Source: Sorghum bicolor (Eukaryota > Streptophyta > Magnoliopsida > Poales > Poaceae). Taken from it: a DNA stretch of 64,000 nucleotides. This document shows positions 1 to 64,000 of this stretch, one piece after another. The notes under the pieces are model-generated. The model did not search any database. It was not told the DNA's origin and was given only the letters and a program-made list of their open reading frames with translations. Both the position numbers and the translations under genes were made by a program. Location of the stretch: the NCBI RefSeq assembly GCF_000003195.3, contig NC_012875.2, positions 14,914,387-14,978,386 of the forward strand, read 5' to 3'. The first letter of the stretch is position 1. Each line of letters begins with the position of its first letter.

Positions 1-3000
1 ACATACACGAAGACCAGGCACCGCCGGAACCACCGACTACGCCATCCACCGAATCCCAGGACGATTGAGAAAACAGAGAGTCTCGGTCGGAGGACTTAAA
101 AACACCGAACGCCTTGCCAAGAGGTAAACTTGGTAGTTATTCTTTTCCTTTCAATTATTTAAACTAGTTTGCTTAGTTAATCAGGTTCATGCTATCTTGA
201 AAAGAAAACAAAAATGTTAAAAATAGTAAGCCCCATGTGAGAATGCTCATGGCATAAAACCCATAAGTACATTCACTGTGGTGGCGTAAAAATAAATATA
301 TATATTCCTGTCCTATAAAAATAAAAATATAAAAATAAATTTATGATCCTACTAAAGAGAGTAACATTTATTGAGGAGGCTCAACATGAAAAAGGCTAGA
401 TATTTATGCTAACACTTAACTAGTTCCACAAAGCTTTGTTGTCTATTTGAGCTCCACAGAATTCAAGGATCAAAGAAGACTAGCAGACGGAGGACATCCT
501 AATCGCTTTCAGAGTGCTGCCGACATTCAAATACACCTCCGCCACCTGCTAGCTACATCAGAAGAAAATTCGTCAAAATCCAGCTTGGGGGAGAGCACCC
601 CCATTTATCCAGCTAAGTGTTCTACTCATCTTTATACTTTACTCAAATAATAAAAATATGCATAATCATAAAAACCCAAATAAAGATTTTGTGCTTATAT
701 ATATATATATATCTTTGCTTAGTTTGCTAAATAAATAAATAAATAAATAAAGTTTGCTATGAACCCTCATGATAAGCTCTCACATGGAAATGATGAATAG
801 TTGCTCTGCCATGATTAGTTCTAAAAATTGAAACCTCTCTTAAGTTTAGGCATGACTGTTATTAATTAAGATTTGCTCTAAACCTGAACTTGTGGGGAGA
901 GTACTTGATCTAAAGTCTAAGTCGTTAACGGATACGATATGGGAAGGTTGAGCTGCTGTTTATCTGTTCCTAGAGATGCTAGAATTCTGGAGAATTTTAT
1001 CTTTGAAAATCTTTAAATTGTTGCATGATGAGTTCCTGTATGATGAGAGTTTAAATTCCTACCACAGCCATATATACATGCTTGCTAGACTTTGAGCCAC
1101 ACATTTACTTTTTACTGCTTATGAGCATTGAGTGTGGTCAAGCTTTGTAGACCCTTAGGAGCTTGTCATGTGGTTAAATCAAGATTCACTTGCACGTTCA
1201 CTCATACATGCTGCTTCTACTCCGGAAGTACGCATCCACATATATTCATCCATTTCCATCTCCAGAACCACCCAAAAATATTCTACTCCTAATCCGGGAG
1301 AGAATAGCCAAAAATATTCCTGTTTTTCCCCTGTGAAATAAATGCTCAAGTTATCTTGTTACTACCACTTGCTATATTATCTCATGAGATGAGTGCTCTA
1401 AAAAAAAGAAAAAAAAATATATATACGAGGAAAAAAAAAGGGGCAAGTGCCCGGAACCTCGAAGAAAAGAAAAAGTGAGACGAGAGGTAAAAATGGACAA
1501 GTGTCCGATAGTAGAATTAGGGGTACAAGATACCCACCAGAGAGAAAAGAAAAAGAAAACATAGAGCATCTCATTCTCCTCAAAAAGTTTCAAAAGAGCA
1601 AGAAAGGTATGTATCCGTTCAAAAGAGCACAAGTAGAATTAGACGTTCACCATTGTTATCACCATCATCACCATACACCATTCATTCGCCACACATGCAC
1701 ATCTTGATTTGACTTATTGACTTGTTCTTCTGGATCCATGGTTTGACTATACAATAAATGTCTTGTAAGTATGTATATTTTATCTCCCACCTATGAGCTC
1801 CAGATATTAAAGCCTTATTAGAGTAGGGTGAGAGAGAAGACAATGTCACTATCCCTTATACCACAAATACCACATATTTTGAGAGAAGGCATATACCATC
1901 ACTGCCTTGGTAAGGATCCAGAAATACCACAAAAGAGAGATATGAGAGAGTCATACAAAGGAATCTCTGAGTTTTATTTGGAAATCTGCAAAAACTCCAG
2001 AGCTATAGCTGATCAAGAATAAGAGACATGGCACTTGGCTAGACTGTTCTATCTTTTAACCACTCAAGACAGAAGTGACGGTTACAAGTCCCATGGTGAA
2101 AGGTAAAGTAAGTAAGTTTTAAGTCTTGACAGTTTACTCTAACTCAGAGATGAGACCTCTTTTAAAAGCATGTGTACCGTCAATTTTTAAAGATATTGCA
2201 ACAACTTATGATCCATAGCTGAGTCTATCCTTGCTCAGGGACGAGCAAGAGGTAAGCTTGGGGGAGTTTGTTGACGGTCCTTAAGTATCAAATTTAACTA
2301 TCAAATAAACAAAGAAAAGGATCCAAATGAAATCAACATCGAGACTTAGGGTTTTATCTGACAGAATTCCACGAGTTTTGGTGTTTGTCTATTTCTGCAG
2401 GGGGTTATCAGGAAATAAGGAAGAAAGGCCCACACGTCGGGATTACATAGAGATATCAACGTGCCGCGCAATTATCTTACATCTAGAAGACTCCAGAAGC
2501 CATGGGAAGGAAGCGGAGACTGAACGGAGTCAGGGACAGGGCGCCCGCCCAAGTCCTTAGGGCGCCCGCCCACCTTTTTCAGCCAATCACGCTCAATCTC
2601 GCGGATTATGCTCCACCAACCTAAAGGATCAAGAATAACCGTTCAATCAATGTCGGTTTGATCCGACGGCCCAGGTTCACTTGAGGGGACTATAAAACCA
2701 GACCCCCTGGCCCCTAGAGGAGGCAACCCTTGATCATTATTCACTATTCATAGACAGAGCAAAAGCTAGGGTTTAGAGATGAGAGCTCTCCTCTCTTCTC
2801 TAAACTAGAGTAGATCTAGATAGTAGCGAGATGGAGAGCGAAGGAGGATTAGAGGAGAGGCCGGCCTGTCGGTTCTTCCTCCGGTTGTACTTCGCCATGA
2901 TCAAGCTCTAATCAAGCTTGCTCATGGGATGACTCTGGTAATCTACTTCTAATTCATTATGCAATTACTAATCATGTATGTTCTCGTTCACAACTCTTTT

Positions 3001-3609
3001 GAGTACTTCTAATCTATAGGACCCTATAGGTTAGAGTTGTAGTATAGGTGTAAGCGTGGTGCTTAGACCTAGATTACTTGTGGATATCCTCTGACTAGCT
3101 GGATCGTGTGGTAGGCCGCGTAGGTGACAGTTACGTTGGTCCCCTGTAGTCCACCTCTCGTTAGCAGGACGGGTAGGGTTTATCGGCCTATGGATAAGCA
3201 TCCTTTGTGGTGTACTCTTATCACGTGGTTCGTCCCAGACATAGACATACCCCTTTGAAGTAGAGAAACCATAGTTATCATCTCTATTCTGCTACCATCG
3301 CCCATATACTAGAATTGCTCTACTCTCTATTCCCATATTATCACTCACTGTTATCTTACCTTTAATATTGTTCTTATTCGATTCTACCATCTTTCCTATT
3401 CACACCTATTTACTTATCTTAGTTAAGTTAGAGCGTAGATCAGTTCTCCCGTTTCCCTGTGGATGCGATAAAACCTTTAACCGGGTAAAAGCTTCAACGG
3501 TATTCGTGCGCTTGCGGATTATCTGTGTGCGTATAAATACCATAGTACACTCTAGTGCCACGTTGGGGATGACAACCTAGTATTCAAGTGGTGTTAGCAA
3601 GTGTCAACA
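1..3609 (+). mobile_element. Athila-like non-autonomous LTR retrotransposon E1, 3' end only
   Basis: Only the 3' portion lies in the window. Positions 1-2268 are internal 3' untranslated sequence: they align along their length with 51550-53749 of E4 and, reversed, with 56305-57700 of E5. A purine-rich tract (about 2253-2268) precedes a 1341-bp LTR. No protein-coding segment is visible apart from the last codons of the protease ORF near position 1. The LTR ends at 3609 and abuts reversed Athila-like sequence, so E1 inserted into E0. Its 5' end and target duplication are left of the window. Confidence 0.8.
2269..3609 (+). repeat. 3' LTR of E1
   Basis: The LTR starts TGTTGAC after the polypurine tract and ends GTCAACA, a 7-bp terminal inverted repeat. 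It holds two GGGCGCCCGCCC boxes (about 2547-2572) and a TATAAAA box at about 2691. The U5 part contains the GTGCGCTTGCGGA motif shared by all Athila-like LTRs here. Its last part (about 3560-3609) differs from the E2 LTR and resembles the E5 LTR end, so it is a different subfamily. Confidence 0.8.
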
Positions 3610-3987
3610 GGAACTAGTCATGGCAGAGCAACTATTCATCATTTCCATGTGAGAGCTTATCATGAGGGTTCATAGCAAACTTTATTTATTTATTTAGCAA
3701 GCTAAGCAAAGATATATATATATATATAAGCACAAAATCTTTATTTGGGTTTTTATGATTATGCATCTTTTTATTATTTGAGTAAAATATAAATGCGAGT
3801 AGAACACTTAGCTGGATAAATGGGGTGCTCTCCCCCAAGCTGGATTTTGATGTAATTTCTTCTGATGTAGCTAGTAGGTGGTGGAGGTGTATTTGAATGT
3901 CAGCAGCACCCTGACAGTGATTAGGATGTCCTCCGTCTGCTTGTCTTCTTTGATCCTTGAATTCTCTTGGCAAGGCGTGCGGTGTTT

Positions 3988-4486
3988 TTAAGTCCTCCGA
4001 ACGGGACTCTCCGTTTTCTCAATCATCCTGGAATTCGCTGGATGGCGTAGTCGGTTGTTCCGGCGGCGCGTACTTCTTCTTGTATGACTATCTTCTTTCT
4101 CCACACCTGCCTCGGTGCACTTCTCCTTCGTACTCTGCCCATCCGTCCTTGATGATTTTCCTCCTCTGGTTGCGGTTGCGTCATCTTCTTCTTGTCCTGA
4201 CCTACTTAGAGTCTTCAACTATATAGTTAGGGTCAGTAAAATAGCAGTGTACCTTCTCAGAGGGGAAATGCATGTGGACTCCGCCGGTTCTAATGTAGAT
4301 GATTGCTTTAACGGTGCTGTGGAACAGTCTCCCAATGGTGATGGGTGTATTGTACTCGTCTTCTCCCATGTCAATAACCTTAAAATCATCTGGAGCTGAA
4401 TGTATGTCGGTTTTAGGGGCATGGTTCTGAACAGGAGTTGATAGGTGACTGCGGCCATTATGTTGTCGCCTGATCCGGTGTCGCAA
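3988..4486 (-). pseudogene. E0 second retropepsin-like domain plus basic tail, broken
   Basis: On the minus strand the open segments 4486-4202 and 4218-3988 encode the end of the second aspartic-protease-like domain (MGEDEY followed by an ILGRP-like strand written TIGRLF, then FPSEKV and YFTDPNY). A basic R/K-rich stretch and an acidic tail follow, as at 57701-58096 in E5. The two segments are in different frames, so the copy is frameshifted. E2 is inserted just upstream of the CDTG catalytic motif, which separates this domain from the first protease domain at 21891-22407. It is not functional as it stands. Confidence 0.7.
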
Positions 4487-4489
4487 AGC

Positions 4490-4494
4490 GTCTT
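4490..4494. other. Target-site duplication of E2, left copy (GTCTT)
   Basis: GTCTT immediately precedes the 5' LTR of E2 and is repeated at 21859-21863 immediately after the 3' LTR. A 5-bp duplication is the expected product of Ty3/gypsy integration. It proves that 4495-21858 is one insertion event despite the nested element. Confidence 0.95.
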
Positions 4495-4895
4495 TGTTGA
4501 CGGTCCTTAATGCTCACAATTAACTATCAATTAATCATAGAAAAGGATCCAAATGCAACCAACACCTAGACTTAGGGTTTTATCTGACAGAATTCCACGA
4601 GTTTTGGTGTTTGTCTATTTCTGCAAGGGGTTATCAGGAATTATGGAAGAAAGGCCCACACGTCGGGTTTACATAGAGATATTAACGTGCCGCGCAATTT
4701 TCTATCATCTAGAAGACTCCAGAAGCCACGGGACCGAAGCGGAGGCCGAGAGGACACAGGGACAGGGCGCCCGCCCACCTCTTTCCACCAATCAGGGTGA
4801 AGTTCGGGGATCATGCTCCACCGACCTAATACTTCAAGGAAAACCACACGATCAATGTCGGTTTGATCCGACGGCCCAGATTCACTTGGAGGGAC

Positions 4896-4902
4896 TATAA
4901 AA
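4896..4902 (+). promoter_or_regulatory. TATA box of E2 5' LTR
   Basis: TATAAAA sits in a block conserved in all Athila-like LTRs here (GGGACTATAAAACCAGACCC). It lies about 120 bp downstream of the GGGCGCCCGCCC box. The equivalent in the 3' LTR is at 21016-21022 and in E1 at about 2691. By position it is the core promoter of the genomic RNA. Confidence 0.7.
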
Positions 4903-4989
4903 CCAGACCCCCTGGCCCCTGGAGATCATACCTCTTCTACAGAATAAAAGCTAGGGTTTCAATTCTTCATCCAAGTAGAGAGGATCCCT

Positions 4990-5083
4990 CTAGTTCTTCT
5001 AGTTCTACCTCTAGTTCATCTAGATCTAGTTCTAGTTCATCTAGTTCTAGTTCTAGTTCTTCTAGTTCTAGTTCTAGTTAGTT
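4990..5083. repeat. TAGTTC-rich microsatellite in LTR
   Basis: Irregular tandem copies of TCTAGT/TCTAGTTC units. The same array occurs at 21110-21203 and, reversed and diverged, at about 24920-25020. It lies just downstream of the TATA box, in the transcribed part of the LTR. Confidence 0.85.
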
Positions 5084-5745
5084 CTAGTTGTAATCTAGAA
5101 AATAGGGAGAGAGAAGAGGAGAGCGGAGGAGGAGCCAGATCTGTCGGATCTTCCTCAACATTATACTTTTGCAGCATCTGGTTCGTTCTTCATCGTTCTC
5201 CAGGTTCTTCAATTCATAATTCCTGAGTTCTTTAATTACTTTTATTTACATTCAAGTTATTTATTGGATTCCCGCTTGCATCAAGTGCTCTAGTCTTTAT
5301 AACGCTAGAGTAGTAATTAATAGATTAGACGTGGTTTTTAGTCTTGCGATTACCTGATATTGCACCCAATCCTACGGATTGTTGTGGTAGCCCTAGGGTA
5401 GTGACAGCCCTAACGGTCGACGTATTCCACCACGTTCGGATCGGTGTTTGTAGGACCGTAGTCAGACCTTCCTAGCCCCCTTCTCATCTCTTTCTGATGT
5501 CCCGATATAGATAATCTTGAAGTAATTCTTGATTCTTAGATCAACTAGAGAACTCTCAGGAAACTTCCTCTCTTCCCACCAAAAATAATTATATAGTTAT
5601 CTTTGGGCGATCTTGATTCTTAATTAGTACACTCACGTTCTCTGTGGAAAATCGATACTCTGGAATACTCCCGGGTGAAGGCTACATCGGTATCCGTGCG
5701 CTTGCGGATTTTTCTGTTTGCGTTTAAAATACCCAACAAGCTTTC

Positions 5746-5763
5746 TGGCGCCGTTGCCGGGGA
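5746..5763 (+). other. Primer-binding site, tRNA-Asp type
   Basis: TGGCGCCGTTGCCGGGGA lies 7 bp after the 5' LTR end. This 18-mer complements the 3' end of plant tRNA-Asp, as known for Athila-lineage elements. A diverged version is at 47938-47955 in E4 and the reversed version is duplicated at about 24153-24247 in E0. Confidence 0.85.
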
Positions 5764-5856
5764 ACGGTAGCTGCGCTAGTTTCGAACCAAGTCGTCCGTG
5801 TATCTTTTTTCTTTTCCTTTTTTACCACACTCACCTTATCATTTTCACCATACCAC

Positions 5857-6084
5857 ATGGATTTCACTCTAAGCATTAATGAGCATGGAATTTATTTCAT
5901 AGCCACTCCATTTACTCCATGCTCATATGCAACATCTTCACAATCCATTGGTCTCTCCAACATCACCACATTCGAGATCCCCAACCCCCTCATCCTTTCT
6001 ATTTATAAAAACTTTAACAGGTGGTTGTCGATGCATATGTTTATAATAAATTTTGCAGATCTTGTTGAGTTGATCTTGATATAG
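5857..6084 (+). pseudogene. E2 leader ORF remnant
   Basis: The 75-codon frame begins MDFTLSINEHG and contains SSQSIGLSNITTFEI and LSIYKNF. These match the C-terminal part of the longer ORF at 48052-49358 in E4 and the minus-strand frame 23848-24144 in E0. In E4 the matching part is preceded by over 300 further codons, so E2 keeps only a shortened form, with a frame change after KNF. I recognise no domain and suggest no function. Confidence 0.5.
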
Positions 6085-7480
6085 GTCAGCGTAGGAGGGG
6101 AAACCACTTCACTGACATAAATTGATGGTTTCCCAAGGACAAGCTTAGTGTCCTAAAACAAGCACTTATTAGATCATAACATGAATTATTTGCATCATTA
6201 CCTTGTGTGTTGAGCGTATAAGTATAATTGTAAAAAATTCCTTCGGGTATTCTTGTCACTAACCTTTCCAGGATTGGAGCAAGAAGATCGGATGAATGAC
6301 AAGCACAAGGTATGTACAACCAATCATCATACAACATTGAATTAAATTCATCCAAACTTGAATTTTGCAAAATTCAAGCTTGGGGGAGTACTTTACATAA
6401 AACATCCTTTGCCATGTTGCTATGTTGGTTGTCCCTACCTTTGAGACATGCTCAATTTGTTAAATACTAATCACACTACTTTATCTCTACTTGAGTAGAT
6501 CTCTATTAATGCTCTCATGGTACCTTTATTTGCTTTAGTATATGTCTAGGTTGGAGTAGTTTCATTTATCTCTTAATTAAGCATGGTGCTTAGTTTAGGG
6601 CTGATGATCTTACTTCCAAGGGAGTTTAAATTAAGCATGAAGCTTAGGTTAAAATGCCCTCCTAAATCAAATTAGACATGGTGTCTAGGTTGATTTTTGA
6701 ACCGATAGTATGCTATAGTAGATACTGGATATTTTGTTGGACTAACCCCTGCAGGAAAACTTTCAATATCGACCTGGGAAGTCCTGAGATAAACTCACAT
6801 TGGAGACAAAGAGAGAGGCACATGAAGTTTAACAATTTACACAAGGAAGGCATAGCTCACAAGTGATGATCCATGGAGTGTGCCACAAACACGATGCACA
6901 ACCGATAAGAAAGGAAAGCTTTCACAAGGTGATACTGTACCATCACTCTTCAAGTAAGGTAACATCTTAAGGTACTTGACTATCACTTTTATAAGCTTCT
7001 CCTTGGTTCTGGCGTTCACATGAGTAAAAGAGACAAACATGTATGATTTACAACTCTAGATTAACCAACCCAATCGATTCAACATGTTTAGTCTTTCCAT
7101 CTTTGTGATCCTACACTCCTAATCATATGAACTAAAATGTTGCACACTCAATCTTTAGAAAATGATAGTCATGTAAAGAAAAAAAAACATTTACTTAGAT
7201 AGATTATCTTTCCATAAGGTTAAGTGATCTGATCTGACAAATGTTTTAAATGCTACACTCATGATCTTATTATCCTTCAACTTTGTCTTGCTCACTATGC
7301 TTAAGGTTAGAGAAGAACAAATACACTTTTGGTTCTGTTGGTGTTTTCCACCAACAGGGCCGATGCACTTGATCTCTGCCTTGTCTCTATGAGTAGGTAC
7401 ACTTCGAGCAAAATATGAAGGAGTTTTACAACTCCCAGACACCACCAAGTGAAGAACCTAGATCTACGAGCACAAACACA
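6085..7480 (+). other. E2 internal non-coding region
   Basis: No credible coding frame. The stretch aligns with 49359-50675 of E4 and, reversed, with 22441-23847 of E0. It contains a perfect 9-bp stem hairpin (CTGTTGGTG, 5-nt loop, CACCAACAG) at 7335-7357. The position, between the leader ORF and the zinc-knuckle remnant, suggests that a gag gene was lost here. Confidence 0.6.
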
Positions 7481-7693
7481 CTGGAGATACTGGACACTCA
7501 AGCAATCACTGCCCTAAGATGCTTGAGGACGTAACTACTGGAGTAACCCCGTTGTGGAAGTAATTACTGACCTTCTGCCGGTCAAGAGAGGCGATCCAGG
7601 ACGCCCCGTCATCCCGATCTCCATCGGCATGGTGGACTTCCCAGAAGCACTCTGCGACTTTGGCTCCAGCGTCAACATTATGCCCAGGCTTGC
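7481..7693 (+). pseudogene. Zinc-knuckle and first retropepsin remnant of E2
   Basis: Positions about 7481-7530 retain the second half of the gag zinc knuckle seen complete in E5. From 7554 the frame encodes the lead-in to the protease (KRGDPGRPVIPISIGMVDF) and its active-site strand ALCDFGSSVNIMP. The host sequence stops matching its relatives at about 7688. The next five bases (CTTGC) match neither E4 nor E5, then the Tat-1 LTR begins. The catalytic loop is kept but the rest of the domain is gone. Confidence 0.7.
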
Positions 7694-8411
7694 TGTTGAC
7701 ACCGTTTTTGGGCACGTGTATAGGATGACGGGATAAGGTGGCAGTATGCTGTTTACAGGATGAGTTGCCGATGAAGACAGTTGCCGATGAAGGAGAGGTT
7801 GAATGTGACTAGGTCCGCGGGCAGTAATGTGTTTATGCCGATGGCTATAATGGGGGAGTCTGCCGATGACCATGGTAAGAAGTCTGCCGATGACCATGGT
7901 AAGGAGTCTGCCGATGATACGGAGGAGGAGTCCGGGAACTGTTGATCGGTTTATGGAAGAGTTTTAGTTCGTCACGGGAGATAATTTTGTTATTTCCTTA
8001 TTTATTTAAGTTGTTTTGTGTACGGATTCCGTGCAATTTGGAATTCGAACTCTAGTCGTGTTTAATTGTAGCTCTTTGAGTAGGGTATAAATATGAACCC
8101 TAGGGCCTTGTAATCTGGGAATCAATCAAACACACGTTTTTACTCATATTCCAGCATCTACTTTTCGACGACTTCGTCATACTTTTTTCTTTTTATTACG
8201 AGTTCTTAGGAATTCGTCGACTTAAGCTCGGCGTGTTCTCGAGTTCCGCGTGAGTACCTCTTAGCCGTGACATCCGGGCGCATCGCTGTTGTCAGGACTA
8301 AAGTATTCGAGTTATCACCTTTGCCGATAGCAAGGTCAAATCGGCTGGCACGCCTTAACGTTTGAATCGGGTATTAGCCCTTTGTGTTTGCAGATCAATT
8401 TTGCATCAACA
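7694..8411 (+). repeat. 5' LTR of Tat-1
   Basis: Starts TGTTGA and ends TCAACA, a 6-bp terminal inverted repeat. A TATAAATATG box is at about 8087. I count eight GCCGAT/ATCGGC hexamers in 718 bp, against about 0.35 expected in random sequence. The same LTR is at 19387-20104 and, reversed, at 59623-60322. Confidence 0.95.
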
Positions 8412-8414
8412 CAT

Positions 8415-8435
8415 CTTTTGGCACGCCCAGTGGGA
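8415..8435 (+). other. Probable primer-binding region of Tat-1
   Basis: TTTTGGCACGCCCAGTGGG begins 4 bp after the LTR end, where the primer site must lie. TGGCACGCCCAGTGGG would be the tRNA-complementary part. I cannot assign the tRNA from memory. Confidence 0.55.
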
Positions 8436-8457
8436 CCGATTCAAGATCAAGATCAAC

Positions 8458-10770
8458 ATGTCGATCTCTGACCTCGATCAAGAGAACGTCATCCCCGTGA
8501 CGGAGGCCAACCTCAAGGATGAGCAAAAGCAAGCTATTGCCCAAGCCATGGAAGAGTTCAAGCAGCAATGCCTGAGGTCTTTCAGCATAAACAGGAGCGG
8601 CGAAGTGGTCCAGAAAGATGCACTGCCGGCACCACGGCAGGTCACCTTTGACGCCAATCCTGGCAAGCTTCAAGATATGGTTGACAATGCCATCAATCGA
8701 GCGTTGATCAACCAAGCTGGTGTACTGTCTAATACGGTTTTCAACGCCGTGGCAAGAACTTTCAAGGAAGGACAAATCCCGCCAGATTATGTGGGGCCCT
8801 CCCATCATCAGCCAACGGCGCCAGAGGTCACGGCTCCATCGGCTACCTTGACGAATGCAAGTGCACAGTCTGCCGTCCCTCCAAGTACATTGGGGACTAC
8901 TGGTGTACTATCTGTGCCGATGGCAACCAACCCACAGATTTCAGTTGGGCAGCATAGACTGACAACAGATATGTTGGCATCGGCCATGTCAGGGTTAACT
9001 CTTCCTCCCAACTGGTGGGGTTATGGCATGCTTCCAGAGTTGACGCCGGGAACATCACAAGTAACTGGCACGAGGGGCAAAACTCCTATGACATCGGCAC
9101 CTCCCAACGCGCCAGTGAACCAGAGTCCTCGGTATACCACAACTACTACTGCAAGGCCTCACACTGGGAATCCTCAAGATTCAATGTTTCAGATGCCCAA
9201 CGCATCGGCAGAGTCAGTGTTGATGCAACAGAGGCCTATGGCCCAGTCGGGGTATGTCAATTCAACGATGGTACCCAATTATCCATCATCGGCAGCACCT
9301 ATGCCGATGAACGCTAATAATGGATGGCTTGGACAGCAAGCCTTTCCACAATCGCCCCAGCAGGGTTATCAGACTACAGGGTTCCAGCAAGGGCAGGTCT
9401 ATCCCGGGTTCCAAGGTCAGGGGATTCCCAGCCAGCCAATAAATTTTGGACAGCAACTCGGAGGACAGCCGATCGGTGGACAGCAGTTTGGTAGTCCGCA
9501 GATTGGAGGACAGGTGACCAATACAACGTTCCATGCAGGTCACGTCCCGAACAGACACGTGGAGGTTCGCCACCAAGTGCCAGATCCGCAGCCGCCTCAT
9601 CGGCAAGATGCCGATGCGTATTGGGCCGATAAGATTGCTGAAGTAATGAGGGAACAATTTGGGATAAAACCCAAAGTCAACACTTATTCTTATCGAACAC
9701 CGTATCCTCCAGCGTATGATTTGATCCCGCTTCCACATCGGTACAAGGTACCGGATTTTACAAAGTTTTCCGGACAGGACGACACGTCAACCATGGAGCA
9801 TGTCAACAGGTTCATTATTCAATGTGGAGAGGCTGGTAACAGGGACGAATTGAGGGTTCGTCTATTTTCATCATCATTGTCTGGATCGGCCTTTACTTGG
9901 TTCATATCATTACCTCCTAACTCAGTAATTACTTGGGCCGATCTAGAGAAGCAATTCCACAAATACTTCTTCTCGGGGGTTCATGAGAAGAAGATCACCG
10001 ACTTGGTCAAGTTGAGGCAACGTAATGATGAGTCGGTTGAGGGATTTGTGCAGAGGATACGGGAGGTCAAGAATAAATGCTATAGCCTGGTTCTGGATGA
10101 TCGGCAGCTAGCCGATTTAGCATTTCAGGGTTTGTTGCCACATATTAGGGACAAGTATGCCTCTCAAGAGTTCGAAAGTTTAAGTCATTTGGTGCAAAGG
10201 ATATCTGATCAAGACATCAAGCCTTTCGAGCCTAAGAGGGCATGGAATAAGAAAGTGTTATTTGTTGATGAAGCAACAAGCTCAGATTCCGATGAGGAAC
10301 CAGTAGTCGGTTTGGCAGAGTGGGTAAAAAACAAGAAGCCGATGTCTTGTCCTTTTGGGCAGAAGGAACCAGAGAAGTTTGCCTTTGACACCGCCAAGGC
10401 CGATAGGATATTTGACTTTCTACTTCAGGAAGGTCAAATCAAACTGTCCCCTAACCATGTGATCCCATCGGCAGAAGAGTTGAAGAGGATGAGATATTGC
10501 AAGTGGCATAATGCAACTTCCCATGACACCAACGAGTGCAAAGTATTCAGACAGCAGCTGCAATCGGCTATAGAATCCGGGAGAATCAAGTTTGATAGTT
10601 CCAAAGCCCAGAAGCCGATGAAGATAGACCAACATCCTTTCCCGACAAACATGTTGGATGCTAAGGGGAAGGCTAAGGTCTTAACGTCGGAGATAGCTGA
10701 GAAGAGTGCATCGGTAGATCCTCAGCATCAAGTTACTACTGCCGATGCAAGAAGTAAGGGCTTGGTCTAG
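8458..10770 (+). CDS. gag: Tat-1 gag polyprotein, main part
   Basis: The frame encodes about 770 residues from the first ATG after the primer region; the open frame runs on upstream to 8362, but that part lies across the LTR and primer site. Residues 1-100 are charged and about 100-400 are Q/P/G-rich and low-complexity. A capsid region typical of Ty3/gypsy gag spans about 430-580 (VPDFTKFSGQDD, FTWFISLPPNSVITW, FVQRIREVKNKCY, AFQGLLPHIRDKY). A CxxH-x4-H-x4-C cluster (CKWHNATSHDTNEC) lies near residue 685. Gag should form the particle that packages the element RNA. The frame ends at a TAG (10768-10770) with the same frame open beyond it, so the natural gag product probably includes the following segment. 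Confidence 0.9.
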   Translation: MSISDLDQENVIPVTEANLKDEQKQAIAQAMEEFKQQCLRSFSINRSGEVVQKDALPAPRQVTFDANPGKLQDMVDNAINRALINQAGVLSNTVFNAVARTFKEGQIPPDYVGPSHHQPTAPEVTAPSATLTNASAQSAVPPSTLGTTGVLSVPMATNPQISVGQHRLTTDMLASAMSGLTLPPNWWGYGMLPELTPGTSQVTGTRGKTPMTSAPPNAPVNQSPRYTTTTTARPHTGNPQDSMFQMPNASAESVLMQQRPMAQSGYVNSTMVPNYPSSAAPMPMNANNGWLGQQAFPQSPQQGYQTTGFQQGQVYPGFQGQGIPSQPINFGQQLGGQPIGGQQFGSPQIGGQVTNTTFHAGHVPNRHVEVRHQVPDPQPPHRQDADAYWADKIAEVMREQFGIKPKVNTYSYRTPYPPAYDLIPLPHRYKVPDFTKFSGQDDTSTMEHVNRFIIQCGEAGNRDELRVRLFSSSLSGSAFTWFISLPPNSVITWADLEKQFHKYFFSGVHEKKITDLVKLRQRNDESVEGFVQRIREVKNKCYSLVLDDRQLADLAFQGLLPHIRDKYASQEFESLSHLVQRISDQDIKPFEPKRAWNKKVLFVDEATSSDSDEEPVVGLAEWVKNKKPMSCPFGQKEPEKFAFDTAKADRIFDFLLQEGQIKLSPNHVIPSAEELKRMRYCKWHNATSHDTNECKVFRQQLQSAIESGRIKFDSSKAQKPMKIDQHPFPTNMLDAKGKAKVLTSEIAEKSASVDPQHQVTTADARSKGLV

Positions 10771-12105
10771 GAAGGAACTAGCTCAGGAAGACCTCCTCGA
10801 TCTGGTATCGTCATAACTCATAGAAGGCCTCGGAAAAATTGGCAACAATGGGAAGATCGGTATCGGCGCCAGCAGGAGGATTATCGACGGGAAGAAGAAA
10901 GACGCCGACAGGAGTGGAATCGGCACAGGGATCATTGGAATTGTCCATTCTTCATCCATTGTTGGGAGGAAAATATTAAGCTTCCTACTGTCAGAGACTG
11001 CCCTGAGTGCAATGGTTATGATCGGTACGATAGGACCGATCGGCATTATCATGATGATGAACGGCGATTTGATGGGCCGATCAGAGGAAGGGTGTCAGTT
11101 CATGACCGGCTGGGGGGCAGATTTAGTGGGCACGACAGACTTAGTTACCGTGTCCAGTATTTTCCCAGGGACCAAGAAGAGCTCGAGGAAATGGCTGATG
11201 TGCGGGTTCCCGATGAATTCATATTTTGCAGGGATGCTAACACGCATCATATGGAGTCAAGGGAGAACCGACGCCCTACGGCAAGGCAAAGACCACTTCC
11301 TCCATGGTGCCCTGGAGGATTGACCAAAACGCAGAAAAGGAGATTGCAACGTGAAAGGCAAGAGGAACTAAACAAGGGAGGGAACTCTGGAAGTCGGCAG
11401 CCGTCAGACACTAAGAGGGAAGGTCCATCGGCAGGTGTCAACATGGTCTTCATGTTGCCGATGGAGTTTCTTGCACCAGCCAGTGATGATGAGTTGGAAT
11501 TTTCTGATCAGATAGCTCAGTTGGCTCTGGATCCGATGACGGCTATCTTTGAGAAACCTGCCGATGACGAGAGGCAGCATCTTAAAGCTCTGTTCCTCAA
11601 AGGAAGGGTTGATGGGCAGCCGATGACTAAGATCCTAGTTGATGGTGGAGCTGCTATTAATATTATGCCGTATGCGGTATATCGGAAGCTTGGGAAAGGG
11701 GATCAAGATTTGACCAAGACCGATATGATGCTCAAAGACTTTGAAGGAAACGTGTCTCCAGTCAAGGGGGCGATATGTGCAGAGTTGACCATCGGCAGCA
11801 AAACCTTGCCAACAACTTTTTTCGTGATCAGCGGAAAAGGTGCCTATAATTTACTATTGGGGAGAGATTGGATTCATGCCAATTGTTGTGTCCCATCGAC
11901 AATGCATCAGTGCTTGGTTCAGTGGGTAGGTGACAAGATTGAGATCGTCCCAGGGGATTCTTCTTATGTTATCGCATCGGCAGAAGCGGATACTTATGAA
12001 AGGACTAGGTGCATTTCAGGAGAAGTTTGGGAGAAAGATTTTCTCAAAGTTGCCGATTATGAGATTCCACCGATCCAAGCAGTCGGTTCTGACGACGGTT
12101 TTTAA
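10771..12105 (+). CDS. Tat-1 gag C-terminus and protease, in frame after the TAG
   Basis: The frame stays open from the TAG at 10768 to the TAA at 12103, with no ATG needed. It first encodes an R/Q/E-rich stretch. A second cysteine cluster follows (CPFFIHCW and DCPEC, about 10940-11010). The aspartic protease (about 11560-11930) has LVDGGAAINIMP as the active-site strand and NLLLGRDWIH as the flap-side strand. DGG in place of DTG/DSG is, as I recall, usual in this lineage. The protease would cut the polyprotein. Expression requires stop readthrough, reinitiation, or a parent copy without the TAG. Confidence 0.85.
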   Translation, partial: EGTSSGRPPRSGIVITHRRPRKNWQQWEDRYRRQQEDYRREEERRRQEWNRHRDHWNCPFFIHCWEENIKLPTVRDCPECNGYDRYDRTDRHYHDDERRFDGPIRGRVSVHDRLGGRFSGHDRLSYRVQYFPRDQEELEEMADVRVPDEFIFCRDANTHHMESRENRRPTARQRPLPPWCPGGLTKTQKRRLQRERQEELNKGGNSGSRQPSDTKREGPSAGVNMVFMLPMEFLAPASDDELEFSDQIAQLALDPMTAIFEKPADDERQHLKALFLKGRVDGQPMTKILVDGGAAINIMPYAVYRKLGKGDQDLTKTDMMLKDFEGNVSPVKGAICAELTIGSKTLPTTFFVISGKGAYNLLLGRDWIHANCCVPSTMHQCLVQWVGDKIEIVPGDSSYVIASAEADTYERTRCISGEVWEKDFLKVADYEIPPIQAVGSDDGF

Positions 12106-13151
12106 TGGATAGATTCGCCGATGATGGAAAATTAGGTCAGGGATTCACATCGGCCGATGATTTGGTAGAAGTAGATATCGGTAGTGGTGATAAGCCTAGG
12201 CCTACCTTTATTAGTGCTAAATTAGATCCCGAGTGTAAGCAACAATTGACTAGTTTGTTAAAGGAATATAAAGATTGCTTTGCTTGGGATTATACCGAGA
12301 TGCCTGGTTTAGACCGATCAATTGTTGAACATCGGTTGCCCATCAAGTCTGGATTTCGGCCACATCAGCAACCAGCCCGCCGATGTAATCCTAACATTCT
12401 ACCTGATATTAAGGCCGAAATCACTAAACTTATTGAAGCTAAGTTTATTCGGCAGTGTCGGTATGCCGAATGGATTTCCAATGTCGTTCCGGTTTACAAG
12501 AAAAACGGGAAGCTTCGGGTGTGCATTGATTTCAGGAATCTCAATAAAGCTACACCGATGGATGGATACCCAATGCCTGTCGCCGATCTACTGGTTGATG
12601 CTGCAGCCGGCCATCGGGTCATCAGCTTCATGGATGGTAATGCAGGTTACAATCAAATATTCATGGCAGAGGAGGATATTCCAAAAACCGCATTCAGGTG
12701 TCCTGGTCATGTTGGGCTATTTGAATGGATAGTTATGACTTTTGGGTTAAAGAATGCTGGCGCTACTTATCAAAGGGCTATGAATTTTATATTTCATGAG
12801 TTCATCGGCAAGATCGTAGAGATTTATATTGATGATGTGGTGGTTAAGTCTGGAGATTTCTCAAAACATCTTACCGATTTACGAAAAGTGTTGGAGTGCA
12901 CAAGGAAGCATGGATTGAAGATGAATCCCAACAAGTGTGCATTTGGCGTATCGGCAGGGCAGTTTCTTGGTTTCATGGTACATCAGAGGGGTATTGAAAT
13001 TAGTCGAAGATCTATTGATGCCATCAATAAAATAGTGGCCCCTACCAATAAAACCGAGCTCCAATCCTTGATCGGCAAGGTAAATTTATCAGAAGATTTA
13101 TATCGAATTTATCTGGGAGGATTCGTGCGTTCAGTCCTCTTCTTAAATTGA
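12105..13151 (+). CDS. Tat-1 reverse transcriptase
   Basis: The frame begins at an ATG overlapping the previous TAA (TAATG at 12103-12107), one base back from the protease frame. The RT core runs from about residue 120: KKNGKLRVCIDFRNLNK, ISFMDGNAGYNQI (first catalytic Asp), MTFGLKNAGATYQ and YIDDVVVKS (paired catalytic Asp). It copies element RNA into DNA in the particle. Near 13083-13087 a T-run is one base shorter than the RT-RNase H linker requires. The frame therefore ends at 13151 in 20 wrong residues, and the sense continues in the frame of the next ORF. This copy's pol is inactivated by that frameshift. Confidence 0.9.
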   Translation: MDRFADDGKLGQGFTSADDLVEVDIGSGDKPRPTFISAKLDPECKQQLTSLLKEYKDCFAWDYTEMPGLDRSIVEHRLPIKSGFRPHQQPARRCNPNILPDIKAEITKLIEAKFIRQCRYAEWISNVVPVYKKNGKLRVCIDFRNLNKATPMDGYPMPVADLLVDAAAGHRVISFMDGNAGYNQIFMAEEDIPKTAFRCPGHVGLFEWIVMTFGLKNAGATYQRAMNFIFHEFIGKIVEIYIDDVVVKSGDFSKHLTDLRKVLECTRKHGLKMNPNKCAFGVSAGQFLGFMVHQRGIEISRRSIDAINKIVAPTNKTELQSLIGKVNLSEDLYRIYLGGFVRSVLFLN

Positions 13152-15337
13152 AAGCCGATCAAGAATTTATTTGGGGAGAAGAACAGCAGTTGGCTCTGGA
13201 TGAAATCAAGAAATATCTAGTAAATCCTCCAGTTCTAGTTCCACCTCAACAAGGGAAGCCCTTCAGATTGTATTTATCTACCGATGGATCGGTTATCGGT
13301 TCAGCTTTAGTTCAAGAATTTGAAGGGAAAGAGAGGGTAATTTATTATTTGAGTAGGAGGTTGATTGATGCTGAAACCAGGTATTCGGCCATTGAGAAAC
13401 TGTGCTTATGCTTATATTTTTCATGCGTCAAGTTGAGACATTACCTGTTATCGGCCGAATGCGCTGTTGTTTGCAAAGATGACGTGGTTCGATACATGTT
13501 GTCTATGCCGATTATGAGTGGTAGGATCGGTAAATGGATTTTAGCGCTGTCGGAGTTCGATTTGCGTTACGAATCGGCTAAGGCAGTCAAAGGGCAGATT
13601 ATGGCCGATTTTGTGACTCAACATTGCGGTCCAGTGGAAACCTTGGAAATTGTGCCCTGGACGTTCTTCTTTGATGGGTCTACCTGTGACCGGGGGGCAG
13701 GAATCGGCATTGTATTGGTTTCCCCTAAGGGGAGGAAGTATGAGTTTTCCTTGCCGATTGTTGCCACTTCAACAAATAATCAGGCTGAGTATCAAGCTCT
13801 GATCAAGGGATTGGAGTTGTTAAGAGAAGTTCGTGCTGATGCTGTTGAAATATTCGGGGATTCTATGTTGGTTATAAATCAATTGGCCGGAAGATATGAA
13901 TGCCGAAGTGAAGCTCTCATGACTTATTTCGAGAGAAGTATGCAACTTTTAAAGGAATTCAAGGATTTCCGATTGGAGCATGTTCCCCGATTACATAATG
14001 AAGACGCTAATCGGTTAGCTCAGCATGCTTCGGGATACCAGCCAACGATTAATGCGACATCGGCAGTCGGTGCCGGTGATTGGAGGAAAGAAATTATTGA
14101 TTATCTAAAAGATCCATCCAAAAAAGTTGAAAGACGGGTTCGATTTCAAGCAACCAAGTATGTGCTCCTTGAAAATGAATTGTATTATCGAACTATTGAC
14201 GGAATTCTTCTCCGATGCTTGGGTGACGATGAAGCTAGAAGTTTGATGGGGGAAATCCATGAAGGAGTGTGTGGAGCGCATCAGTCGGCTTTTAAGATGA
14301 AGTGGATGATTCGGAGGAATGGATATTTTTGGCCGACCATACTCGAGGATTGCTTTAAGTATTTCAAAGGATGTCAAGGTTGTCAAAAGTTTGGAAACAT
14401 TCAAAGAGCACCCGCATCGGCTATGAATCCCATCATAAAGCCTTGGCCGTTCCGGGGATGGGCTATCGATCTGATCGGCCAGATTTATCCACCATCTAGC
14501 AAAGGGCATAAGTTTATTCTAGTTGCCACTGATTATTTCACTAAGTGGGTTGAAGCCATTCCTCTGAAAAAAGTCACATCGGCCAATATGATTGATTTTG
14601 TAAAGGAGCATATTATTTACCGATTTGGGATCCCTCAAACGATTACTACCGATCAGGGCACTATGTTCACGTCGGGGGAGTTCGATGAATTCGCAATCGG
14701 TATGGGAATTAAAGTGTTGAATTCTTCTCCTTACTATGCTCAAGCCAATGGGCAGGCCGAAGCGTCTAACAAAGGAATTATCAAGCTTATTAAACGAAAG
14801 ATTGAAGAAAATCCTAGGCGGTGGCATACGTTATTAAATGAAGCATTGTGGTCTTATCGGATGGCTTGTCATGGATCAACCAAGGTGTCACCTTATCAAT
14901 TGGTGTATGGACATGATGCGGTGTTGCCTTGGGAAATTAAGGCTGGATCTAGGCGATTATCTTTTCAAGACCAATTAACTACCGATGATTATGCCACTTT
15001 GATGACCGATGAATTAGATGATCTAGCAGGGCATCGGTTAAAGGCTTTAATGAGTATAGAGGAAAATAAGAGGAGAGTTGCTAGATGGTATGATAAGAAA
15101 GTAAAGACTAAGGAGTTTGCCGATGGGGATTTAGTATGGAAGTTGATTTTGCCAGTCGGGACTAAAAGTTCGAAGTTTGGGAAGTGGTCTCCTAATTGGG
15201 AAGGTCCTTATCGGATAAGACACTCGGCTCCTGGTAATGCCTATATTCTAGAAACTCTCGAAGGAGTTGAATTTCCCAGAGCATTAAATGGCAAATATTT
15301 AAAGAAGTACTACCCCAGCATATGGGTCGATGCATGA
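13148..15337 (+). CDS. Tat-1 RNase H, archaeal-type RNase H and integrase
   Basis: Coding sense resumes at about 13090; the listed start is the first start codon. The first region is the Ty3/gypsy RNase H (LYLSTDGSVIGSAL, YYLSRRLIDAE, residues about 30-170). The second is an archaeal-type RNase H (FFFDGSTCDRGAGIG, NNQAEYQAL, FGDSMLVINQL, HNEDANRLAQ, about 175-300) with the expected acidic residues. Integrase follows: an HHCC finger (HEGVCGAH, CQGCQ), then the D,D,E core (AIDLIG, TTDQGT, QAEASNK) and a C-terminal domain without a chromodomain. It ends at TGA 15335-15337. Reading is open throughout, so the only pol lesion found is at the RT junction. Confidence 0.92.
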   Translation: MKADQEFIWGEEQQLALDEIKKYLVNPPVLVPPQQGKPFRLYLSTDGSVIGSALVQEFEGKERVIYYLSRRLIDAETRYSAIEKLCLCLYFSCVKLRHYLLSAECAVVCKDDVVRYMLSMPIMSGRIGKWILALSEFDLRYESAKAVKGQIMADFVTQHCGPVETLEIVPWTFFFDGSTCDRGAGIGIVLVSPKGRKYEFSLPIVATSTNNQAEYQALIKGLELLREVRADAVEIFGDSMLVINQLAGRYECRSEALMTYFERSMQLLKEFKDFRLEHVPRLHNEDANRLAQHASGYQPTINATSAVGAGDWRKEIIDYLKDPSKKVERRVRFQATKYVLLENELYYRTIDGILLRCLGDDEARSLMGEIHEGVCGAHQSAFKMKWMIRRNGYFWPTILEDCFKYFKGCQGCQKFGNIQRAPASAMNPIIKPWPFRGWAIDLIGQIYPPSSKGHKFILVATDYFTKWVEAIPLKKVTSANMIDFVKEHIIYRFGIPQTITTDQGTMFTSGEFDEFAIGMGIKVLNSSPYYAQANGQAEASNKGIIKLIKRKIEENPRRWHTLLNEALWSYRMACHGSTKVSPYQLVYGHDAVLPWEIKAGSRRLSFQDQLTTDDYATLMTDELDDLAGHRLKALMSIEENKRRVARWYDKKVKTKEFADGDLVWKLILPVGTKSSKFGKWSPNWEGPYRIRHSAPGNAYILETLEGVEFPRALNGKYLKKYYPSIWVDA

Positions 15338-15482
15338 AAGTTTAAGTGCCGATAACACTCCTATCGGCTGGATTTAAATGTTTGGGGGCAGACTTAATGG
15401 TTCAAAAGATACCGATAACAGTCTTATCGGCTAGACTAAAAGCTAAAGGCGGGAAAACAAAGGTGTGTTGCCGATGAAAGCT
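15338..15482. other. Short intergenic gap with two hairpins between convergent genes
   Basis: This 145-bp gap separates the pol stop from the stop of the antisense gene. It holds two perfect 7-bp stems: GCCGATA/TATCGGC at 15348-15368 and CCGATAA/TTATCGG at 15412-15430. Both are built from the family's repeated hexamer. They may aid 3'-end formation of the two converging transcripts, or be part of the dispersed motif system. Confidence 0.55.
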
Positions 15483-16178
15483 TCAGACGTTCAGCAACGC
15501 TTGGATTGTCGATATGGCGCGCAGCCGGATCTGATTGGCTGTCTCTATCTCGTTGATATCATCATCGGCAGAACCTTCTATCGGCTTCAGCTTCCTCTTC
15601 AACTGCAGCGCTTTGCGACCATGGACGTTTCGTTCTTGTTCAAGGTGCTTGATGGTCTCCGGCAGTTGACTCTCTTCTTGCTGGGCCTGGGACAGAGCAT
15701 CCTCTACTTGCTTGAGTTCGACCAGCAAAGCTTCTCTTTTTGCCGATAGATCGGACACTTTCTGCTTCAGTGCATCACCTGAGGACTTTAAGGTGCCGAT
15801 GTTCTTATGTTTCTCATCGGCTAAGAGTTTTTCTTTCATCATCTCCTCAGAAAGCTGGATTTGAGCGGTTCTATCGGCAAGGCGTCGAGTGGCTCTCTGG
15901 TACTGTAGCTGGCGGCTTTCTAGGTGTGCAGCGTGGAAGAGGGTTTCTTCAGCATCGGCAGGAATTTGGCCTCTGAGGGTTTTGAACAGAGCCTTGGCTG
16001 GGTCAGAATCGTTGACCAGTTGAGCTGTGTCTTGATGAAGTATAGCCGATAGCTCCTCCAGCTTAGCCTTGGTTTCTGCCGATACAGTCCCAATTGCCCG
16101 AGAGGAGCTTGCTTCCTCACCCTCTTCTTCGAAGATATCAATGGCGAAGGAGAATAAGCTATCGGGAGAATCTTGTTC
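15483..16178 (-). CDS. Exon 6 of the antisense gene: C-terminal coiled coil
   Basis: 231 codons plus TGA, opened by an AG acceptor (TTTTTAG) and fully open. After an acidic patch (FEEEGEEASS) come long Q/E/K/L-rich helices, including LKSSGDALKQKVSDLSAKR and LKQVEDALSQAQQEESQLP, which look like a parallel coiled coil for self-association. The same exon is open to the window end in Tat-2 and survives as a fragment at 25537-25926, where many differences are conservative. The first half is seen only if the splice site is used, because an unspliced frame covers it differently. Confidence 0.82.
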   Translation of the reverse strand, partial: EQDSPDSLFSFAIDIFEEEGEEASSSRAIGTVSAETKAKLEELSAILHQDTAQLVNDSDPAKALFKTLRGQIPADAEETLFHAAHLESRQLQYQRATRRLADRTAQIQLSEEMMKEKLLADEKHKNIGTLKSSGDALKQKVSDLSAKREALLVELKQVEDALSQAQQEESQLPETIKHLEQERNVHGRKALQLKRKLKPIEGSADDDINEIETANQIRLRAISTIQALLNV

Positions 16179-17146
16179 CTAAAAATGAGAATGAAATAAG
16201 TCATTTTTATGGTCAAAGCTTCGGCAGATGATATTGGTGGAAAAGTTGGATGACTTACTTGTTTCAAGGCAATTTCTTGCCTTTGACTCAAAGATATCGA
16301 TGGAGCCACAGGTTGATCGGCAAATGTTGCCGATGGAACGACATCGACTGAAAGAAGACAGGAAGAGTTATGAGACTAAATGAAAATGGGTTTATCGGCG
16401 GAAGTATTGTTGAAATATGTTACCCGGAGGAGAAACGACAGTTGTCTGAATCGGGGAAACCGCCGATGATATAACTGGGCCTGCCGGGCCAGTTGTTTGT
16501 TCACCTACGTCAGCTGATGTACCTTCTGTTTGAGGTTCTTCCTGCTGGGGTTCTTCCATCTGTGGTGCTCCCTGCATTGGTTGGGGAGATGGTGCTTGCT
16601 GTGTCTGGACTTCTGGAGAAGAAGGGGAAGATTCCACCGGGATCGGAGACACCGGAGGAGGAGGAGGAGTTGCCACTTTCTGGCGCTTTGTTCCAGCCTT
16701 AGCACTTTGGGTGCCCTTCCTCTTTGGCTGGCTAGATTTGGAGGCATCGGTGCCTTGGCGTTTGGCTTTTGTCGATGCACCAGTTTGCTGCAACGACAAA
16801 AAGGGGTTTATGAGCGCAGATAGTCGATACAAAGATAGTCAGCATAAATGAAAAGGGTTTAGCAAATTACCTTAAAAGCTTGCGCCAGAGTGGAAGCAGC
16901 TACCGTTGGCGATGTCTGAGGTTTTCTGGTGGTAACTTTCTTGAGGCGCGCACCCCGATGCACGATGGAAGCCAGAGTGGGAGCATTGTGGCCGATTGAG
17001 GAGATCGGACCTGATGGGAACAGGTCGATCGGTTTGCCACTCCTGCTAACCGATGGAGGGGTGTTGTCGACCTACAAAAGGAATACAGGGATAAGTTACC
17101 GATGGAAATAGTATTAGAAAATGAGACATCAGTTTAAAATACTTAC

Positions 17147-18603
17147 AGTGTCATCAGGGACTTCGTATTTGGGGTCGATCATGCCGCGGTATGAGAGGAC
17201 CGATCTGCAGAATAGACTCTCTTTCCATTCTGCCCACCATAGCTTGTATGCCTGAGTGATAAAGGCAGCTGGAACCCATTCTGACAGATCTACATCTGTA
17301 TCGGCATTTGATGGTAGCTGGGCTACTCGAATCCACTCGAGAAGGTTGGTGATGGGTTCTCTGGGCTTTATCACATCGGCATAAGGAAGTGCAATCGGCA
17401 ACTGGCCGAAAGCTAGTTGACGAGCTAATGCCGATGGATTGTAAAATTCATAGGTTTGGGGAGAGGTTTTTGTGCTACCAAAGAAATTCACTGGTATGGC
17501 CCTGGGAGTCACAATTGCCATCATCACCTCATTATCCCTATCGAGAGCTTCATCAAATGGATTGAAGGTTAGAGGGAGCATGCTGTCTGGGTCATCATAG
17601 GCCAACCATGGTCGTTCATCTCTGGCCAATCCCTCATACAAAGTCTCGAAGAATCGGCCGATCTGATCCGGATTGTTCCCTGAACCGGGTAAGACTATAA
17701 CGGCTTCGCCAAAGTTTAAGGGGGCACGCGTTGCCGATTCTTCTTCACCCAACACATGATTTTCAGCTATATCTCTTGGGAAGTGCTGTGAGAACAAGTT
17801 GAAATCAAGGCGCTTATGCAGGTGCAGATTGAGCCACATATTAATGAACCACCAGGGGCCTCCCAAGTTGCCGATGGATTGGCCAAGCAGGAGTTTCTGG
17901 GCTACCTGATGAAGAAGGTGGTAAACTGCGCTGAGCAAATATCGGCCGAGGGGAAATTGGCCACCGCTAGCCAGTCTTTCTGCTGCCGACAGATAGACAG
18001 AAGTTGGTCCTGCCGATCGACCACAGAATACGAACTTGTCCAGCCACATGTTCAGAAAGGTGGTTTGCTCTTTTATGGTGACAGGCCCTTTCCCGCGGTA
18101 CTTCTGAATGTACCCTGACCAACCGCCGATAGCGCGAGTCTCCACTTTGGCACTGGGGCAGTATCAAAAAAGTGGGTGCTATCGGCGGAAGATATGTCTA
18201 GTCCAGTGAGCATGGCTACATCGGCAAGGGTAGGAGAAGCAGGGCCGTGGCCAAAAACAAAAGCATTGAGGGTATCTGACCAAAAATAAGACGCAGCTAT
18301 CAACAGCGACTCGTTCTTGTGCATATCGGCAATGGATAGCCTGATGCATTGGGCTAGCTTCCTTTCACCCCACTGGACTTCATTCGAATTACTGACTCTT
18401 AAGAACCAGTCTTTCCACCCTACAGTAGGGCTGGGCCAAGAGCGAAAGGTGTCTTTCCACAGATCTAAAGAGAAGTTTTCGGCCCTAAAAGGAATCCTGT
18501 TGGTTTCTGCATTAATAAGGTCGGTTGGATCTGGATTCCCTAGAGGGCCGAGGCACTGAAGGTGTGGTTGATCGGTAGGAATGACAATTTTGTTGGACAA
18601 CTC
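17147..18603 (-). pseudogene. Exon 2 of the antisense gene: plant mobile domain-like region
   Basis: Encodes about 486 residues when the frameshift near 18155 is allowed for; Tat-2 has one more base there. Blocks typical of plant-mobile-domain proteins are present: ADVAMLTGLDIS, KEQTTFLNMWLDKFVFCGRS, PLGRYLLSAVYHLLHQVAQ and GGPWWFINMWLNLHLHKR. The second half is less typical, with FGSTKTSPQTYEFYNPSALA and LWWAEWKESLF. This is a family resemblance from memory, not a search result. The exon is bounded by CACTAG (acceptor) and GTAAGT (donor). Compared with Tat-2, silent changes greatly outnumber replacements. Confidence 0.8.
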
Positions 18604-18895
18604 CTAGTGTTTTGGGGAATAAAATACAAAGAAAAAGGGAAAAGGAAGATATTCAGTAAAATGAATCGCAGATGAACAGGAATGCGAGAAAAGGTACAGG
18701 AGATGAGATGGAAATCTGACCTCAGGGACAACGAAGCCAATGGCCATCTTGTCGTGAAGAGGACGTTGGAGGGCACCGGAGTCGATGAAGAGGAATGCTT
18801 GTCGAAGATCTTGAGGGTTGTAAATGGCGCCGCCGCTGGAAAAGCAAAGTTGGACGGTAGAATGGTGTAATGGGGGAGGAGTACCCAAGAAGGAA

Positions 18896-18904
18896 CTATT
18901 TATA
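18896..18904 (-). promoter_or_regulatory. TATA box of the Tat-1 antisense gene
   Basis: TATAAATAG on the minus strand, about 150 bp upstream of the exon 1 ATG. The identical motif is at 60807-60815 in Tat-2, preceded by the same TTGTCC. The gene therefore appears to have its own promoter facing away from the 3' LTR. Confidence 0.75.
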
Positions 18905-19064
18905 GGACAAAATGGGCAAGGGCAAATCCGACTTATTTCTCTGCCGCATCCGAGAAATCCGAGGGTACTCAGGTGGATATGGTAACTGTTCGCACGGTAA
19001 TCCAGGGATTGTGTAGGTGATTTGACGGGAAGCGGTCATTATCTGAAGATATTTTACTGTGCAA

Positions 19065-19223
19065 GATCTCCTGGTCGGTCCATCGGCAACATTCTATAAC
19101 GGTCATATTGCCGATGGGCGAATAGAGGGGAAATGACCGTTTGTGCGAATATCCTGGTCAAAACATCGGCAGATCTTTGTAACGGTATTGTTGCCGATGT
19201 ACGGCTGAGAGAAATGCCCGTTT
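19065..19223 (-). promoter_or_regulatory. Upstream regulatory repeat of the antisense gene
   Basis: Two imperfect direct repeats of about 80 bp. Each contains CATCGGCA, 20 bp, then TGCCGATG (19081-19116 and 19164-19199). Offset between pairs is 83 bp, and the proximal pair is 177 bp from the TATA box. Tat-2 has the same pairs at 60512-60547 and 60595-60630 with identical spacing (one site is CATTGGCA there). Between the arms and next to them are AACGG cores (about 19098, 19136, 19181, 19217) like MYB3R mitosis-specific activator sites. Confidence 0.6.
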
Positions 19224-19369
19224 AGGAAGTTGGAGATTTTGAAGAATCTGCGGAGGAATAAGATCAGAGTTGTTCAGATTGAGGTTGTCGGTTACCAGAT
19301 TAGAAGCATTAATTGCGGGAAAGGCGTCATTACTGCAGAGAATTTCGGAGCATTAATAGTTTTATACTC

Positions 19370-19386
19370 CGAAACTGGGGGGCATG
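19370..19386 (+). other. Polypurine tract of Tat-1
   Basis: The G-rich tract AACTGGGGGGCATG lies immediately before the 3' LTR. It is the expected primer for plus-strand DNA synthesis. The same tract, reversed, is at 60323-60338 in Tat-2. Confidence 0.75.
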
Positions 19387-20104
19387 TGTTGACACCGTTT
19401 TTGGGCACGTGTATAGGATGACGGGATAAGGTGGCAGTATGCTGTTTACAGGATGAGTTGCCGATGAGGACAGTTGCCGATGAAGGAGAGGTTGAATGTG
19501 ACTAGGTCCGCGGGCAGTAATGTGTTTATGCCGATGGCTATAATGGGGGAGTTTGCCGATGACCATGGTAAGAAGTCTGCCGATGACCATGGTAAGGAGT
19601 CTGCCGATGATACGGAGGAGGAGTCCGGGAACTGTTGATCGGTTTATGGAAGAGTTTTAGTTCGTCACGGGAGATAATTTTGTTATTTCCTTATTTATTT
19701 AAGTTGTTTTGTGTACGGATTCCGTGCAATTTGGAATTCGAACTCTAGTCGTGTTTAATTGTAGCTCTTTGAGTAGGGTATAAATATGAACCCTAGGGCC
19801 TTGTAATCTGGGAATCAATCAAACACACGTTTTTACTCATATTCCAGCATCTACTTTTCGACGACTTCGTCATACTTTTTTCTTTTTATTACGAGTTCTT
19901 AGGAATTCGTCGACTTAAGCTCGGCGTGTTCTCGAGTTCCGCGTGAGTACCTCTTAGCCGTGACATCCGGGCGCATCGCTGTTGTCAGGACTAAAGTATT
20001 CGAGTTATCATCTTTGCCGATAGCAAGGTCAAATCGGCTGGCACGCCTTAACGTTTGAATCGGGTATTAGCCCTTTGTGTTTGCAGATCAATTTTGCATC
20101 AACA
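19387..20104 (+). repeat. 3' LTR of Tat-1
   Basis: 718 bp, with about three differences from 7694-8411 (A/G in the second motif copy, C/T before GCCGATGACC, C/T before TTTGCCGATAG). Ends TCAACA, followed by E2 sequence that matches 53229 onward of E4. Confidence 0.95.
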
Positions 20105-20614
20105 ACTATGCAATAAATGTCTTGTAAGTATGTATTAGCTGTCTCCCACCTATGAGCTCCAGATATCAAAACCTTATTAGAGTAGGGCGAGAGAGAAGGC
20201 AATGCCACTATGCTTCATACTACAAATACCACATACTTTGAGAGAAGGCATACACCTCTACTGCCTTGGTAAGGATCCAGAAATACCACAAAAGAGAGAC
20301 TAGAGAGAGTCATACAAGGAATCTCTGAGTTTTATTTGAAAATCTGCAAAAACTTCAGAGCTATAGTTAATCGAAGAACAAGAGACATGGTGCTTGACTA
20401 GACTGTTCTATCTTTTAACTACTCAAGACAGAAGTGAAGGTTACAAGTCCCATGGTGAAAGGTAAATGAGTAAGTTTTAAGTCTTAACAGTTTACTCTAA
20501 CTAGAGATGAGATCTTGTTTAAACACATGTGTATCTTTAAGTTATGAAACCACTGCAGAAACTCTTGAGTTCATCTTTGCTCAGGGACGAGCAAAGGTTA
20601 AGCTTGGGGGAGCT
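20105..20614 (+). other. E2 3' untranslated region and polypurine tract
   Basis: Non-coding. It aligns with 1747-2268 of E1 and 53229-53749 of E4. It ends in GGTTAAGCTTGGGGGAGCT directly before the LTR, the expected polypurine tract. The upstream part present in E4 is missing here because of the Tat-1 associated deletion. Confidence 0.75.
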
Positions 20615-21858
20615 TGTTGACGGTCCTTAATGCTCACAATTAACTATCAATTAATCATAGAAAAGGATCCAAATGCAACCAACACCTAGACTTAGGGTTT
20701 TATCTGACAGAATTCCACGAGTTTTGGTGTTTGTCTATTTCTGCAAGGGGTTATCAGGAATTATGGAAGAAAGGCCCACACGTCGGGTTTACATAGAGAT
20801 ATTAACGTGCCGCGCAATTTTCTATCATCTAGAAGACTCGAGAAGCCACGGGACCGAAGCGGAGGCCGAGAGGACACAGGGACAGGGCGCCCGCCCACCT
20901 CTTTCCACCAATCAGGGTGAAGTTCGGGGATCATGCTCCACCGACCTAATACTTCAAGGAAAACCACACGATCAATGTCGGTTTGATCCGACGGCCCAGA
21001 TTCACTTGAAGGGACTATAAAACCAGACCCCCTGGCCCCTGGAGATCATACCTCTTCTACAGAATAAAAGCTAGGGTTTCAATTCTTCATCCAAGTAGAG
21101 AGGATCCCTCTAGTTCTTCTAGTTCTACCTCTAGTTCATCTAGATCTAGTTCTAGTTCATCTAGTTCTAGTTCTAGTTCTTCTAGTTCTAGTTCTAGTTA
21201 GTTCTAGTTGTAATCTAGAAAATAGGGAGAGAGAAGAGGAGAGCGGAGGAGGAGCCAGATCTGTCGGATCTTCCTCAACATTATACTTTTGCAGCATCTG
21301 GTTCGTTCTTCATCGTTCTCCAGGTTCTTCAATTCATAATTCCTGAGTTCTTTAATTACTTTTATTTACATTCAAGTTATTTATTGGATTCCCGCTTGCA
21401 TCAAGTGCTCTAGTGTTTATAACGCTAGAGTAGTAATTAATAGATTAGACGTGGTGTTTAGTCTTGCGATTACCTGATATTGCACCCAATCCTACGGATT
21501 GTTGTGGTAGCCCTAGGGTAGTGACAGCCCTAACGGTCGACGTATTCCACCACGTTCGGATCGGTGTTTGTAGGACCGTAGTCAGACCTTCCTAGCCCCC
21601 TTCTCATCTCTTTCTGATGTCCCGATATAGATAATCTTGAAGTAATTCTTGATTCTTAGATCAACTAGAGAACTCTCAGGAAACTTCCTCTCTTCCCACC
21701 AAAAATAATTATATAGTTATCTTTGGGCGATCTTGATTCTTAATTAGTACACTCACGTTCTCTGTGGAAAATCGATACTCTGGAATACTCCCGGGTGAAG
21801 GCTACATCGGTATTCGTGCGCTTGCGGATTTTTCTGTTTGCGTTTAAAATACCCAACA
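20615..21858 (+). repeat. 3' LTR of E2
   Basis: 1244 bp, matching 4495-5738 with about five substitutions. TATA box at 21016-21022. Followed by the second GTCTT target copy at 21859-21863. Confidence 0.95.
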
Positions 21859-21890
21859 GTCTTCTGCAAAGAATATCCATTGATTGTGCA

Positions 21891-22407
21891 CTAGATGCTT
21901 GGCATACTTGGGTCGTCCTTTTTGGTCAGGAATGGTGACTTAAGTCGACGATCTTGACCTCCTTGAACTGCAGTGACCATCTTAGATGACTTGGTCCACA
22001 TTTGCTTGTTCCTGTTCCTCCTGTTGGTCCTCTTCCTTGGTTCATGTCGGGATTGCTCTGAGATTTGTGTAGTCTTGTTCTTTAAGGAAAATGTCTCCTT
22101 CCTCCCCTTGTTGTAAAAACTGATCTTGACAGCACTAGCGTAGATGACAGCTCCTGAGGTGTTCAGGAATGGCCTCCCTAGGATGATGGGTGCCCTCTCA
22201 TTAGTACTAGTCTCTATCACCATGAAGTCTGCTGGGGCAAACAAGGTACCAACTCGGACTCAGAGGTTCTTCAATATTCCCTTTGGGAAACTTAGCGTAC
22301 GATCTGCAAGCATGCTGATGGAGATCGGGATGACGGTGCGTCCTGGACCGCCTCTCTTGACCAGCAGAAGGTCAGTAGTTACGTCCTTAAGCATCTCAGG
22401 GCAGTGA
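21891..22407 (-). pseudogene. E0 first retropepsin domain, active site deleted
   Basis: The minus strand encodes the lead-in VIPISIS, then jumps to LADRTLSFPKGILKN. The segment with the catalytic CDFGSS motif, present in E4 and E5, is missing. A TGA interrupts the strand before VRVGTLFAPADF, so the open part starts at 22244. The rest (IILGRPFLN, IYASAVKISFY, then a K/R-rich stretch) matches E4 and E5. Clearly dead. Confidence 0.75.
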
Positions 22408-23847
22408 TTGCCTGAGTGTCCAGTATCTCCAGTGTGTTTGTGCTCGTAGATCTAGGTTCTTCACTTGGTGGAGTCTAGGAGTTGTAAAAGTCCTTCATAT
22501 TTTGCTTGAAGTGTACCTGCTCATAGAGACAAGGCAGAGATCAAGTGCATGGGCCCTGTTGGTGGAACACACCAACAGAACCAAAAGTGTATTTGTTCTT
22601 CTCTAACCTTAAGCATAGTGAGCAAGGCAAAGTTGATGGATAATAAGATCATGAGTGTAGCATTTAAAACATTTGTCAGATCAAATCGCTCAACCTAATG
22701 GAAAGATAATCTATCTATATTTATGTTGTCTTTTTATATATATATATCTTCCAAAGATTCAGTGTGCGACATTTTAGCTGATATTAGTAGTATGGGTTCA
22801 CAAAGGTGGAAGGACTAAACATGTTGAATCGATTGGGTTGGTTAATCTATAGTTGTAAATCATACATGTTTGTCTCTTTTATCCATGTGAATGCCAGAAC
22901 CAAGGAGAAACTTATAAAAGTGATAGTCAAGTACCTTAAAATGTTACCTTACTTGAAGAGTGATGGTACAGTATCACTTTGTGGAAGCTTTTCTTTCTCA
23001 GCGGTTGTGCATCATGTTTGTGGCACCCTCCATGGATCATCTCTTGTGAGCTATGCCTTCCTTGTGTAAATTGTTAAACTTCATGTGTCTCTGTCTTTGT
23101 CTCCAATGTGAGTTTATCTCAGGACTTCCCAGGTCGATATTGAAAGTTTTCCTATAGGAGTTAGTCCAACAAAATATCCAATATCTACTATAGCATACTA
23201 TCAGCTCAAAGATCAACCTAGACACCATGTCTAATTTGATTTAGGAGGGCATTTTAACTTAAGCATCATGCTTAATTTAAACTCCCTTGGAAGTAAGACC
23301 ATCAGCCCTAAACTAAGCACCATGCTTAATTAAGAGATAAATGAAACTACTCCAAACCTAGACATATACTAAAGCAAATAAAGGTAGCATGAGAGCATTT
23401 ATAGAGATCTACTCAAGTGGAGATGAAGTAGTGTGATTAGTATTTAACAAATTGAGCATGTCTCAAAGGTAGGGACAATCAACATAGCAACATGGCAAAG
23501 GATGTTTTTATGTAAAGTACTCCCCCAAGCTTGAATTTTGCAAAATTCAAGTTTGGATGAATTTAATTCAATTTTGTATGATGATTGGTTGGACATACCT
23601 TGTGCTTGTCATTCATCCGATCTTCTTGCTCCAATCCTGGAAAGGTTAGTGACAAGAATACTCGAAGGAATATTTTTACAATTATCCTTATATGCTCAAC
23701 ACACAAGGTAATGTTGCAAATAATTAAAAGCTCATGTTATGATCTAATCAGTGCTTGTTTTAGGACACTAAGCTTGTCCTTGGGAAACCATCAATTTATG
23801 TCAGTGAAGTGGTTTCCCCTCCAACGCTGATCTATATCAAGATCAAC
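22408..23847 (-). other. E0 internal non-coding region
   Basis: Aligns, reversed, with 6085-7480 of E2. No credible coding frame. The hairpin CTGTTGGTG/CACCAACAG recurs at 22556-22578 with a different loop. A half zinc-knuckle remnant lies at about 22390-22440. Confidence 0.55.
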
Positions 23848-24144
23848 TCAACGAGATCTGCAAAATTTATTATAGACATATGCATCGACAACCGCCCTTT
23901 TAAAGTTTTTATAAATAGAAAGGAAGTAGGGGTTGGAGATCTCGAATGTGGTGATGTTGGAGAGACCAATGGATTGTGAAGATGTTGCATATGAGCATGG
24001 AGTAAATGAAGTGGCTATGAAATAAATTCCATGCTCATTAATGCTTAGAGTGAAATCCATGTGGTATGGTGAAAGTGATAAGGTGAGTGTGGTAGAAAAG
24101 GAAAAGAAAAATGATACAAGGACGACTTGGTTCGAAACTAGCAC
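23848..24144 (-). pseudogene. E0 leader ORF remnant
   Basis: A 98-codon frame ending VVDAYVYNKFCRSR and containing MDFTLSINEHGIYF and SIGLSNITTFEISNP. It matches 5857-6084 in E2 and the end of the E4 leader ORF. The upstream 300 codons present in E4 are missing. No domain recognised. Confidence 0.5.
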
Positions 24145-24148
24145 AGCT

Positions 24149-24302
24149 ACCGTTCCCCGGCAACGGCGCCAGAAAGCTTGTTGGGTATTTTAAACGCAAA
24201 CAGAAAAATCCGCAAGCGCACGGATACCGTTCCCCGGCAACGGCGCCAGAAAGCTTGTTGGGTATTTTAAACGCAAATGAAAAAATCCGCAAGCGCACGG
24301 AT
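24149..24302. repeat. 77-bp tandem duplication across the LTR/primer-site junction
   Basis: Two consecutive 77-bp units (24149-24225 and 24226-24302). Each contains the reversed primer site and the last ~47 bp of U5. CGGTA occurs both in U5 and just beyond the primer site, so it can serve as the crossover homology. Confidence 0.9.
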
Positions 24303-25536
24303 ACCGATGTAGCCTTCACCCGGGAGTATTCCAGAGTATCGATTTTCCACAGAGAACGTGAGTGTACTAATTAAGATCCAAGATCGCCCAAGGATAACTA
24401 TATAATTATTTTTGGTGGGAAGAGAGGAAGTTTCCTGAGAGTTCTCTAGTTGATCTAAGAACCAAGAATTACTTCAAAGATTATTTATATCGGGACATCA
24501 GAGCACTAACCACAGAAAGAGATGAGAAGGGGGCTAGGAAGGTCTGACTACGGTCCTACAATCACCGATCCGAAAGAGGTGGAATACGTCGACCGTTAGG
24601 GCTGTCACTACCCTAAGGCTATCACAACAATCCACAGGATTGGGTACAATTCCAGGTAATTGCAAGACTAAACACCACGTCTAATCTATTAATTACTACT
24701 CTAGCGTTATAAAGACTAGAGCACTTGATGCAAGAGGGAATCCAATAAATAACTTGAATGTAAATAAAAGTAATTAAAGAACTCAGGAATTATGAATTGA
24801 AGAACCTGAAGAACGATGAAGAACGAACCAGTTGCTGCAAAAGTACAATGTTGAGGAAGATCCAACAGATCCGGCTCCTCCTTCGCTCTCCTCTTCTCTC
24901 TCCCTATTTTCTAGATTACAACTAGAGCTAACTAGAACTAGAACTAGAGGAACTAGAACTAGAACAAGATGAACTAGAACTAGATCTAGATGAACTAGAG
25001 GTAGAACTAGAAGAACTAGAGGGATCCTCTCTACTTGGATGAAGAATTGAAACCCTAACTTTGATTTTGTAGAAGAGGTATGATCTCCAGGGGCCAGAGG
25101 GCCTTGCTTATATAGTCTTTTCAGATGAATCTGGGCTGTCGGATCAAACCAACATTAATCGCACGGTTTTCCTTGGTCCCTTAGGTCGGTGGAGCACGAT
25201 CCGCGAAGTTGAAGCTGATTGGTTACTGTAGCTGGGCGGGCACCCAAGGGGGGAGGGCGGGCGCCCTGCCCTCGGGCCCGATCGGCCTCCCGTTCGTTCC
25301 CGTGGCTTCTGGAGTCTTCTAGATGGTAGAAAATTGCGCGGCACGTTAATATCTCTATGTAAACTCGACGTGTGGGCCTTTCTTTCATATTTCCTGATAA
25401 CCCCCTGTAGAAATAGACAAACACCAAAACTCGTGGAATTCTGTCAGATAAAACCCTAAGTCTAGGTGTTGGCTGCATATAAGTCCTTTTCCATGATTAG
25501 TTGACGGTTAAATGTGAGCATTAAGGACCGTCAACA
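24256..25536 (-). repeat. 5' LTR of E0
   Basis: 1281 bp on the minus strand, from TGTTGACGGTCC (complement of 25536 leftward) to CCCAACA at 24256. It contains the paired GGCGCCC-type boxes (about 25231-25262) and the CTAG-rich array (about 24920-25020). A second short copy of its end is present because of the 77-bp duplication. Confidence 0.88.
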
Positions 25537-25926
25537 AGGGCCTTGATCATTTAGGGCAGTTGGCTTTCTTCTTGTTCAGCTTGAGACAAAGCCTCCTCCA
25601 CTTGTTTGAGCTCAGCCAGCAGGGTCTCCCTTCTTGCCGATAGGTCAGAAATCTTCTGTTTTAGTGTCTCCCTTGAGGACTGTAGAATGCCGATGCTCTT
25701 ATGTTTCTCATCGGCAAGGCGCTTCACTTGCATTACCTCCTCTAAAAGTTGGGCATGAGTGACTCTATCAGCAAGACGCTAGGTAGCCTTTTGGTATTGG
25801 AGCTGACGGCTCTCCAAGTGTGCAGCTTGAAAAGAATCTATTCAGCATCGGCTGGGATTTGGCCGCGAAGAGTCTTGAACAGGGCTTTGGCTGGATCGGA
25901 ATCGTCGACCAATTGAGCAGTGTCTT
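25537..25926 (-). pseudogene. Fragment of a third Tat antisense gene (coiled-coil exon)
   Basis: The minus strand encodes LADEKHKSIGILQSS and LKQVEEALSQAEQEESQLP, matching exon 6 of the Tat-1 antisense gene (15660-16025 region). Frames break near 25750-25800. It carries four GCCGAT/ATCGGC hexamers in 390 bp, as expected for the family. It is the target into which E0 inserted. At about 25926 it switches abruptly to unrelated sequence. Confidence 0.75.
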
Positions 25927-25928
25927 TG

Positions 25929-26191
25929 ATATGACCATGCCAGCAAGCAAGATGTCACAAGCTCTAAGTCAAGCTACCACCACTCAAGTTTTACCGACAC
26001 CGACACCAGCCCAAGTCATTGATGGACCGGTTACACGTAGTCGTGCAAAGAAGCTACAACGAGAGGTCCACGCGCTACTTTGTGAGATTCATTTTAACAT
26101 TAATGAGAATTATATACTACCTAAGTGTTCTACCTTGATTGTACTCAGGTATATAGAAGAAGAGAAGGATGAATCGGACCCTGAAGAATGA
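25929..26191 (+). pseudogene. C-terminal tail of a Ty3/gypsy polyprotein
   Basis: The frame contains DGPVTRSRAKKLQREVHALL, then ILPKCSTLIVLRYIEEEKDE and a stop. PVTRSRAKKL is the motif I recognise near the end of polyproteins of several grass Ty3/gypsy families. Everything upstream is gone (junction at about 25926). It is followed directly by an LTR, so it is the 3' end of the element owning that LTR. Confidence 0.5.
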
Positions 26192-27141
26192 ACCAGTGCA
26201 AGTCCTAGAAGACACGTCAAAAACAGACCAGTGGAAGTAAAAAACGGACCAGTGGAAGTCAAAAACGGACCAGTGCAAAGAAATCTTCATAACTTTTTAA
26301 TCACAAAAGCTATGAAGGCCCATGAGGACTTGTTGGAAAGCTTGTCGAGTCTACTTTCCACTGAATCTAGTGGTGACCAGTTTTGATACTCCATATTGCC
26401 TACAGATCAGAATTAGTATAGACTGCTCAGAAGATCAACAGTCTACCGTGACAGAATGTTGGTACAACTTGCCATGCAAAAGTGTACCAATCTACAACGT
26501 TTCGTGGTATATGGCATACATTGCTTGAAAGCTCTTCGAGTCTAGTTTCACACCAAGAAACGGTTCGTCATTTGGACTTCCCAATAAAATGTTATGGTCA
26601 GTTTATTGGAAGCTGCTCTGGAGGCCAACAGTCACGCGAAGCTAGTTCGAGAATCCATTCCGAGGGGTCCTTTCACATTGCCTTCACCCAGAAACTCTAT
26701 TTCGTTTTCATACCTATCTAGGAGGGTTGTTCCTAGTATAAATATCCCTACCTCTAAGCTATCAGGAAGATTAGATCATTTGATAAACTACATTATATTG
26801 CAGCCGCGCTGCTGAGTGCCTTACTCAACCTTTGTTCTTCCTTGTTCTTCTTGGACTTGTGAAGTGAATCCTCTGGGTTCCCCTACTTCGTGCTCTACGG
26901 CTTCCGTTCGGCTGCGCCGTATTGTGTGGATTAGTTCTGGATTATGGTTCTGCGGTCGTTCGGAGATCGAGTCGAAGTCTTCGTGGTTTCGGTGCCTCTC
27001 TCCCCGTCGCTTGGTCGCATCCAACCTTTGTCAGGTATAAAGCTAGTTACCCGCTGTTCGCAGCAAGTTATCCTAGTTCTTTTGATCTACTGTCGTGAAG
27101 ACCGGGCCACCCTCGTGCCGATTCATATCGGTAACCTATCA
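26192..27141 (+). repeat. LTR of a tRNA-Met-primed element (R1)
   Basis: About 950 bp. Right edge TATCA at 27141 is followed by the primer site. Left edge uncertain (TGAACC at about 26189 or nearby). TATAAATA at 26737-26744 divides it into U3 and R-U5. U3 starts with roughly 21-bp repeats of ACCAGTGGAAGT type (26190-26280). It has a pol tail on its left and a primer site and gag-position ORF on its right. Confidence 0.6.
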
Positions 27142-27143
27142 AC

Positions 27144-27155
27144 TGGTATCAAAGC
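27144..27155 (+). other. Primer-binding site, initiator tRNA-Met type
   Basis: TGGTATCAAAGC, one base different from the canonical TGGTATCAGAGC complementary to plant initiator tRNA-Met, 2 bp after the LTR end. Confidence 0.75.
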
Positions 27156-27711
27156 TTTCGTTGTCATGGTAGGTCTCACAATCATCCACGTATCTACATT
27201 TAGTTTATCTATCGTTTGCTACTGTTTTGTTCATCACCTATAGTCCACTGAAAAGCCACAAAAAATCCTATAGACCTTTGTCGGTACTGTTATCTTGTGT
27301 TTTTGTATTCATCAAGTTGCTAGTCACCCTCTTTACATATATTGTGTTGTGTTTCATTTGTTATCCGCACCCCTGTTAGTATAAAAAAAACAGATCAAAA
27401 AGTTAGTGAAAAAAATTCAGAGAAAAGAAAAGAGAAAGAACAAAAAAAGTAGAAGAAGAGGAAAGGGTTGTATTGTGGTTTGCTCACAAAAAATATTCAG
27501 TTTGCATATTCAGATTCTTGGTGATCTATATACCAGCAACATTATAACATTTGACTCATAATCCTTGCGACCTCGGAATCACTTCTGTTGAGCTGCTACA
27601 CTAGCACAATTCACTATCCTTGAGAACAGGAAAGAACATTGGTAAGTAAGAGGTGAGATTGTGTGATTCCACAAATTTACCCACTCCACTATATCTTGCA
27701 TAAGGGCTAAC

Positions 27712-28834
27712 ATGCCAGGATCCAATTCGAGCGTTCGTGGTGGTCGATATGGAGAAAAAGAAACATCAGTTTCACGGGCTGAGTTACGCCAACTACAAAA
27801 ATCACTAGTGGAGGCCATGGAGAAGATGTTTGATGAACGTCTTCCTGTGGTGCGCGGTCGGACTAAACAACATAGCTCAGCTAACTCTTGCCATGGTCTC
27901 TTTGGCCACAGTGGACAACATGGAGGAGGTGCTCATGGGCATAGCATTCGCCCCCGTGTGCTCATTGAAGATGAAGATTACTGTGTGTCCCCCAAAAGAA
28001 AAATTCATCAAGAGTGCCACCAACCAAAATTGAGTGAGAGAAATCAAAAGGAAAAGATGAAACATTCCACCATATGTGAGAAAGAGTGGCACCAACCAAA
28101 ATTCAGTGAGAGAGTTCAAAATAAGAAGATGAGAGATTCCACAATATTTAAGGAGAGCCACAAAATTCTATGTGAGAGTGATCCACAAAAATTGAGAGAA
28201 AAAAGAGATGAATCATGTGAGGAATTATTTACTTCTAACATCATAATACCTTCTATTCTTGTTCCTTTTGCGATGCAGGTTCATGAAGAAAATGATGTTG
28301 TGAATTATGATCAGCCCCCAATCTTCGATGAGGAAGAACAAGTGATTGTCAATGACAACGATACACATGCATATGTGGCTTCACAAGACGTTGAAGTAAT
28401 TGTGCATCAAAACCTGTGCGAGAATGAGAGCCACATTGCCAAAATGAGAGAGAGTGAAAACAAAAGTGAGTTGAGTGATTCCACCCACTATAAGGTTGAG
28501 AGTGTCAACAATGAGAGTGTGAGGGATACACCACAGAAAAATAGATATTTAGAATGCAGGCCAAGTGAGAATATCTTTGAAACTAACACTCTCATCTCTA
28601 CTTCTAGTTTTGTATTTCCAAATGTGCAGGTTGGTGATGAGAATAGGGAAGAGATGGATGCTCAAGATAACACCATACTTGTTGAGAGAAATGAGAAGGT
28701 AGCCATTCAACTAAACCCATTGTGTGTTTCCCAAAACCTGAACCATGACACGGATAACGGTAAGATTTTAGAGGTGCAATCCTTCGTACTTGCACCACCA
28801 AAAAGTCTAAGAGTTATTGAAAATAAATCAGATT
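27712..28834 (+). CDS. R1 gag-position ORF, cut by Tekay LTR
   Basis: 374 codons run from the ATG to the boundary with the Tekay-A LTR; the TAA after them comes from that LTR. The N-terminus (SRAELRQLQKSLVEAMEKMFDERLP) resembles the start of gag in some Ty3/gypsy elements. Two imperfect repeats follow (HQPKLSERNQKEKMKHSTI and HQPKFSERVQNKKMRDSTI), then an acidic low-complexity region (PPIFDEEEQVIV). No capsid fold, zinc knuckle or protease is visible. It may be the product of a non-autonomous element. The 570 bp before it is leader sequence with no ORF. Confidence 0.55.
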
Positions 28835-31800
28835 TGTAACAGAACCGTCCAAATTATAAGAGATTAAGCCTAATAGTGACCATTTGCATAGTCAAACCAT
28901 CGAGCTTAAGCCCATATAATCCCGGTAGTCCGTGAAATCTTGAGGGATTTCAAACCACAAATCGTACATACAGCCAAGATCGTAATAATTTCAGCGGCCA
29001 CCATTCACAATTACATCCAGTTCACAAACATTCATCAAATACATCAGAGTGCTTAACATTATTACAAACCAAGTTCTCAAGTAGCGGAAGCTTCATAGTT
29101 CGAAAGTAACACACACACAAATTCAGTTTAATACAGTGCCATAGTTTGGTCATTCCCACAAAAGCAAAAGAGAAGATAGAGTGACCATCGCCCTTGGTCT
29201 AGTCATCGCCCATTGCTGGGTACAAGCAGAGGATGCAATAACCATAGTACATTTGACCATCTGCAAAACAACATGGGAATAGAACCCTAAGTACGAGAAT
29301 GTACTCAGCTAGATTTACCTGTCATAAACCAAAAATAAAGACTCTTCAAGGATCATGAAGGCTGTATGGTGGGGTAGCTGATACTTTTTGCATAAAAGCA
29401 ATATTCCACTAAACATATCCTAGAGACCATTCTTCTTTAATTTAGCTCAAGTTTGATAATATCATTACCTATTATCTAGGTTTGCACCTGTACTATTACA
29501 AGCAAGTGTAGTGATATGATGGTACCTCATCATAGCATTCATAAAACATTTATCATCATAACCCAAGTGTTTCATATTCCTTACTACGAGGACAGGGCTC
29601 ATGTCAAGTGCTCACTATCCAGGAGTGATGGCGATTCGAATCAATTTCTAACCAGCTGGCGAGTTATTCCCCACACAAACCACACTCACTGATCAAGTGA
29701 GCTATAGATCACCGTGTTGCACTATCCAGGACCAATTCGTGGGTTCGGTAGGCACCGCCTGTACCCAAGAACCGTTCCGGCGACCGAGGTATCTAAGGTA
29801 TACCAAGGTTACGCGCCGCGCTCTCGTCGTTCTCCTCAACCATCACCAATACAGCGCATGGCGGCTCGACTCCCGGCCCGGATAGTGTTCAGGCTTTGCG
29901 GTCGGAACGACTTATCCTTCCAGCTAAGTGTGAGGCATGCGTTCAACATGACAGGAGGGCTGTCAACGATCGGTCCTTAATCGACACGGGCAGGGGCACT
30001 ATTATCAACCCACCACAAGACCCTACTCGGTCTCAAATTCCTTTCCACACTTGGTTGTTCTTCCCCATAGCAATTACAGCTAATCAAATAGGTGTCCACC
30101 TATATCTCGCAGGTGATAGGAAATCACCCAACTTCTACCGGACTAAGCAAACTAAGCATGGACTCCGTGCCTATCTACATAGGACAAGGTAGATAAACAA
30201 GTGGTGATATCAAGGAGTACTTATGCATCAACGGTATCAAGCAATTCCTATCACTTAAATGCAACATAGTAGAACAAGCATAATATATCATTTAAGTTAG
30301 TGAGAATAGGGAGACTTAGAATGCTCCGGGGCTTGCCTTTCTCAAACGTGCTCGGTTTGTGATCTGGGCACTCCTGCAGCTCCTCTTCGGGCTCTGGTCC
30401 TCCCAGAGGTTCCTGCTCCTGGGTCTCCTCTTGCTTCTCGAGTCCCACCTCGTTCTCCTGCGAGCCTGTATGATGCATGTGTGCTCATGAGTGGCATGCG
30501 AGATGCCCGAGATGAAATGCTTATGCAAGTGGATACCAGATGATCATGTCATGATGCATAGATGATATAAGTGGTCACTTTTACAAGGTAGTCAACATCA
30601 TCCAAGAATAACCAATCCAACTAAGCATCTATTGCATTCTCTTCTACCAATTGCCTTCAAGGTTAACCAGCAAGCTCACATGATGCTTCAGAGATACACC
30701 AAACATCCTCTTACTTATTTAATCTATGTATAACAATTCATAATTTATCTATCCACTTTTAGGCCTACAACAGTAGCATATATGTCTACTTATCAATAAA
30801 TTCCACAAAAATTATAGGAGGCTACTAATCAATCATAAAGTCTACCATAAATTTCTCATAATATTTGGACATTTATTTTGAGCTGTAAAAATCACAATGT
30901 TAATCTATATAAGCAAGTATAAATACCCTACTGTGGTATAAATGTCAAACAGCAGATTTCATATTTTTATAATTAGCTTGTTAACATAAGAAATATCCAC
31001 AAAAATTTCTAGATTAATTGCATGAGCCAATTATTTATTAAAAATCACAAACCACTGCCATGCAAGCATTTAAACCACCACAAATTAATTCACACAACAA
31101 ATAATGTGTAACATATTTTTCCCAGAGACTAATCATCCATGTCAAGCCAACAAAACAAGGTTCACATTTTTCTGAGCTATATTTTAATTACTATGCATTT
31201 TCCAATTTAGAGCAAAAACATGGATAAAATACAATTGTACAGAAAAGTTGTTCAAACATGACATGCAACCACACCAAGCTATCGATCTGGAATTATAGAG
31301 TTCATCAAGCTTTGTTTCACAAATTTTGGAGCCATATATCCCAAGATATGGATTTTATAGCATTTAAACCATTTTCTAGAAATCATTTTCTGAAAACCAA
31401 TTCGAAATCTGGATGAAAAACAGTAAAGACACCCGGATCTACACCCAACTCAGTCCCCCTGCGACTGACAGTGGGTCCCCGACCCCACTGGTCAGCGTGA
31501 CCGAGAGGGAGGGCACCTCCGACGAGCGGATCTCGTCGGCGGTGAGGTCCCCGGCCACGGGGTGAGCACCATCGTACTCCCCGCAGCAAGGCGCACCCAA
31601 GGGTGCCCTTGGATCGACCGGAAGATGCCCGGAGCACCCTCGCGAGCATGCGTGGCGGCACGGCGGCGCTGCTCGCCGTGGCCAGGTCGCTCTGGTGCGG
31701 TAGAGCGCGCGCGGGGTTGCGTCGAGGCTCCCTTGTCAAGCTACGGATCTAACGCGCCAAAAAGCAAGCGAAACGAGGCAGAACCAAGCGAGGTTCGACG

Positions 31801-32746
31801 CGGCGAAGCACTCCGACGAGGTCGGGGAAACTCATGCGAGCGATTCGCGACGTGCGGCGGTCTCTCACCTCGGTAGAGCGTGCGCAAAAGCTTACCGCGG
31901 CGAAGACGAGTGCAGTGGTGGCTTTGGCGCCGAGGATAGGTCACTGGCGTGACCGACGGTGAGCCGCGGAGCTTTTCCGGCGATGGCGCTGCGGCGGAGC
32001 TGCTACGGCTGCTGCTGCACTAGCGAACGGAGGAAGGAGAGGGAGTGGAGCGGGGGACAGAATGGCGCGTTGGGGCGCGGGGTGCCGTCGCGACCGGGGT
32101 AACCCGGTCGGCCGCGGCGCGTCCACGACGCCGGCGTACGGCCGTCACGTGGCCGGCACCGGGTGGAGCGAGGCGGGCGCCCGCGCGCGGGAGAGAGGGG
32201 AGGGGGAACCGGGCCGCGCTGTCTGGCTGGGCCGAAAGGGAGGCGGGTCGGCCCAGCAGCGCCTGCCCCCCTTTTTTTTGAAATTATTTTCCCAAAAGCT
32301 TAAATGTGGCTTTTTAAAGCTTTTACAAATCTTTTTAGGGGTTGGAGTAAAAAGAAGAATTGTTCCTCATAAAATTCCCTACAACTTTGCTTTAATAGGT
32401 AAAGTCAAATTCCAAATAGAATTTGAATCACAAATTAAAACTAGTTCTAGGTTTTTAATAAATTCGTTTTAGGGATTTTTCTATAAATTCCATTTCTCAA
32501 TTTCTATAGCTCCAAAAATATCACAAAATTACTCTTAAATCCCCTAACACATATTTCAACCTAATTTGGGCATTTCAAGAAATTTAGAAGCAAGCATAAT
32601 ATTTTTACCCTATTTAATTCACATAAAATAAAGCACATAAAATCACACTTTGAATGAAGGACATGTTCATGCAATGCTATGCTTGATGATGATGCTTATG
32701 GATGAGTTTATGAGACTAAGTGCATGCTTAACACCTAGGGTGTTAC
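28835..32746 (-). repeat. LTR of Tekay-like element A
   Basis: About 3912 bp, TGTAAC at the left and GTTACG at the right edge (expected GTTACA, one base changed), with AGGGGGGAAGGGT polypurine (minus) beyond it at 32747-32760. Positions 31400-32280 are very GC-rich, presumably the promoter/leader part. Its U5-side half (about 29700-30480) matches 39150-39620 of the Tekay-B LTR. No host-gene content found. Confidence 0.8.
30251..30478 (-). CDS. Conserved small ORF inside LTR A
   Basis: A 75-codon frame with EEELQECPDHKPSTFEKG followed by KPRSILSLP. The Tekay-B LTR has the same peptide block (ECPNHEPASFVKG, KPRSILSLP) at 39009-39227. Over the 22 aligned codons I count 6 silent and 5 replacement differences, with GKPRSILSLP fully kept. 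A CAG acceptor-like site precedes the block on this strand. Whether it is translated is unknown. Confidence 0.4.
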   Translation of the reverse strand: MHHTGSQENEVGLEKQEETQEQEPLGGPEPEEELQECPDHKPSTFEKGKPRSILSLPILTNLNDILCLFYYVAFK

Positions 32747-32947
32747 GACCCTTCCCCCCTTAGGGAAATCTCGTCCCAAGATTTGGGTTACTAACCAATT
32801 CTTATGAAATTTTGGGTAAACGGTTTTTAGGTAATCCTCGGTTTCCCAGGTGGCATCCCTATCATCATGATGACTCCACACCACCTTATATGTTTTGACC
32901 ACTCTGCTCTGGGTTACCCGCTCCTTGGTATCTACGATACCTACTGG

Positions 32948-33329
32948 TTATTCCTTGTATTCTAAGTCGGCCTTTATCTTGATTCCTCGGGGTTCAATCC
33001 TCTGCTCGGGTACTTTCAAACATTTCCGCAGCTGCGACACATGGAAGACTGGGAAGATTGAACTTAACTCTTCGGGTAACTGAATCTTGTAGGCCACAGG
33101 GCCTTTCCTTTCTAGTATCTGATATGGTCCCACATATCTAGGTGCAAGCTTGCTTCGAACTCGAAAACGCTGAACTTTCTTCATTGGCAACCTTGAGATA
33201 AACATAGTCACCTACATTGACTCGAGTGGCCTTCTTTGCTTATCGGCGTAACTCTGTTGTCGCGATTGTGCGGCCTTCATATGCTGCTGTATGATTTGCA
33301 CCTTTTTCTCAGCCTCGTTCACGAAGTCG
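32948..33329 (-). pseudogene. Integrase C-terminus of Tekay-like element A
   Basis: The minus strand encodes GIDFVNEAE and YADKQRRPLE, then a stop, then FISRLPMKKVQRFRVRSKL, YVGPYQILERKG and FPVFHVSQLRKCL. This is the post-core integrase region of chromoviruses. It is about 65% identical to 34740-35100 of element B, so A and B are different subfamilies. The chromodomain side is degraded. Confidence 0.8.
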
Positions 33330-35276
33330 ATACCAGAGGCATTTCACAAGTTGAGGACATTGCTGACATCAGCTCCTGTCCTAGCTCAACCCGATATCGA
33401 GAAGCCTCTCGATGTCTTTTGTGATGCATCTGGTATCGATCTGGGCTGTGTGTGGATGCAAGAAGATCGTATTATCGCTTATGCCTCGCGCCAACTTCAA
33501 AAACATGAGGTGAATTACCCTACTCATGACTTAGAATTGGCCGCGGTTGTTCATGCTTTGAAGATCTGGAGGCACTATTTGCCGGGTAATCTGTGCAATA
33601 TATACACTGATTATAAGAGTCTCAAGTACATCTTCACTCAACCTGAATTGAACATGTGACAGCGAAGGTGGCTTGAGTTGATTAAAGATTATAATCTTCA
33701 AGTGCACTACCATCTAGGCAAGGTAAATGTGGTTGCAGATGCCTTGAGTCAGAAAGCGCACTGTCATTCAGTTCATATGGAAGATCCATCGTTGTCACGT
33801 CTTATGCACCCACTAGTGCTCCACCAGATTGCTCTGGAGAGTTCTCTTCGCAATCGAGTCATCGAATTACAGCAAACGGATGCAGGCATCCACCATATAA
33901 AAAGGAAAATTAGAGAAGAAGAAACCAAGCATTTCCGGGTCGATGAGAACGGAATTCTATTGTTCAAAGATCGACTTGTGGTGCCAAAGGACCGTGAGCT
34001 CTGAAATCAGGTTCTATCTGAAGCTCATTCGTCCAAGTTGTCTATCCATCCTAGTAGTAGTAAGATGTATCAGGATCTAAAACCTCTATTTTGGTGGACA
34101 AAGATGAAAAACGAGATTGCTGCTTTTGTTGCTCGTTGTGATAACTGTTGTCGTGTGAAGGCAGTTCACATGAAAGCATACTTGCTTCAACCCTTGTCAA
34201 TCCCTGGTTGGAAATGGGAAGAAGTTAGTATGGACTTTATCTCTGGACTTCCAACTTCTATTAAGGGTTATGACTCCATCTGGGTGATTGTAGATTGCTT
34301 GACCAATGTTGCTCGTTTTATTCCAGTTCGAACTGACTATCGTCCACATCAGTATGTAGAGTTGTACTTCGAGCACATTGTCCGTCAGTATGGTGTGCCT
34401 CGGACTATCATATCAGATCGTGGACCACAATTCACTGCCCGTTTTTGGGAGTGTCTTCATGAGCAAATTGGCACTCACTTGGTTCTTAGTTCTGCGTATC
34501 ATCCTCAAACGGCTGGCCAAACTGAACGTGTTAACCAAATCCTAGAAGACATGTTGAGGGCATGTGCTCTCTCTTCAAAAGGTTCTTGGGTAAAGTGGTT
34601 ACCGTTAGCAGAGTTCTCTTATAACAATAGTTACCAAGAGAGCATCAAAATGGCTCCATTTGAAGCCCTGTATGGTCGAAAGTGTCTAACCCCGTTGAAT
34701 TGGGTGAAACCCGGGGAACGAAGGTATTATGGCATCGATTTCGTGAACGAAGCGGAGCAGCAAGTCCGTACCATCCAGCAACATCTGGAAGCTGCTCAAG
34801 CTAATCAGAAAAGTTATGCTGATAAGAGAAGGAAGCCGATTGAGTTTGAAGTCGGTGATCATGTGTATCTCAAGGTGTCTCCGATGAAAGGCGTACAAAG
34901 GTTCGGAGTCAAGCGAAAGCTTGCACCTTGTTATGTGGGGCCTTATCGGATTATCAAAAGAAAAGGGAACGTGGCTTACAAGGTTCAACTACCGGTTGAG
35001 CCTCGAGCTATTTTTCCTGTCTTTCACGTCCCACAATTGAAGAGATGCCTTCGCGTTCTGGAAGAACGAGTGGAAGTTCGGGATATCAAGTTGAAATCCG
35101 ACTTGGTGTATGAGGAGAAACCTGTAGCGGTTGTTGACCGCAAGGAACGGGTGACTCGTAATCGTGTGGTTAAGTTCTACAAGGTGTTGTGGAGTAACCA
35201 AGGGGAGGAAGATGCTACTTCAGAAACAGATGACTATTTAAAAGAAGTTTGTAAAACCTTCTTCGAAAATCAGTAA
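33330..35276 (+). pseudogene. Tekay-like element B pol: RNase H, integrase, chromodomain
   Basis: One frame covers RNase H ([35 protein letters not shown]), the integrase finger and core (MDFISGLPTS, IISDRGPQFTA, HPQTAGQTERVNQ: D,D,E) and a C-terminal chromodomain (VVDRKERVTRNRVVKFYKVLW). Two in-frame TGA codons (33657-33659 and 34002-34004) stand where Arg is expected, each explained by CGA to TGA, the usual decay of methylated CpG. Reverse transcriptase and everything upstream are missing; the 5' edge is the inverted junction at about 33330. The chromodomain and tRNA-Met primer type place it in the Tekay/Del group. Confidence 0.85.
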
Positions 35277-36163
35277 GCTTCCAAATCTCGGGATGAGATT
35301 TTTGTAAGGGGGGAGGGCTGTAACACCCAAGTGTTATGGTTGCATTCTTTCACATGCATAACATGAGCATCATCATGTTCATAAGCATATCATGATCATC
35401 GTTTATCTTGGGTCATGTCATTTTATGCAAAAGTATGATTTAACTTGCTTAAAATATGCTTTCTATGCTTATGGTTGCTTGTGCCATGCTCATGTTTGTG
35501 TTCTATGCCTTGGTAAATAGTTCATCTATGCTTAACTCAACTTTTGGAACAATGTTCCTGTTGGCCACATCTCCAAATGAAGTACCTAAGTCATACTTTC
35601 ACTTATAGGTCCCAAAAACCTCTTTTGCTTAGGCTTTTAAAAAGTGGTTCATACATTGTTTGCATGTCAAAACTTCTTAAAGCAAAGTTGTAGCAAATTT
35701 CATAAGGAACAAAATTTGTTTCATGGCCATCTCATGAAAATGACCACATCATGCTCAAAAAGTGCTCCCAAGACAGATTTGGGTGCTGTTTTGGCACTTA
35801 GCAAAATTTTGCTAAGTCCTGGTGTCACCAATTTACTTGATCAGTTTTGGGAACTCCATATCTCTTTATCCAGGCCGATTTGGCCCTTGCTCAAGTTGAC
35901 AATCTTGTAGAACTCGTTTAGTACTCCAACTTTGTCAACTACATCATCTCCTAATTCGCCACGGTTTGGGAGTCAATCATCGTCGAAGTGGCTCTGTCAG
36001 ACAAGTATCGCAGTTTCTGAATGGACGCCGTGCTCGCCGTTGTGGCCGACCAGCACAGCACCTGGCTGCCATTTGGCGACCGTACGCTGGGCTGGCCCCA
36101 CTCGTCAGGTCATCAACACTGTCATGGACGCCATGACACCCCGCACTCGCCAACACTCGTCCA

Positions 36164-36194
<31 letters not shown>
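36164..36194. repeat. TC dinucleotide microsatellite
   Basis: About 15 CT repeats interrupted once, inside the Tekay-B LTR just left of the Mutator-like element. Confidence 0.9.
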
Positions 36195-36278
36195 GCCACT
36201 CCGACGGCGGAAATGCCATCGCCATTGTCGCCGAGAGCTCCGCGAGTTTCTCTATCCCTTGTCTCTGTGCCTCACCTC

Positions 36279-37033
36279 GGAAAAAAATTGGGTGCGGATG
36301 GATCCGTACCTTGTGCTGTGCGGACATCCAATGAGATGGCGACATGTGGCCGACTATTCAACAGGCTCACCGGACTCCTAGTCCTAGCGCATATTCTGTC
36401 GGCTCACTTCTCCTAGCCTAGGCGGCTGTCAGCTCCAATCGCTCAAGCCAGCCGCTCTCACTTTTGGACTGGAGCACGATCAGTTGGTTCTACTAAGGCA
36501 CCGTCACACAGCAACAGGGATCACGGCCGCCGCTGTCACACGGCAACGCATGATCAGACGTTTCACTTTGGAAGAGGAGAGAAGCATCATCACAACCCGA
36601 CGGTGATGGCGGATCTTAAGCCCAGGCGAAGCAGATTGGCGCAATGGCATCGGTGTCCTGAACTCAAGCAGCGGCCGCGGCGACAACGACAGTGGAGGTA
36701 TCGACGGACAAATCAGGTATCCCATGGTGAGCGCTTGGACTGGAGGCTGGAGCAGCAGCAGCACCCGTACTAGTCGAATCACGGATGTTTGAGGGTACCG
36801 GCGGCGGCAGTGCCTATGGAAGTTGGGACTCGCGTGTGTGCAGAAACCGACCGCAGCAGCCGAGCCATTTTGTCAGGTTAGCAGTGACCAACGAGCCAAA
36901 GCTGGGAGGCAAGTGAGCCGATAGATTATGCGCAGGAAGTCCGGGTGAGCCTGTTGAGTAGTCAGCCACGCGTCGTCTTCTCATTGGAGTCCGCACAGGA
37001 CCAGGTACGGACCCATCCGCACCCAATTTTATC
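36279..37033. mobile_element. 755-bp Mutator-like element with ~140-bp terminal inverted repeats
   Basis: Left end (36279-36420) and right end (about 36890-37033) are imperfect inverted repeats of about 140 bp sharing AATTGGGTGCGGATGG at the tips. It is flanked by a 9-bp direct repeat CCTCACCTC (36270-36278 and 37034-37042). A 9-bp duplication and long inverted repeats are diagnostic of Mutator-like elements. No transposase is encoded. The central ~470 bp is GC-rich and could be captured sequence. Confidence 0.85.
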
Positions 37034-38485
37034 CCTCACCTCTCCTCCGAGCATCTCCAAGCCCGCCTCGAGCTCCTCCATCTTCTCCACCTCTTGGTTG
37101 GACGAGATCTCCTCGAGGTGAGCCACATTTTGCGAGTTTGCTGTCGTCGGGTTCACGGCCGTCGCTGCTCCGTCCTTGTCTTCTTTCTTCTCTCCGAGTC
37201 ACGTTAGAGTCTGTCTAGGTCTCGATTGTGGTCTGTGCCATGCCATTCCGGCTTTGGTGCCACCGTCGCGCGGGAACACGTCCACCGCACCGCCGCGCTC
37301 ACCGCCGACAAGCACCCCGCACGTGAGCAGACTCACCGGAGCCATTAGGGTTAGGCGTTTCTACCTAGAAAGCTCCGCGCTGTCTCACTGATGCTGAAGC
37401 CGCCCTTCCCCGACGCTCTACCGGTCAGAGATGGCCGGCGTAAGCCGAGGTAGCTCCGCCGTGCCGCCATGGCCGACGGCGACCCCTCTCCGTCGCTCAA
37501 ACCCTAGAGCCACCTACCTCTATCGACGCGGAATCGCTCAAGGATCACGTTGGTGCCCTTGGATCCACCGGAGAAGCTCACCATCGGCGAGCATTCGCCG
37601 GCGAGTGTCTTCTCTATTTTCTGGGTCGCTGACACGCGGGTCCCACTGTCAGTGACAACGGCTCCCTCCTCTCTTTTATTTAAAATCCAAATTTCTCGCA
37701 ATCTTGCAAAAATCATATCTCTAGTTTCTGAGCTCCTTGTGATGATCCATGGGATGGCTAGTTTTTAATAAAAATATGTTATGCACCATGTTTTCTGGGA
37801 AAAATAATAGTTATGAATTAATCTTGTTAATTAGTTGTAAATTCATATCTTTTGATATACTGCTCCAATTGCAATGAAATGTTTATGCTATGCTCTAAGT
37901 AGTATTAGAATGCTCTGGTAATTATTTCATGATTTTTGGAGTGCTGTATCTGTGATGGGTAATTTATGTTAATACTATGCCTTGACTTCATAATTAAATC
38001 ATAATAAATGTTTGAAGTTTATGCTAGTGTTCTCCTTTGGTGTCAAGTTTGTTTATAGAAGTAGTAACATATAAATAATCTGAAATCTATTGTTTGACAC
38101 TATCTAAGCAATGTTTCTTAATTTATGAAATAAGCACCTTGTTACAAGTTGATTACATATCTTGAGTTTGGCATGTGCAATTGCTTTGAAAATTTTATGG
38201 TAATGTTCAGATGCCATGCTTGTGCTTCTATAATTTTTGTAGAGTTTTCTGAGTACTCTTGCTGGTATTTTGTATTTATGTCCTTTTATGGAATTAAATT
38301 AATGAATGCCTTGTTATTGAATGTTTAGTGGTCAACATGTGATGTTCTGGTAATCTTAGGTTATGCTTGTGCTTGTAAGCCATTTGGTTGGCACTAAATA
38401 TGTTTTTGCTATGTCATCAAATCATTAATTAAAGGTCTTATAGCTGTTCTGGACAGCAAGAGAGTAATCTGATTGTTGTCTAAAG

Positions 38486-38559
38486 ATAATTTTGTTATCT
38501 GACTAACTTGTCCATATCAAAGTTAATTTTGTTATCTGACTAACTTGTCCATATCAAAG
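38486..38559. repeat. 37-bp tandem duplication in Tekay-B LTR
   Basis: Two copies of a 37-bp unit containing TTTTGTTATCTGACTAACTT, nearly identical. Confidence 0.9.
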
Positions 38560-39008
38560 ATGTTGTAAACTTTGTGAACTAGCTGCAGTTCAAATTTGGG
38601 ATCATTTGGTCCAGTATCTAAAAGTTATGGCTCTTTCAAGTTGAGTTCCAGAACTAGGTGCTCTCTGTTTTTCTGGAATAGAGTCTGGAACTTTGTTTAG
38701 TTGACCTGTTTAACTTATGAATCTTTCTGTCATGTCTAAAGATGAAATGTAAACAATTTCATAAGCTTTCCATAATGTCCTCATTCATAGTTGTTGGATC
38801 TGTAAAGAATTAGTTATGATTTGTTTCTTGATCTGCACTGTTATTTGGGTTGTTGCTCTTAATGGTTCAAGTTGATGAATCTTGTTAGATTAGTTGGTTA
38901 TCTTTTGTGAACTTGTATGGGAGTCACTTCGTAAATGAGTGTCTACTGAAGTTCTAATCATGTTACCGAGCATTCATCATCATCTATTATGCACACATTC
39001 CCATTGTC

Positions 39009-39227
39009 GTGCATGCAATAGGTGCATCGGAAGCGGCAGCCTCGTTCGAGCTCGATCGGGTGAACCACGAAGGCCCGGAGATCACTCAGGAGGCGGAGGT
39101 CCAGCCAGCCAGACAAGAGGAGCCCGAAGAGGAGGTCGAGTGCCCTAATCACGAGCCAGCCTCGTTCGTGAAAGGCAAGCCCCGGAGCATCTTAAGTCTC
39201 CCACTTTCATTTCAAAAGCATACTTGA
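39009..39227 (+). CDS. Conserved small ORF inside LTR B
   Basis: A 72-codon frame with EEPEEEVECPNHEPASF and KGKPRSILSLP, matching the peptide block in LTR A. A splice-acceptor-like TGCATGCAATAG lies just upstream. It could be a short upstream ORF or an exon of a spliced element RNA. Evidence for coding is only the cross-family match. Confidence 0.4.
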   Translation: MHAIGASEAAASFELDRVNHEGPEITQEAEVQPARQEEPEEEVECPNHEPASFVKGKPRSILSLPLSFQKHT

Positions 39228-40516
39228 TTATGTTATATCTATTGATGCATTACGTATAGGAGTTGTAATGAAGCCCTTGCTGCATTATGTTATATCTATT
39301 GCTGCATTACATCTTACCAATACCTGATGGTAGAGTTGGGATCGAGTAGCAGCTTAGCCATGCGTTAATCGGTAGAAGTCGGGTGATATCCTGTCACCTG
39401 CACGGAATAGGGCTGTGTCGGATCACGATTGACTATATGTGCTATCGTGGGAAAGAACCTGATTAAAATGACTTAAGCCAGGTGAAGTTTTGCAAGGTTG
39501 TAGTAACTCCATCTGTGGCAGCTAAGGACCGATCATTGTACGTCCTCTTGTCATGTTGAACGCATGCCTGACACTTAGTTGGCTGGATAACTCGTTCCGA
39601 CCGCGAAACCTAGTAGTATGACTCAGGCCGGAAGACCGGCAAGTATAAAGTGCGCACTACCAGAGGAAGTGCGGTGTGCGGGGAGCCATTGGCGTAAGAC
39701 CGAAGGCAGGTGAGTTAAAAGTCCTGACCTCACTGGCAGAGTGGCAGCCCTGGGAGTGTGGCGCAGATCGGAGCCGCGATTCCTGAGTCGTACCAAAGGT
39801 GACCCGCATGCTCTCCGATTGGGGAAACTTGATATGGTTATTATTGCTTGTAATAATCAAGTGAAGTGCTTAGTCTAGGTGCTAATCTAGTGATAGACAA
39901 TGACAAGCAATATGATGCTTTAATAAATGGTTTTATATACAAACTCAGCTTTTGGCAAATTGTTGAGTCAAGCCAGCTACACTTATACTCAGCCTAGCAT
40001 ACTCCTTGGTGTCTTTTATGTTTGGTTAGACGGGTAAGTCTAGCTGAGTACATCCTTGTACTCATGGTTTATTCCCACCTATTGCAGATGATGTCTTTTA
40101 TGATGGCTTCTGCAAGACCTGTCTCCATCCTGCTTTGGATGAGGACTAAACCGTTGGGCACGGTTCTCTAACAACCTCGCTCCCTGATGCATTTGGTGGA
40201 TGAGATGAGACTCTGGCAAGAACAAGAACTGAGGAACTATGTGTGTGTAAACTATTTTGCTTCCGCTACTTAAGAACTTGTGTTGTAATAACTAAGTACT
40301 CCGATGTGGTGCCGCTTCATCTGCCATGTTTGAACTATGTAACATTCGCTGTGTTGTGCTAAACTATTATGATCTTGGTATGTTGCAAAGTTGGTTTAAG
40401 TACTTTGTGATTTCAGTTGACTACCGGGATTATATGGGCTCAAGTCTGGAAACTTGATTGCTAGATCGATCGTTTCTACACTTGAACTCTTATAATTTTG
40501 TCGATTCTGTGACAGC

Positions 40517-40528
40517 TGGCATCGGAGC
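40517..40528 (+). other. Primer-binding site remnant after Tekay-B LTR
   Basis: TGGCATCGGAGC, two transitions away from the tRNA-Met site TGGTATCAGAGC, 2 bp after the LTR end. Its presence shows this LTR also served as a 5' LTR. Confidence 0.65.
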
Positions 40529-40529
40529 A

Positions 40530-40925
40530 AGTTCAGCATTATAAATGCAGCATTTGTGTATTTAAAAACAAAAGAGTTCTGTGACAAACACCATTCGCAG
40601 CGTTGCAATAGTGGCCACATGTTGCAACCACCCAAATAAAAATGTTGCAAAATTATCCTAGTATTGCAACGCCAAAATAACTCTGTGCAACGCCAATCCA
40701 ATCGTGGCAATTGTCACAACATAATGCAACCATTTTATATTTGGTTGCAACAACAACTACTTATTGCAACGGCCATCATACTTTTTACCACAACACAATT
40801 TTGGTGGCAACAATCCCATCTATCGCAACCAAGAATGAAAATGGTTGCGAGAAGACCACCTTTCACAACCAAATCTCATTGTTGCACCAAAAAATGGTTG
40901 CATTAGGGTTAGAAGTTAGTAGTGT
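40530..40925. repeat. Cluster of TTGCAAC/GTTGCAA motifs
   Basis: About 14 copies or near-copies of TTGCAAC or GTTGC in both orientations over 400 bp. Such subterminal motif clusters are typical of CACTA-type DNA transposons, but I see no terminal inverted repeats or target duplication. No coding frame. Confidence 0.4.
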
Positions 40926-40929
40926 CAGC

Positions 40930-41644
40930 AGACAGGACATCAACGGGAGCAATCGCCGATGATGCACTGCCGAGAGGACGAGAGCCGCCGTCAGGCCTTC
41001 CTCACGCAAGCGCCTCAATGCATCGAGGTGGGGACGTAGCCGAGACTGACGGTCCTTGACCACACCATAGTTCTAGTTGTCCGGGTGCAGCATACGAGCC
41101 GCCTATTGTAGGCAGGGAAGAGGTCATCGTCGTTGTACAGGTATAACCACTAGGAGTCCCACTGAGCATGATTCGACATCAGCCCAGTCGGGATGTACTC
41201 GCGCGGATCCTCCGAGCATCCAGACTTTTGAACTAAGTTGAGGCAGCCCACCTGCACAGGCTTCCTCACTCCGGCTGTGCCGCTGGGGGTGTGGAAGAGC
41301 TCACCCTAGAAGAGGTGGAGCCATAGGTCCTAGTGAGGCATCACCCCCAAGTACCCCTCACACACCGCAGCAAAAATCACCACGTTGGAGATGGCGTTGG
41401 GGGAGAGGTGTTGAAGCTTGACCCCATAATGATGGAGAAGGGCCCTCATGAAGCACCTCAGGGGAGATCCGAGCCTATGGTGGTGAAACTTGACAAAGCT
41501 CACCACGTAGCCTTCAGGCGGGCTCGGCTCCCGGTGCTCCGCCGGTAGTACGATCCACTCCGGCTGCATCGAGGAAGCAGCAGGGCAGAGGAGCCCCTCG
41601 TCCACTAGGTCCCATAGCCGGAACATGCCAACCGCTGGCAGCAA
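40930..41644 (-). pseudogene. Antisense Transposase_28-like ORF remnant
   Basis: The minus strand encodes EGYVVSFVKFHHHRLGSPL, CFMRALLHHYGVKLQHL and NAISNVVIFAAVCEGYLGV, the conserved core of the family Pfam calls putative gypsy-type transposon (Transposase_28). A stop follows at about 41330. Downstream homology (DLWLHLF-like, SWWLYLYNDDDL) continues in pieces to about 40930. Function of the family is unknown. It occupies the same place and strand as the plant-mobile-domain gene in Tat-1. Confidence 0.6.
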
Positions 41645-42715
41645 TCAGCATCATAGGCATGGCGATTGGGGTTGGCTGGACGATGAAGGTGATTGAGGAA
41701 GTTTGTGGCTCTGTCTCGCCCTCTTTCTTTCTCTTTCTCTAGGCTCTATCTTTCTCTTGTGTGTAGGAAGGTGGGAGAAGAAAGAAAGAAGGCAACGGCA
41801 AAAGGTGGAAGAAGGAGCAACGGGGCAGATCCCTCGAATATATAGGCGTACCGCAATGGGCAGATCCGACAATCTCGGTAACTTCCTACTTTAAATACGC
41901 TGCCTAACCGACCCGCAATTCTAGTGATATGAAATTTCCAGTTTTGCCTGGGTGGGATGACGTTGCAATGACACTATACTAAAAAGACGCGCCCAATGGG
42001 CAAGAAGGTAAACCGCCACGATGATTCCTTCTGCCATAAGGTAAGTCAGGCTTTTGCCATCGATGAAACCTTGAGAGAGCATGGACTGGCCCACCACCAG
42101 GGTTCAACAGTCACTCTCGAGTACCCAAGTCAGGGTCACCTAGAAGGGGCCGAAACAGGGCAAGGCTCGAGATCAGATCCTCGAGACCCCACTGGGAGTA
42201 TCCATGGATGGGACTAGTAGGGAGATGATAAATCCCCACGGAGGGAGGCATCGAGCCGCTGAACCCTATCGAATGGGACCAGTATTCTCACCCGCACAAG
42301 TCTAGCAACAATGAGAACACCCCCAGGCCCATAACCAACCCTCATCGAACAGGGCATGTCATTCTTACTTGGATTTCCCGATAACAGCTCACTAAGGACG
42401 TCGACGCTTGCCCCATCGAGGGTACATCATGCTCCTCTCCTCATGACCGATTGAAAGGGCTCGTGAGATGAAAGTTAGCATCAGCAAAGCCAAGAGTAAT
42501 GGAGGCTCGGGGGCTCTGCAGGATCCAACACCCCTCGACAAAAAGAGGGTCAAGAATAGTCAGACATAAGACTAACACAGTACTCAAAGGAGTCTATCGA
42601 CTCTTTGAGGCCTCAAGGGATACCCCCACAAGGGTCGCTTGCGCCCCCATGGAAATTCTATTATTAATATACCCCTACTCAACCACCAGTGCTCGAGTAG
42701 GCGCTCAGGGGCTAC

Positions 42716-43657
42716 TGTCGAGGATATCAATAAGGAGTACCCAAACAGATATCCTCGAAAAAGAACAAAAAACCAACCCTAGAGTTAGTCTCGACATCTC
42801 CCTACAAAACGCACGGTGATTGACACCACAATTCGACCTACAATACGCGCACTGATCGACCCTGGTCTCAATGATGGAAATAGGGTCAAGCGAACACCTG
42901 AAGGCTCGAGGCCGGATGACCCACGATTACGAGAATAGCGTCAAGCGAACCAACCAGCCTCAAGAGCAAAGGCGTGCCCCCACCACCTGTGGCTGGCATA
43001 GGATTCAGAGCATTTAATGCGGCTGACAAGCTCCCACCTAACCCTACAAGCATGGCAACCGTGATGATGGATCGTGCGCCTATCAAATCCCACTTTTCCT
43101 CAGCTTTATGCCCAAATTCAGAGAAAGGTACACGTTGATACTGTAGCAACCAGCGTAGCGTCCCGTCGGAAGGCCCCTTGGAGAGGGTCAGCCTAGGAGA
43201 TGCATGCGCCATCGTCGCGAAGTACGCTACAACAAGACTGGTTGAGGCCATGCTAGAACGGAAGCCTCGAGTTGACTCAGCCATACTCCTATCGAGGCCT
43301 ACTCTAGCACCTACATACTGTAACCTTGGGCCTCCCCTTGGTCTATAAAGGGAACGCCAAGGCTAAGCGATACAAGAGACAACACCTTATATTGTACATC
43401 ACCCACACACACCATCCCTCACCATCCTAGCTACATATAGTAAGGACCAAAAATCCACATCCACACTCCCTTGTATTCACCCCTATACAAGCACTTAGGT
43501 GCAAGATAATACAAGCTCTCTCTCTGCTGGACATAGGGCCTTCTCTTGCCTGAACCAAGATAAATTGTTGTGTTCATCTTGCATCACCATCCGGAAAGGG
43601 AGACATGCATACAAAATTACTCGTTGGTGTTACCCCCTGGGGTTAAAACGCCGACCA
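42716..43657 (+). repeat. 3' LTR of Tat-3
   Basis: Starts TGTCGAGG after GCTCAGGGGCTAC and ends CGACCA; a TATAAAG box is at 43344-43350. About 942 bp. It holds many TCGAGG/CCTCGA words. No 5' LTR in the window. Confidence 0.65.
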
Positions 43658-45372
43658 CATGGGAAAAATGGCTACCCTTAGCTGAATTGTCTTATAATAA
43701 TAGCTACCAAGAGAGTATCCAAATGGCTCCTTTTGAAGCCTTATAAGATCACAAATGTAGGACTCCTTTAAACTGGGTTGAACATGGGGAGAGGAGATAC
43801 TACGACATTGATTTTGTCAAAGAAGCCAAAAAGCAAAGTCTCACTATTTAGAAAAAAATGGAAGCTACACAGTCTAGACAGAAAAGCTATGCACATCGAA
43901 GAAGGAGACCACTAAGTTTGAAGTAGGTGACTTTGTGTACCTAATGGTATCCCCCATGAAAAGAGTAAATCGCTTCGGTGTGAAAAGAAAACATGCTCCT
44001 AGATATGTAGGTACCTACCAAACTATTGAAAACAGTTGCAAGGTAGCCTACATGGTGCAATTACCTTATGAGATGAGAGCTATTTTACCTATATTCCATA
44101 TGTCTCAACTAAAGAAGTGCCTTCGCATTAAGTTGCAATCCGATTTATCTTATGAAGAGAAACTAGTGCAAGTACTTGACTTCAAAGAGAGAGTTACTCA
44201 AGGCCAGATGATCAAACACTATAGAGTGTTGTGGAATAACCAAAGTGAGTGAGATGCCACCTGGGAAAGGGATGATTATTGACAAGCAACTTACCTCTCC
44301 TTTTATGAAATGTGGTACGTCTTCCAAATCTCGGGACAAGTTTTTCAAAGAGGGGAGGGCTATAACACTTATAGTGTTAGCCTTGCATGTCAAGCATTTG
44401 CATTACATTAGCATAAGCATTATCACACTCATTCATAAGCATCATGCCATGGTCTTGTATCATTTTATGCTATGCTTGTGTGGAAGGATTGTTTGAATGC
44501 TTATTTGTATGTGTGTTGTGGTGTGACCAATGCAAATAGGTTTCCATTGTCCTCACAAATACCTTAGCTAAGTTTAGAATATGTTTTGGAACAATGTTCA
44601 TGTTGGAGGTTTCACCCAAAAATGCCCCTAGGTCATGGTAACCCAAGTTTGATCAACTTTGACCCCCTAAACCTCTTTTCAAAGACCTTTTATGAAGACA
44701 GTGTTAAAGACCTTGCATGGAGGTGCACCCTTTCCCAAAGTTGTAGTAAATTTTATAAGCTACAAAAGTTGTTTTGGGGTCATCACATGAAAAGGTGTGG
44801 AACTTGCTCAAAAGTGGCCCACAAGGCATAAATCTGTGCTGTTTTGACACTTAGCCATTTGTGCTGAAATTCGTGTTTACACAGTTTCAAGGTAAGGTGT
44901 TTGGCAAGCTTGTATTTTCAAATATATGGTGAATTAGACGATGATACTTTAAGCAATCTTGTAGTACTCGTGTAGCTCTACTCAATGGAACAATTGGTTG
45001 GCCCAATCATCGAACAGATCGGGAATTGAATGTCGATGAACTTTGAGTTTTAGTCGGCATCGGTGGCAACTGAATGGCGCGATTCAGTTTCGGTACTCAT
45101 CAATCGGCCGATGCGTGGATCATCCCGTGGTGGCCATACATCGACGGTGACCCTGCCTGTCACCCGAGGCAAGCTCCCCTTGATGCCACGACGCACCCCG
45201 AGCGGCAACAGCGTCCCATTTCTCTCCCTGCCTTCTCTCTCCTGGGCGTTTTCTTCTCCAGTGAGCTCTGCCGCGGCATCTGCAACCTCACTTGTCCTTC
45301 TTGCCACACCGTTAGCCAAGAACCCCCCATAGAGCTCCATTAAAGTCCCAGCTACACCGGCGTCATCTCTAC
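43658..45372 (+). mobile_element. Tekay-like element C, integrase end and partial LTR
   Basis: Positions 43658-44252 encode degraded integrase C-terminus and chromodomain (WEKWLPLAELSYN, then stops; RFGVKRKHAPRYVG; LDFKERVTQGQMIKHYRVLW) with frameshifts and stops. A polypurine tract (AGAGGGGAGGGC) precedes an LTR starting TATAACAC at 44361, the usual TG changed to TA. The LTR is truncated at 45372. Confidence 0.75.
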
Positions 45373-45862
45373 TGTTGACATTTACTGCCATCATCACTAA
45401 AAATAGAGATAAACCCTACTCCTAGTCAAATAGCAACTAACCACTCAAACATTCCTAAGAACAGAGTAGGTTGTCATCCCAAATTATATTGCTAGGAATT
45501 TAATATAGATTCACATATTCTACTATAAAGACAGAGAAAAACAAATATGAATATAATTATAAACTAAATGGGTTCTGCAAGCGGACATATAATTATACCG
45601 TTGTAGCATTTTACCTAGGGAAGTATCCAGGTTGTCAATTTATATTTATACCACTAGGAAGGCTAAGTGTTAAACTATATCTATTATATTGTTAGATAAC
45701 TATATAGGATAAATAAATAATATTACCCAAGTCGTATAGTCTACTTCATAACAGGCAGAGGTTACAAGATAAATATAGATAAATAATAATGGCAGCATAA
45801 TCATCAAGTATCACAATTAAGGATAATCATCAGAGCATCTACTAGTCATAATAATAGTTAGC
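45373..45862 (-). repeat. Fragment of an Athila-related LTR end
   Basis: Begins TGTTGACATTTACTGCC and includes GGTTGTCATCCC and CCGTTGTAGCATTTTACC, in the same order as 55104-55340 of E5 reversed, but diverged. No gene. It could be a truncated solo LTR. Confidence 0.45.
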
Positions 45863-46582
45863 TGTAACACCCAAAATCTGATTTTCAAATAATAGGACTT
45901 AATTAGATTTATTTAAGCAGTTTGGTGAGCATTTAATCTACTAAACAAATATTTTTTGTGGAAAATAAAATCTATCATAAGGTTAGGAACATGCTTTTGC
46001 ATAAATGCTGGAATATTTATTTATTTTACTGTGTGTTTGGTTTTATTTGTGTTCAAAGAAAAGAAAAAAAGGGAGAAGGCTTACCTGATCTCGGCCTAGT
46101 GGCCAGTGGCTAAGGCCAACCTCTCCCCACGCGCGGCCCAGGCTCCGGCCCAATGGCGCGCCACCCCCTTACACCTTGCCCTCGGCCTGTCGGCCTAGGC
46201 GCCAGCCCACTCAGCCAGCAGGCAGTGACCCAGTTGCCCCCGCACGTGTGTGCCACTCCTCCTCTCTATGTCAGGCAGTCGAGCCCCACGTTGCTAGTCA
46301 CCGACAGGTGGGGCCCATTGGCAGTCTTCTTCCCGACGCCGTGCTCGAGTCGAACTCGCCTACCAAATCTGTTTTGATCCTTATTTCTATGGGATTTGGT
46401 TTCCCCGAGCCCTTTTTAGCCCTTAGCAACTCCCCCTGCTACCTCCTTTTCCATCTACTGGCGACCGAGGTCCGTTTCGTTCTTTCCCGACGCTAGGAGG
46501 ATCTCGCCGAGTAGTTGTGACCAGCCGCCATCGTGGAACTCCCGGTTTGTGGCTGTGTTAGCGAATCTAAGGTCGTGCCGAG
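45863..46582 (+). repeat. 5' part of a Tekay-like LTR (D)
   Basis: Starts TGTAACACCCAAAATCTG and passes into GC-rich sequence (46080-46500) like the U3 of the other Tekay LTRs. Cut at 46582 by the insertion of E4. Confidence 0.55.
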
Positions 46583-47929
46583 TGTTGACATCCTTAAGTA
46601 CCAAATATAATCATCAAATAAATAAAGAAAAGGATCCAAATGCAACCGACACCCAGACTTAGGGTTTTATCTGACAGAATTCCACGAGTTTTGGTGTTTG
46701 TCTATTTCTGTAGGGGGTTATGAGAAAATATGGAGGAAAGGCCCACACGTCTGGTTTACAAAGAGATATTAATGTGGCGTGCAATTTTCTATTAGGAACG
46801 AACGGGAGGCCGAACGGGCCCGGGGGCAGGGCGCCCGCCCTCCCCCCTTGAGCGCCCGCCCTGGTACAAGCACCAATCACAGAATGGAGTACACCATTAC
46901 AAAGATCTTGTCGAGCTGATCGAAATGCATATATTATTTGCTATATTTGGAGTTCGGAATCAAGACATATTAATAAAAGAAGGACTCCACATAAAAGAGC
47001 TGCGGGATTAATTGGGCCCAAATTAGAATTTGGTCCATTAAGGCCTATGTGCATTTTAATGAGATATGGCGGAAAGTTTAGTACCACATCGCCTGCTGAA
47101 CCAAAAAGGTACAAAAGGATGAGGCTATATAAGCAAGGCCCCTGGCCTCTGGAGGAGAACACATCATTATAGAGTTGAGAGGTGCCCTCGAAGGATAACC
47201 TTTCCTCTATATAGAATTAGGGCTTTGCATCCAATGTGAGATTAGAATTAGTTCTTCTAAGTTCTTATAGATTGAGAGAGATAGAGTGGAGGTGTAGATC
47301 GGAGTAAGTCTAGCCTGTCGGTGTCTACTCCGAGGTTGTACCTGCGGGTTCAAGTCTCCTAACCCGAGGCTTGCTCCTAGGATTCTTCAGTATTTCGACT
47401 TCTAAATTCTAGTAAGTTCTTGTTCTTATTGTTCTTTGGTTTATGAGTTTACTTTAATCTCTTCTGGTTGAGTTTAGAGTAATCATTGCTAGCGTAAATG
47501 TGGTGTTTGGGCTAGGGTACTCATAGATATCCCCTGTCTAGCTGGACCATGGTAGTAGCAAGGAACGTGACATTTTTGAGTTACCATTGTAGCCCACATC
47601 CCGTTAGAAGGATCGATAGGGTTTATAGGTGCGGGTCGAACATCCTTTGTGGTGTCTAGATTTCGTGAGCCTCCCTAATAGAACAGTAGATCATCCTTAC
47701 CAAGGTTAGAACGAGAGTGCGGTTGTAGTCTTCTCTATACATTGCTCACATCGAATCACATTGTTTGTAGCCAAAAGGGTAGTAGCAATAGATTTGGTTA
47801 GTCAGATGCACGCTTTCTCCTAGTGGTAAAAATATAAATACGATACTCTGGATAACCTCCTAGGTGAAATGCTCAACAATATCTGTGCGCTTGCGGACCA
47901 TTTCCTCATGGTGTTACCAAATATCAACA
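46583..47929 (+). repeat. 5' LTR of E4
   Basis: 1347 bp, TGTTGACATCC to ATATCAACA. It carries two GCGCCCGCCC-type boxes at 46827-46860. Confidence 0.88.
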
Positions 47930-47937
47930 AGCATTTG

Positions 47938-47955
47938 TGGCACCGTTGCTGGGGA
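47938..47955 (+). other. Primer-binding site of E4 (diverged tRNA-Asp type)
   Basis: TGGCACCGTTGCTGGGGA has two differences from the E2 site, 8 bp after the LTR end. Confidence 0.75.
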
Positions 47956-48051
47956 GAAAGACGGTTTGCTGAGATAACTTTAAGTCTTGCTATTATCTTG
48001 TATTATACTTTTATACTTCTATTCTTTTATCTTGTTATTTTTTTCATCTTT

Positions 48052-49358
48052 ATGGATAACTCAAATTCCACACCTATTATTGAATTATTTGCATCTTCAG
48101 AGACCAACCATAGACCATGGGAGTCAACAAGTCCTTTCTTTGCCCCTAATTACGATTTGTGTCCGGAGTTGATTGCAATAGGTCAAAACCAACCCTTTTC
48201 TATAGCTGAGGTCCTATCTTTTAATCAAGAAGACAATGAACTTTTAGCTACACCTAGGGAATCTTTTAATCTTTCTATAAATTCTTGTTTAAACCTAGCC
48301 CTACAAGACCATGTTTTTCCTCGATATTTTCACATTGGTCTTAATCATATAACCTTTGGTAGAGTTTTTCTTTCTTTATCTATTAGTAAAGCATGGTATG
48401 TCTTCATTCGTGGACATCCTTCTTACACTAGTCTTCATAAAAAAATCCTAGAGATAGAGAAGGAATCATCACCCAGACGAGGAAAGGAAGTTTCAATAGC
48501 CGATTTCCAAACATTTCAATCCCATGATTCGGCTATCCAACCCAAACTTGTAGTGCTCCAAAATCATCTAAGGGAAGAAGAAATTCTACCTTTGGAATTT
48601 CATTTTGGGATGAGCTTAAACTTCCTGCTTGATAAGAGACCTTTGAGTGAATATAGTCTGAACCTTCCTAAGAAGGGATCTCTTAGAAAGCATCTCAAAT
48701 CCAATCCCTTTGATGGACATCTAGAAAGACTCAAGGATGGCATCTTAAGTGATGCAGTAGAAGGAGAGCGAAGCCATTTAGAAGAGCAACATCAATGGCT
48801 ATCCTTGATGACTCATTTGAACCTATCTTTAAACCCATCCTTGAGCCTAAAAATTTCAACTATGCTCTTTCTCTTGAACCTCCCGATGATCCTATGAATC
48901 TCTCTAGACATCCCACGCATAAGAGTCACCAAGACCACAAGGAGGATCGAGAAGAGCAACATCAATGGCTAGAGGGCATTAAAAATCCATATGCTATCAC
49001 CATTGAATGGATGGATAAAACAAACTTGAGAGACAATCCTAGAGGAATTTTAAGCATTCATGAAGAATCATCCTTGGAGTTTGAGAATGAGAGAAACAAG
49101 AGTGAGCATGGAAGTTATTTCATAAATACCTCACCAAGTCCTTCCTCATATAAAACATCTCCCCAATCAATTGGTCTCTCTAACCTTACCACATTTGAGA
49201 TCTCCAACCCCCTCTTCCTTTCTATTTATAAAAACTTTAAAAGGGTGGTTGTCGATGCATATGTCTATAATAAATATTGCAGATCTCGTTATAGGTCAGT
49301 GTTGGAGGGGAAACCACTTCTGCAACATAATTTAATGGTTTCCCAAGGACAAGCTTAG
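48052..49358 (+). pseudogene. Leader ORF of E4, unknown protein, one frameshift
   Basis: From the first ATG after the primer site the frame runs about 240 sensible codons (SLSISKAWYVFIRGHPSY, EEEILPLEFHFGMSLNFLLD, HLKSNPFDGHLERLKDGI). It shifts frame near 48785-48800 and continues in the 48795-49358 frame (DDSFEPIFKPILEP, SIGLSNLTTFEISNPLFLS, VVVDAYVYNKYCRSR). A 20-bp word is repeated at 48781 and 48952. The protein would be about 430 residues. I recognise no domain: no capsid, zinc knuckle or protease. E2 and E0 keep only its last ~75 codons. Its place right after the primer site is where gag normally lies. Confidence 0.55.
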
Positions 49359-50675
49359 TGCCCTAAAACAAGCACTTGTCAGATCGTAACATGAACTTTC
49401 AATTATTTGCAACATTGCCTTGTGTATTGAGCATATAAAGATAATTGTAGAAATATTCCTTCGGGTATTCGTGTCACTAACCTTTCTAGGATTGGAGCAA
49501 GAAGATCCGAGAAATGACAAGCACAAGGTATGTCCAACCAATCATCATGCAACATTGAATTAAATTCATCCAATCCTGAATTTTGCAAAATTCAAGCTTG
49601 GGGGAAATACCTTACATAAAAACATCATTTGCCATGTTGCTACGTTGGTTGTGCTTACCTTTGAGACATGCTCAATTTGTTAAATACTAATCACACTACT
49701 TCATCTCCACTTGAGTAGATCTCTATAAAAGCCATCACGCTACCTTTGTTTATCCTAGTAAGTGTTAGTTTCGAAGTACTGCACATACTTCTATTGGCTT
49801 TTAAATTAAGCATGGTGCTTAGGTTAAACAGCCTTTCTTAATCTGATTAGGCATGGAGTCTAGTTTGGTTACTGAACTAAAAAACTACTTGAGTAGACAT
49901 TGGTATATTTTGTCGGACTAACCCCTGCAGGAAAACTTTCAATATCAACCTGGGAAGTCCTGAGATATAAACTCACATCAGATATAAAGAGAGAGACACA
50001 TGAAGTTTAACAATTTGCACAAAAAGGACATAGCTCATTCATCATAGAGAGATGATCCATGGAAGGAGACAAAGTACATAAACAAGATACACAACCATTA
50101 TGAATGGGAAGCTTCCACAGGGTGAGATGGTACCATCACTCTTCAATTAAGGTAACATCTTAAGATATGTGACTATCACTTTTATAAGCTTCTCCTTGGT
50201 TCGGACGTTCACATAAATAAAGAGACAAACATGTATGATTTATAACTCCAAATGAACCAACCCAACTGATTCAGCATTTTTAGTCCTTTAATCTTTGTTC
50301 TTAGTACCACCTTCGTGATCCCACACTCCTAATCATATAAGCTAAAATGTTGCACATTCAATCTTTGGAAGATATAAAAAAACATAAATATAGAAAGATT
50401 ATCTTTCCATTAGGTCCAGCGATCTGATGTGACAAATGTTTTAAATGCTACACTCATGATCTTATTATCCATCAACTTTGTCTTGCTCACTATGCTTGAG
50501 GTTAGAGAAGAACAAATACACTTTTGGTTCTGTTGGTATTTTCCACCAACAGGGTCCATGCACTTGATCTCTGCCATGTCTCTATGAGCAGGTACACTTC
50601 AAGCAAAATATGAAGGAGTTTTACAACTCCCAGACTCCACCAAGTGAAGAACTTGGATCAACGAGCACAAACACA
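49359..50675 (+). other. E4 internal non-coding region
   Basis: Aligns with 6085-7480 of E2 and includes the hairpin region near 50529 (CTGTTGGT/ACCAACAG). No credible coding frame. Confidence 0.55.
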
Positions 50676-51620
50676 CTGGAGATACTAGACACTCAGGCAA
50701 TCACTGCCCTGAGATGCTTGAGGACGTAAACTACATCAATAACAAACAACAACTACTACTACTACAAACATCCTCAACAAAATCAAGAGAGGCGATCCAG
50801 GACGCCCGTCATCCCGATCTCCATCGGCATGGTGGACTTCCCAGAAGCACTCTGCAACTTTGGCTCCAGCGTCAACATTATGCCTAGGGTACTCTATGAA
50901 AAATTCTTTACACATCCTTTACTAGAAATAACCATGTGTTTGCAGCTTACAGATCGGACACTAAGTTTCCCAAAGGAAATATTGAAGAACCTCTGCGACC
51001 GAGTTGGTACCTTGTACGCCCCAGTAGACTTCGTGGTGATAGAGACTAGTTGTGATGAGAGGGCAGCCATCATCTTAGGGAGGCCATTCCTCAACACCTC
51101 GAGAGCTGTCATCTACGCTAGTGCTGCCAAGATCAGTTTCTACATCAAAGGGAAGAAGGAGACTTTCCTTCAAGAACAAGACTACACAAATTTCGAAGCA
51201 ATCCCAACATGAACTAAGGAAGAGGACCAACAGGAGGAACATGAACAAGCAAATGTGGACCGAGTCAGCTAAGATGGTCACTACAGTTCAAGGAGGTCAA
51301 GATTGTTGACTTAAGTCATCGTTCCTGACCAAAAAGGACGACCCAGCTCCAGATGGCAGATCAGACATTCCAAAAGGTTGAAGACTCTAAGCAGGAGAGG
51401 ACAAGAAGAAGACGACGCAACCAGAGGAGGCAAATCATCAAGGACGGATGGGCAGACTACGAAGGAGGAGTGGTAAGGTCTAAAGACATACAGCTTGAAC
51501 AGAACTGTCCTGAGGAGACCGTAGTACCGAGTTAGGTGTGGAGAGAGAAGATAGTTATACACGAAGAGGAGTTGGTGCGGGAAACACCGACTACGCCATC
51601 CACCGAATCCCAGGACGACT
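50676..51620 (+). pseudogene. E4 first retropepsin and C-terminal tail
   Basis: After a half zinc knuckle (about 50676-50730) the frame 50829-51212 encodes an Athila-type protease: ALCNFGSSVNIMP (the catalytic Asp of CDFG is Asn here), LTDRTLSFP, VDFVVIETS and IILGRPFLN. A frame change follows. At about 51340 the sequence jumps from the KKDDP region straight to LQMADQTF, so most of the second protease is deleted. The basic tail (RTRRRRRNQRRQIIKDGWAD) remains. Loss of the catalytic Asp and the deletion make this domain inactive. Confidence 0.75.
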
Positions 51621-53749
51621 GAGAAAACGGAGAGTCTCGTTCGGAAGACTTAAAAATACCGAACACCTTGCCAAGAGGTAAACTTGGTAGTTATCCTTTT
51701 CCTTTCAATAGTTTGCTTAGTTAATCAGGTTCATGCTATCTTGAAAAGAAAATAAAAATGTTAAAAATAGTAAGCCCCATGTGAGTATGTTCATGGCATA
51801 AAACCCATAAGTACATTCACTGTGGTGGCACAAAGATAAAATAAATATATTCTTGTCCTATAACAATGAAAATAAAAAAATAAATTTATGATCCTACCAA
51901 GTAATATTTATTAGGAGGAATCTCAATATGATAAAGGCAAAGAGATTTTATGCTAACACTTAACCAGTTCCACAAAGCTTTGTTGTCCATTTGAGCTCCA
52001 CATAATTCAAGGATCAAAGAAGACTAGCAGACGGAGGACATCCTAATCACTGTCAGGGTGCTACCGACATTCAAACACACCTCCGCCACTAATTACGTCA
52101 AAATCCAGCTTTGGGGAGAGCACCCCCATTTATCCAGCTAAGTGTTTCTACTCGCGTTTATACTTTACTCAAATAATAAAAAGATGCATAATCATAAAAA
52201 CCCAAATAAAAATTTTGTGCTTATATATATCTTTGCTTGCTAAATAAATAAATAGTGTCTAGTCCAAACTGAACTTAAATGATAAACTCTTATATGGATA
52301 TGATAAATAGTTGCTCTGCCATATACCTAGTTTTTAAGTTTGAGCTCTCTCCCAAGTTTAGGCATAACAGTTATAATTTAAACCTGCTCTAAACCTGAAC
52401 TTGTGGGAAGAGTACTTGATCTGAAGTCTAAGTTGTTAACGGATATGATATGGGAAGGTTGAGCTGTTGTTTATCTGTTCCTATAGATGCTAGAATTCTG
52501 GAGAATTTTATCTTTGAAAATCTTTAAAATAACACATGATGAGTTCCTGTATGATGAGAGTTTAAAATCCAACCACAACCATATATACATGCTTGCTAGA
52601 CTTTGAGCCACACATTTACTTTTTACTGCTTATGAGCATTGAGTGTGGTCAAGCTGTGTAGACCCTTAGGAGCTTGTCATGCGGTTAAAATCAAGATTCA
52701 CTTGCACGTTCACTCACACATGCTGCTTCTACTCCGAAAGTACGCATCCACATATATCCACTCATTTCCATCTCTAGAGCCACCTAAAAGTATTCTACTC
52801 CTAATCCGGGAGAGAATAGCCAAAAACATTCACCTGAGACATGGCAAGTGCGCGGAACCTCGAAGAAAAGAAAAAGTGAGACGAGAGGTAAAAAAAGAGA
52901 AAGAAAGAGAGAAAGAATACGAGGAAATAAAAAGGGGCAAGTGCGCGGAACCTCGAAGAAAAGAAAAAGTGAGACGAGAGGTAAAAATGGACAAGTGTCC
53001 GACAGTAGAATTAGGGGTACAAGATACCCACCTGAGAGGAAAGAAAAATAAAATGTAGAGCATCTCATTCTCCTCAAAAAGTTTCAAAAGGGCAAGAAAG
53101 GTATGTATCCATTTAAAAGAGGAAAATTAGAATTAGACTTTCACCATTGTTATCACCATCATCACCATACACTATTCACTCGCCACACATGCACATCTTG
53201 ATTTGACTTATTGAGTTGTTCTTCTGGATCCATGGTTTGACTATGCAATAAATGTCTTGTAAGTATGTATTATCTGTCTCCCACCTATGAGCTCTAGAAA
53301 TCAAAACCTTATTAGAGTAGGGTGAGAGAGAAGGCAATATCACTATGCATCATACCAAAAATACCACATACTTTGAGAAAAGGCATATACCATTACTGCC
53401 TTGGAAAGGATCCAGAAATACCACAAAAGAGAGATTTGAGAGAGTCATACAAGGAATCTCTGAGTTTTATTTGAAAATCTGCAGAAACTCCAGAGCTATA
53501 GTTAATCAAAGAACAAGAGACATGGCGCTTGACTTGACCGTTTTATGTTTTAACTGCTCAAGACACAAGTGACGGTTGCAAGCCCGATGGTGAAAGGTAA
53601 AATGAGTAAGTTTTAAGTCTTAACAGTTTACTCTAACTCAGAGATGAGATCTTGCTTGAACGCATGTGTGCTTCTAAGGCATGAAACCACTGCAGAAACT
53701 CTTGAGTCCATCCTTGCTCAGGGACGAGCAAGAGGTAGCTTGGGCGAGT
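51621..53749 (+). other. E4 3' untranslated region with polypurine tract
   Basis: About 2.1 kb without a real ORF, aligned with 1-2268 of E1 and, reversed, with E5. A 51-bp word starting GGCAAGTGCGCGGAACC is repeated at 52843 and 52936, a duplication E1 lacks; it creates a chance 139-codon frame. Ends GGTAGCTTGGGCGAGT before the LTR. Confidence 0.7.
52843..52986. repeat. 51-bp direct repeat with purine-rich spacer
   Basis: Two copies of a 51-bp unit 93 bp apart, separated by an A/G-rich spacer. E1 (about 1440-1490) has a single copy. Confidence 0.85.
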
Positions 53750-55103
53750 TGTTGACGGTCCTTAACTACCAAATATAATCATCAAATATATAAAGAAAAG
53801 GATCCAAATGGAACCAACACCTAGACTTAGGGTTTTATCTGACAGAATTCCACCAGTTTTGGTGTTTGTCTATTTCTGCAGGGGGTTATGAGGAAATATG
53901 GAGGAAAGGCCCACATGTCGGGTTTATATAGAGATATTAACGTGCCGCGTAATTTTCTATCATCTAGAAAAGTCCAGAAGGCACGGGAACGAACGGGAGG
54001 CCGAACGGGCCCGGGGGCAGGCGCCCACCCTCCCCCTTGGGCACCCGCCCTAGTACAAGCACCAATCACAGAATGGAGTACACCATTACAAAGATCTCAT
54101 CGAGTTGATCAAAATGCATATATTATTTTCTATATTTGGAGTTCGGAATCAAGAGATATTAATAAAAGAATGACTCCACATAAAAGAGCTACGGGATTAA
54201 TTGGGCCCAAATGAGATTTTGGTCCATTAAGGCCTATGTGCATTTTAATGAGATATGGTGGAAAGTTTAGTACTACATCGCCTGCTGAACCAAAAAGGCA
54301 TAAAAGGAGGAGGCTATATAAGCAAGGTCCCTGGCCCCTGGTGGAGAACACATCATTATAGAGTTGAGAGGTGCCCTCGAATGATAACCTTTCCTCTATA
54401 TAGAATTAGGGCTTAGCATCCAATGTGAGATTTGAATTAGTTCTTCTATGTTCTTCTAGATTAAGAGAGATAGAGTGGAGGTGTAAATCGGAGGAAGTTT
54501 GGATTGTCGGTGTCTACTCCGAGGTTGTACCTGTGGGATCAAGTCTCCTAACCCGAGGCTTGCTCCTAGGATTCCTCAATATTTCAACTTCTAAATTCTA
54601 GTAAGTTCTTGTTCATATTGTTCATTGGTTTATGAGTTTACTTTAATCTCTTTCGGTAGAGTTTAGAGTAATCATTGCTAGCGTAAACGTGGTGTTTGGG
54701 CTAGGGTACTCATAGATATCCCCTGTCTAGCTGGACCGTGGTAGTAGCAAGGAATGTGACATTTCCGAGTTACCTTTGTAGCCCACATCCCGTTAGAAGG
54801 ATCGATAGGGTTTATAGGTGCGGGTCGAACATCCTTTGTGGTGTCTAGATTCCGTGAGCCTCCCCAATAGAATAGTAGATCATCCTTACCAAGGTTAGAA
54901 CGAGAGTGCGGTTGTAGTCTTCTCTATACATCCCTCACATCGAATCACATTGTTTGTAGCCTAAAGGGTAGTAGCAATAGATTTGGTTAGTCAGATGCAT
55001 GCTTTCTCCTAGTGGTAAAAATATAAATACGATACTCTGGATAACCTCCCGGATGAAATGCTCACCGATATCCGTGCGCTTGCGGATCATTTCCTGATGG
55101 CAT
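53750..55103 (+). repeat. 3' LTR of E4, end removed by E5 insertion
   Basis: Starts TGTTGACGG after the polypurine tract and matches the 5' LTR until TTTCCTGATGG (about 55100). The last ~20 bp should lie beyond E5, outside the window. Confidence 0.85.
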
Positions 55104-56304
55104 TGTTGGGCATTCTTAACGTCACTACCAAAAGTAGACTTAGTTCTCTAATTCTGATAACGGCGCCAAAAATGCCAAAGCTAAGTTGTCATCCCCAGCA
55201 TGTCATGAAAGACGCGGTATTGAAATATGCAATTGCTCTTCTAAATAAATAACAAATAAGATCTACAAGCGCACAAATTAATACCGATGTAGCATTTTAA
55301 CCGAGAAGTATTTTAGGTATCGTTATTTATATTTTTACCACTGGGAAGGGATTGCTAAACATCAATGTTGATTATAGAATGGAATATAGAATTGAGTATC
55401 TATCATTGCATGTATAATTGAGAGCATTTATCTATCTCTTTCATACAGGGATAAGTGTCACATAAAGGATATATATAAAGTAATGAATGGTGACAAAGAT
55501 AATTAATCGGATCACCATAACTTAGCCACATATAAATATGATAAGCACCTCAATTAGATATTCTAGCAAGTCATTAGCATGGAATTAGGACGAACTACAA
55601 GAATATTTCCTAAGTTATTCTCAAATATACAGTCTAGCATATCATAGTTAGTGCAATTATACTTAGCAATCATTGCGAGACAGGACTACGCCCATGCATA
55701 GTGATATTATCAAGGAATATGAGAAACATCGCAAAAACTCCCCTGTAATAATGTTGCTCTGCCAGCCCTATACACGAGAGGGGGACTATATAAAAATCAA
55801 TGGAGCTGTCACTACCACGATGAATAATGAATTAGGGTTGAGAGGTGCTCTCCTCCAAGGGCCAGGGGGTCTGGTTATATAGTCCTTCCAAGCGAATATG
55901 GACCGTCAGATCAAACCGACATTAATCGCACGGTTTTCCTTGATCCTTTAGGTCGGTGGAGCATGATCCGCAAAGTTGAAGCTGATTGGTGGAGAGGCCA
56001 GTGCGGGTGCCCAAGGGGGTAGGGCGGGTGCCCTGCCCCCGAGGCCATCCGGTCTCCCGTTCGTTCATGTGGCTTCTGGACTCTTCTAGATGTAAGATAA
56101 TTGCGCGGCACGTTAATATCTCTATGTAAACCCGACGTGTGGGCCTTTCTTCCGTATTTTTCTGATAACCCTCTGCAGAAATAGACAAACACCAAAACTC
56201 GTGGAATTCTGTCAAATAAAATGCTAAGTCTGAATGTCGGTTACATTTGGATCCTTTTCTTTGTTTATTTGATAATTAAATTTGATACTTAAGGACCGTC
56301 AACA
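55104..56304 (-). repeat. 3' LTR of E5
   Basis: 1201 bp on the minus strand. Start TGTTGACGGTCC (56304 leftward), end ATGCCCAACA (55104). It carries the usual GC boxes (about 56010-56040). Its last 100 bp contain TTTTTGGCGCCGTTATCAG, resembling a primer site inside the LTR. Confidence 0.82.
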
Positions 56305-57700
56305 AACTCCCCCAAGCTTACCTCTCGTCTCACCTTTTTTTTCTTCGAGGTTCCGGGCACTTGCCCCTTTTTATTTCCTCATATATATTTTTTTAGAGCA
56401 CTGATCTCCTGAAATAATATAGCAAGTGATAGTAACCAAGATAACTTGAGCATTTATTTCACAGGGGAAACAGGAATGTTTTTGGCCATTCTCTACCGGA
56501 TTAGGAGTAGAATGTTTTTGGGTGGTTTCTGAAGATGAAAATGGGTGGATATATGTGGATGCGTACTTCTGGAGTAGAAGCAGCATGTATGAGTGAACGT
56601 GCAAGTGAATCTTGATTTTAACCACATGACAAGCTCCTAAGGGTCTACACAACTTGACCACACTCGATGCTCATAAGCAGTAAAAAAGTAAATGTGTGGC
56701 TCAAAGTCTAGCAAGCATGTATGTATGGCTGTGGTAGGAATTTAAACTCTCATCATACAGGAACTCATCATGTAATATTTTAAAGATTTTAAAAAATAAA
56801 ATTCTTCGGAATTCTAGCATCTCTAGGAATAGATAAACAGCAGCTCAACCTTCCCATATCATATCCGTTAACAACTTAGACATCAAATCAAGTTCTCTTC
56901 CCACATGTTCAGGTTTAGAGCAAACTTTAAATTATAACAGTTATGTCTAAACTAGAGAGAACTTCAAATTTGAAAATTAGGCAGAGCAACTATTCATCAT
57001 ATCCATGCTAGAGTTTTATTATTAAGATTCAGTTTAGCATAGCCACTTTATTTATTTATTAAGCAAACTAAGCAAAGGATATATATAAGCACAAAAATCT
57101 TGATTTGGTTTTTCATAATTATGTATATTTATATTTTAATATAGTATAAGTATATAGATAGATAGAAATACTTATCGAGATAAATGGGGGTGCTCTCCCA
57201 CAAGCTGAATTTTGACGTAATTTCTTTTGATGTAGCTAGCATGTGGCAGAGGTGTATTTGAAAGTCGGTAGCACCCTGACAGCAATTAGAATGTCCTCCG
57301 TCTGCTAGTCTTCTTGATCCTTGAATTCTATGGAGCTCAAATAGACAATAAAGCTTTGTGGAACTGATTAGGTGTTAGCATAAATATCTAGCCTTTATCA
57401 TGTTGAGCCTCCTCAATAAGTGTTACTCTCTATTTTATATTTAGATTTTATAAAGCGGAAAAATATTTATTTTATTTTTATGCCACCACAGTGAATGTAC
57501 TTATGGGTTTTATGCCACTTGTATACTCACATGGGGCTTACTGTTTTTTTAACATTTTTATTTTCTTTTTTTGGATAGTACGGACATAGTTACTAAGCAA
57601 ACGATTTGAAATAATTGAAAGGAAAAGGATAACTACCAAGTTTACCTCTTGGCAAGGCGTTCAGTGTTTTTATGTCCTCCGAACGGGACTCTCCGTTTTC
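56305..57700 (-). other. E5 3' untranslated region
   Basis: Non-coding on both strands as far as I can see; homologous to 51621-53749 of E4 and 1-2268 of E1. The reversed polypurine tract AACTCCCCCAAGCTTACC starts at 56305. Confidence 0.7.
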
Positions 57701-59538
57701 TCAGTTGTCTTGGAATTCGTTGGATGATGGAGTCGGTACTTCCGGCGGCGTCTCTTCTTCATGTATAGTTATCTTCTCTCTCCACACCTGACTCGGTGCT
57801 ATGGTCTCCTCTAGATAATTTTGTTCAAGCTGTATGTCTTCAGACCTTACCACTTCTCCTTCAAAGTCTGCCCATCCGTCCTTGATGATTTGCCTCCTCT
57901 TGTTGCGTCGTCTTCTTCTTGTCCTGACCTGCTTAGAGTCTTCAACGATATAATTAGGGTCAGTAAAATAGCGGCGTACCTTCTCTGAGGGAAAGTGCAT
58001 GTGAACTTCTCCGGTTCCAATGTAGATGATTGCTTTAACAGTGCTGATGAAAGGTCTCCCAAGGATGATGGGTGGATCGTACTCGTCTTCTCCCATGTCA
58101 ATAACCTGAAAGTCTATATGGACAAAATGATCGTCTATTTTGACAGGGGCATCAGTTACTATACCTTCAACCTTTCAGAATGTTTGATCTGCCATCTGGA
58201 GTTGAATGTATGTTGGTTTTAAGGGCATGGTTCCGAACAAGAGCCAATCGGTGACTGCAGCCATTCTGTTGACGCCCAATCCGGTGTCGCAAATTGTCTT
58301 GTAGAAGTTGTACCCATGGATGGGGCAATGAATGCTTGGCATACCTGGGTCGTCCTTCTTGGTCAGAAATGGTGACTTAAGTCGATGATCTTGACCTCCA
58401 TGAACTGCAGTGACCATCTTAGCTGACTCGGTCCACACTTGCTTGTTCCTGTTCCTCCTGTTGGTCCTCTTCCTTGGTTCATGTCGGGATTGCTCTGGGA
58501 TTTGTGTAGTCTTGTTCTTGAAGGAAAACATCTCCTTTCTCCCTTTGATGTAGAAACTGATCTTGGCAGCACTGGCGTAGATGACAGCTCTCGAGGTGTT
58601 CAAGAATGGCCTCCCTAAGATGACGGGTGCCCTCTCATCATTAGCGGTCTCTATCACCACGAAGTCTGCTGGGGCGTACAAAGTACCAACTCGGATGCAA
58701 AGGTTCTTCAATATTCCCTTTGGGAAACTTAACGTCTGATCTGCAAACTGCAAACACATGGTTGTCTCTAATAAAGGATATGTAAAGAATTTTTCATAGA
58801 GTACCATGGGCATATTGTTGACACTAGAGCCAAAGTCGCAAAGTGCTTCTGGGAAGTCCACCATGCCAATGGAGATCGGGATGACGGGGCGTCCTGGATC
58901 GCCTCTCTTGACCGGCAGAAGGTCAGTAGTAACTTTAGTGACGGGGTTACTCCAGTAGTTACCTGCTTCAAACATGTCTACAAGTTTTGCAGATTCTAAT
59001 CCTTCCGGTTGTGATGGTATACCAGGGTTAGTAGCAGGAACAGCAGCAGCTATTTGATTTAACTGAGATTCAATCATTTTATTAAAGCTAATTTGATTCT
59101 TGATGGCAGTAGAAAAATTATCAATTCTATTATTTATATTTTCTAACATTTTATCATTAGATGCCAATTTCTTAGATAGGTTATCCATTAGCTTTCCTTG
59201 ATTAGATGCTAACTCTCAGAGGTGGAAAATTATTATTATTAGTGTAAGAATTGTTACCTTGATAATTACTTGAGTAGTTAGGCCTCTCTTGATTCCAACC
59301 TTGATTTTTTGTTGAGGGCTGTTGTAGTAGTAGTTGTTGTAATTGTTGATGTAGTTCACATCCTCAAGCATCTCAGGGCAGTGATTGCCTGAGTGTCCAG
59401 TATCTCCACACTCCTCACAAGTCATGTGAGAGTCGTAGATGTGCATGACTTCTTTCTTATCTCCAGCTCTATCATCGAGCATCTTCATGAGCAGGTCTAG
59501 CTTTGCAGAAAGCATGTCTACCTTCTTGAGCTGGTGCA
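57701..59538 (-). pseudogene. E5 gag zinc knuckle plus two tandem retropepsin-like domains
   Basis: Reading from 59538 down: a complete CCHC knuckle (CEECGDTGHSGNHC), an N/Y-rich linker with two small frameshifts, and a coiled segment (LSKKLASNDKMLENINNRI). Protease 1 has ALCDFGSSVN, FADQTLSFP and VILGRPFLN. Then come a basic linker and protease 2 with KTICDTGLGVN, LQMADQTF and IILGRPFIS, a basic patch and a stop at 57701. One TGA (58175-58177) interrupts protease 2 at an expected CGA. Both domains have one catalytic-type Asp loop and one ILGRP strand, so each could be a retropepsin monomer. There is no reverse transcriptase downstream. Confidence 0.82.
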
Positions 59539-59622
59539 TGTTGGGTATTTTTAACATCATTACCAAAAGTAGACAATTTTCTAAATCTGATAACGGTGCC
59601 AAAAATGCCAAACCTATCCCTC
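59539..59622 (-). repeat. End of the E5 5' LTR
   Basis: 84 bp matching 55104-55190 (TGTTGGG, CATTACCAAAAGTAGAC, CTGATAACGGTGCC). It is cut by the Tat-2 LTR at 59623; the rest should lie beyond Tat-2. Confidence 0.75.
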
Positions 59623-60322
59623 TGTTGATGCAAAACAGATCTGCAAACACAAAGGGCTAATACCCGATTCAAACGTTAAGGCGTGCCAGCCGATTTGACC
59701 TTACTATCGGCAAAGGTGATAACTCGAATACTTTAGTCCTGACAACAGCGATGCGACCGGATGTCACGGCTAAGAGGTACTCACGCGGAACTTGAGAACA
59801 CGCCGAGCTTAAGTCGACGAATTCCTAAGAACTCGTAATAAAAGGGAAAAAGTATGACGAAGTCGTCGAAAAGTAGATGCTGAAATATGAGTAAAAACGT
59901 GTGTTTGATTGATTGATAGATATCTCATTACAAGGCCCTAGGGTCTATATTTATACCCTACTCAAAGAGCTACAACCAGAAACGATTAGATTTCGAATTC
60001 CAAACTACACGGAATCCGTATACAAAACGATGTAAATAATTAAGGAAATAACAAAACTATCCCCCGTGACAAACTGAAACTCCCTCACACAACGACCGGC
60101 AGCTCCCGGACTCCCTCTTTGCATCATCGGCAGACCCTTTGCCATAGTCATCGGCAGACTTTCTTATCCAGCCATCGGCACAGTCATATCACTGCCTGTA
60201 GACTTAGTCACGTTCAACTTCTCCTTCATCGGCAACCATCCTTATCGGCAACTCACCTTGTAAACATCGTACTGCCACCTCATCCTGCCATCCTAGACAC
60301 GTGCCCAAAAACGGTGTCAACA
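59623..60322 (-). repeat. 3' LTR of Tat-2
   Basis: 700 bp, TGTTGATGC at 59623 and GTGTCAACA at 60322. The TATA box reads ATTTATACCC at about 59949. The polypurine tract follows (CATGCCCCCCAGTTTCGG). Confidence 0.92.
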
Positions 60323-60511
60323 CATGCCCCCCAGTTTCGGAGTATAAAACTATTAATGCTCCAAAATTCTCTGCAGTAATGATGCCTTCTCCCGCAATTA
60401 ATGCTCCTAATCTGGTAACCGACAACCTCAATCTGAACAACTCTGATCCTATTCCTCCGCAGATTCCTCGAAATCCCCAACTTCCTAAACGGGCATTTCT
60501 TCTCAACCGTA

Positions 60512-60630
60512 CATTGGCAATAATACCGTTACAAAGATCTGCCGATGTTCTGACCAGGATATTCGCATAAACAGTTACTTCCCCTCTATCCGCCCATCGG
60601 CAATATGACCGTTATAGAACGCTGCCGATG
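60512..60630 (+). promoter_or_regulatory. Upstream regulatory repeat of the Tat-2 antisense gene
   Basis: Two 36-bp inverted pairs: CATTGGCA-N20-TGCCGATG (60512-60547) and CATCGGCA-N20-TGCCGATG (60595-60630), offset 83 bp, 177 bp upstream of the TATA box. All three distances equal those in Tat-1. CCGTTA (AACGG reversed) lies inside each pair. Confidence 0.6.
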
Positions 60631-60806
60631 GACCGACTAGGAGATCTTGCACAGTAAAATATCTCCAGATAATGATCGTTTCCCATCAAATCACCTGCAC
60701 AATCCCTGGATTATCGTGCGAACAGTTACCATATCCACCTGAGTACCCTCGGATTTCTCGGATGCGGCAAAGAGATAAGTCAGATTTGCCCTTGCCCATT
60801 TTGTCC

Positions 60807-60815
60807 TATAAATAG
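60807..60815 (+). promoter_or_regulatory. TATA box of the Tat-2 antisense gene
   Basis: TATAAATAG, about 150 bp before the exon 1 ATG, as in Tat-1. Confidence 0.75.
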
Positions 60816-60963
60816 TCCCTTCTCGGGTACTCCTTCCCCATCACATCTTTCTACTACCCAACTTTACTTTTCCAGCGGCGGCGCCATCCAAAACTCCCAA
60901 AATCTTCGACAAGTACTCCTCTTCATCAACTCCGGCGCCCCCAAACGCTTTCTTCGCAGCAAG

Positions 60964-63900
60964 ATGGCCGTCGGCTTCGTCGTCCCTGAGGTCAAATCTC
61001 CACCCCGTCTCCTGTATTTTTCCTTCATATCCCTGTTCATTCGCAATTCATTTTACTGAATATCTCCCTTTTCTTTCCTCTTTGTATTTCTTTTTATTCC
61101 CAAAAATCACTAGGAATTGTCCAATAAAATTGTCATCCCCACTGATCAACCACACCTCCAATGTCTCGGTCCTCTAGGAGATCCAGATCCAACCGAACTC
61201 ATTAACGCAGAAACCAACAGGATCCCCTTCAGAACTGAAAATTTTTTGTTAGATTTGTGGAAAGATACCTTCCTCTCTTGGCCTAGCCCTACCGTAGGGT
61301 GGAAAGACTGGTTCTTGAGAGTCAGCAATTCTTATGAAGTTCAGTGGGGCGAAAGGAAACTAGCCCAATGCATTAGGTTGTCTATCGCCGATATGCATAG
61401 GAATGAGTCACTGCTGATAGCTGCATCCTACTTTTGGTCAGACACCCTTAATGCTTTTGCCTTTGGCCACGGCCCTGCTTCTCCTACCCTTGCCGATGTA
61501 GCCATGCTTACTGGTCTAGACATATCTTCTGTCGATAGCACCCATTTTTTTGATACTGCCCCTAGTGCCAAGGTGGAGACTCGCGCTATAGGCGGTTGGT
61601 CAGGGTACATCCAGAAGTACCGTGGGAAAGGATCTGTTACCATAAAGGAACAAACCACCTTTCTGAACATGTGGCTGGACAAGTTTGTATTCAGGGGTCG
61701 ATCGGCAGGGCCGACTTCCGTCTATCTATCGGCAGCAGAAAGACTGGCTAACGGAGGCCAATTTCCTCTCGGCCGATACTTGCTTGGCGCTGTTTACCAT
61801 CTTCTCCATCAGGTAGCCCAGAAACTCCTGCTTGGCCAGTCCATCGGCAACTTGGGAGGCCCCTGGTGGTTTATTAATATGTGGCTCAATCTGCACCTGC
61901 ATAAGCGCCTTGATTTCAACTTGTTCACACAGCACTACCCAAGAGATATAGCCGAAAACCATGTGTTGGGTGAAGAGGAATCGGCAACGCGTGCCCCCTT
62001 GAACTTTGGTGAAGCTGTCATCGTTCTACCTGGTTCAGGGGGTAATCCGGATCAGATCGGCCGATTCTTCCAGACTCTGTATGAGGGTTTGGCCAGAGAC
62101 GAACGACCATGATTAGCTTATGCTGACCCAGATAGCATGCTCCCTCTGACCTTCAATCCATTTGATGAAGCTCTCGACAGAGACAATGAGGCGATGATGG
62201 CAATTGTGACTCCCAGAATCATTCCAGTGAATTTCTTTGGTAGCACAAAAACCTCTCCTCAGACTTATGAATTTTATAACCCATCGGCATTAGCTCGCCA
62301 GTTAGCTTTCGGCCAGTTGCCGTTTGCACTTCCTTATGCCGATGTGATAAAACCCAGAGAAACCATCAACAACCTTCTTGAGTGGATTCGAGTGGCCCAA
62401 CTACCACCAAACGCCGATACAGATGTAGATCTGTCGGAATGGGTTCCGGCTGCTTTTATCACTCAGGCATACAAGTTATGGTGGGCAGAGTGGAAAGAGC
62501 ATCTATTCTGCAGATCGGCCCTTTCATACCGTGGCATGATCGACTCCGAATACGAAGTTCCCGATGACACTGTAAGTATCTTATACCGATGCTCTATTTT
62601 TTCAATATTACTTCCATCGGTAGCTTACCCTTATGTTCCTTTTGCAGGTTGACAACATCCCTCCATCGGTTAGCAGGAGTGGCAAGCCGATTGACTTGTT
62701 TCCATCAGGCCCGATTTCCTCCATCGGCCACAATGCTCCCACCCTGGCTTCCATCGTGCATCGGGGTGTGCGTCTCAGGAAAGTCACCACCAGGAGAACC
62801 CAGACATCACCAACGGTAGCTGCTCCCACTCTGGCGCGGGCTTTCAAGGCAATTTGTTAAATCTTTTCCTTTATGCTGACTATCTTTATATCGGCTATAT
62901 TTATGCTTATAAACTCTTGTTCGTTATTGCAGCAAACCGGCGTATCGGCGAAAGCCAGGCGTGAAAGTGCAAATGCCCCCCAGTCTAGCCAACCAAAGAG
63001 AAAGGGCACCACAGGTGCTAAGACTGGAACAAAGCGCCAAAAGGTAGCAACTCCCCCTCCTCCTCCGGTGTCTCCAATTCCGGTGGAGTCTTCTCCATCT
63101 TCTCCAGAAGCCCAGCCACAACAAGCACCATCTCCCCCACCTATGCAGGAAGCACCACAGATAGAAGAACCCCAGCAGGAAGGACCTCAAACAGAAGATA
63201 CATCAGCTGATATGGGTGAACAAACAACTGGCCCGGTGGGTCCAGTTATACCATCGGCAGTTCTCCCGATTCAGACAACCGTTGTTCCTCCTCCAGGTAA
63301 CATACTTTAACAATATCGCTACCGATGAACTTATTCTCATTTAGTCTCATAACTCCTCTTGTCTTCTTTCAGTTGATATCGTTCCATCGGCAACTTCAAC
63401 CGATCAACCTATAGTTCCATCGGCATCTTTGGCCGATCAGCCTGCAGCTCCATCAGCACTTCTCAGTCAAAGACAAGAGATCGCCTTGAAGCAAGTAAGT
63501 CACCATTTACCGTTAGCATTATTTGCCGATTCTCTGAATATGAGCTAACTTTGCTTTCCCTCCCAGGAACAAGATTCTCCCCATAGCCTGTTCTCCTTCG
63601 CCATCGATCTCTCTGAAGAAGAAGGTGAAGAAGCAAGCTCCTCTCAGACGGTCAGCATTACATCGGCAGAGATCAGGGTCAGGCTGGAAGAATTGTCAGC
63701 TCTCCTTCACCAGGACACAGCGCAATTGGTTGATGACTCCGACCCTACCAAGACCCTGTTCAGAGCTCTCAGAGGCCAAATCCCAACCGATGTCGAAGAA
63801 ATCCTGTTCCAAGCCGCTCATCTGGAGAGTCGCCAGCTGCAGTACCAAAGAGCTTCTCGGCGTCTTGCCGATAGAGCCGCTCAGACTCAACTCTCTGATG

Positions 63901-64000
63901 AAATGAGGAAAGAGAAGCTCTTGACCGATGAGAAGCACAAGAACATCGGTATCCTGAGATCTTCTGGAGACGCGCTGAAGCAGAAGATATCCGATCTATC
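60964..64000 (+). pseudogene. Antisense gene of Tat-2: PMD-like/coiled-coil protein, six exons, 3' end outside window
   Basis: Exons 60964-60990, 61114-62571, 62648-62848, 62933-63296, 63373-63494 and 63567 to beyond 64000. Introns are GT-AG except intron 3, whose donor is GC (GT in Tat-1). Lengths of exons 1-4 equal those of Tat-1 (after the Tat-1 missing base); exon 5 is 33 nt longer. Exon 1 gives MAVGFVVPE. Exon 2 holds the plant-mobile-domain-like region (ADVAMLTGLDIS, FLNMWLDKFVF). Exon 4 is basic then proline-rich (KRKGTTGAKTGTKRQKV, PPPPPVSPIPVESS). Exon 6 is coiled coil. The only lesion seen is TGA at 62110-62112 where Tat-1 has TGG. Tat-1 is broken elsewhere, so their common ancestor was probably intact. 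Confidence 0.85.

Follow-up and report, generated by a model that had tools for sequence, protein, structure and literature searches.

The window, a 64,000-nucleotide stretch of Sorghum bicolor DNA, holds two copies (A and B) of a Tat-type Ty3/gypsy retrotransposon. Exon mapping bears out the original prediction that both carry a six-exon antisense gene with five short introns. The LTRs of copy A begin with TGTTG, end with CAACA and are 99.3% identical (725-base alignment of 7687-8411 with 19381-20104). No target-site duplication is present, as the 5-base flanks, CTTGC and ACTAT, differ. The features of copy A are as follows.

7694 to 8411, plus strand: 5′ LTR of the Tat-type Ty3/gypsy element
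8359 to 15337, plus strand: gag-pol, as four open stretches in the ORF list (8359-10770, 10771-12105, 12093-13151 and 13052-15337)
15483 to 16178, minus strand: exon 6 of the antisense gene (charged C-terminus, coiled-coil-like by eye; stop at 15483)
16179 to 16258, minus strand: intron 5 (80 nt, GTAAGT...TAG)
16259 to 16347, minus strand: exon 5
16348 to 16423, minus strand: intron 4 (76 nt)
16424 to 16787, minus strand: exon 4 (proline-rich linker)
16788 to 16870, minus strand: intron 3 (83 nt; GT donor in this copy)
16871 to 17071, minus strand: exon 3
17072 to 17146, minus strand: intron 2 (75 nt; present in diverged relatives too)
17147 to 18603, minus strand: exon 2 (plant mobile domain; frameshift near 18155)
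18604 to 18720, minus strand: intron 1 (117 nt; site of most length variation)
18721 to 18747, minus strand: exon 1 (ATG, 9 codons)
18897 to 18904, minus strand: TATAAATA, putative promoter for the antisense gene (157 nt 5′ of the ATG)
19387 to 20104, plus strand: 3′ LTR

The element of copy B lies on the minus strand and its antisense gene on the plus strand, with the ATG at 60964.

59623 to 60328, minus strand: LTR adjoining the 5′ end of the antisense gene (extent of the alignment), 85.6% identical to the copy A LTR
60807 to 60814, plus strand: TATAAATA of copy B
60964 to 64000, plus strand: antisense gene (exons 60964-60990, 61114-62571, 62648-62848, 62933-63296, 63373-63494 and 63567 to beyond the window)

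Exon 6 of copy B runs past the window end, and the adjoining sequence (L039) completes its 231 codons and a stop.

A domain scan covering two of the four open stretches of copy A gag-pol (8359-10767 and 13052-15334) revealed Retrotrans_gag, RNase H, a second RNase H and integrase. In the 13052-15334 frame these last three fall in the order RT_RNaseH_2 (41-136), RVT_3 (207-326) and rve (466-562). A second RNase H between RNase H and integrase defines the Tat lineage (PMC6317226), and copy A thus belongs to this lineage, the Ogre/Retand group. Its layout agrees, with LTRs on either side of gag-pol and ∼4.05 kb between the end of pol and the 3′ LTR.

The exons of the copy A antisense gene total 2834 nt, and all five introns have GT donors and AG acceptors; T makes up 41.5% of the introns and 22.4% of the exons. 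An in-frame length of 2835 nt had been predicted, which holds for open copies and not for copy A itself. The prediction of one lesion per copy was correct: copy A has a frameshift near 18155 and copy B a stop near 62110, both in exon 2. The splice sites match between the two copies, as had also been claimed, except that the intron 3 donor of copy B is GC; exon 5 of copy B is longer by 33 nt, in frame.

Exons collinear with those of copies A and B are present in 29 further near copies in the same genome. In 15 of these the 945-codon spliced frame is open, whereas one or two stops interrupt it in another 12 and frameshifts in the remaining two; because the near copies have a recent common origin, such counts are not independent and mean pairwise statistics are descriptive only. 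No loss of collinearity was met among the 31 copies (30 A-like copies plus copy B, the sole B-subfamily copy read), and 309 of 310 splice sites are GT/GC or AG, the exception being the intron 2 donor of L021. A GC donor is usual for intron 3 in this family (28 of 31 copies), and GC-AG splicing of this intron may be less efficient. The unspliced boundary of exon 5 and intron 5 has a pattern that occurs at 506 genomic places, versus no genomic match for the spliced junction of exons 5 and 6. The exact degenerate pattern of the spliced junction of exons 2 and 3 likewise has no genomic match.

Selection on the spliced frame was assessed by comparing L010, a sibling of copy A, with copy B; the A and B lineages are separated by a dS of 0.52. 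Differences at codon positions 1, 2 and 3 number 68, 46 and 231, and dN/dS is 0.113 (0.07 for exon 2 and 0.08 for the part of exon 6 in the window). The introns differ by 23%. From exon to exon, substitutions keep to the phase expected under the splice model, while the introns have no consistent phase. Third-position excess is evident in exon 2 (p = 2.6e-25), exon 6 (3.9e-10), exon 4 (0.00097) and exon 3 (0.0017); exon 5 (p = 0.09) and exon 1 (only three substitutions) are too short to be judged alone. A blind segmentation by phase agrees with the splice model at 84% of positions, missing exons 1 and 5 and introns 1 and 2. Among the 29 copies, pN/pS is 0.187 for the antisense gene and 0.178 for the end of pol in the same copies, versus 1.12-1.41 for shifted frames. 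One opposite-strand frame is also low (0.24), as expected where third positions coincide, and the opposite-strand frames contain 28-38 stops in the one copy tested.

These patterns bear on two other explanations for the exon-like structure. The antisense transcript could work as RNA only, for example by pairing with the genomic RNA into double strands, and the exon-like pattern would then be a relic. Regulation by double-stranded RNA has been raised for such genes (PMC7264820), and both window copies are broken. However, an RNA-only role predicts neither the pol-like codon constraint with its phase shifts at exon junctions nor open frames in 15 of 29 copies, which makes this explanation very improbable. 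Alternatively, a fragment of a host gene might have been captured once and passively carried by a few copies, much as pieces of genes travel in MULEs and in some retrotransposons. The plant mobile domain does occur in host genes, and the presence of introns points to entry in the form of DNA or unspliced RNA. Yet the same set of exons is found in 30 A-like copies and in copy B despite the divergence of the two lineages, the genes of A and B each have 40 scored genomic places (copy B itself being the only B-like one read), relatives exist elsewhere and the gene is under purifying selection, so that passive carriage is scarcely credible.

Sequence comparison shows that the six exons are collinear, that the five introns keep their positions and that the codons are under purifying selection, which argues strongly for a conserved spliced protein gene rather than chance or antisense RNA only; this confidence concerns the reality of the gene and not its role. 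In all likelihood the gene, located between pol and the 3′ LTR, encodes an accessory protein of an abundant Tat-type Ty3/gypsy family.

A search of the 944-residue product against PF10536, the plant mobile domain, had been proposed as a check on the prediction, and the product of an open copy scores 56 bits (cut-off 34.9), matching positions 4-189 of the 347 in the profile. The longer part of copy B exon 2 scores 55.9 bits, and the two frameshifted parts of copy A exon 2 score 29.3 and 34.3 bits, just under the cut-off. The predicted products of the open copy and of copy B thus belong with the plant mobile domain proteins. No other Pfam domain matches the open-copy product up to E 0.1, including Transposase_28 (PF04195) and DUF1409, although an Oryza relative matches the latter. 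PF04195 is equally absent at this threshold from exons 2 (two parts), 3, 4 and 6 of copy A and from two parts of copy B exon 2. An AlphaFold model of an exon 2 homologue (P0005, 24 sequences) was poor, with a pLDDT of 52.

The protein may instead help replication or integration, for example by nuclear import of the integration complex, rather than regulate expression or silencing; this alternative concerns the role only and is compatible with the gene being real. Constraint about as strict as that on pol would fit such a helper, as would the basic, NLS-like stretch in exon 4 of the L013 product and the reported nuclear location of the antisense Grande protein (PMC7264820). On the other side, the plant mobile domain is the sole Pfam domain found. 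Many LTR elements also manage without such an antisense protein, and we regard a helper function as possible but rather doubtful.

Miscanthus and Oryza proteins combine the same plant mobile domain with the same C-terminal layout, and no relative was found in the viral contigs scanned. Twenty unspliced ORFs of relatives extend as far as the exon 2 end; 18 of them have V at the junction and 14 have V-S (GTNAGN), P0007 and P0011 being those without V; V alone is a weak marker, since exon 3 of the relatives also begins with V. In two relatives the frame continues into exon 3 by way of an insert of 25-26 codons. These observations indicate that intron 2 is kept in diverged relatives.

The gene resembles the aORF-3R genes of Tat/Retand elements (RIRE2, maize Grande gene23 and Silene Retand) in place and antisense orientation (PMC7264820, PMC11963269). 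The same sources report a promoter belonging to the Grande antisense gene and find Transposase_28 in 97% of Retand antisense gene clusters. Like members of the Retand clade, the Sorghum element has an antisense coding region in the stretch from pol to the 3′ LTR, but this gene differs in having a plant mobile domain in place of PF04195, and five introns. It may also have an antisense promoter of its own: the candidate TATA box that had been predicted, TATAAATA, precedes the ATG by 157 nt in 29 of 31 copies (it is absent from L023 and L034). Plant mobile domains are likewise encoded by Ty3/gypsy elements across angiosperms (PMD-A; Ikeda et al. 2017, PMC5418596), although agreement with the PMD-A clade extends to the gypsy host element only. 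They occur in 57% of Ogre elements, which share the Pfam family and the position of the second RNase H (PMC6317226).

The original prediction had treated the combination of introns and plant mobile domain as not known to be described. Published work already covers antisense ORFs of RIRE2, Grande and Retand, in the last of which they occur regularly (PMC7264820, PMC11963269). Plant mobile domains borne by gypsy elements have been described too (PMC5418596, PMC6317226), and related annotated proteins are in databases. The introns are apparently the new part: within an incomplete coverage of the literature, we found no description of introns in antisense Tat ORFs or gypsy-borne plant mobile domain genes, and the word ‘intron’ is absent from the main text of PMC11963269. 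Surveys of extra ORFs took uninterrupted frames, of at least 250 codons (PMC6317226) or of at least 600 bp, with shorter ones admitted if they carried Transposase_28 (PMC11963269). Such length filters would fragment the gene and report mainly its large exon, and consequently Tat gene models and domain lists may be incomplete.

Intron loss is expected in retrotransposons copied through RNA. All five introns are nevertheless retained in 31 of 31 copies read, from two subfamilies (the second represented by one copy), evidently because the gene is antisense. Host RNA polymerase II would start near TATAAATA inside the element, and the host spliceosome would remove the five introns to yield an mRNA for a predicted 944-residue protein. 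In this protein, exon 2 would supply the plant mobile domain, exon 4 an NLS-like linker and exon 6 a C-terminus resembling a coiled coil. Reverse transcription would start from genomic RNA carrying the complements of the introns, which lack these splice sites, so that every new copy should inherit the introns. Orientation is thus the likely reason for intron persistence, although the original claim that introns survive only as antisense was too strong, as Ogre keeps a partly spliced sense intron (PMC6317226). The gene presumably came in as unspliced RNA or as DNA that included the introns; mature mRNA is excluded as its source unless the introns arrived later.

The HBZ gene of HTLV-1 is spliced, lies by the 3′ LTR, has its promoter in that LTR and has fewer exons than the Sorghum antisense gene. 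HBZ is also an antisense retroviral gene with a nuclear product (PMC11963269), although its protein is unrelated to the Sorghum one.

A regulatory or anti-silencing role for the Sorghum protein is suggested by the name of its domain and by its host paralogues. The host proteins MAIN and MAIL1 share the domain, interact and silence transposable elements (PMC7156037), but they are encoded by host genes of the PMD-C clade that are not transposon-borne. A more specific proposal, which we consider quite unlikely as a whole, is that the introns are kept so that the transcripts escape surveillance and pair less, while the protein counters the host plant mobile domain silencing complex. Under this proposal, spliced transcripts might evade a surveillance by which repeat RNA without introns is silenced, and splicing might also remove five stretches through which the antisense mRNA could pair with genomic RNA. 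If true, introns would license the expression of an anti-silencing gene, and antisense coding would be what allows a retrotransposon to retain them.

Five of eight plant mobile domain loci (L001-L004 and L006, leaving out L005, L007 and L008) were compared with the antisense gene. Four match weakly (L001, L003, L004 and L006; best E 1e-12 to 2e-4, 23-46% identity) and L002 has no match. Two other candidates, L040, with a plant mobile domain in three pieces, and L041, a 469-aa frame, had no tblastn match to the gene and were dropped. By reading, the L041 frame follows the apparent end of a MULE transposase.

The gene opposite gag-pol in copies A and B, the two Tat elements of the window, is a Tat-element antisense accessory gene that has five introns and codes for a plant mobile domain. 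In open copies its exons 1 to 6 measure 27, 1458, 201, 364, 89 and 696 nt (2835 nt in total), as delineated by an alignment of the two copies on the strand opposite gag-pol. This alignment, together with further copies, bears out the six-exon antisense gene with common splice sites originally predicted for both copies. The predicted in-frame total of 2835 nt holds for open copies but not for A, whose exon 2 is one base short. That missing base and one stop in exon 2 of B are the single lesions that had been assigned to each copy. The splice sites of A and B, described as matching, share their layout but differ at the intron 3 donor, which is GC in B and GT in A:

62849-62932, + strand, intron 3 of copy B, GC-AG, as in 28 of 31 copies of the family

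A GT donor at this intron also occurs in L010 (the sibling of A) and in L032 (another A-like locus). Exon 5 of B is longer by 33 nt, and exon 6 of B stays open for 231 codons once the adjoining genome sequence supplies the part beyond the window. Introns of A and B are 72-123 nt long, with T accounting for 41.5% of intron and 22.4% of exon nucleotides in A. The predicted TATA box is present as a sequence, since TATAAATA lies 157 nt upstream of the ATG in 29 of the 31 copies.

The domains that a scan revealed in the gag-pol region of A (gag, two of RNase H, and integrase) are arranged as is typical of Ogre/Retand elements, a group within the Tat lineage. Copy B has the opposite orientation and is cut off at the end of the window.

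The observation is correct and rests on more than the two window copies. Searches of the genome (709 Mb, 846 contigs) with the genes of A and B yielded 4669 and 4566 first-look candidates, respectively; the best 40 places were scored for each, and those listed are 94-100% identical. The search with A gave 30 extracted loci, including A itself (L009), and the 31 aligned copies comprise A, B and 29 loci, with the B subfamily represented by B alone. The exon-intron layout is kept in all 31, where a loss of exon collinearity was looked for and none was found. Splice sites conform to GT or GC at the donor and AG at the acceptor in 309 of 310 cases, the sole loss being the intron 2 donor of locus L021, and all 28 GC donors are in intron 3. 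The spliced frame is fully open in 15 of 29 copies, has one or two stops in 12 and carries frameshifts in two (L012 and L036). Among the 30 A-like copies, gapped columns number 2 in exons, 28 in intron 1 and 3 in introns 2-5. There are 34 exon insertion columns, of which 33 are attributed to the longer exon 5 of B and one to L012.

Sequence comparison shows both the gene structure and selection on it. Between B and L010, which is 100% identical to A among the search matches listed, codon positions 1, 2 and 3 differ at 68, 46 and 231 sites, and dN/dS is 0.113 overall (exon 2, 0.07; window part of exon 6, 0.08; exon 3, 0.14; exon 4, 0.27; exon 5, 0.37). Introns of this pair are 23% different. 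Intron differences fall on 1 of 20 splice dinucleotide positions, 3 of 25 next splice-motif positions and 94 of 376 other intron positions. For L010 and L038, another A-like locus, overall dN/dS is 0.146; exon 6 stands at 0.24 and exon 5, where changes are few, at 0.62. The genomic phase of the substitution excess in exons 1 to 6 (2, 2, 2, 1, 2, 1) is that predicted by the splice model, and introns display no consistent phase. The third-position excess is significant in exons 2, 3, 4 and 6 and non-significant in exons 1 and 5. Blind segmentation by substitution phase alone agrees with the splice model at 84% of positions: it recovers exons 4 and 6 as shifted blocks, fuses exon 2, intron 2 and exon 3 into one, and misses exons 1 and 5.

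Across 29 copies, pN/pS is 0.187 for the antisense gene and 0.178 for the end of pol (457 codons, same copies). Shifted frames give 1.12 and 1.41, and opposite-strand frames 0.90, 0.24 and 1.59; the frame with 0.24 shares its third positions with the real frame. In one copy, L013, stops in the opposite-strand frames number 32, 28 and 38.

A 32-base pattern spanning the exon 5/intron 5 boundary matches 506 genomic places (240 and 266 by strand) with up to three mismatches, a count that represents A-like copies, as B differs from the pattern by eight mismatches. Spliced junctions were searched for two of the five introns: the exon 5/exon 6 junction had no genomic match, nor did the exact degenerate exon 2/exon 3 pattern. 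By our comparison, the spliced exon 5/6 junction in its B form would fall within three mismatches of the searched pattern. The introns would survive because the reverse-transcribed RNA carries their complement, in which form they would pass to new copies. However, the original prediction that introns can survive retrotransposition only as antisense is wrong, because Ogre elements keep a sense intron, according to part of the text of PMC6317226. We propose that transcription would start from the TATA box inside the element, that the antisense transcript would be spliced, and that the protein may enter the nucleus and have a regulatory role.

Protein searches, each scoring 7996 candidates, recovered at least four relatives at first and at least 28 with a profile; those named come from Miscanthus, Oryza minuta, Saccharum, Panicum miliaceum and Urochloa. 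One (P0009, 93% identity) may derive from the same species as the window or a near one. Introns in relatives outside the window's genome were read from protein sequences. In 20 of 28 relatives, counted by reading and with the most distant judged without alignment, unspliced ORFs reach the end of exon 2; the others run past or skip this end (P0001-P0004, P0015) or stop short of it or lack it (P0008, P0022, P0027). The junction residue is V in 18 of the 20 and V-S in 14, with exceptions in P0007 (I-S) and P0011 (R-S). V-S is the product expected of an intron starting GTNAGN in this phase. Because exon 3 itself starts with V, in the window's genome and in Miscanthus, we place weight on the residues after the junction, which are not exon 3 sequence and usually reach an early stop. 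Inserts of 26 and 25 codons are read through in P0019 and P0025, respectively, which then resume in exon 3. P0005 stops just past the junction, whereas the 95% identical Miscanthus P0001 goes straight into exon 3, as if intron 2 had been removed. P0001 and Oryza P0004 align across the plant mobile domain and the C-terminal region. P0004 also has a DUF1409 match, and a short piece preceding its exon 2 match is what a short exon 1 would give. The annotated Miscanthus protein P0002 has C-terminal integrase-core and SH3_retrovirus matches; its gene model may extend into some other inserted element.

Antisense Tat accessory genes are a known kind, to which the window's gene adds a new variation through its plant mobile domain and its five introns. 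Portions of PMC7264820 place antisense genes at the same position in RIRE2, Grande and Retand, in agreement with the original prediction for grass Tat elements; they report an own promoter, transcription and a nuclear protein for Grande, and call for a closer look at antisense and spliced transcripts. A 2025 survey (PMC11963269, in part) describes antisense ORFs in every recently active Retand cluster, 97% with Transposase_28, whereas at the cut-offs used the window's gene has no Transposase_28 match. That gypsy elements carry plant mobile domains is already published (parts of PMC5418596, PMC9289625 and PMC6317226), and for seven Oryza species DUF1409 has been reported in consensus sequences of LTR elements (PMC9289625, in part). 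The literature covered, outside which Steinbauerova 2011 and Gomez-Orte 2013 fell, yielded no description of introns in antisense genes of this kind.

Two other plant-mobile-domain loci belong to repeated families. In L040 (G000:C10:2949000-2953500) the domain is split as if by introns: its three pieces are collinear, with gaps of about 70-80 nt between them. L041 (G000:C6:8926700-8931700) has a 469-residue plant-mobile-domain frame after what reads as a MULE-like transposase end; considered as a relative, it gave no tblastn match to the antisense gene.

Within the window, a broken exon 6 piece of the antisense gene (25536-25927, - strand, residues ~762-892) lies at the edge of another repeat and is possibly a captured fragment. 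Copy A lacks a matching target-site duplication (flanks 7689-7693 and 20105-20109) despite LTRs that are 99.3% identical. These flanks match places near 50888 and 53240, about 2.35 kb from one another and maybe in one repeat, which hints at recombination or deletion at copy A.
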